Shown piece by piece: positions 1 to 64,000 of a stretch of DNA of 64,000 bases. The stretch lies in the NCBI GenBank assembly GCA_003194525.1, contig NBIV01000257.1:1-64000 (forward strand), read 5' to 3'. Position 1 is the stretch's first letter. Each line of letters starts with the position of its first letter. The translations under genes were made by a program, and so were the position numbers. The notes below the pieces were generated by a model. The model made no database searches, was not told the DNA's origin, and saw only the letters and a program-made list of their open reading frames with translations. Source of the DNA: Gracilariopsis chorda. Its lineage: Eukaryota; Rhodophyta; Florideophyceae; Gracilariales; Gracilariaceae.

Positions 1-1290
1 GGCGTCACCGGATTGCGATTCCGCGTCACCACGCTCGAAGAAACTCGGGCGAGACCGTCACTGCGGCACAGACCGCGTTGACGCGCATGGCGTATCAACG
101 GCAGAGCCGGGCTCCATTCGATGTACCGGTCCCCACCGGAGTTTGGCTTCGACGTTAGCTACTTCCCGCACTCGCGGGAGATTGGGTACGGCGAGAACCT
201 GTTCCGCCTCGAGACCTTCGCTTGGAGGAATTTCCCCGCAACGCGGCAAGAGGCCCTTTGCTGGGAGCGACTGGATTATTCGGGCGGAGTTCAGGTACCT
301 TCCCCGGCAATACCGGTCCAACTTTCTCCAAAACTTCATCCGCTACGAGCGGCGTTGGCGATCCCGATTCGGGTATTTTTTCCCGTATCAGAACGTGGAG
401 ATAGAGCGGATTGCGCGCCTCACCGACTAGGTCGGTATGTAGGACTGCCCCGAGTGGTGGCGCTTCCATGAAGCCTGCCGGGGGGTGCTACATAGAACTC
501 CGCCGGTACTTACGTACCTCGGTTCGCTGCTCATGCAGGATCCCTGGTCGGGGTTGTGGTCCGTAGTGGTTACGGAGTGGGCGGCCCGCAGTGCGGCTTA
601 TATCCTCAACGAGGCGTACGACCAGTATCGTCTCTGGTTCTTCAACCGCGTGTGCGGCAGCGATCCGAAACCTGGCATCTTCGCATCCCTTGGGGACCAG
701 GCCAACAATGAAGAGTCCTCCAATTACTTGGTACATCTACAGCGTTAGCTGGAGTGAGGTCCCGCTGGAGCAAAGCGGTCGTCTGGATGGCGGTAGCAGT
801 AACACCGGTGGTCCGGGACTCGGTAGAAACACCGCCTTTGCGGGGGATTTATCTACTTCGACCCTGGAGTTCCGGGAAATTCCTCCGAGGAGGCGCGCGA
901 GCTTCGCGATACGCCCCGGCATGTGCCGGAAGACCACCCGGTGTGGTACGTCGATTCCGACGACTACTACCGGCGAATACGCGGGGATGACCCAATGGTC
1001 GATAACGAACTGGAAGAACCCGGGGAGATGACTTAGAGGAGACCGGCGCTAGCGCGGCGCCTTCCCAGAGTGGGTGTCTCCGGCCGAGCCGGCTGCTGAC
1101 CCTTCGGCAGCAAGTGCCGGACCTTCTATCCCCAGCGGGGTGACGGCGAATGAAAACGAAATCATCGCACGTTTCTCCGGCTGCCGGTCTAGCGCTGCCG
1201 AGATATCGGGGATGTCACCATCATGGCGGACGCGTTGGCCTACCGCATTGCTGGGGGTTACGCCCGGACGATGGGGGTGAGTGAAACCTC
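1..1290 (+). pseudogene. Broken copy of the antisense accessory ORF of element A1
   Basis: This stretch matches, in pieces and different frames, the intact 595-residue antisense ORF of copy A2 (28910-30697, minus strand). Shared segments include the region around RAEFRYLPRQYRSNFLQNF and the downstream GGPGLGRNTA segment. Several indels break it, so no long frame survives. Its start lies outside the window. It runs opposite to gag-pol of its own element, as in A2. Confidence 0.8.
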
Positions 1291-1479
1291 TGGTCCAGTT
1301 TCCTGGTTCTTCTTTCCCTGGCCTATGCCAGTTAGTGTAGTGTAGTATTGTGGGGAGCTAGCTGCTCCCTTGAATAAACTTCCCGTTTAGAACGGTGCTT
1401 CTCGGTTGAGTTCCCCGTCTTCGACGGACTTTGCCTTGTTATCCTTTCCTTTCGCTCCCCGCTCGCGCGGCAAAGTTAC

Positions 1480-3094
1480 CAACTTGGGCATTAACCAGCG
1501 TGGCTGGGGCTGCAGTTCCCGTTTGACGGTGGTATCGCAGGACCTGCGACCGTGGGAGGTGTTCGATTGGCTCCCACGTATCCCACTGGGGTCATACCCG
1601 TACCAGTGGACGCAGTATTGTAGAATACCATCCTGGTCCAGGTTTGTCCGACGAGTCGGTCTACTACGAACTCTCGTTCGTAGACCTGCCGGCCGTGCCG
1701 GGTGGTGGTTGTAATCCCTGGCGAGGGTTGCCCGCGGTGCGGTATAATGTCCCTTAGCAGGGTGTTCGGCGATAAATCCGACGTTGCCGTGCGCTGTCCT
1801 AGTGGCCGCTGCTCATGCGGGAAAAATATCCCTCAAGAGGGTGTGTGGTGTCAGGGTTTTCACTCGCAAGTCGTTCCCCAGAGGGGTGTCGTTGTTCCTG
1901 TCTTCACGGTAGGCCGGGCGAACCGCCAGTCGGCGGGGACTTGGGCTCCGCCTTCGCGGTTGAGCTCACGAACCGCGAGTTTGCGGGAAGATGACCGCTC
2001 CTGCGGGATCGGCATTTCCACAATCCCTGGGGGGTCCCGTGCGACACGGTGAGGGGTGGCAAACCGCCTCCCTGGCAGGCGCACGAGCGCTTTGCACCAT
2101 ACGTTCCGGCGATGCCGTGGTGTCCCCGGCTACTGACGGGTTGCCTGGGGCTAACTCCGGTAACACCGGTATTTTGGTCAAAATTCCCCTCTGGGGGGTG
2201 CCGGGCAGGTGCCGATGACACCTTTTCAGGGGAATTGCTGCTAAGCGCAGTGCACCATCTCCGTGAGGAGGAGCAGCGTCCGGTACGATCAGTTTCGAGC
2301 GTGCGATGGCGCGCGTTATTCCCGAGTTCCTCGGTTCTTCGCCGCAGCGATGCGGGGGTTGGCGCAAATTATTCCCCGTAGCGGGGGCTTTGATTCCGTC
2401 AACGACGGGAGGCGTTTCCGGTGCTTGCGAGCCAGGGCTTAAAGCTTCGACTGCAGCTTGGCCGCCTTTTTCCCCAAGAGGGTGTGGGTATTCCCCAGTG
2501 AGGCCGGCGTATCTGGGCGCCCCTTCTCCGCAGGGCGCGGGTCTGATCGACCTGACTGAACCGCTTCCGCGGGGACTTCCGCCAACGGCGGCTTCGAGGC
2601 ATTGGGCGATTGCCTTTCCGCTGCTGCGGTATTGGAGTGAGGCTTCTCGTTTTCCCGTGACAAACGCTGTATTTGCCACTTTTGCGGGGCCTGCGCGTCT
2701 GGTTCCTGTTGCACAGTACTGCCCGGGAAGGGGGGATTAGTGTCGCGTGACATACTCCGTGCTCCACGGTCAGTGTTCCGTATGTTACGGTGTGTTTCCC
2801 GTTGCGACGGCGATATCGTTCCTCGAAAACGAGTCTTCTCCTCCCCCTCCTTAGACGGAGCGGCGGGATAAGGGATAACATTCCCCGCCTGACGGGTATA
2901 GATGCGCGCCAGTGGGGCAGACGTGGTAGGGGCGGGCGCTGAGGGGCCCGAATTACCCGGCTAAGCCGGTGAGTCCGACAGAATCGGTAGGTCTGAGAGT
3001 CCCCGGCTGGGGTGTGGTAGTACCGTAGGTCTAGTACTCCCGGATTGTTCCGGTGTAGCGGAGTCCGTAGAAACGGGGTTGCCTGGATCCAGGA
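1480..3094 (-). pseudogene. pol: Frameshifted C-terminal tail of pol, element A1 (linker and chromodomain)
   Basis: The pol frame of A1 stops at 3095 just after the integrase C-terminal region, where A2 has one more base in a C-rich run and stays open. The remaining tail, a long proline-, threonine- and arginine-rich linker followed by a chromodomain (about 1500-1700), is present in DNA but spread over several frames. The corresponding open tail in A2 ends with the chromodomain at about 28510-28675. Confidence 0.75.
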
Positions 3095-6000
3095 CTACCT
3101 CTGACGAGGGAGGAGGGCAAGGACAACACGATCACGGGAAATCCGTTCGTGCGTGTCCCCCATCTCTACCACGACAGTGTCGGTGTTAACAGAGATGACC
3201 TTGAAGGGTCCATCCGCCACAGGCGAGAGTTTGTGACGCTTCTCCCGTTCCGGGTTGTAGTACTCCTTCCTGATGAAGACGTAGTTATTTGCCCGAATCG
3301 GGGACGGTTTCCCTCGCAAGCGAGCATCAAAATCCCGCTGGTAAGCGGCTTGGGCCCGTGCCATAGACTTCCGCGCAGCGGGCACCAGCTTGGAAAGCCA
3401 TTGCTTCCATTGCTGCCGGTAGATACCCACAGATGGGAAATTGTCCAAAGTAGCTTGGGGTTCCAGCGCCACAGGCGGGGGTGTTCTAGATAGAACTAAC
3501 TCGAATGGCGAAACTCCGGTAGTCCGGTGTACCTGCGTATTGTACGCGTAGGTTACCGCATCAGCGTAGAGATCCCAATTCGTTGGGTGGTCAGCGACGT
3601 AGGACCGTAACGCCGCGAGTAACGTCTGGTTAAGCCGTTCAACTTGCCCATTACACTGGGGATGGTAGGTAGTCGTGAACAAGTTCTTGACATCCAGGAT
3701 GCGACAAACATCCTGGAAGAACTTGCTCACGAACTGCTTCCCGTTGTCAGAGAGCACCTCTACAGGGGGACCGTAGACAAAAATCCAGTGCGTCACCGGA
3801 GCCTGGGCCACCGTGAGAGCGGTTATCCTCCGAAGAGGGACAGTCCGTACCAGCTTAGAAAAGCGGTCGGTAATGACAAGTAGAAACTTGTTTCCACGTT
3901 TCGTGGTGAGTAATGGTCCGAGAATATCGATCGCGATAAACTGGAGCGGCGCCCTTGCGGGGAATAGTTTCATCTTCTTCGCATTATTGCGGAGTTTGAC
4001 GCGATTCTTCGCGCATTCGCTACAAAACCGCACAGTTGCGTAGCAATCCACCGCCATTGCGGGCCAATAGAAATCCCTTCGCAGGGTTAGGTAGGGTTTC
4101 CTCCCACCTGGGTGACCTCCAATGGGGGCGTAGTGTGATAGATGTAACACCCGCGATTGCAGGGAATGTGGTACCACAATCTGTGGGCGGGCTTCGACCT
4201 TTCTTACGAGGTAGCCTTTGTCGTTTACCCCGAAAGGGAGATCTTCACCACCGTTGATACGGGCACGAATTCTCGTACAGAATGGGTCGCCGAATTGTTC
4301 TCGGATCATTTCTTCCGGTGATACCGGTACAAAGTTTCCCGGTAACGGGTTCTCAGATTTATCTCGCGATGCGAGTTGTTCGTCAAAATCAGCATCCTCG
4401 TCCCAGGTTTCTGGCCTAGCCTCGACGGCATATTCCGGATCATCCGGTTCTATAGCCATGAAGCATGGGACTTCATCATCCTCCGTTGGGAGTGCTTCCC
4501 CACTTGTGGGTAACCGCGATAAACCATCGGCCTGGGTGTTCTGCGCACCCTTTTTATGAATGACTTGAAAGTCATATTCCGCGAGGCGGAGTCTCCAGCG
4601 CATGAGGCGTCCCGACAGGTCGGAGATATTCATCAACCACCTCAATGAGGAATGATCCGTGTACACGGTGAAGTGAATTCCCATAAGGTAGGGGCGCAAA
4701 GTGGTCATCGCCCATACGACGGCGAGGCACTCTTTCTCCGATACGGAGTAGTTCCGCTCATGAACATTGAGCGAACGTGACCAATAAACATTTGGATGTC
4801 GTTCCCCCTCGGGGGTGGTTTGAAAAAGAGCACACCCGACTTGGTAGTCGCTCGAGTCCGTATCTACGGAGTATGGCAACCCAAGTTTTGGGAGATGTAG
4901 GATTGGTGCTGATGTGACAGCCTCCTTTAAGGAGTTAAAAGCTTCTGATTGCCCGGGCGTAAATGTTCCCAGTTTTGGGGGGTTCCCCTTTAGCAACAAC
5001 GCGTTCAGGGGCGCTGCAGTATCCGAAAAGTTCGGGATAAACCGTCGATAGACGTTGACCAGCCCCAGAAAGGAGCGCAGTTCCGTTTTAGTACGGGGTT
5101 CTTTCGCCTCAACGAGGGATTTGACTCGAGCTTTCTCGATCGCTAACCGTCCAGGACGGATAATGTGACCCAGATACTTCACAGTATCTGTGAAAAACTC
5201 ACATTTCCTCAACTTGAGGGTAATTCCCGCATCGCGGAGTACAGTGAGCACGTCTCGGACGTGAGTGAGATGGTCGTCCAACGAGTTGGAGAAGATGATA
5301 ATATCATCAAGGTAGACCAGACAACTCCGCCACTTAAAGCGGTTGAGTAGAATATCTACTGCACGCTGAAAGGTGGCGGGGGCGTTGGTTAACCCAAATG
5401 GCATCCGCTTGAAGCGGTACGTTCCTGCATGGCAGGTGAATGCGGTTTTGTCGCGATCCTCCTGTCTGACAGGTACTTGCCAATATCGCCAATTGGCATC
5501 AAGGGCCGTGAACACGGTGGCGTCTCCAAGGGAGTCAATGCACTCGTCCATACGAGGGATGGGGTACGTGTCCCTAACAGTCACGGCATTGAGCCGGCGG
5601 TAGTCGACACAGAACCTCCAGGTTCCGTCGGCCTTTAAAGCCAGTACAACTGGGGATGCCCAGGGTGATTGAGCGGGCTCAATCACACCTGCGCGGAGCA
5701 TCTTGTCCACTTGGGACTGCTCCTCTTCCCGAGCTTTCGGACCTGCCCTGTAAGGGGGTTGTGCAACCGGTCGCGCACCCGGGATTAAATCGATCCGGTG
5801 TTCCGTTGCATTAATCTCGTCAAGCGAGCCATCCCACATTGTGGTGAATTCCCGTAACATAGTACGGAGTTTGTCGCGGTGCGACTCTGGCACGTGGCTG
5901 AAGTCCAGTGCTTCAAGTGCTTTTACCGGATCAATCCTGTCATTGCTCGATGGAGCACTGTCCTGTGGAACAGGTGTGGTTCGCAATTCCGAGTTACTCG

Positions 6001-7030
6001 GTGTGTTCGACGCTGAAGTAGCGGTTTCCTCCCCCTCCTTAGACTTGACGTCTTCGGATGTCGGGGCGAACTCCCCAGAAGAGGTGGTAACTCCGAGTAC
6101 ATCGGCGGCTGTCATCTTCATTGGCAGCATTCCCATAGGATGGGGGGTTACACTCCCAATTACTTGGTATTTGACCAGGTGCTGGGGGTGTTTGCCAAGG
6201 TTGGCAACCAATATCCGGAAAGGGACATTCGGGGAAATGGAGACAATTACATTAGCCAGCGCCAGCTGGGATTTCTCGTACAACGAGGCGAGGGGTTGTA
6301 TAACCCGAAGACCGTGTTGACGGGAATTTACCTGCACCCAGACTTGGGACTCAGCCGGTATAGAAACCGAGGCAGCGACGCGGAGCTTGGTGGACTGGCG
6401 GGACGCGGCCGGTGGTTCCTGCGCAGCAGGGAGCGGAACTTGTTTCCGAGAGGACCGCTTTAGCGGGCGGCGAACAATCGGAACCGACGATCCGTCGTCA
6501 AGTTCTACACGCCTGAGGTGGGGCCTGATTGCGTCGACAAATTTGTCGCAGTAATCACATCCCAGTATGACTGGTGCTGCCAATGAACGGCAAACGATGA
6601 AGTCCAACTTCACCACCGAGGTACCAAGTCTCACGACGAGTTCCACTGTACCCACCGTTTGTAACGGATTGTTGTTCGCATCCGAAATGTCGGGGACCGC
6701 GTCAGAGCGGATACGCGACCGCACAAGCGGGGGTAACAATGATTCCACAACAAAGTTGGGGCCAGCACCTGTATCCAGGACGGTGAGAAACCTCACCATA
6801 AACTGGAGGTCAAGGCCAAGGTCGGCATAGACCCTATAATTGCGCTTGGCCAAGACCAAGACTCTACCGGGAATCCGGGGATTTTTACTCCGTATCCACG
6901 GGCGACGCAACACACCGAAGTGCGCAGAGTCCGCGTCAGCGGTGTCTTTCCTCGAGAGGACTTTCACCGGGGAGCGAGGCGAGGACGCCTCGGGCGCCAA
7001 CAGCCTCGTTCTTGAGGACACCTCTCCCAA
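3095..7030 (-). CDS. pol: Pol polyprotein of Ty3-type element A1 (PR-RT-RNH-IN), open frame of 1311 codons
   Basis: Copies the element's RNA into DNA and integrates it. Visible in order: retropepsin with VLDTGAG (about residues 84-90); reverse transcriptase with YLDD (573-576) and VDYRRLNA upstream; RNase H with VDTDSS and TDHSSLRWL; integrase with an HHCC finger (HYAPIGGH then CSEC) and a DDE core (IAIDILGP about 1033, LSDNGKQF about 1093, NGQVERLN about 1131). The frame has no ATG at its left edge: the listed start is a TTG, and the frame is open back into the end of gag in the -1 register, so it is probably made as Gag-Pol by frameshifting. The end is premature (1-nt indel relative to A2), removing the linker and chromodomain. 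All catalytic motifs look intact. Confidence 0.93.
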   Translation of the reverse strand: MGEVSSRTRLLAPEASSPRSPVKVLSRKDTADADSAHFGVLRRPWIRSKNPRIPGRVLVLAKRNYRVYADLGLDLQFMVRFLTVLDTGAGPNFVVESLLPPLVRSRIRSDAVPDISDANNNPLQTVGTVELVVRLGTSVVKLDFIVCRSLAAPVILGCDYCDKFVDAIRPHLRRVELDDGSSVPIVRRPLKRSSRKQVPLPAAQEPPAASRQSTKLRVAASVSIPAESQVWVQVNSRQHGLRVIQPLASLYEKSQLALANVIVSISPNVPFRILVANLGKHPQHLVKYQVIGSVTPHPMGMLPMKMTAADVLGVTTSSGEFAPTSEDVKSKEGEETATSASNTPSNSELRTTPVPQDSAPSSNDRIDPVKALEALDFSHVPESHRDKLRTMLREFTTMWDGSLDEINATEHRIDLIPGARPVAQPPYRAGPKAREEEQSQVDKMLRAGVIEPAQSPWASPVVLALKADGTWRFCVDYRRLNAVTVRDTYPIPRMDECIDSLGDATVFTALDANWRYWQVPVRQEDRDKTAFTCHAGTYRFKRMPFGLTNAPATFQRAVDILLNRFKWRSCLVYLDDIIIFSNSLDDHLTHVRDVLTVLRDAGITLKLRKCEFFTDTVKYLGHIIRPGRLAIEKARVKSLVEAKEPRTKTELRSFLGLVNVYRRFIPNFSDTAAPLNALLLKGNPPKLGTFTPGQSEAFNSLKEAVTSAPILHLPKLGLPYSVDTDSSDYQVGCALFQTTPEGERHPNVYWSRSLNVHERNYSVSEKECLAVVWAMTTLRPYLMGIHFTVYTDHSSLRWLMNISDLSGRLMRWRLRLAEYDFQVIHKKGAQNTQADGLSRLPTSGEALPTEDDEVPCFMAIEPDDPEYAVEARPETWDEDADFDEQLASRDKSENPLPGNFVPVSPEEMIREQFGDPFCTRIRARINGGEDLPFGVNDKGYLVRKVEARPQIVVPHSLQSRVLHLSHYAPIGGHPGGRKPYLTLRRDFYWPAMAVDCYATVRFCSECAKNRVKLRNNAKKMKLFPARAPLQFIAIDILGPLLTTKRGNKFLLVITDRFSKLVRTVPLRRITALTVAQAPVTHWIFVYGPPVEVLSDNGKQFVSKFFQDVCRILDVKNLFTTTYHPQCNGQVERLNQTLLAALRSYVADHPTNWDLYADAVTYAYNTQVHRTTGVSPFELVLSRTPPPVALEPQATLDNFPSVGIYRQQWKQWLSKLVPAARKSMARAQAAYQRDFDARLRGKPSPIRANNYVFIRKEYYNPEREKRHKLSPVADGPFKVISVNTDTVVVEMGDTHERISRDRVVLALLPRQR

Positions 7031-7060
7031 AGGGGAGACTCCCTCAGTTAGTTTTCCGCC
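7023..7060 (-). promoter_or_regulatory. Candidate -1 frameshift region between gag and pol (A1)
   Basis: The gag stop codon TAA (7048-7050) is directly preceded by GGAAAAC and followed by a 6-bp stem, TCTCCC-CTTT-GGGAGA, at 7023-7038. Pol continues in the -1 frame. The arrangement is base-for-base the same in A2. The upstream heptamer is not a classical slippery site, so the mechanism is inference. Confidence 0.45.
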
Positions 7061-9222
7061 TTCGGCGGTGGGTTGGTTTCCTCGACAACGAGTGCTTCAT
7101 CCCGTTGACGGGGGTTTCTATCCGCATAAGCGGGGGTTGCAACGGATGGTTGCGTGATCTCCCGAATCGGGGTGTATGAAGCTTGCCGCGCACGCGGGGT
7201 CTGTGGTAGGGCGTGGGAAAAGTCCGTTTTAGCACGGAGGTAGGAAGCCGTCGGGACGGAACGTTTCTCCTCTGGAGTGAGGGCCTCATAATTTCCCACC
7301 ACCTTGGCCATATCCTTCAGTGAACAAATACACTGAGGGGAGGTATGGCCATGGGCATAGCACAGGTGGCAAATGAGAGCCACTACCGCGACACGCGGGT
7401 TATTATTCCGAGTATCGGAGAAGCGAACCGCAGGGCGGGTTTCAGTCCATCCAGGCCGTTGATAACGGGATTGACCGTTTGAAAACGGGAGTCGTTGGGG
7501 TTGAACCCGACTGTTACCACCGTATAGAACGAAATCTTCTGTTCCCGTATCATGGGTCATCTCCGTCGTTGACGGCAAATCACTGGTGGGTATCGACACA
7601 CCATCCCCCTGCACTAAATGCACGGTATCAAATCCCTGTCCAGGGTTCCCATCCGCGGTGAGCGGGAGAGAGGAAGCTTCGCTTTCCAGCAACAACGCCT
7701 TGGCGGATTTAGACCGATTGTTCGGAGTTCTTGCACGAAGTGCATCCCCTTCCGCTCGGGCGTGTTGAACCAGCTCGAGGTAGGTGATCCTCCGCTTGTC
7801 CTTACGATAACGGGTAACTGAACTCCGGATTGCCGGGTCAAGACCATCGATGAACATGGTACTGCGCTCCCCAGCGGGGTATACGTTACCACATCTGTGG
7901 AAAGCCTTGTTAAGGCGCACCGAGTAATCGGTCTCGGTATCTCCAGCACGCTGGCGTGTATCTCGCAAAGCGAGGATAGCCTGCTTAATAGCGGTGTTGG
8001 TGGCGTAGGAGCGCAGAAGATACTGCACAGCCTCCGGCCAGCAAGTAACTCCTCCCTCGGAGGCGCGAGAAGATCCTCTGACAGAGGTGTATTGGTCCTC
8101 CGCCACTCCCCGTAAGAAATACGGTAAAGCCAAATAGGCTTGTCCCTCATTCATGCCGAGGATATCGGCCTCCGCTACAAAGCGGGATAGGAAATCCAGT
8201 ACTAGGACTGGGTCCTCTCCAGTAAAATACTGGTTGCGGAGCGAGAGCTGCATTCGCTTAATGCATTCTCGCACCTTTCCCGTACCACGGGGCGTACGTC
8301 CAAGTGACGAATCTTCGAGCCGGTAGTACCGGTATGATAAAAGCTTCCGGTAATGCGGGTTTGTCGGTTTCAATTCCCGGAGACCGGGGTGTCTTCTCCC
8401 CTTCTGGCGGGTTCGGACCACACCTTCGGTGGCCGATGACCGCTTCGAGCGGGAGGAGTATCCTCGCTTCTCGTCCTCCGAGTCGGAGTCCGAGAAGATC
8501 GAGCTAACCGAATGGTTTCGGAATGATTCCGACGATGTCGAAGAATCGGAGTCCGAATATTTCCGGTGGTGTTTCCGTCGATGACGGCGTTTCTTCTTCC
8601 CAGCAAGCTGGTCGTTGTGCGATGCCTCGTTTACCGGATCACCCGGGGATGGTTTGTCCATGAGGACGAACTGCTCCAGCGTCTCCAGGCGGGCACCAAT
8701 CCGATCAAATCGGGCTTCAACTCCTTCGATGAAGGCGGCGGGTTGTCGCAAACTCTCCAACACGGAGTTGACGTCAGACCGTAAAATACGGAGTTCCTCG
8801 GCGACCTCCTTTACGGGGGTTGCCAAGACCTCGTCTCGGAGGGATTTTAGTTCCCCTACAAGGGTGTCATGGGCGGTCCACAGAGCGCGGACCTGGGATT
8901 CCAGGGAAGTCCCCTGGGGGGTGTTATCGCCCGTTCCACGGGGGCTTGAAGCCGCGACAGCGGGAGCAGGCCGGGGTGCCTGGGGCACTGCGGCAACAGC
9001 CGGAGTCGATGCTGCATTCCCCTGCGGGGGTGATAACGAGGGCAAAAGGAGGTTCCGGGGTTCCCGGTCGGGGGTATCATTCCGCGATGAAGCGGCGCCA
9101 GCACGGCTGGAACTTGTCCGTATAGGGATACGGGGTACGAACCGAACTTCGGAAGTGTCCGCGTTGTCGCGGGAGCGACTACGCGTAACCACTGGCTCCG
9201 CGTCGGAGGGATTTCTCGACAT
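7048..9222 (-). CDS. gag: Gag polyprotein of Ty3-type element A1, 724 residues
   Basis: Structural protein that forms the retrotransposon particle and binds its RNA. The N-terminal third is disordered and rich in Arg, Ser and Pro. A helical stretch with EVAEELRILRSDVNSVLES follows, then a basic and Ser/Asp-rich block (KKKRRHRRKHHRK, SDSDSSTSSES). The capsid-like region lies around residues 300-480 (LSLRNQYFTGEDPVLVLDFL). One zinc knuckle near residue 619 has exact CX2CX4HX4C spacing (CHLCYAHGHTSPQC). ATG at 9222 is about 80 bases downstream of the primer-binding site. The frame is fully open, unlike the A2 copy, which has an in-frame stop. Confidence 0.93.
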   Translation of the reverse strand: MSRNPSDAEPVVTRSRSRDNADTSEVRFVPRIPIRTSSSRAGAASSRNDTPDREPRNLLLPSLSPPQGNAASTPAVAAVPQAPRPAPAVAASSPRGTGDNTPQGTSLESQVRALWTAHDTLVGELKSLRDEVLATPVKEVAEELRILRSDVNSVLESLRQPAAFIEGVEARFDRIGARLETLEQFVLMDKPSPGDPVNEASHNDQLAGKKKRRHRRKHHRKYSDSDSSTSSESFRNHSVSSIFSDSDSEDEKRGYSSRSKRSSATEGVVRTRQKGRRHPGLRELKPTNPHYRKLLSYRYYRLEDSSLGRTPRGTGKVRECIKRMQLSLRNQYFTGEDPVLVLDFLSRFVAEADILGMNEGQAYLALPYFLRGVAEDQYTSVRGSSRASEGGVTCWPEAVQYLLRSYATNTAIKQAILALRDTRQRAGDTETDYSVRLNKAFHRCGNVYPAGERSTMFIDGLDPAIRSSVTRYRKDKRRITYLELVQHARAEGDALRARTPNNRSKSAKALLLESEASSLPLTADGNPGQGFDTVHLVQGDGVSIPTSDLPSTTEMTHDTGTEDFVLYGGNSRVQPQRLPFSNGQSRYQRPGWTETRPAVRFSDTRNNNPRVAVVALICHLCYAHGHTSPQCICSLKDMAKVVGNYEALTPEEKRSVPTASYLRAKTDFSHALPQTPRARQASYTPIREITQPSVATPAYADRNPRQRDEALVVEETNPPPKAEN

Positions 9223-9302
9223 GAGAAAATACCGTTACGACGGGAAACGATCACGGAACTTCCAATAAATAAAAACAAACCTCGTAAGAGGGAAAACAAA
9301 AA

Positions 9303-9324
9303 CCGATTCTAGGTCGGGAGACCA
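9303..9324 (-). promoter_or_regulatory. Primer-binding site of element A1
   Basis: Read on the minus strand it begins TGGTCTCCCGACC three bases after the 5' LTR. Its complement ends in CCA preceded by a plausible tRNA T-arm and acceptor strand. The tRNA species is not identified. Confidence 0.6.
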
Positions 9325-9327
9325 CTT

Positions 9328-10134
9328 TTTGGTGCAATGCCCCAAAGGGGAAAAACACCGAAAGACGTTCGGGATCTTCCTCTCACGAGGTGACCCCAGC
9401 TGGGTAGAGCCCTCCCAGAGGTGTCACGGCGAAGCCGGTTTGTAAGACCAGGGACACATGTCGCGACTCGCGCAGGGAGGTGAAGGCGAAGAATCGGTAT
9501 CCGCGTGAGCGGGGTGTGATCCTCAGTAGAGGTATGTTTCCACGTAAGTGGGGGCGTGTGAGCGGATGCGCACACGAGGGCCGCGGATAGCGGGAGGTGC
9601 TACCCTAAAAAGGGGAAGAAGGAAGGACGAAGTGGGTCGCGAGAGCGACGAGCAGATACGGCAATGCCGGTGGACAGGACTCCCTATACAGGGCGAAACA
9701 CCAATATGATTGGAACAATTATACTCCCAGTGACGGGTTTCTTTAGATGTGCAAGGGGGTTAGATGTCCCGTGGTTTACGGCGTTTCCCTCCAAGGAGGA
9801 GTAGAGTACACGCGCAAGCGGCAAAAACTAGAGCCAATTCCCCAGGTTGGGGTCCCTTGTTGGGAAAGGTTTACTGGTGCGACGGCAGTGCGCCGTCGCA
9901 CTAAGTACTAGCTTCCCAGAAATGGGTGTGAAAATAATAAATAATATTAGCTAAAATACTCCACATTTCGTGGCAACATCCACTACTGTGGCCAACCGCC
10001 AATTGACCCAAAACCGTTTCCCACGTGTCCATATCCACCATAGTGGGGCGTAGTTCATATACACACTACACAACCGATAATATCGGGAAATCGTCCAAGT
10101 ACCCAGAATCCCTCCTTGAGGGCGTTGCACTTCA
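9328..10134 (-). repeat. 5' LTR of element A1 (807 bp)
   Basis: On the minus strand it starts TGAAGTGCAACGCCC and ends ATTGCACCAAA, the final CACA having mutated to CAAA. It matches the A2 LTRs (20053-20859 and 30755-32478) and the solo LTR at 33703-34515. It is dense in 4-bp-stem mini-hairpins. It is inserted in an older LTR (10135-10368), and CTATC follows it. Confidence 0.92.
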
Positions 10135-10368
10135 CTATCTGGGCCACAAATTGTGCCAACCGTTAAAATAACCATCCAAAGTTGGAACCGTACCATCTGT
10201 CACCAGAGCTAAACTATGCCACCTGTCCAGGTTTGCCATTGCACTCAGGTGCTCTTGCCACGTCGGGAGAGGGATCAAGTTCATAACTGGGGTATTACAT
10301 CACTCCGGTCACGGACATTTCCCATGAATGGGAGTCCTTCCTCACTAACGCAAAAGCGTTGCTCCACA
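10135..10368 (-). repeat. First part of a split solo LTR (family D)
   Basis: On the minus strand this begins TGTGGAGCAACGC at 10368 and runs to the A1 LTR. Its continuation is at 32479-33199 on the plus strand, ending TTTTGCTCTACA. The ends are mutually inverted (TGTGGAGCAA / TTTTGCTCTACA) and the outer flanks are the same five bases: ATAAA at 10369-10373 on this strand and TTTAT at 33200-33204. The two parts sum to about 950 bp. Includes 4-4-4 mini-hairpins, for example CCCATGAATGGG at 10321-10332. Confidence 0.82.
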
Positions 10369-10700
10369 ATAAAGTAAGTGGCAATCATACACCATCGGCG
10401 AGTCAGGACTGAAAGAGGGGTGGGATCATTCAATGTCTGTCCTTGAAATATCTTCTGTTTTTGCCATGTACTGCAACCATCGCAATATCGCTTTACGTCC
10501 CTTGCCTTATGCTTCTAGTGAAACTCAACCAAACGCGCGAGAGTCTTTGAAAATTCAAAATGACCACCTACCCTGGAATCATGGGCCATTTCCAAGACTT
10601 GCCAACGGCAGGAAGATGGTACACAAAGCTTTCCTTTGTACAGCAGTCGCCATCCTTCCTTTGAAAAGGAAGGAAACATGAGCTCAATCCACTTATGATG
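10369..10700 (-). pseudogene. Integrase N-terminal (zinc finger) fragment of element B
   Basis: Translating the minus strand gives an HHCC-like pattern (AHDSRVGGHF, then an in-frame stop, then YCDGC) and the approach to the integrase core. The reading frame breaks at the TTTAT target of the nested LTR and resumes at 33200 on the plus strand with IVKLPKTDRGYDVIATW. This continuity across 23 kb supports the inversion model. Confidence 0.7.
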
Positions 10701-10715
10701 CTTAGGGTCCGCAGG

Positions 10716-11570
10716 CTAAATGCCTCCCGGCGCTGCATTTATCGAACCGAAAAATTGATCATGCTCATACTTTGACAAAGCTTCTTCAAGCTCTGAGAAG
10801 GACGGAGTCACAACTTGGATCTGCTGCACCACTGCACGATCCGGGATACGAGATAAAGCGTCGGCAAGAACATGTAGCTTTCCACTAACCAGGTTCATAT
10901 TGCGAATATTCAACGTAGCCAAAACATCCATCCAGCGAGCCTCACGGCGATTTAGCGACTTCTTTGTCATAAAGTTTTCAACAACTTGATTGTCCGTGTA
11001 AACATCGAAAGTGGATCCTTCGAGATAACAACGAAATCGCTCCAGGGCGAACACAAGGGCCAAAAGCTCGCGCTCATTCGTCATATAATTGCGCTCAGCC
11101 GAGGTTAGTTTGCGAGACGTGTATGCTATAGCACGATCACGACTGTCGTCGTCGAGCTGGGTGAGAGTAGCGCCAACGGCCAACTGCGAAGCATCAATGT
11201 GAAGGCGAAACAGTTTTGACCAATCTGGAGTAATAAGAACTGGAGGGGAGATACGCGCTTCCTTCAGTTCCAAAAAGGTTCGGTCACACTTCTGATTTCA
11301 ATATCTAATACTCGAGCCTTTCTCTTTGAGATTGGTGAGTGGAGCAGCCCGCAACGAGAACTGTGGAATAAAGTGCGGGAAAAACTGAACAAGCCCCAAG
11401 ACACTGCGAAGCTCAGTAACATTAATAGGTCGAGGCCAGTTCCGAATTAAGTCAACCTTCCCCGGATGGACGGAGAGCCCTTCACGGCTGACCTTCAAGC
11501 CAAGAAATTCTGTCTCAGATGCCATGAAGGAGCATTTCTTCGATGAAAGATATAGCGAATGTTTGCGCAA
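10716..11570 (-). pseudogene. RT thumb and RNase H of element B
   Basis: Contains the RT thumb/connection (ASETEFLGLKVSREGL, LRSVLGLVQFFPHFIPQF) and RNase H (LHIDASQLAVGATL, ERELLALVFALERFRCYL, YTDNQVVENFM). It is in the same frame as the upstream RT but separated from it by an in-frame stop at about 11571, and there is another stop at about 11298. The domains are recognisable but not expressible as one protein. Confidence 0.85.
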
Positions 11571-12233
11571 TCACTCCAAAACAGACCGGATGTGCTCCAA
11601 ATGCTCCTGACGTGTTCGGCTATATATGAGAATGTCCCCGATATACAATACCAAGAAGCAGTCGATATAATCATGAAGAACTCCGTTCATTAAAGACTGG
11701 AACGACCCCGGTGCATTGCAGAGACCCATAGGCATGACTAGATACTCGACTTGTCCATACTTAGTGTTAAAAGCGGTCTTCTCGATATCTGAGGGGCATA
11801 TTCGTATCTGGTGAAACCCTGTCTTAAGGTCCAACTTTGAAAAGTAACGGGTTTGACCTAAGCGATCGAACATTTCATCACAACGGGGAAGCGGAGCGTC
11901 ATTCCGTTTGGCAATACGATTTAGGGCTCTGTAGTCCACAACACCACGCAAGTCGCGCCCTGGCTCTTTCAAAAGAAAAAGCGAAGCCCCATAAAGGGAA
12001 CGACTAGGCCTAATTTTTCCTGACTGGAGTACTTTGTCAACATATACTCGAGCGGCCAATAACTCAACAGGGGAAAGCTGATAAGGGGCACGATGAGGAG
12101 GCTTTGCACCCGGCAACAATTCCATGGCATGACCTATGTTGCGAGAAGGAGGAAGGCCGGAGGGTAGCTCGGCCTGGGAAACATCCTCATATTCACGCAG
12201 TATGGTACGTAGCTGTTCATCGTCTTCCTTCAA
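11571..12233 (-). pseudogene. Reverse transcriptase core of element B
   Basis: Shows the RT motifs GVVDYRALNRI, SKLDLKTGFHQI and VMPMGLCNAPGSFQ. The catalytic box reads YIGDIL instead of YxDD, so one of the two essential aspartates is replaced by glycine. It is preceded by the typical HAMELLPGAKPPHRAPYQLSP stretch. The frame ends in a stop before the thumb. Confidence 0.88.
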
Positions 12234-12385
12234 AAGTTCAGCTTTTGTATCGTGTTGAGCTGGGCTTGCAGCGCGAATTCTGCATTGCTCACTTGAGCCA
12301 CCCTAAAGAACTGCATGCCCAACCTGGGCTGGCGGAGAGCACGACGAAACTGCTTGACTCCCATAGATTGGACACGACGTGTGAC

Positions 12386-13087
12386 TTAACGAGGCACAGG
12401 TTGTGCAGAGAGCTCAAGGCCACCCACAGATAGAGTACCGGCCTGATAATCTGTTTTCGGGTTACAATCCACATGCCATGGCATACCCAAGAGAATATCG
12501 TAACGAGCATCAGCGACAATCCAGTTTGCTGTATACGAGTAGTTACCAATGCGGAGGGAGCCATTAGCAATCATTTCGGTAGCAATTTCACTAGAGTTCT
12601 GCTTGTAGTGGCAAACATGCATGAGAATCATACGGAATTCTAATTCATCTCTATTGGCTTCAGGAAATGCTTTTGAAATCACATTAGAGGTACATCCGTC
12701 ATCTTTGGGTATTCTTGTAGGTTTGTCATTAAATGTCCCGGAGAACACCAGTAAAGGAACACAACGAATACTCCTCGAACTCTGTTGCACAGAATTAGGC
12801 GACACGTTATTACATAAAAGTCCTTTCGACGTGCTCTTATTATTTTCGAAAGCACGCTTTAGTTTTCCGAGCTATCAGAACCATCATCATCACCGTCCGC
12901 CGCCCAAGCTGTTTCGATATTCGATACCGTCGCATTACGCTGCGCACCAACACGATGCTTCCAGGGGCGGCATCAGGCTTTGTGGTACTTAATGCATGTG
13001 TTGTTACGAATATCGATCAATCGTTGCTTCGAACGTTCTGTTTGGCGTACTTCGGTGTTTTCAATTTCCATACGATCCAGTGCGTCA
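12386..13087 (-). pseudogene. Retropepsin-like protease and C-terminal gag region of element B
   Basis: The open part (12805-12386) reads as an aspartic protease fold: DDGCTSNVISKAF replaces the usual DTGAT motif, and the flap/second half reads ANWIVADARYDILLGMPWH. Upstream DNA to 13087 should hold the end of gag, but no frame is clear. A solo LTR at 13088 separates it from the front of gag. Confidence 0.65.
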
Positions 13088-13991
13088 TGTAGTGCAATAC
13101 CCGCAAGCGGGACAACACACGAAGACGTTCGGAATCTTCCCCTCTGGAGGGTAACACAGCGAAGGGAGCCTCTCCAGATGAGCACGACGAAGTCTGGTTG
13201 TAAAGCCGAGGCTCACCCTCACGCCAAGCGGGGAGAGTTGAAACGGTAGGATTAGGATCACCACGAATGGGAAAACAGCCCTTCCAAGGAGTACGAGTCC
13301 ACTTAAGTGGGGGGAAGACGTCACGGGATACCGGCACGAGAGACACGCGTCAGCGGTGACGAGCAACCACACAAAGGGGTAGAAACCACGAGAGTGAGGT
13401 AAGGGAAATACGGGGGATGCCCGATTGGGGGCGACGGGGGTGTGGGCCAACGGGGCCAGGAAAAAAAGGTACAAAGGAACCCTATACAGGGGCGAGAACA
13501 CGGCGGTGGTGAATTAAGTGACAAGTGCCGAAGGCGGTGATACTCCTAGTGACGCAGGGTGGATAGGTCTACCGTTAGTAACGCGGCTTTACCTCCGAGG
13601 AGTGTAGAAGACTCGCGAAAGCGGAAAAGACTTAGAGCCAAGAACCCTGGTTGGGGAAGTTTACTCAGTGTCAGGGCGAGGTCGCCGAGCCACTATATAG
13701 TGTAGTAATCTCCCTACTGTAGCGTAGATAAATAATAAATAATAAATATAAGTTAACTAAATGTCCACACCGTGGTGCCAACCTCCTCTTGACTATCCGT
13801 GTCACACGTGGTCCACTCACGCCTTGGATGGCACACGGCGCATGAACAGGTGTGCACCTGGCGCACAGCGCGGATCCGCTGAGGGCTGAGACACCCGCTA
13901 ATAGCGGTAGTAATCATAAACACGCGAAAGTGGCAAAAACATCAAGTCCACAGGGCATCGCTGAGTCTTCCTCCTTGAGGATTGCACTTCA
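13088..13991 (-). repeat. Solo LTR related to family A, inserted in gag of element B (904 bp)
   Basis: Bounded by TGTAGTGCAAT and ATTGCACTTCA and flanked by perfect 5-bp duplications CGTCA (13083-13087 and 13992-13996). It aligns loosely with the A LTR but is clearly diverged. Mini-hairpins include CCCGCAAGCGGG at 13100-13111 and CCACTTAAGTGG at 13299-13310, each a 4-bp stem with a 4-nt loop. No internal element sequence remains, which fits LTR-LTR recombination. Confidence 0.9.
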
Positions 13992-14589
13992 CGTCATTCG
14001 GTTCCGAAGCAAAGGCCAAGCCAGAGGTTTGCGGTTCGATGGAATCACCTGCAAAGGCGGCTTCTACAGGCATTGCAATTTTCGTGGCCTCCTCAAATTC
14101 AGCACAGCGTGACATTCGCACTTCGAATTGGATTTTCGACTTAAGACCACTGACAAACGTATCCCACTTTTCACTTGCACTCATATCTGGAATAGTGAGC
14201 ACGATATTGCGAAAGTCATACAAGTAGCTTGCGACAGACTCAGTCTGCTTGCAGGCTCTGAGAGAATCTCTCGCTCAGCGTTCGTGATCTTTAGGAAACA
14301 ATTCGCGTCTGATTCCTGTAACAAAGCCATCCCATGACTGTAGGACTCCATTTGCCTTCAAAACCGTATACCACCAAATTCCTGCTGTACCAGTTAAAAG
14401 TGTTGTAGCAAAATCTATGCGGTTTGCGTCAGAAAGCACCACGTTAGCATTTGCGACTTGAATTAAAACAAAGTACTGTTCCACTTTGTAGAGCCAAGTG
14501 TTCACAACGAGAAAATCGCACTTTCCACTGAAGCATTCCGGTTTATCCGGCTTGAGGTTGATCGACACAGGGAGATTCTGAGCTTCCAT
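13992..14589 (-). pseudogene. gag: Gag fragment of element B
   Basis: Starts MEAQNLPVSINLKPDKPECF one base after the primer-binding site. The segment VNTWLYKVEQYF and the GTAGIWW motif are typical of the retrotransposon Gag capsid family. The frame stops at about 14275 and resumes in another frame (SEKWDTFVSGLKSKIQFEV) until the solo LTR breaks it at 13992. Confidence 0.78.
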
Positions 14590-14606
14590 TGCAGCGATGC
14601 TTACCA
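14590..14606 (-). promoter_or_regulatory. Primer-binding site of element B
   Basis: Minus strand TGGTAAGCATCGCTGCA starts one base after the LTR end, and its complement ends in CCA. The priming tRNA is not identified. Confidence 0.5.
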
Positions 14607-14607
14607 G

Positions 14608-14832
14608 TGCAACGAGGTTTCTGAAATAAGCGGTTAGGATGTAGAAGCTTTATTCTATCTGATTGATCAATGCTTCTTCTCTCTGCTCCTTTCTCTCCAG
14701 CACGCTTATATGCAGCTCTTGTGATACTTTCACGACCCTTACCCTGAGCCCAATTAAAAGTCCATAGTACTCACACCCAACTACACATGCAGGCGCGTTC
14801 AGTTGCGCTTCATCTAATTAAACACTGTTGCA
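14608..14832 (-). repeat. 5' LTR of element B (225 bp)
   Basis: Ends are the 6-bp palindromic pair TGCAAC and GTTGCA. It matches, inverted, the 228-bp LTR at 35144-35371, including a TATAAG promoter-like motif and an AATAAA signal (seen on the minus strand). It is flanked by GTAAG at 14833-14837. Confidence 0.9.
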
Positions 14833-14837
14833 GTAAG

Positions 14838-15080
14838 GCCCGTTCTACACCAAGTGAGACAACCCACAATTCTGTCCAAAATCCCCAATATAAAGCGGAT
14901 TTCTCATTCCCAGAGAAACTTCTGAACTGTCCACTTCGGAATCATAATTCTCTTAGTCCTGAGGTCGCCACTTGAGCGAACCCAGATTCGGAACAGCTCA
15001 CGCTTCCATCCACAACCAATCGACCCATCCGTTACGAGCATTTCTCGATGCCAAACACACAAAAATCTAAAGTGGCCGGT
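14838..15080. other. Unassigned flank between elements B and C
   Basis: I see no coding sequence or recognisable repeat here. By the inversion model this was the 5' flank of element B. Confidence 0.4.
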
Positions 15081-15428
15081 ATTGCAGCTATTCTAGCCTG
15101 CGAAGAACATTTTGGCGCGCACAAACTCGCTGTTAGTTGCTGTCGGTTTTGTTGAGTGCCGTGGAGCCAGTGCTTCAAACTTTTAAATAGAATGTTGAAA
15201 ATCTACACTACTTTATTGAAGCCGGGGAGACGAGAAGAGAAAGAAGAAGCTCCTCATCGATACATTGGCCTTTGGGTGCTGCTAGCCTGCGAACAAATGG
15301 CGCAAAGTCCCACGAATTTGCATTGTTATAACTTTTCTGCAGGAAGGTTTGTGTGACTTTGCGCTGTACGATGACGCAAAAAACAGAAAGCCACGGACAT
15401 CAAAGTTCACGCGCAGCAGACTACTGTA

Positions 15429-15632
15429 GTGGGAATGAAGCCCTTGCAGCTAGAGCAGATAGATGTAGCCTTAACTGCGCAAATCATGCGCAATCGCAAA
15501 CACAATGAAAAACAGAACTTCAAAAAGAAAAAGGACGGTCTCAACAACAATATAGTGTCACTAAAGATGAGTGTAACCGAAACTGTGTTGGAGACTATGC
15601 TTGAGAGAACGTTTATCAATACAGCTTTTTAA
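15429..15632 (+). pseudogene. Gag N-terminal remnant of element C
   Basis: A short open frame rich in Gln, Lys and Asn (LEQIDVALTAQIMRNRKHN). By position, after the putative primer-binding site and before the gag/protease frame, it is likely the start of gag. No domain can be named from sequence alone. Confidence 0.35.
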
Positions 15633-16031
15633 AAGGATTTCAACCACGATATGCTTGAAAAATGTTTCCAAGAGAAGCTGGAGATAGCTCAAAGCAAGAT
15701 TCGAGTTGATCTTTGTGACAAAACTAATAAGAACGTCACGATGGACATGTATATTGATGAAGCTCAGGAAAAAGCCTACAATTTGGTAATATAATACCGT
15801 AATGCGCTTCGTTAACATATATTTGGCGATGCAATAACGAAAATTTTTGAAGTTGCTATCAAACAAATTCGTGAGGGCGTACGCCTGCCTCGCTTTCTGG
15901 ATCATATGAAATCCATTCTGCAAATCGATTTGCGTGCTGACTTGCACAACAAAAAGTTTGGAGCTTACGTGAGGCGACTGGCAGAAGAGGCAGAAAAGTA
16001 CGAATATGTGAATCGCAACCGATGAGATGTC

Positions 16032-16862
16032 ATGAACGACTCTATTCTTCCTGTCAACCAGCAGCTCAAAACGCCATCAAACAATTGGAAGCGAGACAGT
16101 GAAGACGATAATCGCAATGCTAAACCCAAACGGGGAACACCTTTCTGCATTGCTAAGTGTAAGGAAAAGAGAAACTACATGCGTCACTGCCATAAATTCA
16201 CAACAGCAGAAGTGAAGTTGCTTATGAAAGCATTCAGAGAGAATCAAAAAGTCTCAAACAAAGGCTCAGGTTCTGTGAAAAGGTTTGGTAACGATGAGCA
16301 TCTATCCTTCACAGTCTTTGACTCGTATTTCTGTAGCGGTGAACTTGAGACAGAAGGCACTGCAGGCCAGGGTGCTTCTGCAAGTATCCTACCAAAGAAT
16401 GTTTACGACCTGATTTGGAAGCTCGAGGGTGTGAAGTTTATTCATAGGCTCGCACGACAAGCCATATTTGATGTCTTCAACAAATCTGTACCACCAATCA
16501 CATGCGATCTCAAAGTCACTGCAGAATTGATGCTAGAAATCCGTCATGCCAAGAGCATGATCCTTCGCAGTGTTGATTGGTTGGTGGCGAATGAGCAGAC
16601 ATCTGCGATTGTGATAGACAGACAGCTCTTGAACGCTGTAGGTTTGAACAACCGCATAATCCTTGCAGCTGCAATATCGAGCATCAGACACGATGTTGAT
16701 ATCCGAATAGTGTACGCATCATCGAAGATGGAGCTCGAAAGACACCAAGATAGCAACAAGATCTCACTGTTATATAAAAAATGGCAGGGGATAGTGCACG
16801 GTGCCGCGAATGAGGACGAAGATGACATCGATGATAAATATGTGTATCTGGATGTCAGCTAA
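16032..16862 (+). pseudogene. Gag C-terminus and retropepsin-like region of element C
   Basis: Begins with a degenerate zinc knuckle (CIAKCKEKRNYMRHCHKF). A retropepsin-like stretch follows, in which GTAGQGASASILP stands where DTGADxSLLP is expected, so the catalytic Asp is lost, and DVFNKSVPPITC leads to the end. The frame stops at 16862, but the same register continues past the stop (YSESDIRAALEKLL) to the solo LTR at 16923. Length and motif order resemble large Ty3 elements of algae and oomycetes; that family comparison is from memory. Confidence 0.6.
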
Positions 16863-16922
16863 TACTCGGAATCGGATATCAGAGCTGCGCTGGAAAAATT
16901 GCTAGACAACTACAGAGAAAAC

Positions 16923-17851
16923 TGTGGAGCAAAACCCGTGCGGGTTGTAGCTCTCAAGGCTTCCGAGTCCTTGCTCCCTGTGTAGGGTAAACTCAGTGGA
17001 CGAGCCCTCTACTCCACACGAGTGTCAGGTGTAAATCCAACCTTGGATACTGGCTACACTGGTAGAGCCAAATACTAACAATTCTGAGAGCAACGACATC
17101 CGAGAAAAACCCGAGTAAGGAGACGTAGACAGCGTACTTAGCGAGTGTAGTGTCCCAAAGGGGGAAATGAATCAGACAACGAAGGGCAGACGGTCGTGCT
17201 CACAGTGGCAACAGACTCGAGAACCAAGGAGCCAACTAGGAACAACAACCAACGAAACAATCCAATAATAGGGCGGAGATGTGTCCTGCACCATGTTACA
17301 CAAAATAAACAGAGTAATGTTAGACCCACAGTGGATGTAATTACACAGATGTCCTGAGCGTTCCCAATGAGAGTAGTCTTACTGAAAGCAAAAGTGGTTA
17401 CTCTACAGATAAAGTCGTGACCTACAAAGACAGTTGCGACCGGAGCCTGCTCTAGTTTGTCAGACTACAGCGATGCTTTTGAAGACCAACCTATGTTGAG
17501 TTTACTTTTCGTTCGCCACCGCAAGGTCACTCTCACCTAAGTAAGGTTCATTAGATATATGTAAATTAATTAAATACATTAGTGCACACCTCCTCAGGAC
17601 GATACACGTGGAGAACCGAGTTTCAGGGGCAAAATTAAGCTAATCTATTAGATAAATTCCGAAATCGGAGCCAAAACTTCCCACGCGTGCCACGCGTTTG
17701 TCCCGTACCAGGCCATCCAAATATCACCCGAAAGGAGAAAATTCACAGCAAAGCTTGCCACAATTGAACCCACAAATGGGGCGAATCCGTGCATCGGTAG
17801 TGCCTCTAATGTGGGTAAAAGAAACTCGCAAAGGAGATGTTTTCCTCCACA
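16923..17851 (+). repeat. Solo LTR of family D in element C (929 bp)
   Basis: Starts TGTGGAGCAAAACCCG and ends TTTTCCTCCACA, matching the family D ends at 10368 and 33199. Flanks AAAAC (16918-16922) and AGAAC (17852-17856) differ by one base, as expected for an old duplication. The element C frame resumes just after it (SLSKTGQGSFEKYC). Confidence 0.7.
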
Positions 17852-17927
17852 AGAACAGTCTATCGAAAACAGGACAAGGGAGTTTTGAAAAGTATTGCAG
17901 TATGTATAAACTGGTTTTTGGTTAAGG

Positions 17928-18454
17928 ATGGGAAAGTCGGCCCCGGCCAGCTTTTGTCTGCTGCGTATTGAAACATGTAAACAACGGAAACCAATTGAGG
18001 TGAAAGCGCGCAAGTATCCGCCAGCACAACAGATATTCCAGGATACTTTTATACAGAAGCTCGTGCACATGAACTTTATGAAGCTACATCAAGAGAAAAG
18101 TGGCTCGCCGTGCAATTAATTGTCACAAAATCGAGCCCGAAAGCAGATTTCAGGATGACTGTACACTTACGCTCTATCAGCTCTGCCACCAAGAGGATCG
18201 TCTGGTCAATTCCTAATGTCGATTCCGAAATACATGACTTCGCCCGAAGCAAGGTCTTTGTCATTATTGGTTTTGTGTCCGGATATTGGCAAGTTCCTCT
18301 TAAGCAGGACTCCTACGATAATTTCGGTGTGCTCAGCCCGACAGGAATCTACTCATATCGAAGATTACTCGTGGGCCTGACGAATGCATCACAACACTTT
18401 CAACAATGCGCCCAAACAGCCTTTGCAGAGCTGCAGGACAACTTTAAACGGTAG
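17928..18454 (+). pseudogene. Reverse transcriptase fragment of element C
   Basis: KPIEVKARKYPPAQQIF is the usual lead-in, then RMTVHLRSISSATKR, FVSGYWQVPLKQD and LLVGLTNASQHFQ. The first catalytic aspartate (normally in FxxxDxxSGYWQ) is replaced by glycine in IIGFVSGYWQ. A frameshift near 18115 and a stop at 18454 break the frame. Confidence 0.8.
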
Positions 18455-18716
18455 ATTGATGATTTTATCATCCATGCCAAAGATGAGGCCATAATAATTG
18501 ACATATTGAAATGGTGTTTTTAAATATGTATGGCAAAGGGGCTGTTTATCCTCAATTAAGAAGAGTTCATTGTTCAAGAAAGTGGTGAAGTGGTGTGGCA
18601 GACTAATCAACGAGAACAGTTATCGCCTTGTAACTAGCCTTCTTGAGGCTCTGAAACATATTCACACGCCCTACTCCACTGCCTAACTCTGTGAGTTTCT
18701 ACACTGCGTTCGGTGG

Positions 18717-19340
18717 ATGTCTCAATACAATCCGGACGCCACACAGTTGCCATGTAAGCTAAGTGAACTTCTAGAAGAGGAATACAAGATATCGTCCAGG
18801 CGGACGAAAAAGTCAGTTCAACACATACCCTTGACACGTTTGGGTTTGGCAACAAAGAAAAAAGCAGTTTTCAAAACTCTTCAACGGCGATTGTGCGATG
18901 TCGTGCAGTTGTCTTATCTCAAGCGTGATCATATCATTTGTATCATGACGGACGCTTCAGGGAAGTACTGGTCTGGAGTGGTGACGCAAGTGCACCGTTC
19001 GGAACTGCATAAGGATATTAACCAACATGCTCACCTACCTCTGGCTTTCGTTGGTCAGGCATTCTCTTTCTTTCAGCAAAGCTGGCGTACACCTGAAAAG
19101 GAAGCGCACGCAATATATAAATTGTTTCAAAAGCTGGAATACTTCTTTCTGGGCAAGAATCCAGTCCTTGTCTACACTGGTCACCGCAATTTGATGTTGG
19201 CGTTCAATCCTCATGCTTCTGAGTGGACACTGAGGCGCCACGTCATCACTAAGTGCAACGATGGGCTTTGTATCTGTCCCAGTTTGATTACATGGTGGAG
19301 CATGTTCTTGGGAAGCTCTATAACTTTGCAGACATGCTAG
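18717..19340 (+). pseudogene. RT connection and RNase H of element C
   Basis: Shows IMTDASGKYWSGVV (the first RNase H Asp), RTPEKEAHAIYKLFQKLEYF and VYTGHRNLMLAF, where TDH has become TGH. The end of the domain (QFDYMVEHVLGKLYNFADML) is in another frame from 19253. Confidence 0.8.
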
Positions 19341-20052
19341 AAAGGTGGAAAAATTCCTACCGAACACGTCAAAAATCTATGGGATCAGTTCACACTTTGG
19401 TCATGAGAGCCAAAAAAATTGTACCTACCCCGAAGGATTTCGTGTGGCCGACTGTAGAAACCGTTAGAGAATCCCAATCAAAAGCAGAGATAGTGGCCAA
19501 ACACTGTACGAATCAGACGTGGAACAACACTACAAACATCTGGATGGCTGGGAATGCTTTTCTTATTTCAGAAGCGGGCAAACAACTGATGCTGAAGTTC
19601 ATGGCCCTAGCGCACTGCGGAGTCGGTGAGCATCGTGGAGTGGACGGGACCATCAGCGTGTTTCGTGAACAAGTGTTCTGGAAAACACAAAGACGTGATG
19701 GTATGTACTTCATCATGACATGTATACACTGCACTGTATCACGAACGCGCATGCAGATCCCTCGTCCAATTGGAAGTGACATACATGCTACATAACCCAA
19801 TCAAGTTCTTTCCTTTTCATGCGAGAGAGCACGACGCAGCAGAAGTATATTCTAATTGTTTGTGATGACCGTTCATCTTATGTGTGGATGTGGCCCTGCA
19901 TAAAGGAGGACAGCACAGCATTCGTCGGAGCACTTGGCATGTAGATCACTTCCTTTGAGGGCTGGGACTGGTTAGTATCTGATCAAGGGGCATAATTTAA
20001 GAATCAGTTATTACAACGGCTTTCTGAAGAGTTCCACTATTCGCATTACTTC
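19253..20052 (+). pseudogene. Integrase N-terminal part of element C
   Basis: Contains an HHCC-like zinc region (LAHCGVGEHRGVDGTISVFREQ, then CIHCTVSRT) followed by scattered core remnants (about 19850-20040). It is cut at 20052 by the A2 LTR. The five bases before A2 are ACTTC. Confidence 0.7.
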
Positions 20053-20859
20053 TGAAGTGAAAAGCCCTCAGGGAGTGATTCTGGGTACTTGAACGCTTTC
20101 CCGATATTATCGGTTGTGTAGTGTGTATATGAACTACGCCCCACTATGGTGGATATGGACACGTTAGACACGGTTTTGGGTCAATTGGCGGTTGGCCACA
20201 GTAGTGGATGTTGCCACGAAATGTGGAGTATTTTAGCTAATATTATTTATTATTTTCACACCCATTTCTGGGAAGCTAGTACTTAGTGCGACGGCGCACT
20301 GCCGTCGCACCAGTAAACCTTCCCCAACAAAGGACCCCAACCTGGGGAATTGGCTCTAGTTGTTGCCGCTTGCGCGCGTACTCTACTCCTCCTTGGAGGG
20401 AAACGCCGTAAACCACGGGACATCTAACCCCCTTGCACATCTAAAGAAACCCCTCACTGGGAGTATAATTGTTCCAATCATATTGGTGTTTCGCCCTGTA
20501 TAGGGAGTCCTGTCCACCGGCATTGCCGTATCTGCTCGTCGCTCTCGCGACCCACTTCGTCCTTCCTTCTTCCCCTTTTTAGGGTAGCACCTCCCGCTAT
20601 CCGCGGCCCTCGTGTGCGCATCCGCTCACACGCCCCCACTTACGTGGAAACATACCTCTACTGAGGATCACACCCCGCTCACGCGGATACCGATTCTTCG
20701 CCTTCACCTCCCTGCGCGAGTCGCGACAGGTGTACCTGGTCTTACAAACCGGCTTCGCCGTGACACCTCTGGGAGGGCTCTACCCAACTGGGTTCACCTC
20801 GTGAGAGGAAGATCCCGAACGTCTTTCGGTGTTTTTCCCCTTTGGGGCATCGCACCACA
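20053..20859 (+). repeat. 5' LTR of element A2 (807 bp)
   Basis: Starts TGAAGTG and ends CGCACCACA. Carries about 20 perfect mini inverted repeats between 20474 and 20956 (LTR and leader), mostly CCNN-loop-NNGG. Examples with 4-bp stem and 4-nt loop: 20494-20505, 20655-20666, 20675-20686 and 20797-20808. Confidence 0.93.
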
Positions 20860-20862
20860 AAG

Positions 20863-20884
20863 TGGTCTCCCGACCTAGAATCGG
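20863..20884 (+). promoter_or_regulatory. Primer-binding site of element A2
   Basis: TGGTCTCCCGACC begins three bases after the LTR, as in A1. The complement ends in CCA. Confidence 0.6.
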
Positions 20885-20964
20885 TTTTTGTTTTCCCTCT
20901 TACGAGGTTTGTTTTTATTTACCGGAAGTTCCGTGATCGTTTCCCGTCGTAACGGTATTTTCTC

Positions 20965-23139
20965 ATGTCGAGAAATCCCTCCGACGCGGAGCCAGTGGTT
21001 ACGCGTAGTCGCTCCCGCGACAACGCGGACACTTCCGAAGTTCGGTTAGTACCCCGTATCCCTAAACGGACAAGTTCCAGCCGTGCTGGCGCCGCTTCAT
21101 CGCGGAATGATACCCCCGACCGGGAACCCCGGAACGTCCTTTTGCCCTCGTTATCACCCCCGCAGGGGAATGCAGCATCGACTCCGGCTGTTGCCGCAGT
21201 GCCCCAGGCACCCCGGCCTGCTCCCGCTGTCGCGGCTTCAAGCCCCCGTGGAACGGGCGATAACACCCCCCAGGGGACTTCCCTGGAATCCCAGGTCCGC
21301 GCTCTGTGGACCGCCCATGACACCCTTGTAGGGGAACTAAAATCCCTCCGAGAGGAGGTCTTGGCAACCCCCGTAAAAAAGGTCGCCGAGGAACTCCGTA
21401 TTTTACGGTCTGACGTCAACTCCGTGTTGGAGAGTTTGGGACAACCCGCCGCCTTCATCGAAGGAGTTGAAGCCCGATTTGATCGGATTGGTGCCCGCCT
21501 GGAGACGCTGGAGCAGTTCGTCCTCATGGACAAACCATCCCCGGGTGATCCGGTAAACGAGGTATCACACAACGACCAGCTTGCTGGGAAGAAGAAACGC
21601 CGTCATCGACGGAAACACCACCGGAAATATTCGGACTCCGATTCTTCGACATCGTCGGAATCATCCCGAAACCATTCGGTTAGCTCGAGCTCCTCGGACT
21701 CCGACTCGGAGGACGAGAAGCGAGGCTACTCCTCCCGCTCGAAGCGGTCATCGGCCACCGAAGGTGTGGTCCGAACCCGCCAGAAGGGGAGAAGACACCC
21801 CGGTCTCCGGGAATTGAAACAGATAAACCCGCATTACCGGAAGCTTTTATCATACCGGTACTACCGGCTCGAAGATTCGTCACTTGGACATACGCCCCGT
21901 GGTACGGGAAAGGTGCGAGAATGCATTAAGCGAATGCAGCTCTCGCTCCGCAACCAGTATTTTACTAGAGAGGACCCAGTCCTAGTACTGGATTTCCTAT
22001 CCCGCTTTGTAGCGGAGGCCGATATCCTCGGTATGAATGAGGGACAAGCTTATTTGGCTTTACCGTATTTCTTACGGGGAGTGGCGGAGGACCAATACAC
22101 CTCTGTCAGAGGATCTTCTCGCGCCTCCGAGGGAGGAGTTACTTGCTGGCCGGAGGCTGTGCAGTATCTTCTGCGCTCCTACGCCACCAACACCGCTATT
22201 CAGCAGGCTATCCTCGCTTTGCGAGATACACGCCAGCGTGCTGGAGATACCGAGACCGATTACTCGGTGCGCCTTAACAAGGCTTTCCACAGATGTGGTA
22301 ACGTATACCCCGCTGGGGAGCGCAGTACCATGTTCATCGATGGTCTTGACCCGGCAATCCGGAGTTTAGTTACCCGTTATCGGGAGGAAAAGCGGAGGAT
22401 CACCTACCTCGAGCTGGTTCAACACGCCCGAGCGGAAGGGGATGCACTTCGTGCAAGAACTCCGAACAATCGGTCTAAATCCGCCAAGGCGTTGTTGCTG
22501 GAAAGCGAAGCTTCCTCTCTCCTGCTCACCGCGGATGGGAACCCTGGACAGGGATTTGATACCGTGCATTTAGTGCAGGGGGATGGTGTGTCGATAACCA
22601 CCAGTGATTTGCCGTCAACGACGGAGATGACCCATGATACGGGAACAGAAGATCCCGTTCTATACGGTGGTAACAGTCGGGTTCAACCCCAACGACTCCC
22701 GTTTTCAAACGGTCAATCCCGTTATCAACGGCCTGGATAGACTGACACCCGCCCTGCGGTTCGCTTCTCCGATACTCGGAATAATAATCCGCTTGTCGCG
22801 GTGCTGGCTCTCATTTGCCACCTGTGCTATGCCCATGGCCATACCTCTCCTCAGTGTATTTGTTCACTGAAGGATATGGCCAAGGTGGTGGCAAATTATG
22901 AGGCCCTCACTCCAGAGGAGAAACGTTCCGTCCCGACGGCTTCCTACCTCCGTGCTAAAACGGCCTTTTTACACGCCCTACCACAGACCCCGCGTGCGCG
23001 GCAAGCTTCATACACCCCGATTCGGGAGATCACGCAACCATCCGTTGCAACCCCCGCTTATGCGGATAGAAACCCCCGTCAACGGGATGAAGCACTCGTG
23101 GTCGAGGAAACCAACCAACCGCCGAAGGCGGAAAACTAA
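20965..23139 (+). pseudogene. gag: Gag of element A2, interrupted by one in-frame stop
   Basis: Near-identical to the 724-residue gag of A1 (7048-9222). A Trp codon is replaced by TAG at 22738-22740 after residue 591, upstream of the CX2CX4HX4C zinc knuckle (CHLCYAHGHTSPQC), which stays in frame from 22801. A truncated product would lack the RNA-binding knuckle. The stop at 23137-23139 is followed by the same hairpin as in A1. Confidence 0.9.
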
Positions 23140-23164
23140 CTGAGGGAGTCTCCCCTTTGGGAGA
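23131..23164 (+). promoter_or_regulatory. Candidate -1 frameshift region between gag and pol (A2)
   Basis: GGAAAAC, TAA and a TCTCCC-CTTT-GGGAGA stem (23149-23164) occur in that order. The pol frame is open from 23091, overlapping the gag end by 49 bases in the -1 register, and has no ATG near its start. Confidence 0.45.
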
Positions 23165-26100
23165 GGCGTCCTCAAGAACGAGGCTGTTGGCGCCCGAGGC
23201 GTCCTCGCCTCGCTCCCCGGTGAAAGTCCTCTCGAGGAAAGACACCGCTGACGCGGACTCTGCGCACCCCGGTGTGTTGCGTCGCCCGTGGATACGGAGT
23301 AAAAATCCCCGGATTCCCGGTAGAGTCTTGGTCTTGGCCAAACGCAATTATAAGGTCTATGCCGACCTTGGCCTTGACCCCCAGTTTATGGTGAGGTTTC
23401 TCACCGTCTTGGATACAGGTGCTGGCCCCAACTTTGTTGTGGAATCATTGTTACCCCCGCTTGTGCGGTCACGTATCCGCTTTGACGTGGTCCCCTACAT
23501 TTCGGATGCGAACAACAATCCGTTACAAACGGTGGGCACAGTGGACCTCGTCGTGAGACTTGGTACCTCGGTGGTGAAGTTGGACTTCATCGTTTGCCGT
23601 TCATTGGCAGCACCAGTCATACTGGGATGTGATTACTGCGACAAATTTGTCGACGCAATCAGGCCCCGCCTCAGGCGTGTAGAACTTGACGACGGATCGT
23701 GGGTTCCGATTGTTCGCTGCCCGCTAAAGCGGTCCTCTCGGAAACAAGTTCCGCTCCCTGCTGCGCAGGAACCACTGCCCGCCTCCCGCGCGTCCACCAA
23801 GCTCCGCGTCGCTGCCTTGGTTTCTATACCGGCTGAGTCCCAAGTCTGGGTGCAGGTAAATTCCCGTCAACACGGTCTTCGGGTTATACAACCCCTCGCC
23901 TCGTTGTACGAGAAATCCCAGCTGGCGCTGGCTAATGGAATTGTCTCCATTTCCCCGGATGTCCCTTTCCGGATATTGGTTGCCAAACTTGGCAAACACC
24001 CCCAGTATCTGGTCAAACACCAAGTAATTGGGAGTGTAACCCCCCATCCTATGGGAATGCTGCCAACAAAGATGACAGCCGCCGATGTACTCGGAGTTAC
24101 CACCTCTTCTGAGGAGTTCGCCCCGCCGTCCGAAGACGTCAAGTCTAAGGAGGGGGAGGAAACCGCTACTTCAGCGCCAAACATACCGAGTAACTCGGAA
24201 TTGCGAACCACACCTGTTCCACAGGACAATGCTCCATCGAGCAACGCCCGGATTGATCCGGAAAGGGCACTTGAAGCACTGGAATTCAGCCACGTGCCAG
24301 AGTCGCACCGCGACGAACTCCGTACCATGTTACGGGAATTCACCACAATGTGGGATGGCTCGCTTGGCGAGATTAATGCAGCGGAACACCGTATCGATTT
24401 AGTCCCCGGTGCGCGACCGGTTGCACAACCTCCTTACAGGGCAGGTCCGAAAGCTCGGGAAGAGGAGCAGTCCCCAGTGGACAAGATGCTCCGCGCAGGT
24501 GTGATTGAGCCCGCTCAATATCCCTGGGCATCCCCAGTTGTACTGGCTTTAAAGGCCGACGGAACCTGGAGGTTCTGTGTCGACTACCGCCGGCTCAATG
24601 CCGTGACTGTTAGGGACACGTACCCCATCCCTCGTATGGACGAGTGCATTGACTCCCTTGGAGACGCCACCGTGTTCACGGCCCTTGATGCCAATTGGCG
24701 ATATTGGCAAGTACCTGTCAGACAGGAGGATCGCGACAAAACCGCATTCACCTGCCATGCAGGAACGTACCGCTTCAAGCGGATGCCATTTGGGTTTACC
24801 AACGCCCCCGCCACCTTTCAGCGTGCAGTAGATATTCTACTCAACCGCTTTAAGTGGCGGAGTTGTCTGGTCTACCTTGATGATATTATCATCTTCTCCA
24901 ACTCGTTGGACGACCATCTCACTCACGTCCGAGACGTGCTCACCTTACTCCGCGATGCGGGAATTACCCTCAAGTTGAGGAAATGTGAGTTTTTCACAGA
25001 TACTGTGAAATATCTGGGTCACATTATCCGTCCTGGACGGTTAGCGATCGAGAAAGCTCGAGTCAAATCCCTTGTTGAGGCGAAAGAACCCCGTACTCAA
25101 ACGGAACTGCGCTCCTTTCTGGGGCTGGTCAACGTCTATCGACGGTTTATCCCGAACTTTTCGGATACTGCAGCGCCCCTGAACGCGTTGTTGCTAAAGG
25201 GGAACCCCCCAAAACTGGGAACATTTACGCCCGAGCAATCGGAAGCTTTTAACTCCTTAAAGGAGGCTGTCATATCAGCACCAATCCTACATCTCCCAAA
25301 ACTTGGGTTGCCATACTCCGTAGATACGGACTCGAGCGACTACCAAGTCGGGTGTGCTCTTTTTCAAACTACCCCGAGGGGGAACGACATCCAATTGGTT
25401 ATTGGTCACGTTCGCTCAATGTTCATGAGCGGAACTACTCCGTATCGGAGAAAGATTGCCTTGCCGTCGTATGGGCGATGACCACTCTGCGCCCCTACCT
25501 TATGGGAATTCACTTCACCGTGTACACGGACCATTCCTCATTGAGGTGGTTGATGAATATCTCCGACCCGTCGGGACGCCTCATGCGCTGGAGACTTCGC
25601 CTCGCGGAATATGACTCTCAAGTCATTTATAAAAAGGGTGCGCAGAACACCTAGGCCGACGCTTTGTCGCGGTTACCCACAAGTGGGGAAGCACTCCCAA
25701 GGGAGGATGATGAAGTCCCATGCTTCATGGCTATAGACCCGGATGATCCGGAATATGCCGTCGAGGCTAGGCCAGAAACCTGGGACGAGGATGCTGATTT
25801 TGACGAACTACTCGCATCGCGAGATAAATCTGAGAACCCGTTACCGGGAAACTTTGTACCGGTATCACCGGAAGAAATGATCCGAGAACAATTCGGCGAC
25901 CCATTCTGTACGAGAATTCGTGCCCGTATCAACGGTGGTGAAGATCTCCCTTTCGGGGTAAACGACAAAGGCTACCTCGTAAGAAAGGTCGAAGCCCGCC
26001 CACAGATTGTGGTACCACATTCCCTGCAATCGCGGGTGTTACATCTATCACACTACGCCCCCATTGGAGGTCACCCAGGTGGGAGGAAACCCTACCTAAC

Positions 26101-28719
26101 CCTGCGAAGGGATTTCTAATGGCCCGCAATGGCGGTGGATTGCTACGCAACTGTGCGGTTTTGTAGCGAATGCGCGAAGAATCGTGTCAAACTCCGCAAA
26201 AATGCGAAGAAGATGAAACTATTCCCGGCAAGGGCGCCGCTCGAGTTTATCGCGATCGATATTCTCGGACCATTACTCACCACGAAACGTGGAAACAATT
26301 TTCTACTTGTCATTACCGACCGCTTTTCTAAGCTGGTACGGACTGTCCCTCTTCGGAGGATAACCGCTCTCACGGTGGCCCAGGCTCTGGTGACGCACTG
26401 GATTTTTGTCTACGGTCCCCCTGTAGAGGTGCTCTCTGACAACGGGAAGCAGTTCGTGAGCAAGTTCTTCCAGGATGTTTGTCGCATCCTGGATGTCAAG
26501 AACTTGTTCACGACTACCTACCACCCCCCCAGTGTAATGGGCAAGTTGAACGGTTTAACCGGACGTTACTCGCGGCGTTACGTTCCTACGTCGCTGACCA
26601 CCCAACGAATTGGGATCTCTACGCTGATGCGGTAACCTACGCGTACAATACGCAGGTACACCGGACTACCGGAGTTTCGCCATTCGAGTTAGTTCTATCT
26701 AGAACACCCCCGCCTGTGGCGCTGGAACCCCAAGCTACCTTGGACAATTTCCCATATGTGGGTATCTACCGGCAGCAATGGAAGCAATGGCTTTCCAAGC
26801 TGGTCCCCGCTGCGCGGAAGTCTATGGCACGGGCCCAAGCCGCTTACAAGCGGGATTTTGACGCTCGCTTGCGAGGAAAACCGTCCCCGACTCGGGCAAA
26901 TAACTACGTCTTAATCAGGAAGGAATACTACAACCCGGAACGGGAGAAGCGTCACAAACTCTCGCCTGTGGCGGATGGACCCTTCAAGGTCATCTCTGTT
27001 AACACCGACACTGTCGTGGTAGAGATGGGGGACACGCACGAACGGATTTCCCGTGATCGTGTTGTCCTTGCCCCTCCTCCCTCGTCAGGGGTAGTCTTGG
27101 ATCCAGGCAACCCCGTTTCTACGGACTCTGCAACACCGGAACAATCCGGGAGTACCAGACCTACGGTACTACCACACCTCAGCCGGGGACTCTCAGACCT
27201 ACCGACTCTGTCGGACTCACCGGCTCAGCCGGGTAATTCGGGCCCCTCAGCGCCCGCCCCTACCACGTCTGCCCCACTGGCGCGCATCTATACCCGCCAG
27301 GCGGGGAATGTTATCCCTTATCCCGCCGCTCCGTCTAAGGAGGGGGAGGAGAACACTCGTTTTCGAGGAACGATATCGCCGTCGCAACGGGAAACACACC
27401 GTAACATACGGAACACTGACCGTGGAGCACGGAGTATGTCACGCGACACTAATCCCCCGTTCCCGGGCAGTGCTGTGCAACAGGAAGCAGACGCGCAGGC
27501 CCCGCAAAAGCGGCAAATACACCGTTTGTCACGGGAAAACGAGAAGCCTCACTCCAATACCGCAGCAGCGGAAAGGCAATCGCCCAATGCCTCGAAGCCG
27601 CCGTTGGCGGAAGTCCCCGCGAAAGCGGTTCAATCAGGTCGATCAGACCCGCGCCCTGCGGAGAAGGGGCGCCCAGATATGCTGGCCTCATAGGGGAATA
27701 CCGACACCCCTCTTGGGGAAAAAGGCGGCCAAGCTGCAGTCGAACCTTTAAGCCCTGGCTCGCAAGCACCGGAAACGCCTCCCGTCGTGGACGGAATCAA
27801 AGCCCCCGCTACGGGGAATAATTTGCGCCAACCCCCGCATCGCTGCGGCGAAGAACCGAGGAACTCGGGAATAACGCGCGCCATCGCACGCTCGAAACCG
27901 GTCGTACCGGACGCTGCTCCTCCTCACGGAGATGGTGCACTGCGCTTAGCAGCAATTCCCCTGAAAAGGGTGTCATCGGCACCTGCCCGGCACCCCCCAG
28001 AGGGGAATTTTGACCAAAATACCGGTGTACCCGAGTTAGCCCCAGGCAACCCGTCAGTAGCCGGGGACACCACGGCATCGCCGGAACGTATGGTGCAAAG
28101 CGCTCGTGCGCCTGCCAGGGAGGCGGTTTGCCACCCCATCACCGTGTCGCACGGGACCCCCCAGGGGGTTGTGGAAATGCCGATCCCGCAGGAGCGGTCA
28201 TCTTCCCGCAAACTCGCGGTGCGTGAGCTCAACCGCGAAGGCGGAGCCCAAGTCCCCCGCCGACTGGCGGTTTGCCCAGCCTACCGTGAAGACGGGAACA
28301 ACGACACCCCTCTGGGGAACGACTTCCCAGTGAAAACCCTGACACCACACACCCTCTTGAGGGATATTTTCCCGCATGAGCAGCGGCCACTAGGACAGCG
28401 CACGGCAACGTTGGAGTTATCGCCGAACACCCTGCTAAGGGACATTATACCGCACCGCGGGCAACCCTCGCCAGGGATTACAACCACCACCCGGCACGGC
28501 CGGCAGGTCTACGAACGAGAGTTCGTAGTAGACCGACTCGTCGGACACACCTGGGACCAGGATGGTATTCTACAATACTGCGTCCGCTGGTACGGGTATG
28601 ACCCCAGTGGGGATACGTGGGAGCCAATCGAACACCTCCCACGGTCGCAGGTCCTGCGATACCACCGTCAAACGGGAACTGCAGCCCCAGCCACGCTGGT
28701 TAATGCCCAAGTTGGGTAA
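23157..28719 (+). pseudogene. pol: Pol of element A2 including linker and chromodomain, multiply broken
   Basis: Same domains as A1 pol, with VLDTGAG protease, YLDD reverse transcriptase, RNase H, HHCC/DDE integrase, and beyond these the full tail that A1 has lost by frameshift. The tail is a Pro/Thr/Arg-rich linker of several hundred residues and a C-terminal chromodomain (YEREFVVDRLVGHTWDQDG, then YCVRWYGY and DTWEPIEHL, about 28510-28675). Such chromodomains in other elements steer integration to modified histones; here that role is inferred. Five lesions listed under the element prevent a single product. The listed left edge is a TTG within the open frame, not a proven start. Confidence 0.9.
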
Positions 28720-28909
28720 CGTTGCCGCGCGAGCGGGGAGCGAAAGGAAAGGATAACAAGGCAAAGTCCGTCGAAGACGGGGAACTCAACCGAGAAGCAC
28801 CGTTCTAAACGGGAAGTTTATTCAAGGGAGCAGCTAGCTCCCCACAATACTACACTACACTAACTGGCATAGCCAGGGAAAGAAGAACCAGGAAACTGGA
28901 CCAGAGGTT

Positions 28910-30697
28910 TCACTCACCCCCATCGTCCGGGGCGTAACCCCCAGCAAGGCGGTAGGCCAACGCGTCCGCCATGATGGTGACATCCCCCGATATCTCGGCA
29001 GCGCTAAGACCGGCAGCCCGGAGGAAACGTGCGATGATTTCGTTTTCATTCGCCGTCACCCCGCTGGGGATAGAAGGTCCGGCACTTGCCGCCGAAGGGT
29101 CAGCAGCCGGCTCGGCCGGAGACACCCACTCTGGGAAATCTTCCGCACTAGCGCCGGTCTCCTCTACGTCCATCTCCCCGGGTTCTTCCGGTTCGTTATC
29201 GACCATTGGGTCATCCCCGCCGTATGCGCGGTAGTAGTCGTCGGAATCGACGTACCCCACCGGGTGGTCTTCCGGCACATGCCGGGGCGTATCGCGAAGC
29301 TCGCGCGCCTCCTCGGAGGAAATTTCCTGGAACTCCCAGGGGTCGAAGTAGATAAAATCCCCCGCAAGGGCGGTGTTTCTACCGAGTCCCGGACCACCGG
29401 TGTTACCGCTACCGCCATCCAGACGACCGCTTTGCTCCAGCGGGACCTCACTCCAGCTAACGCTGTCGATGTACCCAAGTAATTGGAGGACCTCTCCATT
29501 GTTGGCCTGGCCCCCAATGGGGATGCAAAGATGCAGGTTTCGGATCGCTGCCCGCACACGCGATTGAAGGAACCAGAGACGATACTGGTCGTACGCCTCG
29601 TTGAGGATATAAGCCGCACTGCGGGCCGCCCACTCCGTAACCACTACGGACCACAACCCCGACCAGGGATCCTGCATGAGCAGCGAACCGAGGTACGTAA
29701 GTACCGGCGGGAGTTCTATGTAGCACCCCCGGCAGGCTTCATGGAAGCGCCACCACTCGGGGAGTGCTACATACCGACCTAGTCGGTGAGGCGGCGCAAT
29801 CCGCTCTATCTCCACGTTCTGATACGGGATAAAATACCCGAATCGGGATCGCCAACGCCGCTCGTAGCGGATGAAGTTTTGGAGAAAGTTGGACCGGTAT
29901 TGCCGGGGAAGGTACCTGAACTCCGCCCGAATAATCGGTCGCTCCCAGCAAAGGGCCTCTTGCCGCGTTGCGGAGAAATTCCTCCAAGCGAGGGTCTCGA
30001 GGCGGAACAGGTTCTCGCCGTACCTAATCTCCCCGCGAGTGCGGAAGTAGCTAACGTCGAAGCCAAACTCCGGTGGGACCGGTACATCGAATGGAGCCCG
30101 GCTCTGCCGTTGATACGCCATGCGCGTCAACGCGGTCTGTGCCGCAGTGACGGTCTCGCCCGAGTTTCTTCGGAGGTGGTGACGCGGAATCGCAATCCGG
30201 TGACGCCAATCCCACGATGTGGTGACTGCTCTGGGCAGATCCCCCGGAAGGGTGTCTGAACCATCCGCATAAGCGGTGACCAATCCCTCATTGAGGACAG
30301 CGACCGGGTGAAACCGCGGAGCAAGGCGCAGGCGCGACGCGTGATTCCGATTCATTGGGTTGAGCCCCACCAGGGTGTTGTAGGTTGGCCAGTTGGACAC
30401 CGGAGTGGTTCCGAAGGACACCACCGAAGGTGGTAGTGCGAAGGGATGGTCGGCTGCAGCAGCCATACTCCCCGGTTGTATCGGATTTCGATCGCCCTGA
30501 GGCAGGAGAACTGACCGGAAACCGGTGGTGTATCGCCCGAGAAGTCTCGGAGGTTGGCTGTGGTTGTTGATATTGTTGTCGTCGTTCATTTTTCCCTTTT
30601 GGAGGGTGGCTGTTGTTGTCGTTTGTGTGCTTGATGACTCTGGTGCAGAGGGATTTACCAGAGAACCGGAGACAAAGCACGCGCTTTTATCACCCAT
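28910..30697 (-). CDS. Antisense accessory ORF of element A2, 595 residues, unknown function
   Basis: Intact frame on the strand opposite to gag-pol, between pol and the 3' LTR. It starts about 60 bp inside the 3' LTR and ends about 190 bp from the pol stop. The N-terminus is polar (Ser/Thr/Asn-rich). Residues 180-400 look globular, rich in aromatics and Arg (FRYLPRQYRSNFLQNFIRYE, WWRFHEACRG, LTYLGSLLMQDPWSGLW). The C-terminal third is acidic and disordered (DSDDYYRAYGGDDPMVDNEPEE) and ends in a short helical, Ala-rich segment. I recognise no family. Antisense ORFs in this position are known in some plant Ty3 elements, mostly unexplained. A1 carries a broken copy, so both copies had it. Confidence 0.7.
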   Translation of the reverse strand: MGDKSACFVSGSLVNPSAPESSSTQTTTTATLQKGKMNDDNNINNHSQPPRLLGRYTTGFRSVLLPQGDRNPIQPGSMAAAADHPFALPPSVVSFGTTPVSNWPTYNTLVGLNPMNRNHASRLRLAPRFHPVAVLNEGLVTAYADGSDTLPGDLPRAVTTSWDWRHRIAIPRHHLRRNSGETVTAAQTALTRMAYQRQSRAPFDVPVPPEFGFDVSYFRTRGEIRYGENLFRLETLAWRNFSATRQEALCWERPIIRAEFRYLPRQYRSNFLQNFIRYERRWRSRFGYFIPYQNVEIERIAPPHRLGRYVALPEWWRFHEACRGCYIELPPVLTYLGSLLMQDPWSGLWSVVVTEWAARSAAYILNEAYDQYRLWFLQSRVRAAIRNLHLCIPIGGQANNGEVLQLLGYIDSVSWSEVPLEQSGRLDGGSGNTGGPGLGRNTALAGDFIYFDPWEFQEISSEEARELRDTPRHVPEDHPVGYVDSDDYYRAYGGDDPMVDNEPEEPGEMDVEETGASAEDFPEWVSPAEPAADPSAASAGPSIPSGVTANENEIIARFLRAAGLSAAEISGDVTIMADALAYRLAGGYAPDDGGE

Positions 30698-30741
30698 TTT
30701 CGTCTGGGAATCCTCCGCGTCCGCGGTCGTTTTCCTGTCTT

Positions 30742-30751
30742 AAGGGGGGGG
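30742..30751 (+). promoter_or_regulatory. Polypurine tract of element A2
   Basis: AAGGGGGGGG lies three bases before the TG of the 3' LTR, the expected place for the plus-strand primer. Confidence 0.7.
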
Positions 30752-30754
30752 ATA

Positions 30755-30938
30755 TGAAGTGCAACGCCCTCAGGGAGGGATTCTGGGTACTTGAACGCTT
30801 TCCCGATATTATCGGTTGTGTAGTATGTATATGAACTACGCCCCACTATGGTGGATATGGACACGTGGGACATGGTTTTGGGTCAATTGGCGGTTGGCCA
30901 CAGTAGTGGATGTTGCCACGAAATGTGGAGTATTTTAG
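30755..30938 (+). repeat. 3' LTR of A2, first part
   Basis: Begins TGAAGTGCAACGCCC and matches the first 184 bases of the LTR up to TTTAG (30934-30938), where a solo LTR is inserted. Confidence 0.9.
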
Positions 30939-31850
30939 TGTGGTGCAATCCCGGTGTGGGAAAGGCACCCAAGGCAGCTCGAAGCCTTGCTCTCTTGGAG
31001 AGGTAAGCCCAGCTGGGTAGAGCCCTCCGTGTCCCGTATGACGGGTGTAACTCCGTCGGGAGCCTGGATGTACCTCGGAGGTTTAGGGGTTAGAACGGGT
31101 CGGAACCACGGCTGGTCCGGAAGTAGCCTGCGAACAGGGGAACAAAAGAGGGAAAGGGACCACCCGACGGGGCGTGCGGAAAGCGGGAACAGACCCCGGA
31201 GGGGGGTGCCGATACACACACACGAACACGCACCGCGCGGCGGTTAGGGGATATGAGGGGAAGAGATGGTCTCACGGTCTCACGACACACGTCGGTAATA
31301 TCAATACCCAAAACTGGGGCGGAGATAGGGCCTGTACGGGCGGTCACACGACAACAATGAATACCACGAGTGGTCACAACCCACTGGGTACGACGAGCAC
31401 GGTCTCCTCGGTGGTGCGAGTCGGGTGAAACTATCGGGCAAGCGGTGTACCTCCGCGAGGACTTAGACACTTCGCATGGCGAATAGAGTCAGAGCCGAAC
31501 TCTTGTTACTTTTCTTGGTGAGCTCGCCGTCGTGCGGCCGACGCTCAAGTACTAGCTCAGTGCAGTACAGTAGGTAGTGCACTAGCCTAAGTAAAATTAA
31601 CCCCTAAACTACACTAAAATAAGTAGCCGTTTTGGGCCTCCTGGCCGGGGCTGTAGCCACGTGTCCACCACCCTTGCCAGGCAAGTACCACAAAATATGA
31701 ATGTTCCCATAACCACCCTGGGTAACCCGACCGCTAATTAGCCCGGTAAACGGGGGCTAAAATTCATGCATCCCGCTTCATCGCTCGCCCCGAGTACACC
31801 TCAGATATGAGTTTCACCATCGCCCGTACGCGGGAATGTATTGCACTACA
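30939..31850. repeat. Solo LTR (family E) nested in the A2 3' LTR (912 bp)
   Basis: Ends TGTGGTGCAAT and ATTGCACTACA are inverted with one mismatch. Flanks TTTAG (30934-30938 and 31851-31855) are a perfect 5-bp duplication. It shares scattered segments with the A LTR (CCCAGCTGGGTAGAGCCCTCC) and has the same mini-hairpin style, but is otherwise a different family. Confidence 0.92.
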
Positions 31851-32478
31851 TTTAGCTAATATTATTTATTATTTTCACACCTATTTCTGGGAAGCTAGTA
31901 CTTAGTGCGACGGCGCACTGCCGTCGCACCAGTAAACCTTCCCCAACCAAGGACCCCAACCTGGGGAATTGGCTCTAGTTGTTGCCGCTTGCGCGCGTAC
32001 TCTACTCCTCCTTGGAGGGAAACGCCTTAAACCACGGGACATCTAACCCCCTTGCACATCTAAAGAAACCCCTCACTGGGAGTATAATTGTTCCAATCAT
32101 ATTGGTGTTTCGCCCTGTATAGGGAGTCCTGTCCACCGGCATTGCCGTATCTGCTCGTCGCTCTCGCGACCCACTTCGTCCTTCCTTCTTCCCCTTTTTA
32201 GGGTAGCACCTCCCGCTATCCGCGGCCCTCGTGTGCGCATCCGCTCACACGCCCCCACTTACGTGGAAACATACCTCTACTGAGGATCACACCCCGCTCA
32301 CGCGGATACCGATTCTTCGCCTTCACCTCCCTGCGCGAGTCGCGACAGGTGTCCCTGGTCTTACAAACCGGCTTCGCCGTGACACCTCTGGGAGGGCTCT
32401 ACCCAACTGGGTTCACCTCGTGAGAGGAAGATCCCGAACGTCTTTCGGTGTTTTTCCCCTTTGGGGCATTGCACCACA
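31851..32478 (+). repeat. 3' LTR of A2, second part
   Basis: Resumes at the duplicated TTTAG and ends TTGCACCACA at 32478. It is followed by GATAG, the inverted partner of the flank of A1. Confidence 0.9.
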
Positions 32479-33199
32479 GATAGTGGGAACTCCACGTGTA
32501 TGGACCTCGAGAGTTGGGCACCAAATTATTTAATTAGTTCAGTTTATTGTCGTGAAACCTACTTAGGTAATGGCGGCTCCGCCGTCAGCTTCACCAGTAA
32601 ATGGCAACCTTGGTTCTCGTTTGAGAAATACTCTTTGCAGAGGAAGGCTCTGGTACGATAGGCCATCGTAGGGATTACGAATCCTTGCGGAGAGTATCCA
32701 CGAGTGGATTCCGTCTACTATCCCCTTGGGAACACTCAGGCGTCACTACTATTACAGTATCACCGTGTTCGGTATTGCTATCTATTCCACTGTTAGTCTT
32801 GGACTCCGCCCGGTATCGGGTTCATTCTCGTGGTGTGTATTGCCACTCTCCTTTGGGAAACACGCATACCGCCTGTGTGGACTCGCTCCCGTCTCCGGGT
32901 CTGTTGCCGCTGTGTGCACGCCCCTTCGCCGGTTCACGTCGTGTTTCTCTTCCCTTTTAGGGCCCCCTTTCTCCTTTGCAGAATCCTCCGCTCAACACTC
33001 TCGTGTGATCCACTCCTAGAGACACACCCCATTTTCTGGGCCATTCCCGAACCTCTGCAGGTATAGCCAGAACCATTTTGGTCTTACACGCCAATTCGTA
33101 CGTGGCGCAGAGGGCTCACCACTGAGACAACATCCCCAAAGGGAGCGAGCTCTCGAACACCTTGAAGGTGCATCTCCCGTCACCGGGTTTTGCTCTACA
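32479..33199 (+). repeat. Second part of the split solo LTR (family D)
   Basis: Continues the LTR begun at 10135-10368, ends TTTTGCTCTACA at 33199 and is followed by the TTTAT duplication. Mini-hairpins are common. No coding sequence. Confidence 0.8.
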
Positions 33200-33702
33200 T
33201 TTATTGTCAAACTTCCAAAGACGGACCGTGGATATGATGTTATTGCTACCTGGGTGGACAGGTTGTCAAGAATAGTTCGTTTTGTGGCTAACAAAGAGAA
33301 ATATACAGCACCAGAGGTGGCAAAGGCCTTTTCTAACCATATCTTCCCGCACTATGGTCTGCTCGACTCTATTATATCTGATCGGGATCCACGTTTTATT
33401 TCCAACTTCTGGCGTTCGTTGATGGATCTGTGCAAAGTAAAGACACGCATGTCTTCCGCTAGACATCCTCAAATGGATGGAGCTTCCGAAGTCATGAATA
33501 GAATGGTTGAAAACTGCATTCGATGTTTTTGCTCGTTTGAGCAGACGGATTGGGATGTTTTACTTCCAAGTGCTGAGCTTGCCTACAACTTGGCTGTTTC
33601 CGAACATATTGGGCTGTCTCCATTTGTAGTCGACTTGGAATGGAAGCCAAAAGCTCCGTTGGACATTATGTTTCAAGCTGCAACCCCTCTCGAACTTCTT
33701 TC
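33200..33702 (+). pseudogene. Integrase core of element B
   Basis: Reads IVKLPKTDRGYDVIATWVD, SDRDPRFISNFWRSL (second catalytic Asp) and DGASEVMNRMVENCIR (catalytic Glu). The reading frame is interrupted at 33702 by a solo LTR and continues at 34516. Confidence 0.85.
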
Positions 33703-34515
33703 TGTGGTGCAATGCCCCAAAGGGGAAAAACACTGCAAGAACTTCGGGATCTTCCTCTCAAGAGGTTAACCCAGTTGGGTAGAGCCCTCCCAGAGGTGTT
33801 ACGGCGAATCTGGTTTGTAAGACCAGGGACACCTGTCGCGACTTGCGCAGGGAGTTGAAGGTGAAGAATCGGTATCCGCGTGAGCGTGATGTGATCCTTA
33901 GTAGAGGTATGCTTCCACGTAAGTGGGGATGTGTGAGCGGGTGCATACAGGACGGCCGCGGGTAGCGGGATTTACTACCCTGGAAGGGGGAAAGGAGGAA
34001 GAGTGGGCGAGGGTGAGTCGCGAGAGCGACGAACAAATACAGCAATGCCAGTGGACAGGACTCCCTATACAGGGCGAAACAACAATGTGATTGGAACAAT
34101 TATACTCCCAAGGATGGGTCTCTTTAGGTGTGCAAGGGGGTTGGAGGTCCCGTGGTTCACGGCGTTTCCCTGCAAGGAAAAGTTGAGAACGCGCGGAAGC
34201 GGCAACAACTAGAGCCAGTTCCCCAGGTTGGGGTGCCTTGTTGGGGAAGCTTTACTGGTGCGACGGCACTGCAGCGTCGCACTGAGTACTGAATTCCCAG
34301 AAATGGGTGTGAAAATAATAAATAATATTAGCTAAAATACTCCACATTTCGTGGCAACATCCACTACTGTGGCCATCCGCCAATTGACCCAAAACCGTGT
34401 CCCTCGTGTCCCTATCCACCATAGTGGTGCGTAGTTCATATACACACTACAAAACCGATAATATCGGGAAAACAATCAAGTACCTAGAATCCCTCCCTGA
34501 GGGCGTTGCACTTCA
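33703..34515 (-). repeat. Solo LTR of family A in the integrase of element B (813 bp)
   Basis: Plus strand TGTGGTGCAATG to GCACTTCA, so it lies in minus orientation relative to A2. Flanks CTTTC (33698-33702 and 34516-34520) are a perfect duplication. Confidence 0.93.
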
Positions 34516-35067
34516 CTTTCTGATTTTCGATATTGTCTTCAGACTGTCACAGATGACGAAGTATATGCTCATTAACTCGCGAACGTCCGACAAACCGCAG
34601 AAGCTAGTGTTCATTTTAAGAAGCCTACGTATCAAGGTGGGGATTACGTCTGAGTGTCCAGGAAAATTTTCAAAGATTTGTACTGCAAAGCACAGGAATC
34701 TTCTAAGTTATCTGCCCGCAGGTTTGGACCATTCCGAATCTTAGAGCTGATTGGAAAAAATGCCATCCGGGTAGACTTCCCCGCTCACGTTCGGACCTAC
34801 CCTGTAGTTCATGTGTCTCACATTAAGCCACATCTGTTGCATCTTATGAACATTGCGCAGCAAACGTCTTGTACCCCAACTCCAGTTATGGCGTCATCAA
34901 GAATCAATCTGTATAACGTGGACCGCATTCTCGCCCACCGGAAAAGAGGACGAGGATATCAATGGCTTACGCTGTTGGAAAATTCCAACACGCATGATGC
35001 TCAATGGCAACCCACAAGAGATTTTGTGGATGCAGAAGGTATGCTAACGAAGGCGTTTCTAGATTAA
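34516..35067 (+). pseudogene. Integrase C-terminal and chromodomain-like tail of element B
   Basis: Frames with frameshifts read KYMLINSRTSD and SSKLSARRFGPFRILELIGK (the integrase GPF motif region), YPVVHVSHIKPH, and a chromodomain-like end (YNVDRILAHRKRGRGYQWL, DAQWQPTRDF). Confidence 0.78.
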
Positions 35068-35143
35068 ATTATTAAGAACAACCTTCTTACAGACTTGCAT
35101 TGAAGCATTGACGTGGTCGTCAATGATGCTGGGAGGACAATGT

Positions 35144-35371
35144 TGCAACAGTGTTTAACTAGATGAAGCGCAACTGAACGCGCCTGCATGTGTAATTGGG
35201 TGTGAGTACTATGGACTTTTAACTGGGCTCAGGGTAAGGGTCGTCGTGAAAGTATCACAAGAGCTGCATATAAGCGTGCTGGAGAGAAAGGAGCAGAGAG
35301 AAGAAGCATCGATCAATCAGAGAGAATAAAGCTTCTACATCCTAACCGCTTATTTCATAACCCTCGTTGCA
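35144..35371 (+). repeat. 3' LTR of element B (228 bp)
   Basis: TGCAAC to GTTGCA, with a TATAAG box-like motif near 35270 and AATAAA near 35326. Duplication CTTAC follows at 35372-35376. Inverted relative to its partner at 14608-14832. Confidence 0.9.
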
Positions 35372-35549
35372 CTTACGTTTTCGCACAGATGTGATACACG
35401 TCTGTGGAAGACGTACTTTTCACGCTAAGGTGGCATTTCGTTTCTAATTCCAAACACAGGTTGATCTTAGCTAAGTTGAAGCAACTTCGATACGAGCTCA
35501 GAATGGTTATCCTGTTCTTGACACTTCATTTTAACTTAAAAGTGATTTA

Positions 35550-36110
35550 TTGCCAAATACGTTAATCAAAAGACCTAGTCTTCTAACTCTATCTTACAAA
35601 GGGGAAAAAGATTACTCCATTCACGACCATTTCCGTTCTGAAACTGAAACATGTGAAAAGATTGGCCTTCTACCTCAACCTAACCTTATTTCGTATTATG
35701 GATGCTTGGAAACCGACTCTCATGTTGTCGGAATATGTCTAAGAGAATACGAAGAAACACTGCTGAGGCGTGTATGGCGTTTATGGTCAGTTTTGGATAT
35801 CGCAAAGTGTCTAGTAGCTCAGGTTGTAGAAGGCGTAGAACATCTTCACTCTCTAAATGTATGTCACAGCCATTTGAACCCAAACAACATCATGCTTGGC
35901 GGTAATGATACACGGCTGTCATTATTGATTTTGAATCAGCTCGACCAACTGGTCAAAATCTCAGTTCCAAGAAAGGTACGAAGGGCTGGCATAACAGAGA
36001 TCAACGCATGTGTGTGGAGGAAAACGATTTGCATGGTGCAGCAAGGCTAAGAGACTTTCTGCGCAAGGCCTCTTGCTGGAAGCCTACCGTCAGTACGATA
36101 CAGTCCTAAT
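35550..36110 (+). pseudogene. Protein-kinase-domain fragment, frameshifted
   Basis: The open frame reads like the middle of a kinase domain: PQPNLISYYGCLE, then VAQVVEGVEHLHSLNVCH and LNPNNIML (catalytic-loop region). The loop reads HSHLNPNNIM, lacking the catalytic Asp. Two extra bases near 35909 shift the frame, and the metal-binding motif then appears in another frame (VIIDFESAR), continuing to about 36080. It lacks a glycine-rich loop and a proper start. It could be a gene with errors or introns, but a decayed copy is more likely. Confidence 0.5.
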
Positions 36111-36557
36111 ATAAGACTTGGAAGTAGGGTTACTCACTTTCCCTATCTCTTTAGTGTTATAAAGCATTATAGCTGCCAACTGGGGAACGACTGGCTTCTC
36201 AACTTCGGGGTTTCACTCTTGCAAAGCAGCACCGAATACGCCAGATCTGAAGAAGGAATTAGACAACCCCTTAAGTCTGGGTGAGACAAAGAAGTTTGGA
36301 TGACTGGATGAGAAAAAGGACAAACGGGTTCGGAAATATGCGGTGAACAAGTTCAGGTTCCGATTTGAACCGTTTTCCAAAACCGTCCTTTAAGGCTGTC
36401 AGGGCTGACCCGGAGTTCTCTTCCACACCGTGAACCCTAGTGATATCTTTAACTCCATGCAGACCGAAACGTCGAATCGCTGGCCCGTTTGCCTAGCAGA
36501 CACTGCAGTGACGTGATTATGCTCGATGAAGTGAGTGACGTCATTAAGAACCAGTTC
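36111..36557. other. Intergenic, no gene seen
   Basis: Between the kinase fragment and the convergent GT61 gene. No repeat or reading frame of note. Confidence 0.4.
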
Positions 36558-37769
36558 TTACAGCTTCTGTTGCAGGTGGAGAGCTTCTAGTGTCAGTCGA
36601 ACCAGTTGCTTGTTATCTGTGTGAAAGTCTTCCTCTCCAGCATTATGTTCATACCAACACGGCGCCGCAATATGTACTAGATCGAGGCTCTCCGCATGCC
36701 ACGGCGTCCAAGTGTTCTCGTCGTTGACGTTCATGGCTTCTCTCAGGTCAATCGCTGTTTGGTTCGTTCCACAGCGTCTGCTAGCGATTTCTATGATGGC
36801 TGTCTTCCGTCGGCTGAACAGCGTGTTAGACATCCCAGCTCCGTGGGGAGCCACCACTAGCCTGGCGCTATTCATCTGCCGAACCTGCATTTCAAAATCA
36901 TCATCGCCTCTGTTCCTCGTCACATTCCATCTCATCACACGTGTGTTGGCCGGCAAGCATTCTTTTAGTAGTTCTTCAAATTGGTCTACGTTCAACCACC
37001 TCCTTCGCGTCGCGTCCTCTCTGCCATAGACGATAACGGGAGCTGTCTCACTTGCAGGATCACTGTCTAATCCAAAGCCCGCTAGTACTGAATCTCGAAA
37101 CGTTTGCAAACCCTTTCGTTTCAATGCTGTGGGATGGGGCGTCAATACCTCTGCGTCACCGACTTTCTGCTGTGATTGGAATCGAACTGGTCTCCACATT
37201 GTGTTTCTTTTAAACTTCACAACATGGTTGAAGCAAGTGCATTTTGGGAGTTTCCATCTATCAATCACGTTGAACCCTCTGCCCACGTATCGTAGGAAAG
37301 CCTGCTGCGCCTGCGCAACCCATCGCGTCTTGCGAATTTCGCTTAAATTGACCAGATCGACGATGATGGTCTCTCGATTTACAGGCTGCGCCGTGCACGC
37401 TGTCATGTAATGTAGGAGTGGCCAAATGCAATCGTAGAAACCATGGAAGGGGTTTTCCAAGCATAGTCGAGTTATTACGGGAGCAACAATTGCGCTTGGC
37501 GCCACTTGCACCCGCTCGAGCTTATCATCGCAATACCCAAAGCAGTTGTGCTTTGAACTCCTGCTGTATGTTTGAGCATTTATTCCTGGGTCCGAGTGAC
37601 AGAATTCATCAAAAATGTCTTCGGAGATATTCAGGACTCGCCTCTGCTTTCCATGTAATCCTCCTTCCTTGACATTTTTTTGCGGCCGAAGAATATGACC
37701 ATAGAAGAACGCCCTTGAGACGACAACAAAAACAACGAATGCCACAAGTATGTACCTGCGAAAATGCAT
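36558..37769 (-). CDS. GT61-family glycosyltransferase, type II membrane protein, 403 residues
   Basis: Predicted Golgi enzyme that transfers a sugar to a polysaccharide or glycoprotein. A single N-terminal membrane anchor (about residues 7-24) precedes a lumenal domain. Family signs: NPFHGFYDCIWPLLHY (106-121), the VIVYGRED segment (246-252) and the C-terminal signature VVAPHGAGMSNTLF (305-318), where GT61/DUF563 proteins have PHGAGLTN. Several cysteines before residue 110 may form disulphides. A second GT61-type gene lies 4 kb away on the same strand (41895-44612). The family includes xylosyl- and arabinosyltransferases; the acceptor here cannot be read from sequence. Confidence 0.85.
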   Translation of the reverse strand: MHFRRYILVAFVVFVVVSRAFFYGHILRPQKNVKEGGLHGKQRRVLNISEDIFDEFCHSDPGINAQTYSRSSKHNCFGYCDDKLERVQVAPSAIVAPVITRLCLENPFHGFYDCIWPLLHYMTACTAQPVNRETIIVDLVNLSEIRKTRWVAQAQQAFLRYVGRGFNVIDRWKLPKCTCFNHVVKFKRNTMWRPVRFQSQQKVGDAEVLTPHPTALKRKGLQTFRDSVLAGFGLDSDPASETAPVIVYGREDATRRRWLNVDQFEELLKECLPANTRVMRWNVTRNRGDDDFEMQVRQMNSARLVVAPHGAGMSNTLFSRRKTAIIEIASRRCGTNQTAIDLREAMNVNDENTWTPWHAESLDLVHIAAPCWYEHNAGEEDFHTDNKQLVRLTLEALHLQQKL

Positions 37770-38469
37770 CGGCGGGAAGTTTCATTTAAGTACCTCTAAT
37801 GGCTTTAAGCGGATGATCGCATATGATCAACACCAATACTTACCATCCTGTGCATTAAATGTGGAGTCGGTGCTGCCGTATTTGTGTTCTGAGAAATGAG
37901 AAGTGCGGGGTGAAAGAATAGAGACGGGAACCACCTCTTGCCTGGGTCAAGCCAGCAAATCTGCAGTATTAAGGTATGCATCGGGACAAGAGATAACTTT
38001 ATCGTATATGAGACCAAAATGTTATGCTTCATACGTGATTGCTCTTCAGATAGAGAATCAAAGCCATTCTGGACGTAGACTGAGGCGACAGCAGCGCCAT
38101 ATTACTTCACCCCACCCATTCTTTTCCAATACAGAGATAAACACGCCATTTGGAGGCGGGTCGTTCAACGTATCCGCACGATACCTTCGTTGAAGACAAC
38201 GGGTTTAGTGATGTCGAGTGATTTCTTTTCGAATGCAAGTATACATACAATGAAAAGAACATGGATGAGCAATATTCAGTCGTCGTATGGAGTATTCTGA
38301 AACGATGGACGCTGAGACCCTCGCCTGAGACATGAAAGACTACCGTGTCTTCAGAATTGGGAACTCGGACCCTAAGGGACCAGAGTGCAACATCACGAAG
38401 ATAGCAACAGCATTGATCATGTCCTTCGGTTTACAAGGTTTCCTTGAATGGGTGAAGGTCAGTTCTCTG
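37770..38469. other. Intergenic, no gene seen
   Basis: Upstream of the GT61 gene and downstream of the pseudokinase gene. Only short frames without features. Confidence 0.4.
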
Positions 38470-39689
38470 TCAGAAAAGGGACTGCCTTATATTTTTCAAC
38501 GAAACTTCAGCAAAATCGTCACGAGCTCTTAGCATACACTTCATCAACTCCCAACCGCCTTGACTCTGACTATCAAGAAACTCCACTGCTGATGACCATT
38601 CCGGGTCTTGTTTGCAGTACTCTCTGAATGCATTAACATCAAGTTTAAAGGTATCTTCAAAAAGCTTCTTGAACCTATCCTGCGGAACGGGGACGCCACT
38701 AAACGAAGAAAAGATTAGTTCAAGGAAGGAATACCCAAGAGCATAAATATCTTCCGCGAAATGAAATGCGGCTATCGTAGCAGGAGTCACAGCCCCCGCT
38801 TTCCTGGCCCGATCGAGACTTTCACCCGTTGCTAACGAACTTATCGGCTGCGCGAAGCCCAGGTCTCGAATCTTCACCTGTAATGAACTAGCAAGTCTGT
38901 ACTCAGTCGTATTCACCATAATGCTTGCCAAGCTAATAGATCTATGAACTATGCCCCGGTAGCATGCAAGTACAATAGAGCTTCGATTGTACGTTGCATG
39001 AACGTCTTTATGAACAGGGCTTTTCTTCGCAAAAGATTCGGTTGAAACATAAGATCAAACCATTTGTTTCCAATTTCATCGGCTTCCCTTCGCGGTGCAG
39101 CACATGAAAGCCCGGTTTGTAAACCCTCCCATCGAAACACGAGGAACGGGGCACCGACACGTGGTGGATTGGGAGCGTTCGGAAACCGCCTTTGCCATTC
39201 TTGTTTAAAACGTGGATCGGAAAACGAATCGTCTGTCAGAAAGGTTCCAAGAAGAGTGGCGACAGGTACAACATCGGGATCAATGGCAGCAGAGCCACCG
39301 CTAGCCTGATAAAGAATCTTGTAGGCTTCTGCTTCGTTGACACCGATCTGTACGCCATCTGTTAAGAACTCTTTGAGTAGAACTCTTGTATTGTACAATG
39401 TAGGCTGCGATATTGTGATAACGGCGTCATACAAGCGTATGGAAGGTTCGTTCGATTCAACAGTTCTGGTTGGAGCCAGAGGGTCTGATGGAACGTAGTA
39501 CTCCCAATCGGTTATAGTAGCATAACCTTGCTGGCCAACTAGGCGGCGGATTTCGAAGTCAGAAGGGGAAAAATCGATTAGCAGAGCTCTGGGGCAAAAA
39601 CTTTTGCTTGGTACTCGCGTGCACAAGGATGGCTTGCGCTTGAAGTCGCCACAAGAACGAAACAACGTCGGCGATGAGACGAAGGCCAT
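38470..39689 (-). CDS. Plastid-targeted pseudokinase-like protein, split by a frameshift
   Basis: Two frames form one protein. The first (39689-38949) begins MAFVSSPTLFRSCGDF, a red-algal type plastid transit peptide, so I prefer this Met over one 45 codons upstream. It carries a kinase-like N-lobe (TRVLLKEF with the conserved Lys) and APFLVFRWEGLQTGL. The frame stops at 38949 just after LLYLHATG, and the next frame takes up with IVHRSISLASIMV, IRDLGFAQP and DIYALGYSFLELIF, the C-lobe. The catalytic loop reads HRS instead of HRD and the DFG position reads DLG, so it is probably inactive as a kinase. The 1-2 nt frameshift may be real or an assembly error. Confidence 0.65.
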
Positions 39690-39824
39690 CGAGGATTTGT
39701 GAAGCCTGCTTAAGGGGTCCAAGCTTGGGTATGCTTTCAACAAGAGGCCTTCAAGAAAACTATGTATGGAGCTTAGAACTCGTGAAGGAGCTTGTTCCGG
39801 AGAGTAAAAATCGCGCACGTCCAC

Positions 39825-41003
39825 TCAATCGCGTGAATTTTTGAAATGCGCAAGTTGTGGACAGCCCAACAAACTAGAATTAGCGCAAAGCTTAGAGCAC
39901 TACGAATAAGTAGCAAGTCATTGCCCGTGCGCTCGACACTAGCCAGCTTCGCTTACTTTTTCTTGAGTAAGCACACTGAGGAATGATGGTTGTGGTTCTC
40001 TTCGTATTCTGCTGATTGCAATTGTAAGTTGACGAATATCAATTCTTATTCTTGCCTTGTATCTTGAGAGATATCTTACAGCCAGTATGATTTTGCTCTC
40101 CGTTCAAGAATGTACGACGCCACTAATATGTTGCCTCACCTCCTCGTATCTGAAGAGAGCAGGCCCCGTTCAGGTTAATGTAGTAGATGTTGAGGGAGGA
40201 GGAACAAACCCTTTGGTTCAGATGCTCAGTTCCAACATGGTGAAGGAACGAGCGATTTCCTTTATTCTACAGTGAAGTTATGCTGTGTGTGGAGGCGAAC
40301 GATCATTACTCGAGAGGCCAAGAAAGACCTCCGGCTTTCTTGCTGTGATGCTGGTCATCACACGATGTGATCTCGGATATCAGATTGCAAGTTTGGCCAC
40401 CAATGCAATATTGGCCACCAATGCAATTTTGTCCATCGTCCCTCCAAGGACAAGTAACTGTTAGTATCCTGGGTAGCCTCCCCCAAACGATAGAGGGGTG
40501 AAGGTTTCCATTTTCCTGTTACAACGTAAAGATATCGCACAACCCTCTCTACCTCTCACCCCCTTTTCTGGATGTGCCGTAGACAGCCTTCGGACTCTAC
40601 GGTAGCAATTGCTAACCCTGGTTAGATTGATAATCCTGGTTAGATTGCTAATTCTTTTATCACCGCTAGGCTGCACAGAAAGGACAAGGCTACAGCATAG
40701 GATATCACGCGGGGCACATGAACTACATTCTCGGGGTCTACTAGGACAGAGAGAGAGACAAACCTTATTGAACACTAGGACAGATGAAGAAGCAAGCTGG
40801 TTAACGAATACGTGTTTACAATTCGTGCACAAGAAATTGGTCGAAAACGAGTAGAAGGCTACCGATCTCTTAGTCAGGATTCTCATTTGCTTCAAATACT
40901 CGACCGAGATATTTCCTTGCTGTCCCTGGCCAGGGCTCCTCCCGTCATATACCTCAGTCGACTCAAGGTTTGAAAACGTTGGTAGTAAGAAGCTTAGTTC
41001 GCA
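39825..41003. other. Intergenic, short tandem repeats only
   Basis: Contains a perfect two-fold tandem repeat of about 17 bp (TTGGCCACCAATGCAAT, 40393-40427) and a looser CTGGTTAGATTG duplication near 40617-40650. No convincing gene. Confidence 0.4.
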
Positions 41004-41339
41004 GTGTTTTGTGAGACTGATTTATCTATTCAAAGCATGCAGCAGAACGAACAGGCCGTTCAGCGGGAAGAACTTACTGCTAGGCTGATCAAGGTTAAAA
41101 AGGAGATGTCTGCTTGTGTGTTGGATTCATCCTGGTCTCTAACTGTTCCTGCAGTCTTGCTCAGTATTCCTTTCTCAGTGCGGTTAAAAACCTATACGCC
41201 CTTGGTTTTTTCAGCAATCACAGCGAGTGGCATTGACTACTATCTTGGGTTTTGCAAATGTGAAGAAATCCGAAAGAACATGCAACAGATAAAACGACGA
41301 ATTGCTGAACTCGACAATCCTGGCTTTTCTGAAACATAG
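41004..41339 (+). CDS. Small protein with two predicted membrane segments, unknown
   Basis: 111 residues, or 100 if started at MQQNEQAVQREEL. A charged N-terminal helix leads to two hydrophobic segments (WSLTVPAVLLSIPFSV and YTPLVFSAITASGIDYYL), then a charged, coiled-coil-like end (CEEIRKNMQQIKRRIAEL). Small two-span proteins of this build are common in mitochondrial and ER membranes, but I cannot name a family. Coding status rests on the coherent layout only. Confidence 0.5.
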   Translation: MFCETDLSIQSMQQNEQAVQREELTARLIKVKKEMSACVLDSSWSLTVPAVLLSIPFSVRLKTYTPLVFSAITASGIDYYLGFCKCEEIRKNMQQIKRRIAELDNPGFSET

Positions 41340-41894
41340 AACAGGAACCCATTTGTCGACGGAGACGTGTACATGGGCCCAATAGCTCCGGGTATCTGAA
41401 ACCTAGATTCTAATTGTTGCACCTAACGGTCAAAGAAATCAATTCTGTCCAACCTGATCTTTATCTTGGTCTGTAAGTGCGCCCAATGACTACCGTGTTG
41501 CGGAGGGATGTCCCCGTGCCCTCCGGGAAGCAGTGCCGATATTGTTTTTTTTGTGCAGCGGCATGCTTGATTTCTCCACTGGGCAGCCAAAGAGTCAAGG
41601 CACTCCACTGCATTATGACTTTTTGCAACCTTGGGTAATCCGCTACTCAGTTCACAATGTGAACTGTGAACTTCACATGGAAGTATTCGCCCGAAAGACC
41701 AGAGATGCTAAACGTTCGAATAATAAACGACCCTGCTCGTAATGGACTTCGTTGCAATCGTTGCGGATAGTGCTGCTCCAATTCAATGCTAGCAAATGAT
41801 TGCCAACCTTGTTACCTCCTTTAGTGAATATGTCTGTTAACAATAATTGTCCGCTGTTCTCTGGGTACTGCGGCAAATGTCCTACGAGGTCACC
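41340..41894. other. Intergenic, no gene seen
   Basis: Between the small membrane protein and the end of the second GT61 gene. No recognisable feature. Confidence 0.4.
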
Positions 41895-44612
41895 TTAGCG
41901 CTTCTCTTTGCGTTTTCGTTTCCGCCTAGCTTTCATACCTTTTCCCCGACCGCCTCCTTTGCGCTTCTTTTTTCTCGACAAGAGCCGTCTACGAGACTTA
42001 TCGCCTCCATCGGTATTTTCAGAGCTCGATCCATTGTTTGATGTTTTGTTCTGGATATCGATCGAAGACTCAGCTTTAAAACTGGTTTTTTCGCACCACA
42101 CTATTGCCCGTTCCAGTATCCTTTCGATTTCTTTCATATCTTCATCTGTCACCTGTAGCTGACCATCGCGATAATGCAACTTGCAATTTTTGTCATACTT
42201 GATGCATTGTGTTACAGATCTATATCTCGATATTCGCTCAAAGGGCGTACCAGTCTTCATTTCATATCCATAATATTTGAGACCCGCGTTTCCTCCATTG
42301 ACATACATTTCATGTGAGAAACCGAACGGAAACAGTTCAATTAAAACCGCCAGGGGAGGCATGAACATTGTGTTCACCAAGTTCGCGCCATGTATACCGA
42401 TGGCAATCGCAGCGCTGTTGACTATATCGTATTGTTCACTGAACGTTTTCTTTGCGAAGTTTACGACCTTAAACTCGTACCCCCTCTCCTTCCCTAGTCT
42501 CATGAACAAGTCAGTAATCTTTGCTTTGGACTCACTGTCAAAAACACGTCGGGATCCATCGCGATCCAGTAGCAAGATCTCCCGTCTCATTTTGCTGAAG
42601 ACAGGGTTTTGCTTCACTAGTGCCGAAATACGCTCTCGCATCCTCAGGCTGTCTCTCGGGACATGAGGTGCGCCTTCAACTTTGCTTTGCAGCGATGGTC
42701 TCATTGAGGGGTACTCCATGTCATTCACAAAAAAGCGGGCCTTCAGATATCCCGGAACAATAGCCTTGCGAAAGCATACGAACTTCTTCTCTGAAGCGCT
42801 GCTGTCCGCCAAAGAAAAGTTGTGCAGCAACTGGGCCACCGGTACGCTGGGATCTCGTTTTTTGTTCATGCGATAAAGGAAGTTACCTAGGGTACCAACA
42901 GCAACCTCTGACGGAGCGAGTAACGCGCTTAGCAAGGTCTTGTGCCAGAACTCATAGTTGTGCGGATATAAAAACCGCTTCATTATATGGTACGTAGGTA
43001 GAATAAGAACTTGGTCCACTCTGGAGGATGACACATACGCCGGTATGTTCTCCATGATGTGCTGAAGCAGAAGCAGACGACCTGCAAAATGTGCGATGTT
43101 GCCGCAGTTCTTTTCTAATATCTGGAGCACCGTGACACCTTCAACCCATTCTATATCCGCTTCGTTCTCTTGCAACCAAGAAAGGGGTTTTTTGTTAGGT
43201 TGTGTTTCGAGCAAGTATTCCTTGTATAACGACTCCCTCATTACCTCACAATATTGAATGAGCCAACCAACTGTTCGATTATAGCCCCCGCAAACAGTTT
43301 GGCCTTCGAAAGCGAATGCTTCACTGCTGTTCGTATCCAAGCAAAGGGGTTTGTAGGCAGCAACATGGTCGAGCTTATTTCCGAGCCCGAAAACTTGCTC
43401 TGTTGTGTTGGGGTCGTCAACGCGATCGTAGTTCCAGTTGAGGACAGGAATCATTCCTTTCGGTACATCATTGATTGTTAAGTCCTTGAACTTCGAGAAA
43501 TCTACAATTTCTTCAATAGGAGTGGTTGAACCTAGTTGGGCGCCGGGTGCAGTAGTATTTTCTTTACTTCCATCACTTATCATCGAGGTTGAAGATGACG
43601 GAATCGGGGAGGCTTTAGATGACGGGATCGGGGAAGCTTCCACCTGCTTCTCTGTGGAGTGTATTGTCGGTGAAAATTCCGGTGGAGGGCTTGCGGATGC
43701 AATCAAACTTGGCGAGACAGAAATGGTAGCCGTTCCTTCCTGTGTTGACGTAGATGTAGATTGCAGGTTATCTGGGTTTGAGTGATGAAGTGTTTGGGTG
43801 CTGTTCTTCTCCGAAGCATTCTTATCTCCTTCGATACTCTTTGTCCTTTTCTTCTTCTTCTTCTTCTTCTTCTTCTTCTTCTCCTTCTTTCTCTTTTTCC
43901 TTTGAAGTGGTAGATCTCCGTGACTACCCTTTTCCTTCGCTTTACCTTTTGGGTGATCTGAAGGTCCGGAGTCTGGGGCCATGCTTGTCTTTTTGTGCTC
44001 TGAATTTGGTTTCACAGCCCTAGCGGCTGTGGTTGTCGCAGATGAATTTGTTCCGTTTCCCGGAAGAGGAAGTAAATCTGATTCACGAAAGATAGGCGGT
44101 AGATCGGCTTCGACGAACTGTTGATGTAGGAATCCGGATACTGAGGTTTCTTGCAGGAGCTTTTGAACATCTTCATGTATTGCAGTAATTTCCCGATCAT
44201 ACTGATGATGCTTCGCAAACATGTAGTAGTAGACAACCACAAACCCTATGGCAAAGAGAAAGATGCGAAATTTGGGGGAAAGCCTGAACCACGCGATGCT
44301 GATACTAAAAGCTGGCACTTCAGATGGAGATGGAGAAGAAAATAGCTTTGGAGATGCGCCAGGTGTCGGATTTCGCAAAACGCTCGACTGCTGTGGAGGT
44401 GGCGGATGAGTCCGCGGTAGCGTCCATGTTTGCTTTTGCGAACGTGAACGGCGGAGTTTTGAGACACGAGGTGGGCTTGCAAATGCTCGAGACGCAGTTG
44501 AGTCTTCTGACGGATGAAAGTCTTCATACGCCCTAGTGGATGCATTTATGGCGGTGAGCTTGGACCTGTGAGTAGAGTACGTCTTGTGCATTGCATGTTT
44601 TGAAGGACGCAT
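41895..44612 (-). CDS. GT61-type glycosyltransferase with long disordered stem, 905 residues
   Basis: N-terminal cytosolic tail of about 110 residues (Ser/Pro/Arg-rich), one membrane span (about 115-133, FRIFLFAIGFVVVYYYMF), then a long low-complexity stem. The stem includes a poly-lysine tract (about 244-256) and Ser/Pro/Thr repeats (SPIPSSKASPIPSSSTS). The C-terminal half is the catalytic domain, with the family signature AIGIHGANLVNTMFMPP near residue 740 and IELFPFGFSHEMYV after it. The extreme C-terminus is very basic (KSRRRLLSRKKKRKGGGRG). Its size is about twice the other GT61 gene at 36558-37769. Likely a Golgi enzyme for wall or matrix glycans; substrate unknown. Confidence 0.83.
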   Translation of the reverse strand: MRPSKHAMHKTYSTHRSKLTAINASTRAYEDFHPSEDSTASRAFASPPRVSKLRRSRSQKQTWTLPRTHPPPPQQSSVLRNPTPGASPKLFSSPSPSEVPAFSISIAWFRLSPKFRIFLFAIGFVVVYYYMFAKHHQYDREITAIHEDVQKLLQETSVSGFLHQQFVEADLPPIFRESDLLPLPGNGTNSSATTTAARAVKPNSEHKKTSMAPDSGPSDHPKGKAKEKGSHGDLPLQRKKRKKEKKKKKKKKKKKRTKSIEGDKNASEKNSTQTLHHSNPDNLQSTSTSTQEGTATISVSPSLIASASPPPEFSPTIHSTEKQVEASPIPSSKASPIPSSSTSMISDGSKENTTAPGAQLGSTTPIEEIVDFSKFKDLTINDVPKGMIPVLNWNYDRVDDPNTTEQVFGLGNKLDHVAAYKPLCLDTNSSEAFAFEGQTVCGGYNRTVGWLIQYCEVMRESLYKEYLLETQPNKKPLSWLQENEADIEWVEGVTVLQILEKNCGNIAHFAGRLLLLQHIMENIPAYVSSSRVDQVLILPTYHIMKRFLYPHNYEFWHKTLLSALLAPSEVAVGTLGNFLYRMNKKRDPSVPVAQLLHNFSLADSSASEKKFVCFRKAIVPGYLKARFFVNDMEYPSMRPSLQSKVEGAPHVPRDSLRMRERISALVKQNPVFSKMRREILLLDRDGSRRVFDSESKAKITDLFMRLGKERGYEFKVVNFAKKTFSEQYDIVNSAAIAIGIHGANLVNTMFMPPLAVLIELFPFGFSHEMYVNGGNAGLKYYGYEMKTGTPFERISRYRSVTQCIKYDKNCKLHYRDGQLQVTDEDMKEIERILERAIVWCEKTSFKAESSIDIQNKTSNNGSSSENTDGGDKSRRRLLSRKKKRKGGGRGKGMKARRKRKRKEKR
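43851..43880. repeat. CTT microsatellite encoding poly-lysine
   Basis: Ten tandem CTT units on the plus strand, AAG on the coding strand, in the stem of the GT61 gene. Confidence 0.9.
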
Positions 44613-44773
44613 CGGAAGCTGTGGGTAACCGGCATGGCTGCTTTGAATGAGAGCGCAGCGATGACAATAATGTCAGCGGTGGTAGACTGAGTGCGTTCTG
44701 TATCCAAACAACCATTCGAATTAATACCGGAGATAGTTATTATGTCTTCGAATTGAAGAAGCCGTGTCTTGTC

Positions 44774-46657
44774 TTATACCGTACGGTGGACTATACCCAC
44801 GTAGCATACACCACATAACTGTCCGTGCGACACACCAGCGGATACAGCGTGGAACACAGCTTGGCAGACTGAGCATTTTCCATAGGGAGATGTAACTATC
44901 TGCAATGAAGCGTAGCAGATACGGTTAGTCGGAGGCATATGTTTGTTTGTTTCTCCATTGCGCACACAAACTGAAAGTTTGGTTTCGAGTTCTGCTTTCG
45001 CTCGCTCTGGCGCTCGCTCAATTAGCTCCCGCAGCCATCTCGCGCACATACCGTAGTTACCCACAATACCATTCTTTTCAATGGCAAGCTGCATTGCAGC
45101 TACACGATGCCGTGGGAGCAAGTTTTTCAACTCCGCGAGGAACATCGTGAGGAGTCCAGATTCAATGTGCTTTCGGACTGCTTCAGCTGAATCCGGTACA
45201 ACTGCTGACAGCTCTCTCTCGAGGGCAGAGTTACGGCACAGAATCTTTGTGGCAAGGAAGTAGTGTGCGCAAGTCACAGTCTCACGCTCGCGGCGCGGGT
45301 TCACTGTGGAGAGGAAGTTCAGCGTGCTTGATACCTGTTGCAGTGCTGTTGTAAAGTCTCCTGTTTGCATTGAACGCGCGAATTCGTTCATGTGCGACCG
45401 AATAGCCAAGTCTTGCTCTTGTTGATTCGAAGAAGACGGGACAGATGCGTTGTCCTTTACGGACCCTAGTGATTCTACAGCAAACCCTTCACCTTTGCTG
45501 GGAGTACTATTACCGTGAGGATTGATGCGTACGGAGGAGGGGTCCGAATTGGTGTTTTTCTGCTCGTTCGATGCTTGCGCAGAACTCACGCCCATACCCG
45601 TGCTCTTCTTACCAGAGATAGAACCAGTTTGGGGTGTGGAATTCACACTTTGCACCACCACGGACGCGGTCTTGGTAGTAGCTGTGGTGTTGCTCTGGAC
45701 AGCCATCGACTCTGGAGACTCAACATGTATACTATGAGACAATGGTGTCTGTAACAGAGTACTACCCGGCCGGTCTTTGGAAGGAACCAGAGACACTGCT
45801 CTGGTATCTGGATTTGCGGAGTCGGTAGCGAGGAAGATGAGCTGCGTAGACACATTACCACGGAGTTTTGGGAGGTCTGCACCAACTTCTTGTACACCCT
45901 GCCCTCTAACGAGATCAACGAACCACTTCAAATCGCTTTCTTCTGATTGCAAGGGGGCAAAATCTGTCCATTTGAAAACTGTGCCAGGAAGTTGCAGATC
46001 TCCCGCAGAACTATCAAGTGCAGCTTGTGATCCGAAGAGCGCAGCACTAGGAGACGCTTCTGATGGTGCGGTGGAAAGTGCTTCTTGCCTTACATTCTTC
46101 TTAACGGAATCGGAGGAGGACTTGAGTGCAGAACCTATGCGCCCGAATAAACTCTTCTTTTTCTTCGGTTCATTTGTAACGGATGAACGTCGTGAGCTCG
46201 AAATGGACAAATTCTTCGCCTTGGACGGCTTTCCCTCCCTGAAATTCGGGGGAAAGTCGCCGTGTAACGCGTACCCAGCTGCCTCATAAACCGTAGCAAC
46301 AGCATCAACAGAACGGGCTTCTAGTGCTTCCGCAACATTGAAAACGGCACTTTCAAGGCGCTTCATGGCGTTATGTACATCATAGCTTATATCAAATTGG
46401 GCTGTTTCTTCATCCCACACGACGATAACACGGAAACGGGAACCAACAACTGTGTACTCAATGTAAGGTGGGCCACCCCAGAGAGCGCTAACTTGTGTCA
46501 CAGTGTTCGCGACGCCACGAAGGGAGTCGCAATGTTGAGTGAAGGAACTAACTGTTTCGAGGATTGAATAACGATCAGTGACGTTATTGCTCTCTGTCCG
46601 GAGCACAACAACCGTATGACGTGGAGCATCATACACCACCGTCGCTTTAATACCCAT
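44774..46657 (-). CDS. Protein with coatomer-alpha-like C-terminus, 627 residues
   Basis: N-terminal globular part (1-130; MGIKATVVYDAPRHTVVVL, YIEYTVVGSRFRVIVVWD) of unknown fold, perhaps longin-like. A basic linker (KKKKSLFGRIGSALKSSSD) and a disordered Ser/Thr-rich middle follow. Residues about 430-627 resemble the C-terminal domain of COPI alpha: helical segments with PRHRVAAMQLAIEKNGIVGNYGMCARWLRELIE, then two CX2C pairs (CSVC and CGVC) around YGKCSVCQAVF and GQLCGVCYVGIV. In alpha-COP that domain binds epsilon-COP. It lacks the WD40 and solenoid parts, so it is not alpha-COP itself. Resemblance is from memory and needs a profile search. Confidence 0.6.
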   Translation of the reverse strand: MGIKATVVYDAPRHTVVVLRTESNNVTDRYSILETVSSFTQHCDSLRGVANTVTQVSALWGGPPYIEYTVVGSRFRVIVVWDEETAQFDISYDVHNAMKRLESAVFNVAEALEARSVDAVATVYEAAGYALHGDFPPNFREGKPSKAKNLSISSSRRSSVTNEPKKKKSLFGRIGSALKSSSDSVKKNVRQEALSTAPSEASPSAALFGSQAALDSSAGDLQLPGTVFKWTDFAPLQSEESDLKWFVDLVRGQGVQEVGADLPKLRGNVSTQLIFLATDSANPDTRAVSLVPSKDRPGSTLLQTPLSHSIHVESPESMAVQSNTTATTKTASVVVQSVNSTPQTGSISGKKSTGMGVSSAQASNEQKNTNSDPSSVRINPHGNSTPSKGEGFAVESLGSVKDNASVPSSSNQQEQDLAIRSHMNEFARSMQTGDFTTALQQVSSTLNFLSTVNPRRERETVTCAHYFLATKILCRNSALERELSAVVPDSAEAVRKHIESGLLTMFLAELKNLLPRHRVAAMQLAIEKNGIVGNYGMCARWLRELIERAPERAKAELETKLSVCVRNGETNKHMPPTNRICYASLQIVTSPYGKCSVCQAVFHAVSAGVSHGQLCGVCYVGIVHRTV

Positions 46658-47331
46658 TGCAATGGTTGTGTTCTGGAACCAGCAACCTCAAATAGTCAGT
46701 GCTGTTGCTGCCCTCTTCGAATGGGTACATTAGAATTAGTGATTCCGTCCGGAGTCTGGCTGAAGATTTCCAACGTCACTCGCTTCCATGTTACTTGTCT
46801 GAGGTTGATTTCCGCGTTCGCCAGTGTTCGGAAATGCTCATCCCGATGGTAGAATCTTTGTAGCGGTTGACATGGCCTGATGCCCAGCTTTTTCGGTTCG
46901 GCCCATACGCTGTACAGCGTTCATAGTTTTCATTGACTTGAACTACACCACGTGTACCAACGGTTATGCGCCGGTACGTGTAGATACTTGTCATCCTTTA
47001 CCTTTGTACCCTTCATACATGTATTTTGGGAGAACAAGTGGATGAAGATCGAAACAGATGGCTTTCGCGCCATTTCTCCGCCCACCATACATCCTCCGCT
47101 CCCAATGCGTCCTCTCTGTCCGCAGCTCAAATCTCGCACCTAAGGTACAAAGGTACCCGGTAGAGGGATAAAGGGTTACAACGATGTCCTTTGGATAGCT
47201 GCTCTGCTCTTGAAGAGTGAAACCTATGTCACAGTTACCAAGACAGAGTCTCTTTTGCCTTTATTAAGACAGGTATCCGAGCTCGGTTCGTTATCATTCA
47301 ATTACCAGTTCACTCTCTAATTCTTCGTAAG
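46658..47331. other. Divergent intergenic region
   Basis: Lies between the divergent coatomer-like gene and RNASEH2A, so it should hold both promoters. A 67-codon frame at 46791-46994 (minus) has no recognisable features. Confidence 0.4.
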
Positions 47332-48389
47332 ATGTCCGAAGCAACAGATGATTCCATGTGGTATCCAAATACGCCATGCGTGTTAGGAATTGATGAAGCT
47401 GGACGAGGGCCGGTACTCGGCCCAATGGTGTACGCTGCAGCAGTTTGTCCAATATCACGATTGACCGATTTGCGTGCGCTTGGGGTTAACGACTCCAAGG
47501 CGCTCAGAGAGGAACATCGAGATGAACTGCGCAGCAAAATACAAGGAGCCGCTTTCTTGAGAACTTTTGAAACCATCCTAACAGCTTCATTCCTCAGCGA
47601 GAGTATGCTGCGCAAAGAGAAGTATAATCTGAACTTAGTTTCTCATGACGCTGCAATAGGTTTGGTGCAGAAGGCAATGGACCATGGCATAAATGTTGCC
47701 GAAATCTACGTCGATACAGTGGGCAACCCGGAGCAGTACGCTGCGAAATTCCGTGAACGATTTTCGGCGGTTGAGAAAGTCGTTGTGGCCAAGAAAGCGG
47801 ATGCAACATATCCCATCGTAGGCGCTGCGAGTATCGTTGCAAAAACAACAAGAGATAGACGTATCAGGGAATGGTGCTTTCCAGAACAACGTCGGAGTGC
47901 TGACTTTAGACCGGGGGACGCAAACATCGCCGTCCAATTTGTCGGTCCAACAGGAAGTGGCTATCCTAGCGATCCCATGACCAAGACTTGGATTGAACAC
48001 AACTGTGACGTATTATTCGGCTTTCCGACATTTGTCAGGTTCTCATGGGGCACTGCCAAAGTGATCCTCGACAAGAACGCCGTAAGAGTTGAGTGGTAAG
48101 TTACCATTGACTTTGCTTCAGATTCCTGCAGTCTGTAAATGTATAACTGACATGGGAGTTACAATGCGCTCCGGTATGTAGGGAATGCGATGATGAAGAA
48201 AATGATATCAGTACGACAAAGGTTGCGAAGAAGAAGAGTGTCAAGACCAAAGACATCAAATCGTTCTTCCCGACAAAACGGACTGCATCTAGCATTGGCG
48301 CCAAGAAGCGCAAATCTCTCAAACATGCATGCCCTTTGCCCCAAGCTCTACAATCACTGACTCTCCGTCGTGCATACACACTGGCATGA
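47332..48389 (+). CDS. RNASEH2A: Ribonuclease H2 subunit A, two exons, 323 residues
   Basis: Cuts RNA in RNA/DNA hybrids and removes single ribonucleotides from DNA. Exon 1 (47332-48095) carries DEAGRG (21-26; D21 and E22 catalytic), VDTVGN (D128) and SGYPSDPMTKTW (D214), the eukaryotic form. A GT-AG intron (48096-48181, 86 nt; GTAAGT to TATGTAG) splits the Trp255 codon. Exon 2 reads ECDDEENDIS, then a basic tail with TKDIKSFFPTKR (277-288), which fits the PIP-box pattern (x-x-x-I-x-x-FF) for binding PCNA. In animals and fungi the PIP box is normally on subunit B, so this tail is unusual. The catalytic assignment is firm; the exon 2 join is supported by frame and splice sites. Confidence 0.92.
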
Positions 48390-48456
48390 TTATGGAGTTT
48401 GAACATGTATTTGTCTCGAACCGGGCACACAACAAGATTTCTTCTTTAGCTCAAAC

Positions 48457-49134
48457 CTACGACGCAATGCGGGGAGGCTGGGTCTTATTCATGGGAACAT
48501 CAACCACTATGGGCGGGTGGTCGTTGAACACGGCTGCGTTACAGAATAATGTATGCTCGTCATTCAAGGTTCCGTAGCTTTCGTGTACATGACCGAAGCA
48601 ATGTACACGGGGTCGGACAGTACGTACTTTCTCCAACAACGCCGAATCACCTACGCTCATGCCACGACTGGTAACATCGAGAATGCCCTTCGGAGGCCCA
48701 TGAGTGATAAGTACATCAACATCTGTCGGCATTCTGTTCCAAACAGCGTGTGCGTGCTTCTCATCTTCCAACTGAAACTCCCCAACAAACTTCGGAGTCC
48801 ATGGAGATCCATAGATCTTCAACCCTTTAATTTCAATTTCTTTGTCTTGTAGGTACGTGACATTTGTAAATCCTTTCGTTTGCCCCTTCAGCCTGTAGTC
48901 CATGTTTCCTGGGATAACAACTTTGTGTTGATGTGGTAAGTTTGATGCCCACGCCTCTAACTCGGAAACGCCCCATTCAGAATCACCGCAGTGAATCACA
49001 ATATCGCCAAATGGTAGACTTCGACGAAACCGCCTATGCGTATCTGAAACTATCACTAGTCTCACGTAGTGTTTCGATGCGGCCATTCCCTGAGAGTAGA
49101 AAACGTGCGACGATTTAGGAAGACCGAAAAACAA
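48457..49134 (-). CDS. MPPED-type metallophosphoesterase, 225 residues
   Basis: Calcineurin-like phosphoesterase of the MPPED1/2 (UPF0046) group, probably a metal-dependent phosphodiesterase. All blocks are visible: SDTHRRF (D31, H33), HCGDSEWG (D51), GNMDY (76-80), ITHGPP (H145) and GHVHESYG (H182, H184). The Asn block reads GNMD instead of the usual GNHE/D, so the His that follows Asn is replaced by Met, as happens in some members. Met17 could also be the start. Convergent with RNASEH2A; the stop codons are only about 70 bases apart. Confidence 0.85.
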   Translation of the reverse strand: MFFGLPKSSHVFYSQGMAASKHYVRLVIVSDTHRRFRRSLPFGDIVIHCGDSEWGVSELEAWASNLPHQHKVVIPGNMDYRLKGQTKGFTNVTYLQDKEIEIKGLKIYGSPWTPKFVGEFQLEDEKHAHAVWNRMPTDVDVLITHGPPKGILDVTSRGMSVGDSALLEKVRTVRPRVHCFGHVHESYGTLNDEHTLFCNAAVFNDHPPIVVDVPMNKTQPPRIAS

Positions 49135-49530
49135 GCCAGAAACGATGGTACAGAGGAGTAAAGGGTTACTTCTCTTTTAGTGCACTGCCTCTATCTAGCT
49201 GTGCACAACGGTTGTTCAATGTTGTCTATCTGCCACGTTTACATCCTGCACTTTGCACTGTTTCACATTATGAGCAAACCCCGAAGATGGAGTAGGTTGA
49301 CACCGCGGAACAAGACGCAATATCGCCGCTTTTCGCAGCCAACTGACAGTCCTCAGAGCAAAGATCAACGCTCTTGTTTCACTTGTTTAGCAGGACATTC
49401 TTGCGCTGAAAACCTCACCACATCGTCACATGAAAAGCGTCGCTAAACATTTGTAGCGAGTTTGGGACCTTGTCTTTGAAAATGACATGAAAGGAGGAGG
49501 ACTGAACAAGCCCGTAAGACAAGTTTACTC
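49135..49530. other. Intergenic, no gene seen
   Basis: Only short frames, with no convincing coding features. Confidence 0.35.
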
Positions 49531-50045
49531 TTACAACCAGACCTCAAAGTTCTTCAGGATATCCGAGATCACATCGTCATCATATCGAACGGCCAAACTG
49601 GGTATGATAGCTTTTGCTTCGTCAACCTCCTTAGGCATTAGGCTGGCTAGCTGAGCGATTTCAAATTCGTGTAGTTTTGGGACGACCGCTTCCAGCTGCG
49701 CTCGCACCGCGATGGATTGCTCCGTTTTCGCAAGCTGCCGAAGCGTTCGGCATAATCAAGTGATTTCCTTAACACAAAGTTCAGATCGCCCGGTTTCTTC
49801 TCTTGCTTCTGGACATGCACCTTGAGCAGGTGACCGACTTCGGAAATAAATAAAGGTTGGGCATGACCTTCAAGTGTGAACTCGTAACTGAACTTGAGCG
49901 TGGATGCGTCTTCTTCGGCGGGAGGAATGCTAACCAGCTCTTTCTCGTCCTCATCTTCGTCTTTCTCTCCACCGTTCTCATTTCTCGTTTCCACGGCTTG
50001 TTGTGTATCGATTTCGTCTTCTGGTTTTATCATCTTGACAAACAA
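49531..50045 (-). CDS. RPB4: RNA polymerase II subunit RPB4, with an apparent 1-nt frameshift
   Basis: RPB4 pairs with RPB7 to form the stalk of RNA polymerase II. The N-terminal part (50045 to about 49735) is acidic and then matches the family at DASTLKFSYEFTLEGHAQPLFISE and LNFVLRKSLDYAERFGSL. After that the frame shifts by one base near 49725-49740, and the C-terminal HRDC-like part follows in the new frame: KTEQSIAVRAQL, LHEFEIAQLASLMP, EAKAIIPSL and ISDILKNF, with a stop at 49531-49533. Conservation is normal on both sides, so a sequencing or assembly error is likelier than a dead gene, but a real lesion or programmed shift is possible. Confidence 0.85.
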
Positions 50046-50491
50046 GTAGTCTTTGCAAAGACTACTAGATAGATATCAGTATCGGAGAGTTCCTTTTTTG
50101 CTCTTGCAGCCTCTTCCGAGTAGGCGTGGCTACCTCCGTACATCTTCCTGCAATGACAGGAGAAAGACATTTGTTTACTTCCTGAAAGGTACAAATTCAT
50201 CTTTCTGAAAATGGGCTAAACAAACGAAAGCTGTGTCAGGAGTCTTTGTCAGAACACTGTATAGCCTCGGGAAAACGATATCCACATTCGTACAAGAGGC
50301 AGGAGTCACTGTATAACCCATGGCCCCGTAGATACGATACGTGTACTGGCCATCGAGCATCATGCCCTCTACTACAGTAGTGTAGTGCATTTGATACCAT
50401 TGCGGAGATGCCAGGTATGCTTTTCGTGAAACAGGCCACCATTATTCAGTGATTACCCATTCAACACTTCTCTTGGGCCCAAGATGTTGAT
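50046..50491. other. Short region between divergent RPB4 and KDSR
   Basis: Contains a 71-codon frame on the minus strand (50390-50175) whose sequence (MHYTTVVEGMMLDGQYTYRIYG) looks protein-like but which I cannot identify. It could also be a 5' exon. Promoters of both neighbours are expected here. Confidence 0.3.
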
Positions 50492-51670
50492 TTGTTCCAC
50501 AACAACGAAGGACGGATGCTTTCTATGCCACCTCTGTTCGCTTTAAATAGCTTAGCTTTCTCGTCTGCCCTGGGGCTTGTGGTACTCCTCGTAGTCCTAC
50601 TCATTTTCGCAAACATGGGGATTCTTCCGTGGTCGTTCCGAAAGCGTTCCGACTTTTACGCTGATAAACACATACTCATCACTGGTGGCAGTTCGGGCAT
50701 CGGAAAGGAGCTGGCGCGCAATGTCACCGAAGCTGGTGCTACAGTCACCCTAGTAGCTCGTAACAAGGACCGGCTACGTGCAGCTGCACTGGAGCTAAAC
50801 CCGCGCGAGCCGTCCGCTTCGTCTTCATCCCGAGTGTACGTTTATGCAGCGGACTGTTCCGACCCTAAGGCTGTGGATGACATGGTGGCATTTGTAGAAG
50901 AGCATTATGGACCCATTGACATTCTTGTGAACTGCGCTGGATCTGCTGTTGGTGGGTATTTTGAATCCCTTGATCCCTGCTCCTTCCAAGACCAAATGAA
51001 CTCGAACTACTTTACGCAGGTGTTCCCTACCCATGCGATCTTCAAGCGAATGGCAAGGAGAAGAGCTGGCCATATTGTCTTCACAAGCTCGATGGCAGGG
51101 CAAACCCCAGTCTTCGGCCAGTCTGCTTACGTTCCCACGAAGTACGCCGTTAGAGGACTTGCAGAGACCGTATACCACGAAGCGAAACCTTACAACATAG
51201 ATGTCACAGTAGTCTATCCTCCTGATACGGATACCCCTGGATTGCACCAAGAAAGAAGCACAATGCCCCCGGAAACCTTAGAAATCTCGGAATCAGGAGG
51301 CTTGTTCTCGGCAGAGCATGTCGCCAAGGCCATCGCAGACGGCGTCAGGCGTAAACGATTTCGAGTTTGTATCGGGTTCATCGGCCGCCTTCTCGGAATT
51401 CTTACGGCTGGTGTAACCCCCGGGCTCTCCCTTCTGGATGTTCTTGTTATTCCGATTGCACGTGCACTCACTCCGTTCTTCGTTTGGGATCAAAACAGGA
51501 TCATTCGCAAAGGACATGCCATTCGTTTTCCAAATACATCCACTCCGCAGTGTCCAAAACCCCAACAAAATGCACAGTCAGAGCCGCGTTCGAAACCGCA
51601 GCTGCATGAAGAGCCGCAACAGAAGCAAGAGCCGAAGCAGAATATGGAGCCGCTGCAGCAGAAGCTCTGA
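50492..51670 (+). CDS. KDSR: 3-ketodihydrosphingosine reductase, short-chain dehydrogenase, 392 residues
   Basis: Reduces 3-ketodihydrosphingosine to dihydrosphingosine with NADPH in the ER, an early step of sphingolipid synthesis. An N-terminal membrane segment (22-42) precedes the Rossmann fold: TGGSSGIG (64-71), NCAG (147-150), catalytic TSS (198-200) and YVPTK (Y213, K217), and DTDTPGL, which is typical of KDSR. Hydrophobic stretches near 300-330 fit the C-terminal membrane contact. The last 45 residues are a Gln/Pro/Glu-rich tail (QKQEPKQNMEPLQQ) not usual for the family. A start at Met9 or Met12 is also possible. Confidence 0.85.
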   Translation: MFHNNEGRMLSMPPLFALNSLAFSSALGLVVLLVVLLIFANMGILPWSFRKRSDFYADKHILITGGSSGIGKELARNVTEAGATVTLVARNKDRLRAAALELNPREPSASSSSRVYVYAADCSDPKAVDDMVAFVEEHYGPIDILVNCAGSAVGGYFESLDPCSFQDQMNSNYFTQVFPTHAIFKRMARRRAGHIVFTSSMAGQTPVFGQSAYVPTKYAVRGLAETVYHEAKPYNIDVTVVYPPDTDTPGLHQERSTMPPETLEISESGGLFSAEHVAKAIADGVRRKRFRVCIGFIGRLLGILTAGVTPGLSLLDVLVIPIARALTPFFVWDQNRIIRKGHAIRFPNTSTPQCPKPQQNAQSEPRSKPQLHEEPQQKQEPKQNMEPLQQKL

Positions 51671-51786
51671 CCACATTGGTCTTTCGCCATAATTGTTACA
51701 AGGTACTGGCTTGGCAACTGTTATGATTGTTCAATGTCACTTGAACTGAATGAGTGATGGTTATGTTCACAAAAGTATTGAAGGTA

Positions 51787-52749
51787 TTATCGTCTCCATC
51801 TTTTTCGAAAGCGGTCCGCCACAATTTTATCCGTTGCTTGTTGGAAACGCCTCTTCTTCCCATCTTTACTTGAAGTACGTTGCATGTGATGCAGCTCTGC
51901 TTCCCGTTTCTCAAAGGATTGCGAAATGCGTTTGGTAGACCCATGTTTACGAGCCGTAGATGGACTCGCAGGTCTAACATGTTCTTGATTCTCGTCAGCC
52001 ATTCGGGGGTCACACACTGTGCTTTCCAGTCCCCGTTTAGCGCTCTGTTCCTCTAACTTTTTCTGGGCTACGATAGTGTCCATTTCATTTTTGAGACGCA
52101 CAGCTTCTGGGAGTTCAACTTCCTCCACACCTGCGGTTGGCATGCCCTGTGCCGGGTCGTACTGTAATCTATCTTCGACCCTGAGGTTTTCGGGTATGTT
52201 ATACAAAGCCTCTTCTTCTGGTTCATGGCTTTTGCTAGCGTCTTTTTCTTGTTCGCGATGGTCACCAAATTTCTTCCTTATACCCTCGTCAATATACTTA
52301 TTCATTTGTTCATCGATCAGTTGATTGGAGCGTTCAACAGCGAAGTTGTTGCGCAAGCCAACATCAGCGTTGTTGTTTCTTTTCGTCGACCCTTGTTGAT
52401 TATCACTGGAACTTCTCTTGCTCCCTGCCAGCGTAATATCCAGCGCAGAGGTTCGACTTTTTTCACGCATCATCTGCACTTGCTTGATGAGCAGTAGATC
52501 AGTTTTTGAAACTTCTGTGCCATCATCGTCGCTCTCACCGTGATCGCTCTGTTCTTCACGAGGTCGCCGATGTCGAGCCTTTCGTGCTCGCTTTCGAGCT
52601 CGGAAAACGGGTGCGGGTGCCGATTCAAGTGTTTTCGTTTTTTGGCTCTCTTCTGTCAGTTCGTCTGTATTCACCTTCGGCTGCATTGTTTGTTCTCTTT
52701 GTCCATTCTCATCATGGCCTTCACTAGAGCGTGGACCCAAGTTCGTCAT
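51787..52749 (-). CDS. C9orf78/TLS1 family spliceosome-associated protein, 320 residues
   Basis: Homologue of human C9orf78 (Hep_59 family) and fission-yeast Tls1, which bind the Brr2 helicase and affect splicing. The family signature MNKYIDEGIRKKFGD is at 149-163, followed by ALYNIPENLRVEDRLQ. N-terminal region: FRARKRARKARHRRP (49-63) and an acidic patch (EQSDHGESDDDG), then LLLIKQVQMMREKSR. The C-terminus is basic and disordered (FRKRWRR). The size fits the family (about 290 in human). Convergent with KDSR, with about 115 bases between stop codons. Confidence 0.82.
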   Translation of the reverse strand: MTNLGPRSSEGHDENGQREQTMQPKVNTDELTEESQKTKTLESAPAPVFRARKRARKARHRRPREEQSDHGESDDDGTEVSKTDLLLIKQVQMMREKSRTSALDITLAGSKRSSSDNQQGSTKRNNNADVGLRNNFAVERSNQLIDEQMNKYIDEGIRKKFGDHREQEKDASKSHEPEEEALYNIPENLRVEDRLQYDPAQGMPTAGVEEVELPEAVRLKNEMDTIVAQKKLEEQSAKRGLESTVCDPRMADENQEHVRPASPSTARKHGSTKRISQSFEKREAELHHMQRTSSKDGKKRRFQQATDKIVADRFRKRWRR

Positions 52750-53346
52750 ACTAGATATAAATGAAGCGAAGTCAACATGTGAGGGAGTGAGATGGTCATT
52801 AGAATAAGCTGTAGGAGTGGACTCCTGAAACGCGTATCCAGTAGGACTGCTGTCTCGGTATGTGGAGTTGCGTAAGGGGAGGCCAGCCTTCAGTATGCGT
52901 CATCAGAGAGTACAGTGTGATGTACGTCTTGGGGGGTTTTTATGTAACGTTTTCTTTTATATAGGCAGCAGGGTTCGGTCACGTGTAATGATTGGATCGA
53001 CGTGTAACCTCATTCACTACAGTAGATGACTGCTGAAGCGGAAGCCCTGCATAGCTTGCAACATACGGATCTTGTAAGTGACGGAGCCCCTCTGATCCTC
53101 GTGCCTGGAACGGAACCGTTCATGTGTACGTTCATCATTCGAACCACAAGCTCTCCCGTGACAGAATCACCTCGATGCCATCTCGATCAAAACTTATTCG
53201 CTCGTCCCAATAACTATCTACATGCTTTGAAAGACTAATTCCGAACTACAGAGACGCAAGAAGCTGTTGAGAAAACGTGACCTCGTAGCGCACACCCGGC
53301 GACTACAAGTGAGTCCAACCGAAAGTTTTCCACGACGCCATCCTCA
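52750..53346. other. Divergent intergenic region
   Basis: Between C9orf78/TLS1 and TRAPPC5. A 70-codon frame (53026-53238, plus) has no recognisable features. Confidence 0.4.
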
Positions 53347-54171
53347 ATGCAGTCCCGCAGCAGACGAGGGATGTTGTCGGACATCGCCCCGAGTGGGTCG
53401 TCCACTTCTTCGACAAAAAGCATCCTCGAAATGAGCCTCACTCAGGCCAGAGGTGAAGTGAACATGGATGCTTACCTAGCTCTTTTCGCAGAGTTGGTAT
53501 CATATTGTCGCGATCGCGTAGAGTCAGTCATGGCACTTCAGGAGAAGCTGTCGCAGCTCGGGTACAGAATCGGGCGAAGGGCGCTCGATCTAATCGTCGC
53601 ACGGGAAAAGATTTCAAAACGCGATACACGTCTATTAAGCATCCTTAACTTCATCGCACTCACTTTGTGGACGTTCCTGTACGGAAAGCAGGCCGACTCC
53701 CTCAAGAAGGTGCGTGACTCCGAACTTGAATGTACGTTACAGAAAAAAAAAAAGCGTTTGCTTCCTTTTTGTTATGTTTTTGGAAGGGGGGTGTGTATGA
53801 TGACATGATGTTTGACGTGGTGAAAAGGTCTATGAGCTGTTACTAACACGCAGGACGTTCTTGTGGCACACGACGCGCTTGATGACGATGATAAAACACA
53901 TTGCGGTGTAGACTACATTGAGGAAGCAGAACCGCTCGTGAACAAGTATATCTCTGTGCCGGCGGATTATGGTCATTTTAACTGCGCAGCGTTCTCGGCG
54001 GGTATCATCAACGGCGTGCTGAACTCCGCCGGGTTTCCCGCCGAAGTGACGGCAAAGGTTTTGGCGCGAGACAATGAGAACGAGAGTGCGGCGCAGGGGC
54101 AGCCGCTGACAATCTACTACATCAAGTTTGAACCAGAAGTACTAGAGCGAGAACAGAGACTAGGTACCTGA
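53347..54171 (+). CDS. TRAPPC5: TRAPP complex subunit 5 (TRS31), two exons, 226 residues
   Basis: Subunit of the TRAPP tethering complexes in ER-Golgi transport, member of the Bet3 fold family. Exon 1 (53347-53709) covers EMSLTQARGEVNMDAYLALFAELVSYC, QLGYRIGRRALDLIVAREK and LWTFLYGKQADSLKK. Exon 2 (53854-54171) continues with the family segment DDDDKTHCGVDYIEEAEPL, ISVPADYGHFNCAAFSAGIINGVL and FPAEVTAKV, ending KFEPEVLEREQRLGT. The intron (53710-53853, 144 nt) starts GTGCGT, ends ACGCAG and has a perfect TACTAAC branch-point motif (53841-53847). Family length is about 188, so the first 30 residues are an extension. Confidence 0.88.
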
Positions 54172-54740
54172 AATACATAAGGTGGGCGAGGCGACGACGC
54201 CGTGTGCACAAGTAGATGAAAACGTTTTGAGCTGTTCGTTTTTCTTGTTGTTTAGCGGAACCAAAAGAGGCAGAGGATGTAGTGATTGCAGTATGACAGG
54301 CAATGGTACAAAGTTGGAATATATACACATGAATATGTATGTATAGTAACATTTGAGTAGGTCTACATCTTTAGGCAGTCGGGGGTTCGGGAAACGAAAG
54401 GGCGAGGGGAAGTTTCTACGTTTGGATGCTATGGGTGTTGTGGAAGGGCGAGATGATTGATCGACAATAAGGATGAAAGCGACGAAAACCAAAAGGGGAA
54501 CCAACTGCGCGAACAACAGGAGAGAGGATGCGTATAGATGAGGCGAGTGTGGCTTAGAGTAAGGTTATCCGGTCCCTTGTCGTTGTGTTCTGTGAGGCGT
54601 AGTGAAGCAGGGTGGGAAAACTCCAAACACTTGCGGCGGTTGCACGATATGTCGTCTTTTCTCTTTTCTTTCGTTGTTCTCAGTTGTGGCGTTAGACATG
54701 AGTAGACTGTAACAAAAGAAAAAAAACGAAAAAAAAAAAG
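54172..54740. other. Intergenic, no gene seen
   Basis: Between the convergent TRAPPC5 and the two-exon gene that ends at 54741. Contains an A-rich run near 54715-54740. No repeat of note. Confidence 0.4.
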
Positions 54741-55436
54741 TTATCTCGACGGAGCTGTGGATTGATGATGGTTGGCAATTGGGTGTTGTGGTAGTCGGTC
54801 TTTCTCCGAGGGGGGTTCGGCAGAGCTGTCCCGGTTGAGCGTTGGTCCGTCTTCAATGTTGGTAATTGTCTTGGGTGTGATGTCGACTTGTTGGTGCTTG
54901 CATGAGGAACGCAGCCACTTTTCGACCTTCATGAAGTTTTGGCCGCGAGTTAGACCGTTATTGTCCGGAAGTTGAAGGTCGGTTCGGTCTTTTGTGGAAT
55001 TGTGCTTGCGGGCTTCTCGCTGTTGAGCTACTGGCGGCAACGGGGTGCAAAGCGCGTAGCCAGAAACGGTGGCGGGGTAGGCAAAAGTGGGGGGTTAGCA
55101 CGCGAGGAGGAATACGAACGGGATGGGGATGTGAGTTGGGGGAGGGAAAGACGTACATGAACGGTCCTTGTGTTCTTTCCTCTTCTTGGGGTCGGAACAG
55201 TCTCTGTTAGAGTTTGGCGGGTCGGTTACGGAGCTGAGCTGGCCGTCCGGTTTGGTGGGGTCGAAAAAGACTTCGGTGGGAAGCTTCATCTTCTTCTTCT
55301 TGTTGACGGAGGGGTCGGATGGGTAGGCGGAGGCGGCTGCAGCGGGGTTGGTTCGTCGATGGGAGGCGGATACCGGACGTACATTGTCTGGAGGCGGACG
55401 GGGATCGGCGCCGACGCAACATCTGAGAAAGGACAT
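54741..55436 (-). CDS. Uncharacterised protein, two exons, 189 residues
   Basis: Exon 1 (55436-55157) starts MSFLRCCVGADPRPPPDN, with a paired Cys near the N-terminus that could be lipid-modified, and includes NKKKKMKLPTEVFFDPTKPD. A GTACGT-to-CAG intron (55156-55031, 126 nt) joins in frame to exon 2 (55030-54741), which reads AQQREARKHNSTKDR, NFMKVEKWLRSSCKH and a Ser/Pro-rich end. No family recognised. Support is the frame-preserving splice and coherent basic composition. Confidence 0.45.
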
Positions 55437-55927
55437 GATTGAGTGTTCGGTTGGCGAGCGTTGAGGGTGCGAAGGGCCACAAGCGTAGGCGGGTGGGGGG
55501 AGGAGACGGGGAGTAGGAGGGGGTTGGAGTTGGGGTGGGGGGAGAATAAGAGGGGGAGGGGGAGGGGGAGCAGTTTGGGGAGGAAGGGACGGAGAAGTTG
55601 AGGCAAGTGGGGGGGTGTGTGGGCAGGACAACGGATAGGACGGGAGCGAAGGTAACGGTGTGTGGGCGGCAAGTTCGGGCGGGTCGGTGTGTGCAGAGTG
55701 TGCTGACGGGGTGGGCGTTACACGTAGCGCGTGTTGAGCGTGCGAGGGGGGGGGGGGCACTGCTGGTGGAAGTGCAAGCGCTGCAAGCGGCGCAGTGGCG
55801 AGCAAACAGCGACGCGTGGCGGACGCACGGCGCGGCGCGCTTTCGGCACTCACAAATAACAATTTGTTCTTTACAGGTCAAATTAGGCGGTGTGCCACGC
55901 GTACACGTGGCGGGACACGTGTGAACG
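55437..55927. other. G-rich intergenic region, quadruplex-capable
   Basis: On the plus strand, 55490-55620 is packed with G3-G6 runs separated by short loops, and a G13 run lies near 55746. It sits just upstream of the two-exon gene on the minus strand, so it may be part of its promoter or 5' leader. Confidence 0.55.
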
Positions 55928-56674
55928 CTAATCCAGCCGCGCGGCCACAGCCGCGGCGCACAGGTTGAGCACCTTGTCCAGCAGCAGCGATCCGCGCACT
56001 TCCTTCTGCTGCGGCTGCGGCGCCGGAGCGGCAGGCGGTGCTGCGCCGCGCGCCTTGCGCTTCGCCGACGCCGTTGAGGCGCCTTGGCTGCTGCGCCGTG
56101 GCGCGCCGTCCCCGTCGCTGCTGCTTTCGTCCTCCCACCACACCCGTCGGCGCGACGCGCTGCTGCCGCTGTTACTGCCGTTTGACCGCCTCCGTCGCTC
56201 CGCGTGCGGAGGCTGCTGCCGTGCCGCCTTGAGGCGCGCAGTGCTGCTGCTGCGCCTTGAGCTGCATCTCGGGCTGCTGGACGCCGTCACGGAGCGCGGC
56301 GAGCGCGGAGAGGAGGAGCATGACGACGACGAGCATGAGGGCGATGGTGACCACTGGCAGCCGCGCGAGCGACTGATGCCGGCGGAGCGCGTCCTTCTCA
56401 TGGCCGCCTCCTGCGAGCCCGGCATGAGCTGCGTGAAGAACGACGCCAGGTCGCTCAGTTCGTCCACGGCGTGTTGCGACGGCGACTGCGGCGGCGACTG
56501 CGACTGCGACTGCGACTGCGACTGCGACAGAGCCTGCGCCTGCGCCATCGATAGGGCGCGTCTCGACCGGACAAGCACGCCCGACGAAGAGCGTCGAACG
56601 CGCGGAGGGGCGTCAACAACAGCACCGCCCACGCCAGCGCCATCGCGCTGGGAGTATGGCGAAGCAAGCATCAT
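55928..56674 (-). CDS. Ser/Arg-rich low-complexity protein, 248 residues
   Basis: Mostly disordered: an N-terminal Arg/Ser stretch, a (SQ)n repeat near residues 50-60 coded by a GCGACT hexamer array (56495-56528), a short helical segment (VDELSDLASFFTQLMPG, about 70-86), long Ser/Pro/Arg runs, an acidic patch (WWEDESSSDGDG) and a helical C-terminus (SLLLDKVLNLCAAAVAARLD). The local GC content is very high, which also opens long frames on the other strand, so coding status is moderate. No family recognised. Confidence 0.45.
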   Translation of the reverse strand: MMLASPYSQRDGAGVGGAVVDAPPRVRRSSSGVLVRSRRALSMAQAQALSQSQSQSQSQSPPQSPSQHAVDELSDLASFFTQLMPGSQEAAMRRTRSAGISRSRGCQWSPSPSCSSSSCSSSPRSPRSVTASSSPRCSSRRSSSTARLKAARQQPPHAERRRRSNGSNSGSSASRRRVWWEDESSSDGDGAPRRSSQGASTASAKRKARGAAPPAAPAPQPQQKEVRGSLLLDKVLNLCAAAVAARLD

Positions 56675-57896
56675 TCACAAGCACAGCACAATAGTAACCA
56701 CAGCAACAACAGCGTGCTCCACTATGCAACATGCTATCACGAAGATGTCACCAGCTTTTGCCCAAACGGCGCTGCGCTCGTTCCAAGGCGCGGCGCTTTT
56801 ATATGGCAGTCGGCTGTGCTCCGTGCGTGTGCAAACGATTGCACACGCGTTGCGCACGCGCGCCGCTGCGCGCGCCGCTTGTGTCCCGCTCGCGCCGCCG
56901 CGTCATGGGGCCGCTTGTTTGGCGCCGCGCATTTGCCGCGCGCTCCCTGCCGCTCTCGTGAGCTGAATCATCGTTTGTTCAACACACACGCACCAGCGCG
57001 CTGAGCCGCTGTTCCACCGTTTCCCCCCGCGCCGCGGGCTGGCCCCCCCGTCCGCGATGCTTCCGCCGTCCTTCTCGCGCCCGCTATCACTTGTTGCTGT
57101 GGCACAGCGCCACCCCCCTTCCCCCTTCCCCCTTCTTCTCCGCAGTGCTCCACGTCTGCCATCTTGTTCTTGCTTGCCGTGTCGCGTTGCGGAGCGCGTC
57201 CCTTTTTGATACTGCCTTGCGCAACCGCTCATCGCCGTCTCCGTCGTAGCTTGTGCTTGATAAATACAAAAGTCTAACGCGTGCACTTCCGTCGCTTGCG
57301 CAACCGTCAACAGAACCGCGCTGAATTACCTCATCCATTCAGTTTTGACACCACACGAAAACCCTCTCACCACCAGCTCGCTCATCTGCGCACTCTCCGA
57401 GAAGGAAACTTGCATGCTTTGTTTTCCCGTTGTTTCATTGCGCACTTTTATGTGGCGGCGCCCCGTTCGGTGCATTCGTTCCATCGCGCTATTGCGCTGT
57501 TGAACGCTTTCGAGCGCGCCATTTGCGCTACGCTTGATCGTCCACTTTGACATCTTGAGCTTCTTGCATTCAGCTCGCCCAAGCATCGTATCCCTTTCTC
57601 TTGTTTTCGCTTCTCGCGGTGGCGTTCACGTGCGCCCGCCCCCACCGTTTCTCGCCGTTCGCCTTCATCTTTCTTTCACGCCACCTTTTTTTTTATTTTA
57701 ACCATTACACTGCGTGAACAAGTGCCAGCGGCAGAGTAGTGCGCGCGCCTTTGGGAAACATACGTTGCTTCCGTACCGCTGTTCACCGTAAAGGTGGTCG
57801 TGTATTGTCTCCACCGCAAACAATGATTTACAAACTGTATACCGGCGCCACATTGAACACTACACGCAGCCGCTGCAGACCACTCCATCGCTGTTC

Positions 57897-58049
57897 TTTC
57901 TCCCAACTTTACTAGCTCTAGAGGTTACGTTCATGCACAATGCATCCTCTCTTTCTCCCAACTTTACTAGCTAGAGGTTACGTTCATGCACAATGCATCC
58001 TCTCTTTCTCCTAAGTTTACTACACGTTACGTTCATGCACAATGCATCC
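57897..58049. repeat. Three-fold tandem repeat, unit about 45-55 bp
   Basis: Units begin CTTTCTCC and end with GTTACGTTCATGCACAATG plus CATCC. Copies at 57897, 57952 and 58005 decrease in length and similarity. Confidence 0.85.
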
Positions 58050-58128
58050 ACATGCGCGTCGCGTTCTATCGCACAACGCGTGCTACGCGTACATGCCTGT
58101 GCCGGTTTGGAATGAAGACCAGTTATCA

Positions 58129-58154
58129 CCGTGATCATGATGAGCTGATCACGG
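58129..58154. repeat. 9-bp perfect inverted repeat
   Basis: CCGTGATCA and TGATCACGG separated by 8 bases. Confidence 0.8.
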
Positions 58155-60130
58155 CAATGCATCACGTTCATCTCGCTGTGAGAACGGTTGTAAACGCACT
58201 TTTGCGTTTATTCATACATATCGAGTATCGCTGTTGTACATGTACTCAGTGGTTGTCATTTGTTATGCGCCCAATCCACACAGTTTTCCGTTCGGTGCAC
58301 GCTTTTGTCGCACCAATCTGCACACCCAAACACAACGCAAGCGCCATATAATTTAGCGTGTGCTCACTCAATCTCGCTGCTTGTTTCTACCCACGGCCAG
58401 TGTGTTGCGCTCTTCCCAGCCACAAATAAGTCACTTGTGGCGCTCAATGCTCCGCACCCGCCAAAACACCGCTTCATGCTCAAACAGCGCTACCCTTGGT
58501 ACATCAAATAATGATAGCCAAAAAAAAGAAAAGCACGCACACCTGCGCGGCGCGCCTCTCAACGTCTTCTCACTCCCCACAACCCTTGCAAACTGTTGCA
58601 GTGGCGCCTTTCGAAGAGCAACGGAAAAGCTCCCCTCGTTTGACTCACTGCTTGGGAAACGTTGTCTATTTTCCGCCGAACCGAATTGTGCAGCGAGTGA
58701 ATCGCAGCACATTTGCATCCGTGTATCGTACTACACTTATCGCTATGGCATTGCTTTTTCATTCCACTTCACGCCTTCAGCGCAGCATTAGATTGTCAGA
58801 TCCATCCACCATCAACGTGATATGACACCACAAAGTCTCTGCATTGCGTTTCACCCTAACCCTCTCACCCAAAGCGGCGCACCAGCCCTTTCTACCACTA
58901 ACTGCAACGGCGTCCGTCTTCCTGTTGCACCTTCTGTGCGCCACATGCAAAACTTTCTACCTCTAGGGAATCAACTTCGTGCTCTGTCACCTCAACTTCT
59001 CATACTAGGGAGCACCTGCGTTGTCACACACCGATGGAACTTGGCAACCATTCCTTGGCAACCATTCCTTCCATTCAGCGCATTCGCTGACGGTGTGCAT
59101 TCACCAGTACAGGTATGCAAATTGCACGCGAAAAAGTGAGTAACGCCATCTTAACATTCATTCAGCCCACAAGTGCACTTTCGTGACTACCCTCGTCGAT
59201 GACACCGCTGTTGCGCAACGAGCGACACCCTAAACCATTTGTATGACAAAGCTTCGATAAGCTCCGGAAACTTCTTCGCCCTATCACCACATTCAAACCT
59301 CTCCGTTGTATGACTACAACATCAACCTTACGGACAGGGAAGCTACGAGGGCACAGCCGTCACAGCAACAAAAATGCGTTGCGGAGCTTAAGCTCTGCGC
59401 TTGAGATTATAGCTATTGTGCTGTCGTCAGCGCAGACGAACATGAAGCTGAGGTTGAGATTAAATCTCAAGCCTGGGCTAGCGACATCTAGCGCACATCC
59501 CGTGGCTTTTTTTCTCTCGAGTTTGCTTCTCTTCGCCGCCAGCTCACCTCCATCTTTGTTTTCCCCTATTCCACGCGCAATGTACAGCACCAGAAGGTTA
59601 AATCACAGAGAAACAACTGTGCCGCTTTCCTTTCCACACAACTTGGCCCCCTAGCTCTTTCCAGAACAGCCATCAGTCACCGCTGATGGAACGCTGACGG
59701 CAGATGGATGCTCAACACGTTGAGGCCCTCATATGCGCGCTGCACGTGCGAGAGCACGCCCTATCGTAATAACAGTGGGCTGATTTGTGACAAATTCTGA
59801 CCCGAGTATGGCGCACTGTGTGGTCCATTATCCTTGGCTAACCCTTCCTAAAGCATTATCTATTGTGTCTGAGTTACACTTGTGACGGGCTGCTTTCTTT
59901 TAAAAAAAACGCCTCCCCGGGCTCGTAACTATACCATTCACACAACAAACATCGTGCGGCTGCTCTTCGTAACGGTTCGTCCCAATACCTGCCCTGTTGC
60001 TGACGGTTCGGAGCGGTCAACCGCCGCCAGGTATCAGGTATTCATTTGTCCGCATCATCGTCGCGGTGCTCCACCACAGCTGCATGTCCTTCTTCTTTTG
60101 GTTGACAAGCAGTAACGAATCGCCACCCTG

Positions 60131-61072
60131 GTGACGATGACGAACCCTCTCGACGACCGCCTGTTGGCACTAACCGCTATTGTGACCGTTGCTTTTCAGT
60201 TGTCGTTCTTCCTTATCACCTACGCCCTCCGCTTCGACAAGGTCACTGACTTTGCAGGGACCACCAATTTTCTTCTGCTCGCAGTCATAACCCTCACCGT
60301 TGGAGGTGCCTACAAGCCACGCCAAATTGTGCTTAGCACCTGTGTGTTCGTATGGGGCGTACGGCTGTGTGCGTTTTTACTGTACAGAATTCTTCTATGG
60401 GGTGAGGACCGTCGTTTTGATGATAAAAGAAACAACGTTGCGAGACTAGCCGCCTTCTGGATATTGCAGGCCGTCTGGGTGTGGACTGTCTCGTTGCCCA
60501 TCACCATTGTTAATTCCAAGGAGGTTAGCAAACCCCTCAACGCGCTTGACTATGTCGGGTGGGGTATCTTTGCCTTGGCTGCGCTGTTAGAAGCTGTCGC
60601 CGACCAACAGAAACTCAACTTCAAGAATACTCCGCAGTCCAGAGGCAGATGGACCGACGTCGGAGTTTGGAAATGGTCACGCCATCCCAACTTTTTCGCC
60701 GAGATGACTGTGTGGTGGGGGTTGTTCCTATCTTCCATCAACGACCTGAGAGGTGCCGAATTTGCTGCCATAGCCAGTCCTATATTCATTACGTTGCTGC
60801 TCTTGTTCGTTAGCGGTATTCCAATTCTTGAGAAGTCCTGGGATGAGAAGTATGGTAGGAAAGATGGTTATGCTGAATGGAAAAACATGACCAGCGTGCT
60901 CATCCCCATTCCACCCTCTCTGTACGTTGGAATTCCCAAGAGCATCAAGTCAACTTTGCTTCTGGACTTCAAGATGTACAACCCTGGTCCCAAACCGGAC
61001 GTGGATCAAGCAATCACCAAAAAACCTACTGAAGAAACCAGCTTGGTGGAGGAAGCAAAGCATACTGCATGA
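60131..61072 (+). CDS. DUF1295 membrane protein (steroid-reductase/ICMT-like), 313 residues
   Basis: Polytopic membrane protein of the DUF1295 family, related to steroid 5-alpha-reductases and isoprenylcysteine methyltransferases. About six hydrophobic segments (e.g. residues 12-32, 46-60, 70-88, 108-127, 142-156, 206-226). The family core reads GRWTDVGVWKWSRHPNFFAEMTVWWG (172-197), including the SRHPN motif used for cofactor binding in relatives, and SGIPILEKSWDEKYG follows. The C-terminal 50 residues are polar. The substrate is not known for this family. Confidence 0.83.
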   Translation: MTMTNPLDDRLLALTAIVTVAFQLSFFLITYALRFDKVTDFAGTTNFLLLAVITLTVGGAYKPRQIVLSTCVFVWGVRLCAFLLYRILLWGEDRRFDDKRNNVARLAAFWILQAVWVWTVSLPITIVNSKEVSKPLNALDYVGWGIFALAALLEAVADQQKLNFKNTPQSRGRWTDVGVWKWSRHPNFFAEMTVWWGLFLSSINDLRGAEFAAIASPIFITLLLLFVSGIPILEKSWDEKYGRKDGYAEWKNMTSVLIPIPPSLYVGIPKSIKSTLLLDFKMYNPGPKPDVDQAITKKPTEETSLVEEAKHTA

Positions 61073-61867
61073 AGGTGTTGTGTGATGCTGCCATTGATTC
61101 ATCTCACCGTTTGAACTGACTACAAAGGATTCCCATTATGTACAAACCCAACTACGACGGACTAATCCTTCATAATATTCATCCCATTGAACCCAATGTA
61201 GCTTCTTCTACGTAATACTGCATACAAATTCGTGTTGCAGGCTTGTATTCGTTTGACGGATGCTGGACTTAGATGCCCATGTGTAATCTGTTTACGTCTA
61301 TTTGGTAGAGATAGACATGTACGATCATGTGACAATCGACATATCTGTAAGACACTTAAACTCCGTTTCGAGTGAGGCTAACCCTTTCTTCAAAGCCTCT
61401 GTGCAGGTTTTCATCGTCGTATGTCTAAGAGCTAAACGCCAAAACCAAGAAGAGCGAATACATCTAATTGTTGATCAGGGACGTGAGTGTGTGGTGCATG
61501 AACCGCACTCCCTTCCAAGTTCTCGTAAAACGTGACGTAATGACAATCAATGGGATAAACGGGACTATTGCCCAAAAATGTCACAAGTCCGCGTGGACTC
61601 TTTGTTCCCACTACTGGTGTTCCCATTGTCTATAAAGTGCTGCCCGTTATGAGTCGTGAAAAGAGCAAATGTCAAGCCAAAGCAATTCTGCTTGCTGCAT
61701 TAGTATGTCCCAGTAGGATTTCTCATGGTTGAAAAGACCCAGGACGCTAAGAACAGAATTCGAGGAACTGATCCCGCATACGACAGAGAACAAACACACA
61801 ACCCCCTAGCCCTCAGATATCTGGTTTGGAATTCAAAAGTCGTGAACTGGTCCAAGGACCTTGCCCC

Positions 61868-61945
61868 AACTTGTCCCCACGACTTGTTGTGCCAGACTCA
61901 GTTTGCCAACCTGGGTCTGGAAGCAGCAAGTCGTGGGGACAAGTT
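61868..61945. repeat. Inverted repeat H1, 78 nt, precursor-like hairpin
   Basis: Arms 61868-61886 and 61927-61945 pair perfectly over 19 bp. Pairing continues inward with a few mismatches through CCAGACTCAG/CTGGGTCTGG to a 9-nt loop, about 34 paired positions in all. Confidence 0.85.
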
Positions 61946-61992
61946 AACCTGTTTCTTTGAAAGCACACAATATGTCAAAGAAGCAGGTTAAC
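61943..61992. repeat. Inverted repeat H2, 18-bp arms
   Basis: Arms 61943-61960 and 61975-61992 (GTTAACCTGNTTCTTTGA type) pair with one mismatch around a 14-nt loop. Confidence 0.8.
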
Positions 61993-61999
61993 TCAAAGT

Positions 62000-62071
62000 T
62001 GAAAGCACACAACATGTCAAAGAAGCAGCAGCTTTGGACAAGTTAACCTGCTTCTTTGATTGTGTGCTTGG
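62000..62071. repeat. Inverted repeat H3, related to H2
   Basis: Left arm AAGCACACAACATGTCAAAG plus AAGCAG pairs with CTGCTTCTTTGATTGTGTGCTT on the right, with a 4-nt bulge (CATG). It reuses the H2 arm sequence. Confidence 0.75.
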
Positions 62072-62131
62072 CCTTATTATCTCTGGACTCCCATGGAACT
62101 TGAGAAGGTAAGAACACGAAAAATATATCAC

Positions 62132-62194
62132 GTCCAGGCAGCGAATGCTATCTCAATGGATATGATGTCCATTGAGATAGCATTCGGCCTGGAC
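62132..62194. repeat. Inverted repeat H4, 27-bp arms with 7-nt loop
   Basis: Arms 62132-62160 and 62168-62194 pair over 27 bp with a single 2-nt bulge. Confidence 0.9.
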
Positions 62195-62547
62195 ACGCTA
62201 CATGATGTTGTAAACGCAAGTAAAACGGAAGGATTTGACATTCTAGGTGATATGGAACGTTCTGCAGGTTGCGGCCTCCATGGATGACTTGAACTTGAAC
62301 CCAGTTAAGGCTGCACGCACTTCTCCGTTTTGGAGACGCCTGACATGTGAAGTCTAGCTGCTCTTCGCTACGGAATGCTCCTTCATAACATATTCTCGTG
62401 TACCTGTCGTTCGGAGAATTCCATTTTTAGTGTTCGGGATCATGGCGTTAATACAACTTCCCAAACGGAGCTCCAATCATTTGCAAGAGAAAACCGAGTC
62501 GAAAGGCCGAATACAAATCCATGGCCAAGCAGCCTTCGCGAAATCAG

Positions 62548-62590
62548 GGTGAGGGGCTAGAGATTCTGTCAGAATCTCTAGCCCCTCACC
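62548..62590. repeat. Inverted repeat H5, perfect 20-bp arms with 3-nt loop
   Basis: GGTGAGGGGCTAGAGATTCT (62548-62567) is followed by a GTC loop and its exact complement (62571-62590). Confidence 0.92.
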
Positions 62591-62716
62591 TGAGATACAA
62601 CCCAAACCAAGAATGAAGAATGTATCATCTCGTTTGAACGAAGACGAAGGATTTGCCAAGTTATGTCGACCGATCTAGTAGATATCCCTTCAAAGTTTAA
62701 ACTAAAACTAACGTTT

Positions 62717-62773
62717 TGGTGGGAGTTAGCGGCACAGTTTGACGATCAAGAACTAAAACGCTAACTCCTACCA
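62717..62773. repeat. Inverted repeat H6, 15-bp arms
   Basis: Arms 62717-62731 and 62759-62773 pair with one mismatch around a 27-nt loop. Confidence 0.7.
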
Positions 62774-63317
62774 CACCTTTGTTGACGGAAGCTCTCATCG
62801 TGTAGAGAAAGTGAGCAAGTGATTGATGTTATCACCGTTCTGTTCCAGGGGCCAACTGGTCGCAGGGATCAAAATCGGGGGTTGCAAAGGAATGAACAAC
62901 GCGGGTCCGCCAGGCATCTCACACCAAGGGTACGACAATTTAATGCAAGGAATTATTTGATCCGAATGATGCACACTCACACGACGGCTTTAAAAACGAA
63001 CTGCTGCTGCACATCGCCTTGACACTTTCCTCACAGCCCTCCCGCGAACTCTAGAAGTCAAGCCGTTCGTCACTGACAAGAACGGCGGTTCTGTGTCTGC
63101 CTGCAACATCCTTTCCACAATCGCAACAGATCTAGACTGTTTCTGCGATCAGCGATCTGTGCTTAGATCGTTTGTCAGCAACTAGAGACCGCTTTAGTCA
63201 CCAGGTCTGGTGCAATCTCTGTAGCCTTCGCGCCGTTTCCAAACTATATCGGCTGGAGTGAAGACCATACTCGCGTAACCACGCACCAGGATTCTTGTCC
63301 TTTCCTACCCCCCCGCA

Positions 63318-64000
63318 ATGTCAGTTGTTGTTGACACGCCAGGCAATGGTTACCCCTCGGTTCCCAATGATTTGGCCGGCGTGGAGCGAATGTGTGAACA
63401 GCTCTACACAGCTCAGGATGCCACAACTCGCCAGCAGGCCGAATCCGCTCTACTTACACTCGCGTCCAATCCACGCAATTTGACACAATGCACTATGATC
63501 CTCGAGAACTCGGCAGTAAGTAACTATCCCCAACCTTTCCCCTCAACTCATCTCTGATGAGAACGAGGTGCAAATCATTTCTGCGGTACTCTAACACATC
63601 ACCTTCCTACCCTATGATTGTTCCCTGCACCTTGATCTTCTGCCACAATTCCGCAGGCACCGTATGCTCAAAAATTTGCGGCATGGACACTCACCAAACT
63701 CATAACTTCCTATTGGTCACAGATTGGGACTGAGGAACGTGTGCAGCTGCGCAACTATGTGCTCAACTACATGGCGAACAAGGGGCCTCAACTTGAGCAG
63801 TACGTGCGATTAGAACTGACCACATTACTTTGCCGCATAACAAAGCTGGGGTGGACAGATGGAGATAGTCACAGGGGTATCGTCGACGATGTTTGCCGCT
63901 TTCTTGATGCATCGGAAGAGCACTGCGTCATTGGCCTCCAGATTCTTGCTCGTCTGGTTTCTGATATGAATACCAGCACAACAACTTTTCGTCGCACAAT
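63318..64000 (+). CDS. XPO7: Exportin-7-like nuclear transport receptor, N-terminal part
   Basis: Karyopherin-beta family protein that carries cargo across the nuclear pore with Ran-GTP. Exon 1 (63318-63515) starts MSVVVDTPGNG and has the importin-beta N-terminal pattern GVERMCEQLYTAQDATTRQQAESALL. A GTAAGT-to-CCGCAG intron (63516-63656, 141 nt) follows. Exon 2 (63657 on) reads APYAQKFAAWTLTKLI, QLRNYVLNYMANKGPQLEQYV and LLCRITKLGWTDGDSH, where RNYVLNYL and RITKLGW are characteristic of XPO7 rather than XPO4. The gene runs past the window end; only about 180 of roughly 1,100 residues are present. Confidence 0.87.

Follow-up and report, generated by a model that had tools for sequence, protein, structure and literature searches.

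Plant Ty3 chromoviruses with an antisense ORF carry a chromodomain, and their extra ORF follows pol and precedes the 3' LTR, as in the element described here; to our knowledge no hairpin tiling has been reported in them. The genome-scale ordered RNA structure (GORS) of RNA viruses is a heterogeneous structure without a unit length, a pitch or a fixed grammar. Like those of HBV, other dispersed packaging signals share a recognition motif. According to the accessible parts of the published accounts, each of the many short RNA sites or stem-loops found along the genomes of human parechovirus 1, MS2, STNV and HBV (core) is thought to contact the coat protein, and those of HBV share a sequence motif in the loop (PMC5431903, PMC6281560, PMC7612645, PMC4751978, PMC3593212). 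How LTR retrotransposons pick their own RNA among related RNAs is unsettled. In the accessible parts of the yeast Ty3 literature, the packaging sequences are called "not precisely defined", localisation and packaging are said to depend on POL as well, and hairpin tiling does not appear in the SHAPE data (PMC11381356); scattered packaging sites are thought likely (PMC4974528), and about 20 bases of RNA fall to each Gag (PMC6525542).

The locus analysed here lies in a window of 64,000 nucleotides, i.e. the whole stretch of DNA that was analysed, from Gracilariopsis chorda. A first-pass annotation had described a retroelement saturated with tiny perfect inverted repeats and knew of no described element with this signature; in the open-access literature, judged from titles and the beginnings of abstracts, we likewise found no description of such a hairpin-tiled element.

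Element A and its copies

The inverted repeats belong to a retrotransposon family, named here element A, which is present in the window as the copies A1 and A2 and as a solo LTR. The features are listed below together with their CC hairpins, defined as CC-xy...y'x'-GG with a span of 11-14 nt.

~20053 to ~32480, forward strand: element A2, a Ty3-type LTR retrotransposon with LTRs, gag, pol, chromodomain ORF and antisense ORF
20053..20964, forward strand: 5' LTR and leader of A2, enclosing 20474-20956; 22 CC hairpins (24 per kb)
20965..22740, forward strand: gag ORF of A2, 591 aa; 45 CC hairpins
23157..27693, forward strand: pol of A2 with RT, RNase H and integrase, and a protease-like region assigned by position; frame broken
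27787..28719, forward strand: chromodomain ORF of A2, separate from the integrase ORF in this copy; 31 CC hairpins
28910..30697, reverse strand: antisense ORF of A2, 595 aa, between the chromodomain ORF and the 3' LTR; 34 CC hairpins
30755..30938, forward strand: first part of the 3' LTR of A2, a direct repeat; 6 CC hairpins
31851..32480, forward strand: second part of the 3' LTR of A2, lying beyond a 912-bp insertion (30939-31850) that interrupts the LTR
1..10134, reverse strand: second copy A1 of the same family, truncated by the contig start; 213 CC hairpins with similar spacing
7048-9222, reverse strand: gag ORF of A1, 724 aa
3095-7030, reverse strand: pol ORF of A1, 1311 aa
33691..34520, reverse strand: solo LTR of the A family, 88% identical; 18 CC hairpins

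Positions 20053-20531 are a direct repeat of 30755-30938 plus 31851-32150 with 96-99% identity, which identifies them as LTRs. In the pol ORF of A1, RVT_1 (466-624), RT_RNaseH (718-819), Integrase_H2C2 (953-1010) and rve (1027-1124) follow each other in the Ty3 order, and the ORF 27787-28719 of A2 contains a chromodomain (PF00385, E=2.3e-10). By pol order, chromodomain and LTRs, element A is a Ty3/Gypsy LTR retrotransposon (chromovirus). The open frames are longer in A1 than in A2, and the gag of A1 contains, as judged by eye, a stretch resembling a CCHC zinc knuckle (C-HL-C-YAHG-H-TSPQ-C), which had no Pfam match; a comparison of Gag with the PDB sequences gave 0 matches. A search of the genome (91.3 Mb, 1081 contigs) with the RT of A returned at least 150 matches with 96-100% identity. 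The long host ORFs and one protein matching a phycobilisome domain at 28.1 bits would fit a red alga.

The antisense ORF had no Pfam match above the cut-off, and its structure prediction with a single-sequence model (mean pLDDT 32.6) was set aside. Its counterpart in A1 consists only of shorter frames of 142 and 146 aa. The 912-bp insertion in the 3' LTR of A2 has 11 CC hairpins of its own and a single 29-bp match to the A LTR, and the repeat units flanking it have 5 bp in common (20232-20236 of the 5' LTR), resembling a target-site duplication. Directly upstream of A2, apparent degenerate Ty3 remains with pieces of RT, RNase H and integrase were recognised by eye at 18110-19795, without the hairpin signature. 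In the host part of the window, a 53-bp unit is present in three tandem copies at 57895-58049. Tandem repeats were rejected as a source of the pattern, all 8 rows found being located at 40.4-59.1 kb, outside element A, and so was a known RNA family, the window having no Rfam match at the gathering threshold.

Density, form and spacing of the hairpins

In the region 20474-20956, inverted repeats with a stem of at least 4 bp occupy 25 registers, with loops of 3, 4 and 5 nt in 9, 12 and 4 cases, and 21 repeats can be laid out without overlap, close to the about 20 counted by eye in the first-pass annotation. Its estimate of around ten repeats with exactly 4-nt loops, as opposed to about two by chance, was also borne out: 12 repeats of the 4-4-4 kind were found compared with 1.7 in dinucleotide shuffles and 1.9 in 2000 order-2 Markov simulations, and the highest sum over the three loop lengths in these simulations was 17. 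Perfect inverted repeats were confirmed at eight of the nine coordinates it gave as examples, and one (21333-21343) was misplaced, a 4-3-4 repeat being located at 21323-21333. Over 20474-28800, the counts for loops of 3, 4 and 5 nt at the same stem threshold are 140, 139 and 119 compared with 36.5, 36.8 and 35.7 in dinucleotide shuffles (z 18.7, 16.7 and 13.1), and in the host part at 35-64 kb 143, 133 and 122 compared with 118.5, 120.4 and 119.2 (z 2.0, 1.3 and 0.3). Only repeats with a total span of about 9-14 nt are in excess; from 15 nt upward the excess is gone.

CC hairpins occur in 234 registers, corresponding to 217 distinct hairpins, in the 10.7 kb of A2, and there are 9 in 29 kb of host DNA. 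In 200 order-3 Markov simulations of A2, the mean was 22.3 and the maximum 38. The background expectation derived from distant spans is 29.1 for A2 (10.7 kb) and 16.3 for the host (29 kb), the higher expectation in A being due to its greater richness in CC and GG, the one property that speaks for base composition. As an explanation, base composition, codon use or chance can be dismissed for practical purposes on the basis of the dinucleotide, order-2 and order-3 Markov, synonymous-codon and codon-permutation nulls. With 300 synonymous-codon shuffles for each of five ORFs (z 9.8-18.5), the CC hairpins number 45 vs. 5.1 (max 11) in gag, 40 vs. 6.3 (max 13) in the first pol ORF, 28 vs. 5.6 (max 13) in the C-part of the integrase, 31 vs. 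5.4 (max 13) in the chromodomain ORF and 34 vs. 6.3 (max 13) in the antisense ORF, and hairpins are present in all three reading frames. The hairpin excess is independent of codon use and reading frame, and the earlier statement that the pattern coexists with coding holds for all five ORFs, with observed counts outside the range of the codon-matched shuffles.

The claim that the pattern continues through gag, pol and the antisense ORF and is not restricted to the LTR proved correct and extends to the whole element and to A1. The density of CC hairpins per kb in A2 is 24 in the LTR, 25 in gag, 18 in PR, 17 in RT-RH, 17 in IN, 30 at 27.0-28.7 kb and 19 in the antisense ORF; outside A2, it is 22 in the solo LTR, 5.0 in the stretch that separates this LTR from A2 (32.5-33.7 kb), 1.3 upstream at 10.2-20.05 kb and 0.3 in the host. 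CC hairpins are absent from 18501-20000, dense from 20101 on and absent again from 34501-36000, i.e. the tiling is confined to the element and its outer edges are sharp.

The outer pairs are most often CC/GG, and the form CCNN...NNGG, which had been given for most repeats, is the commonest one, with 13 cases in 20474-20956 and a CC start in 332 of the 720 maximal hairpins over 20474-32480, compared with a GG start in 35. The pair flanking CC/GG on the outside is Watson-Crick in 5/85 cases with loop 4, 2/73 with loop 5 and 0/26 with loop 6, so that outward pairing is avoided at these loops (7/184) but not at loop 3 (12/50), and a fifth inner pair is present in 58 of the 73 "loop 5" cases. Therefore, the unit is a stem of 4-5 bp with a loop of 3-4 nt and mostly open flanks, summarised by the rule CC-xy(z)-loop of 3-4-(z')y'x'-GG. 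The inner pairs are fairly free, with stems of A/T-only pairs being poorly represented, and the loop letters are near-uniform without a consensus, i.e. the loops share no recognition motif. The enrichment of inner pairs follows stem stability with rho -0.47 (p=0.07) for RNA energies and rho -0.54 for DNA stacking energies; stability explains the enrichment only weakly and was rejected as the sole driver.

The start-to-start distance of CC hairpins, one-base register shifts aside, is never below 15 nt, and the hairpins do not overlap. Compared with a hard-core random model, centre distances of 17-23 nt in A are frequent (56 pairs vs. 37.7) and those of 26-33 nt scarce (18 vs. 33.9), values that none of 2000 simulations reached; at larger distances the deviations lack significance (36-43 nt, 39 vs. 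35.2; 45-53 nt, 31 vs. 39.4; 55-63 nt, 44 vs. 39.1). Maxima near 40 and 57 nt are seen in both A2 and A1, and maxima near 40 and 60 nt are reached in 25% and 19% of the hard-core simulations. Neighbouring hairpins in A thus favour a pitch of about 20 nt beyond hard-core exclusion. Among the other elements, L081 has a spacing peak at 20-24 nt, and the 20-nt peak is absent in F69, L080 and L063.

Selection on the stems and change between families

Polymorphism was analysed in a 3.6-kb stretch of pol from 30 copies (L009-L038), which form two subfamilies of 12 and 18 copies that are 6-8% apart, and in a non-overlapping stretch of LTR and gag from eight copies, with columns containing more than 2 gaps excluded from both samples. 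Variants found in a single pol copy occur at 0.104 per site in stems, 0.100 in loops and 0.079 elsewhere, while variants shared by at least two copies of a subfamily are present at 3 of 569 stem sites, 12 of 300 loop sites and 94 of 2772 other sites. Counting shared variants together with fixed differences, stems differ from the outside with p=0.0003 and from loops with p=0.005; for fixed differences alone the values are p=0.04 and p=0.07. Within the CC/GG context the shared-variant contrast is not significant (12:23 vs. 50:65, p=0.43), as opposed to p=0.0006 in other contexts, so that part of the stem protection could belong to CC/GG as such. The sample of LTR and gag, in which single-copy rates are similar, has shared variants at 3 of 485 stem sites, 10 of 250 loop sites and 42 of 1668 other sites, the p values for stems being 0.051 against the outside and 0.007 against loops. 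If only the non-coding LTR is counted, they are found at 1/190 stem, 8/92 loop and 30/629 other sites (stem vs. outside p=0.03), and gag alone has no shared-variant contrast (2:13 vs. 12:54, p=1). When the samples are pooled, shared variants are about 5-7 fold rarer in stems (6/1054 sites) than outside (136/4440) or in loops (22/550), and the ratio of shared to single variants, which leaves out the fixed differences between the pol subfamilies, is 6:80 in stems compared with 136:301 outside (p=6e-7) and 22:39 in loops (p=1e-5). The stems are under purifying selection during element replication.

The two pol subfamilies have 64 of 71 hairpins in common, and 14 hairpins of the solo LTR lie in the same columns as hairpins among the 22 of the A2 LTR, at 88% identity. 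The gains and losses between the two subfamily reference copies fall in the 3' part of the pol stretch (columns ~2800-3600). Related Ty3 families with an RT 57-81% identical have hairpins of the same or altered types. In the codon-aligned pol of A, F66 (L066) and F69 (L069), with about 65-67% DNA and 70-73% protein identity, the hairpin places mostly differ, and hairpins in identical columns number 6/42, 5/42 and 6/29 compared with 0.5, 0.4 and 0.3 obtained by shifting. By a hand tally, compensatory changes, with one Watson-Crick pair swapped for another, are present in 7 of the 17 column-sharing pairings. With about 9-12 CC hairpins per kb in F69 and F66 and 19 in A, the positions largely turn over between related families and the excess of the same type persists.

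To place these types, an RT tree was constructed by a quick method, with hairpin labels assigned by us from per-locus counts. The 44 loci were reduced to 35 rows; L078, L079 and L091 had no usable RT match, L056, L057, L059, L061 and L062 were left out by hand as near-identical or broken, and L051 was removed by a 120-residue filter. A clade of 19 rows contains three types: 11 rows have the CC type, L073 being the weakest; 2 rows have loops of 4-5 nt on any foot, loop 4 reaching 5.1x in L081; and 6 rows have a weak type with even loops, in which loop 2 reaches 2.1-2.2x. L063, with an RT 28.7% identical to that of A, has stems of 5-6 bp with 2-nt centres (stem 5 loop 2 = 8.6x), and since its RT sister L090 has no signature, this 5-2-5 type is most simply explained as a second, independent origin, which is probable from the sequences compared. 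In L063 (1-3001, open frame of 1606 aa), about 33 palindromes with arms of 5-7 bp and a 2-nt centre lie in 3 kb of coding sequence. The remaining 15 Ty3 rows have no clear signature, L058 among them having a weak excess (z 3.1). L055, labelled "none", has 17 CC hairpins at its positions 2210-3296, and L091 has an excess of CC feet (18). No clear signature was found in 12 Copia loci, with CC counts of 3, 0, 0, 0, 0, 0, 0, 0, 1, 0, 0 and 0. The Copia family L041-L050 has 0 or 1 CC hairpins per locus compared with about 3.5-5.3 expected from distant spans, which may indicate avoidance, but these loci look like near-copies. A host-wide property was ruled out by the host DNA at 35-64 kb together with these Copia loci and the 15 Ty3 rows labelled "none". 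Among 35 pattern matches in IMG/VR, 0 relatives were confirmed.

Candidate functions and comparison with known systems

The fixed hairpin, the favoured pitch, the redundancy, the turnover of positions with a kept excess and the change of grammar would be expected of a repeated protein unit that takes one hairpin each, for which Gag is the obvious candidate; the match between the pitch in A and the number of bases published per Ty3 Gag is suggestive, not proof. We consider there to be an even chance that the hairpins are sites spread along the element at which its own Gag/nucleocapsid binds, self-paired in the single strand and serving as a packaging or condensation signal. The sites would act as self-paired hairpins, most likely in the genomic RNA, and would be read by an element-encoded protein, most likely a Gag/nucleocapsid lattice in which each hairpin is taken by about one Gag; this would give the whole element a redundant "self" signal by which its RNA is condensed and selectively packaged amid many co-resident families, and the Gag of each family would co-evolve with its own hairpin grammar. 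Of the three readings offered by the first-pass annotation, RNA packaging or structure and a protein-binding motif fit best, given the fixed geometry, the mostly avoided outward pairing, the pitch, the purifying selection on stems and the family-specific types; the third, palindrome-making template switching by the RT, finds no support. A point against Gag reading the RNA is that the CC families show no preference for G-U over A-C, which is odd for a structure of sense-strand RNA. The weak dependence on stem stability, the missing shared-variant contrast within the CC/GG context of pol and in gag alone, and the lack of a 20-nt peak or of the flank asymmetry described below in several related families also count against it. 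In addition, nt 429-4979 of yeast Ty3 are dispensable for retrotransposition in trans, according to the accessible part of that study (PMC4974528), so that Ty3 Gag does not generally require dense internal sites.

The near-miss inner pairs bear on the strand of action. In the CC families, A-C occurs in 61 cases compared with 28.6 expected and G-T (G-U) in 34 compared with 24.7 (p=0.04 pooled), with the same lean in 6 of 6 sequences; a mutational strand bias behind it was rejected, as the single-copy counts of G>A (61) and C>T (51) are nearly even. In L063 the lean is reversed (A-C 12 vs. 22.9, G-T 33 vs. 28.0, p=0.016), and L081 has neither lean. Furthermore, an A follows GG in 10/22 hairpins of the LTR, 82/173 of the sense coding part and 17/34 of the antisense-ORF region of A, compared with a T before CC in 3, 22 and 5. 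This asymmetry is weaker for GG outside hairpins, keeps the orientation of the element even in the antisense-coding region and is absent in F66, F69 and L080. For A, the hairpins likely act in a strand-oriented single-stranded form, either RNA or cDNA. Instead of genomic RNA, the functional strand could be minus-strand cDNA in single-stranded form or antisense RNA, to which NC, integrase or some other protein would bind while reverse transcription proceeds. A-C corresponds to G-T/G-U on the complementary strand, the enrichment of inner pairs tracks the DNA stacking energies slightly better, and the loops of the L063 type have only 2 nt, a size better tolerated in hairpins of DNA than of RNA; however, the strand tests are all weak and of opposite sign in the two groups, and we regard this explanation as unlikely.

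Another explanation is protection of the RNA against the host, for example by hairpins placing structure in every small-RNA target window of about 21 nt, without a dedicated binding protein. Small RNAs have a length near 20 nt, to which the pitch is close, and the local folding of A exceeds that of shuffles, with a mean z of -1.52 (se 0.19) over 53 sense windows of 200 nt, -1.49 on the other strand and -0.01 over 50 host windows, and with 20.9 short-range pairs per sense window compared with 14.0 in shuffles. However, such a shield predicts neither the CC/GG base nor the avoidance of longer stems nor family-specific types, and other Ty3 families and the sampled Copia loci of the same genome do without a clear signature, which makes it quite improbable. 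Dimerisation of the genomic RNA through intermolecular duplexes of the palindromes has a precedent in yeast Ty3, where a dimerisation sequence occupies the apical portion of a short hairpin, according to the accessible part of that work (PMC11381356). In A, the duplex would carry internal loops, because the 4-nt loops are self-complementary only at chance level (21/85), and hundreds of sites would not be needed for this purpose, so that we give dimerisation very little weight. Least credible among these is a mutational by-product of RT template switching or quasi-palindrome correction, which would account for perfect pairing with little wobble and for compensatory-looking changes between families, but stems receive single-copy variants about as often as the background does, and shared variants avoid them, and the specific stem base, outward-pair avoidance and exclusion spacing are not expected of an RT copying error.

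Returning to Gag as the reader of the hairpins, the wider proposal is a whole-genome structural barcode at a pitch of about 20 nt that varies between sister families, was reinvented in a distant Ty3 group and may act as a self/non-self packaging code; to this we assign slightly less than an even chance. If true, it would let co-resident retrotransposon families package only themselves. The family variants make the question of which protein reads which hairpin directly testable, the tiling offers a sequence-only signature for spotting such elements in other genomes, and element A shows how strongly a structural code can overlie protein coding.

In comparison with the known systems, A resembles GORS in its excess folding along whole coding regions, as the folding energies show, but differs in that only spans of about 9-14 nt contribute to its excess. 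With yeast Ty3 it has the Ty3-type pol and the suggested length of RNA per Gag in common, but the cis-acting sequences of Ty3 are delimited at the RNA ends in the accessible part of the report (PMC4974528), unlike the full-length tiling of A. The nearest idea is that of dispersed packaging signals, with which A has in common a large number of similar, selected stem-loops along the genome. It is not classed with them, because a shared loop motif is absent and the binding of a coat protein is only predicted: the loop letters of A are free, and the stem foot and length are fixed. With about 20 sites per kb in an LTR retrotransposon and several family-specific geometries, known here from sequence alone, element A provides a dense, selected set of sites visible in the genome itself, with a favoured pitch that would correspond to one Gag and with natural variants across families.
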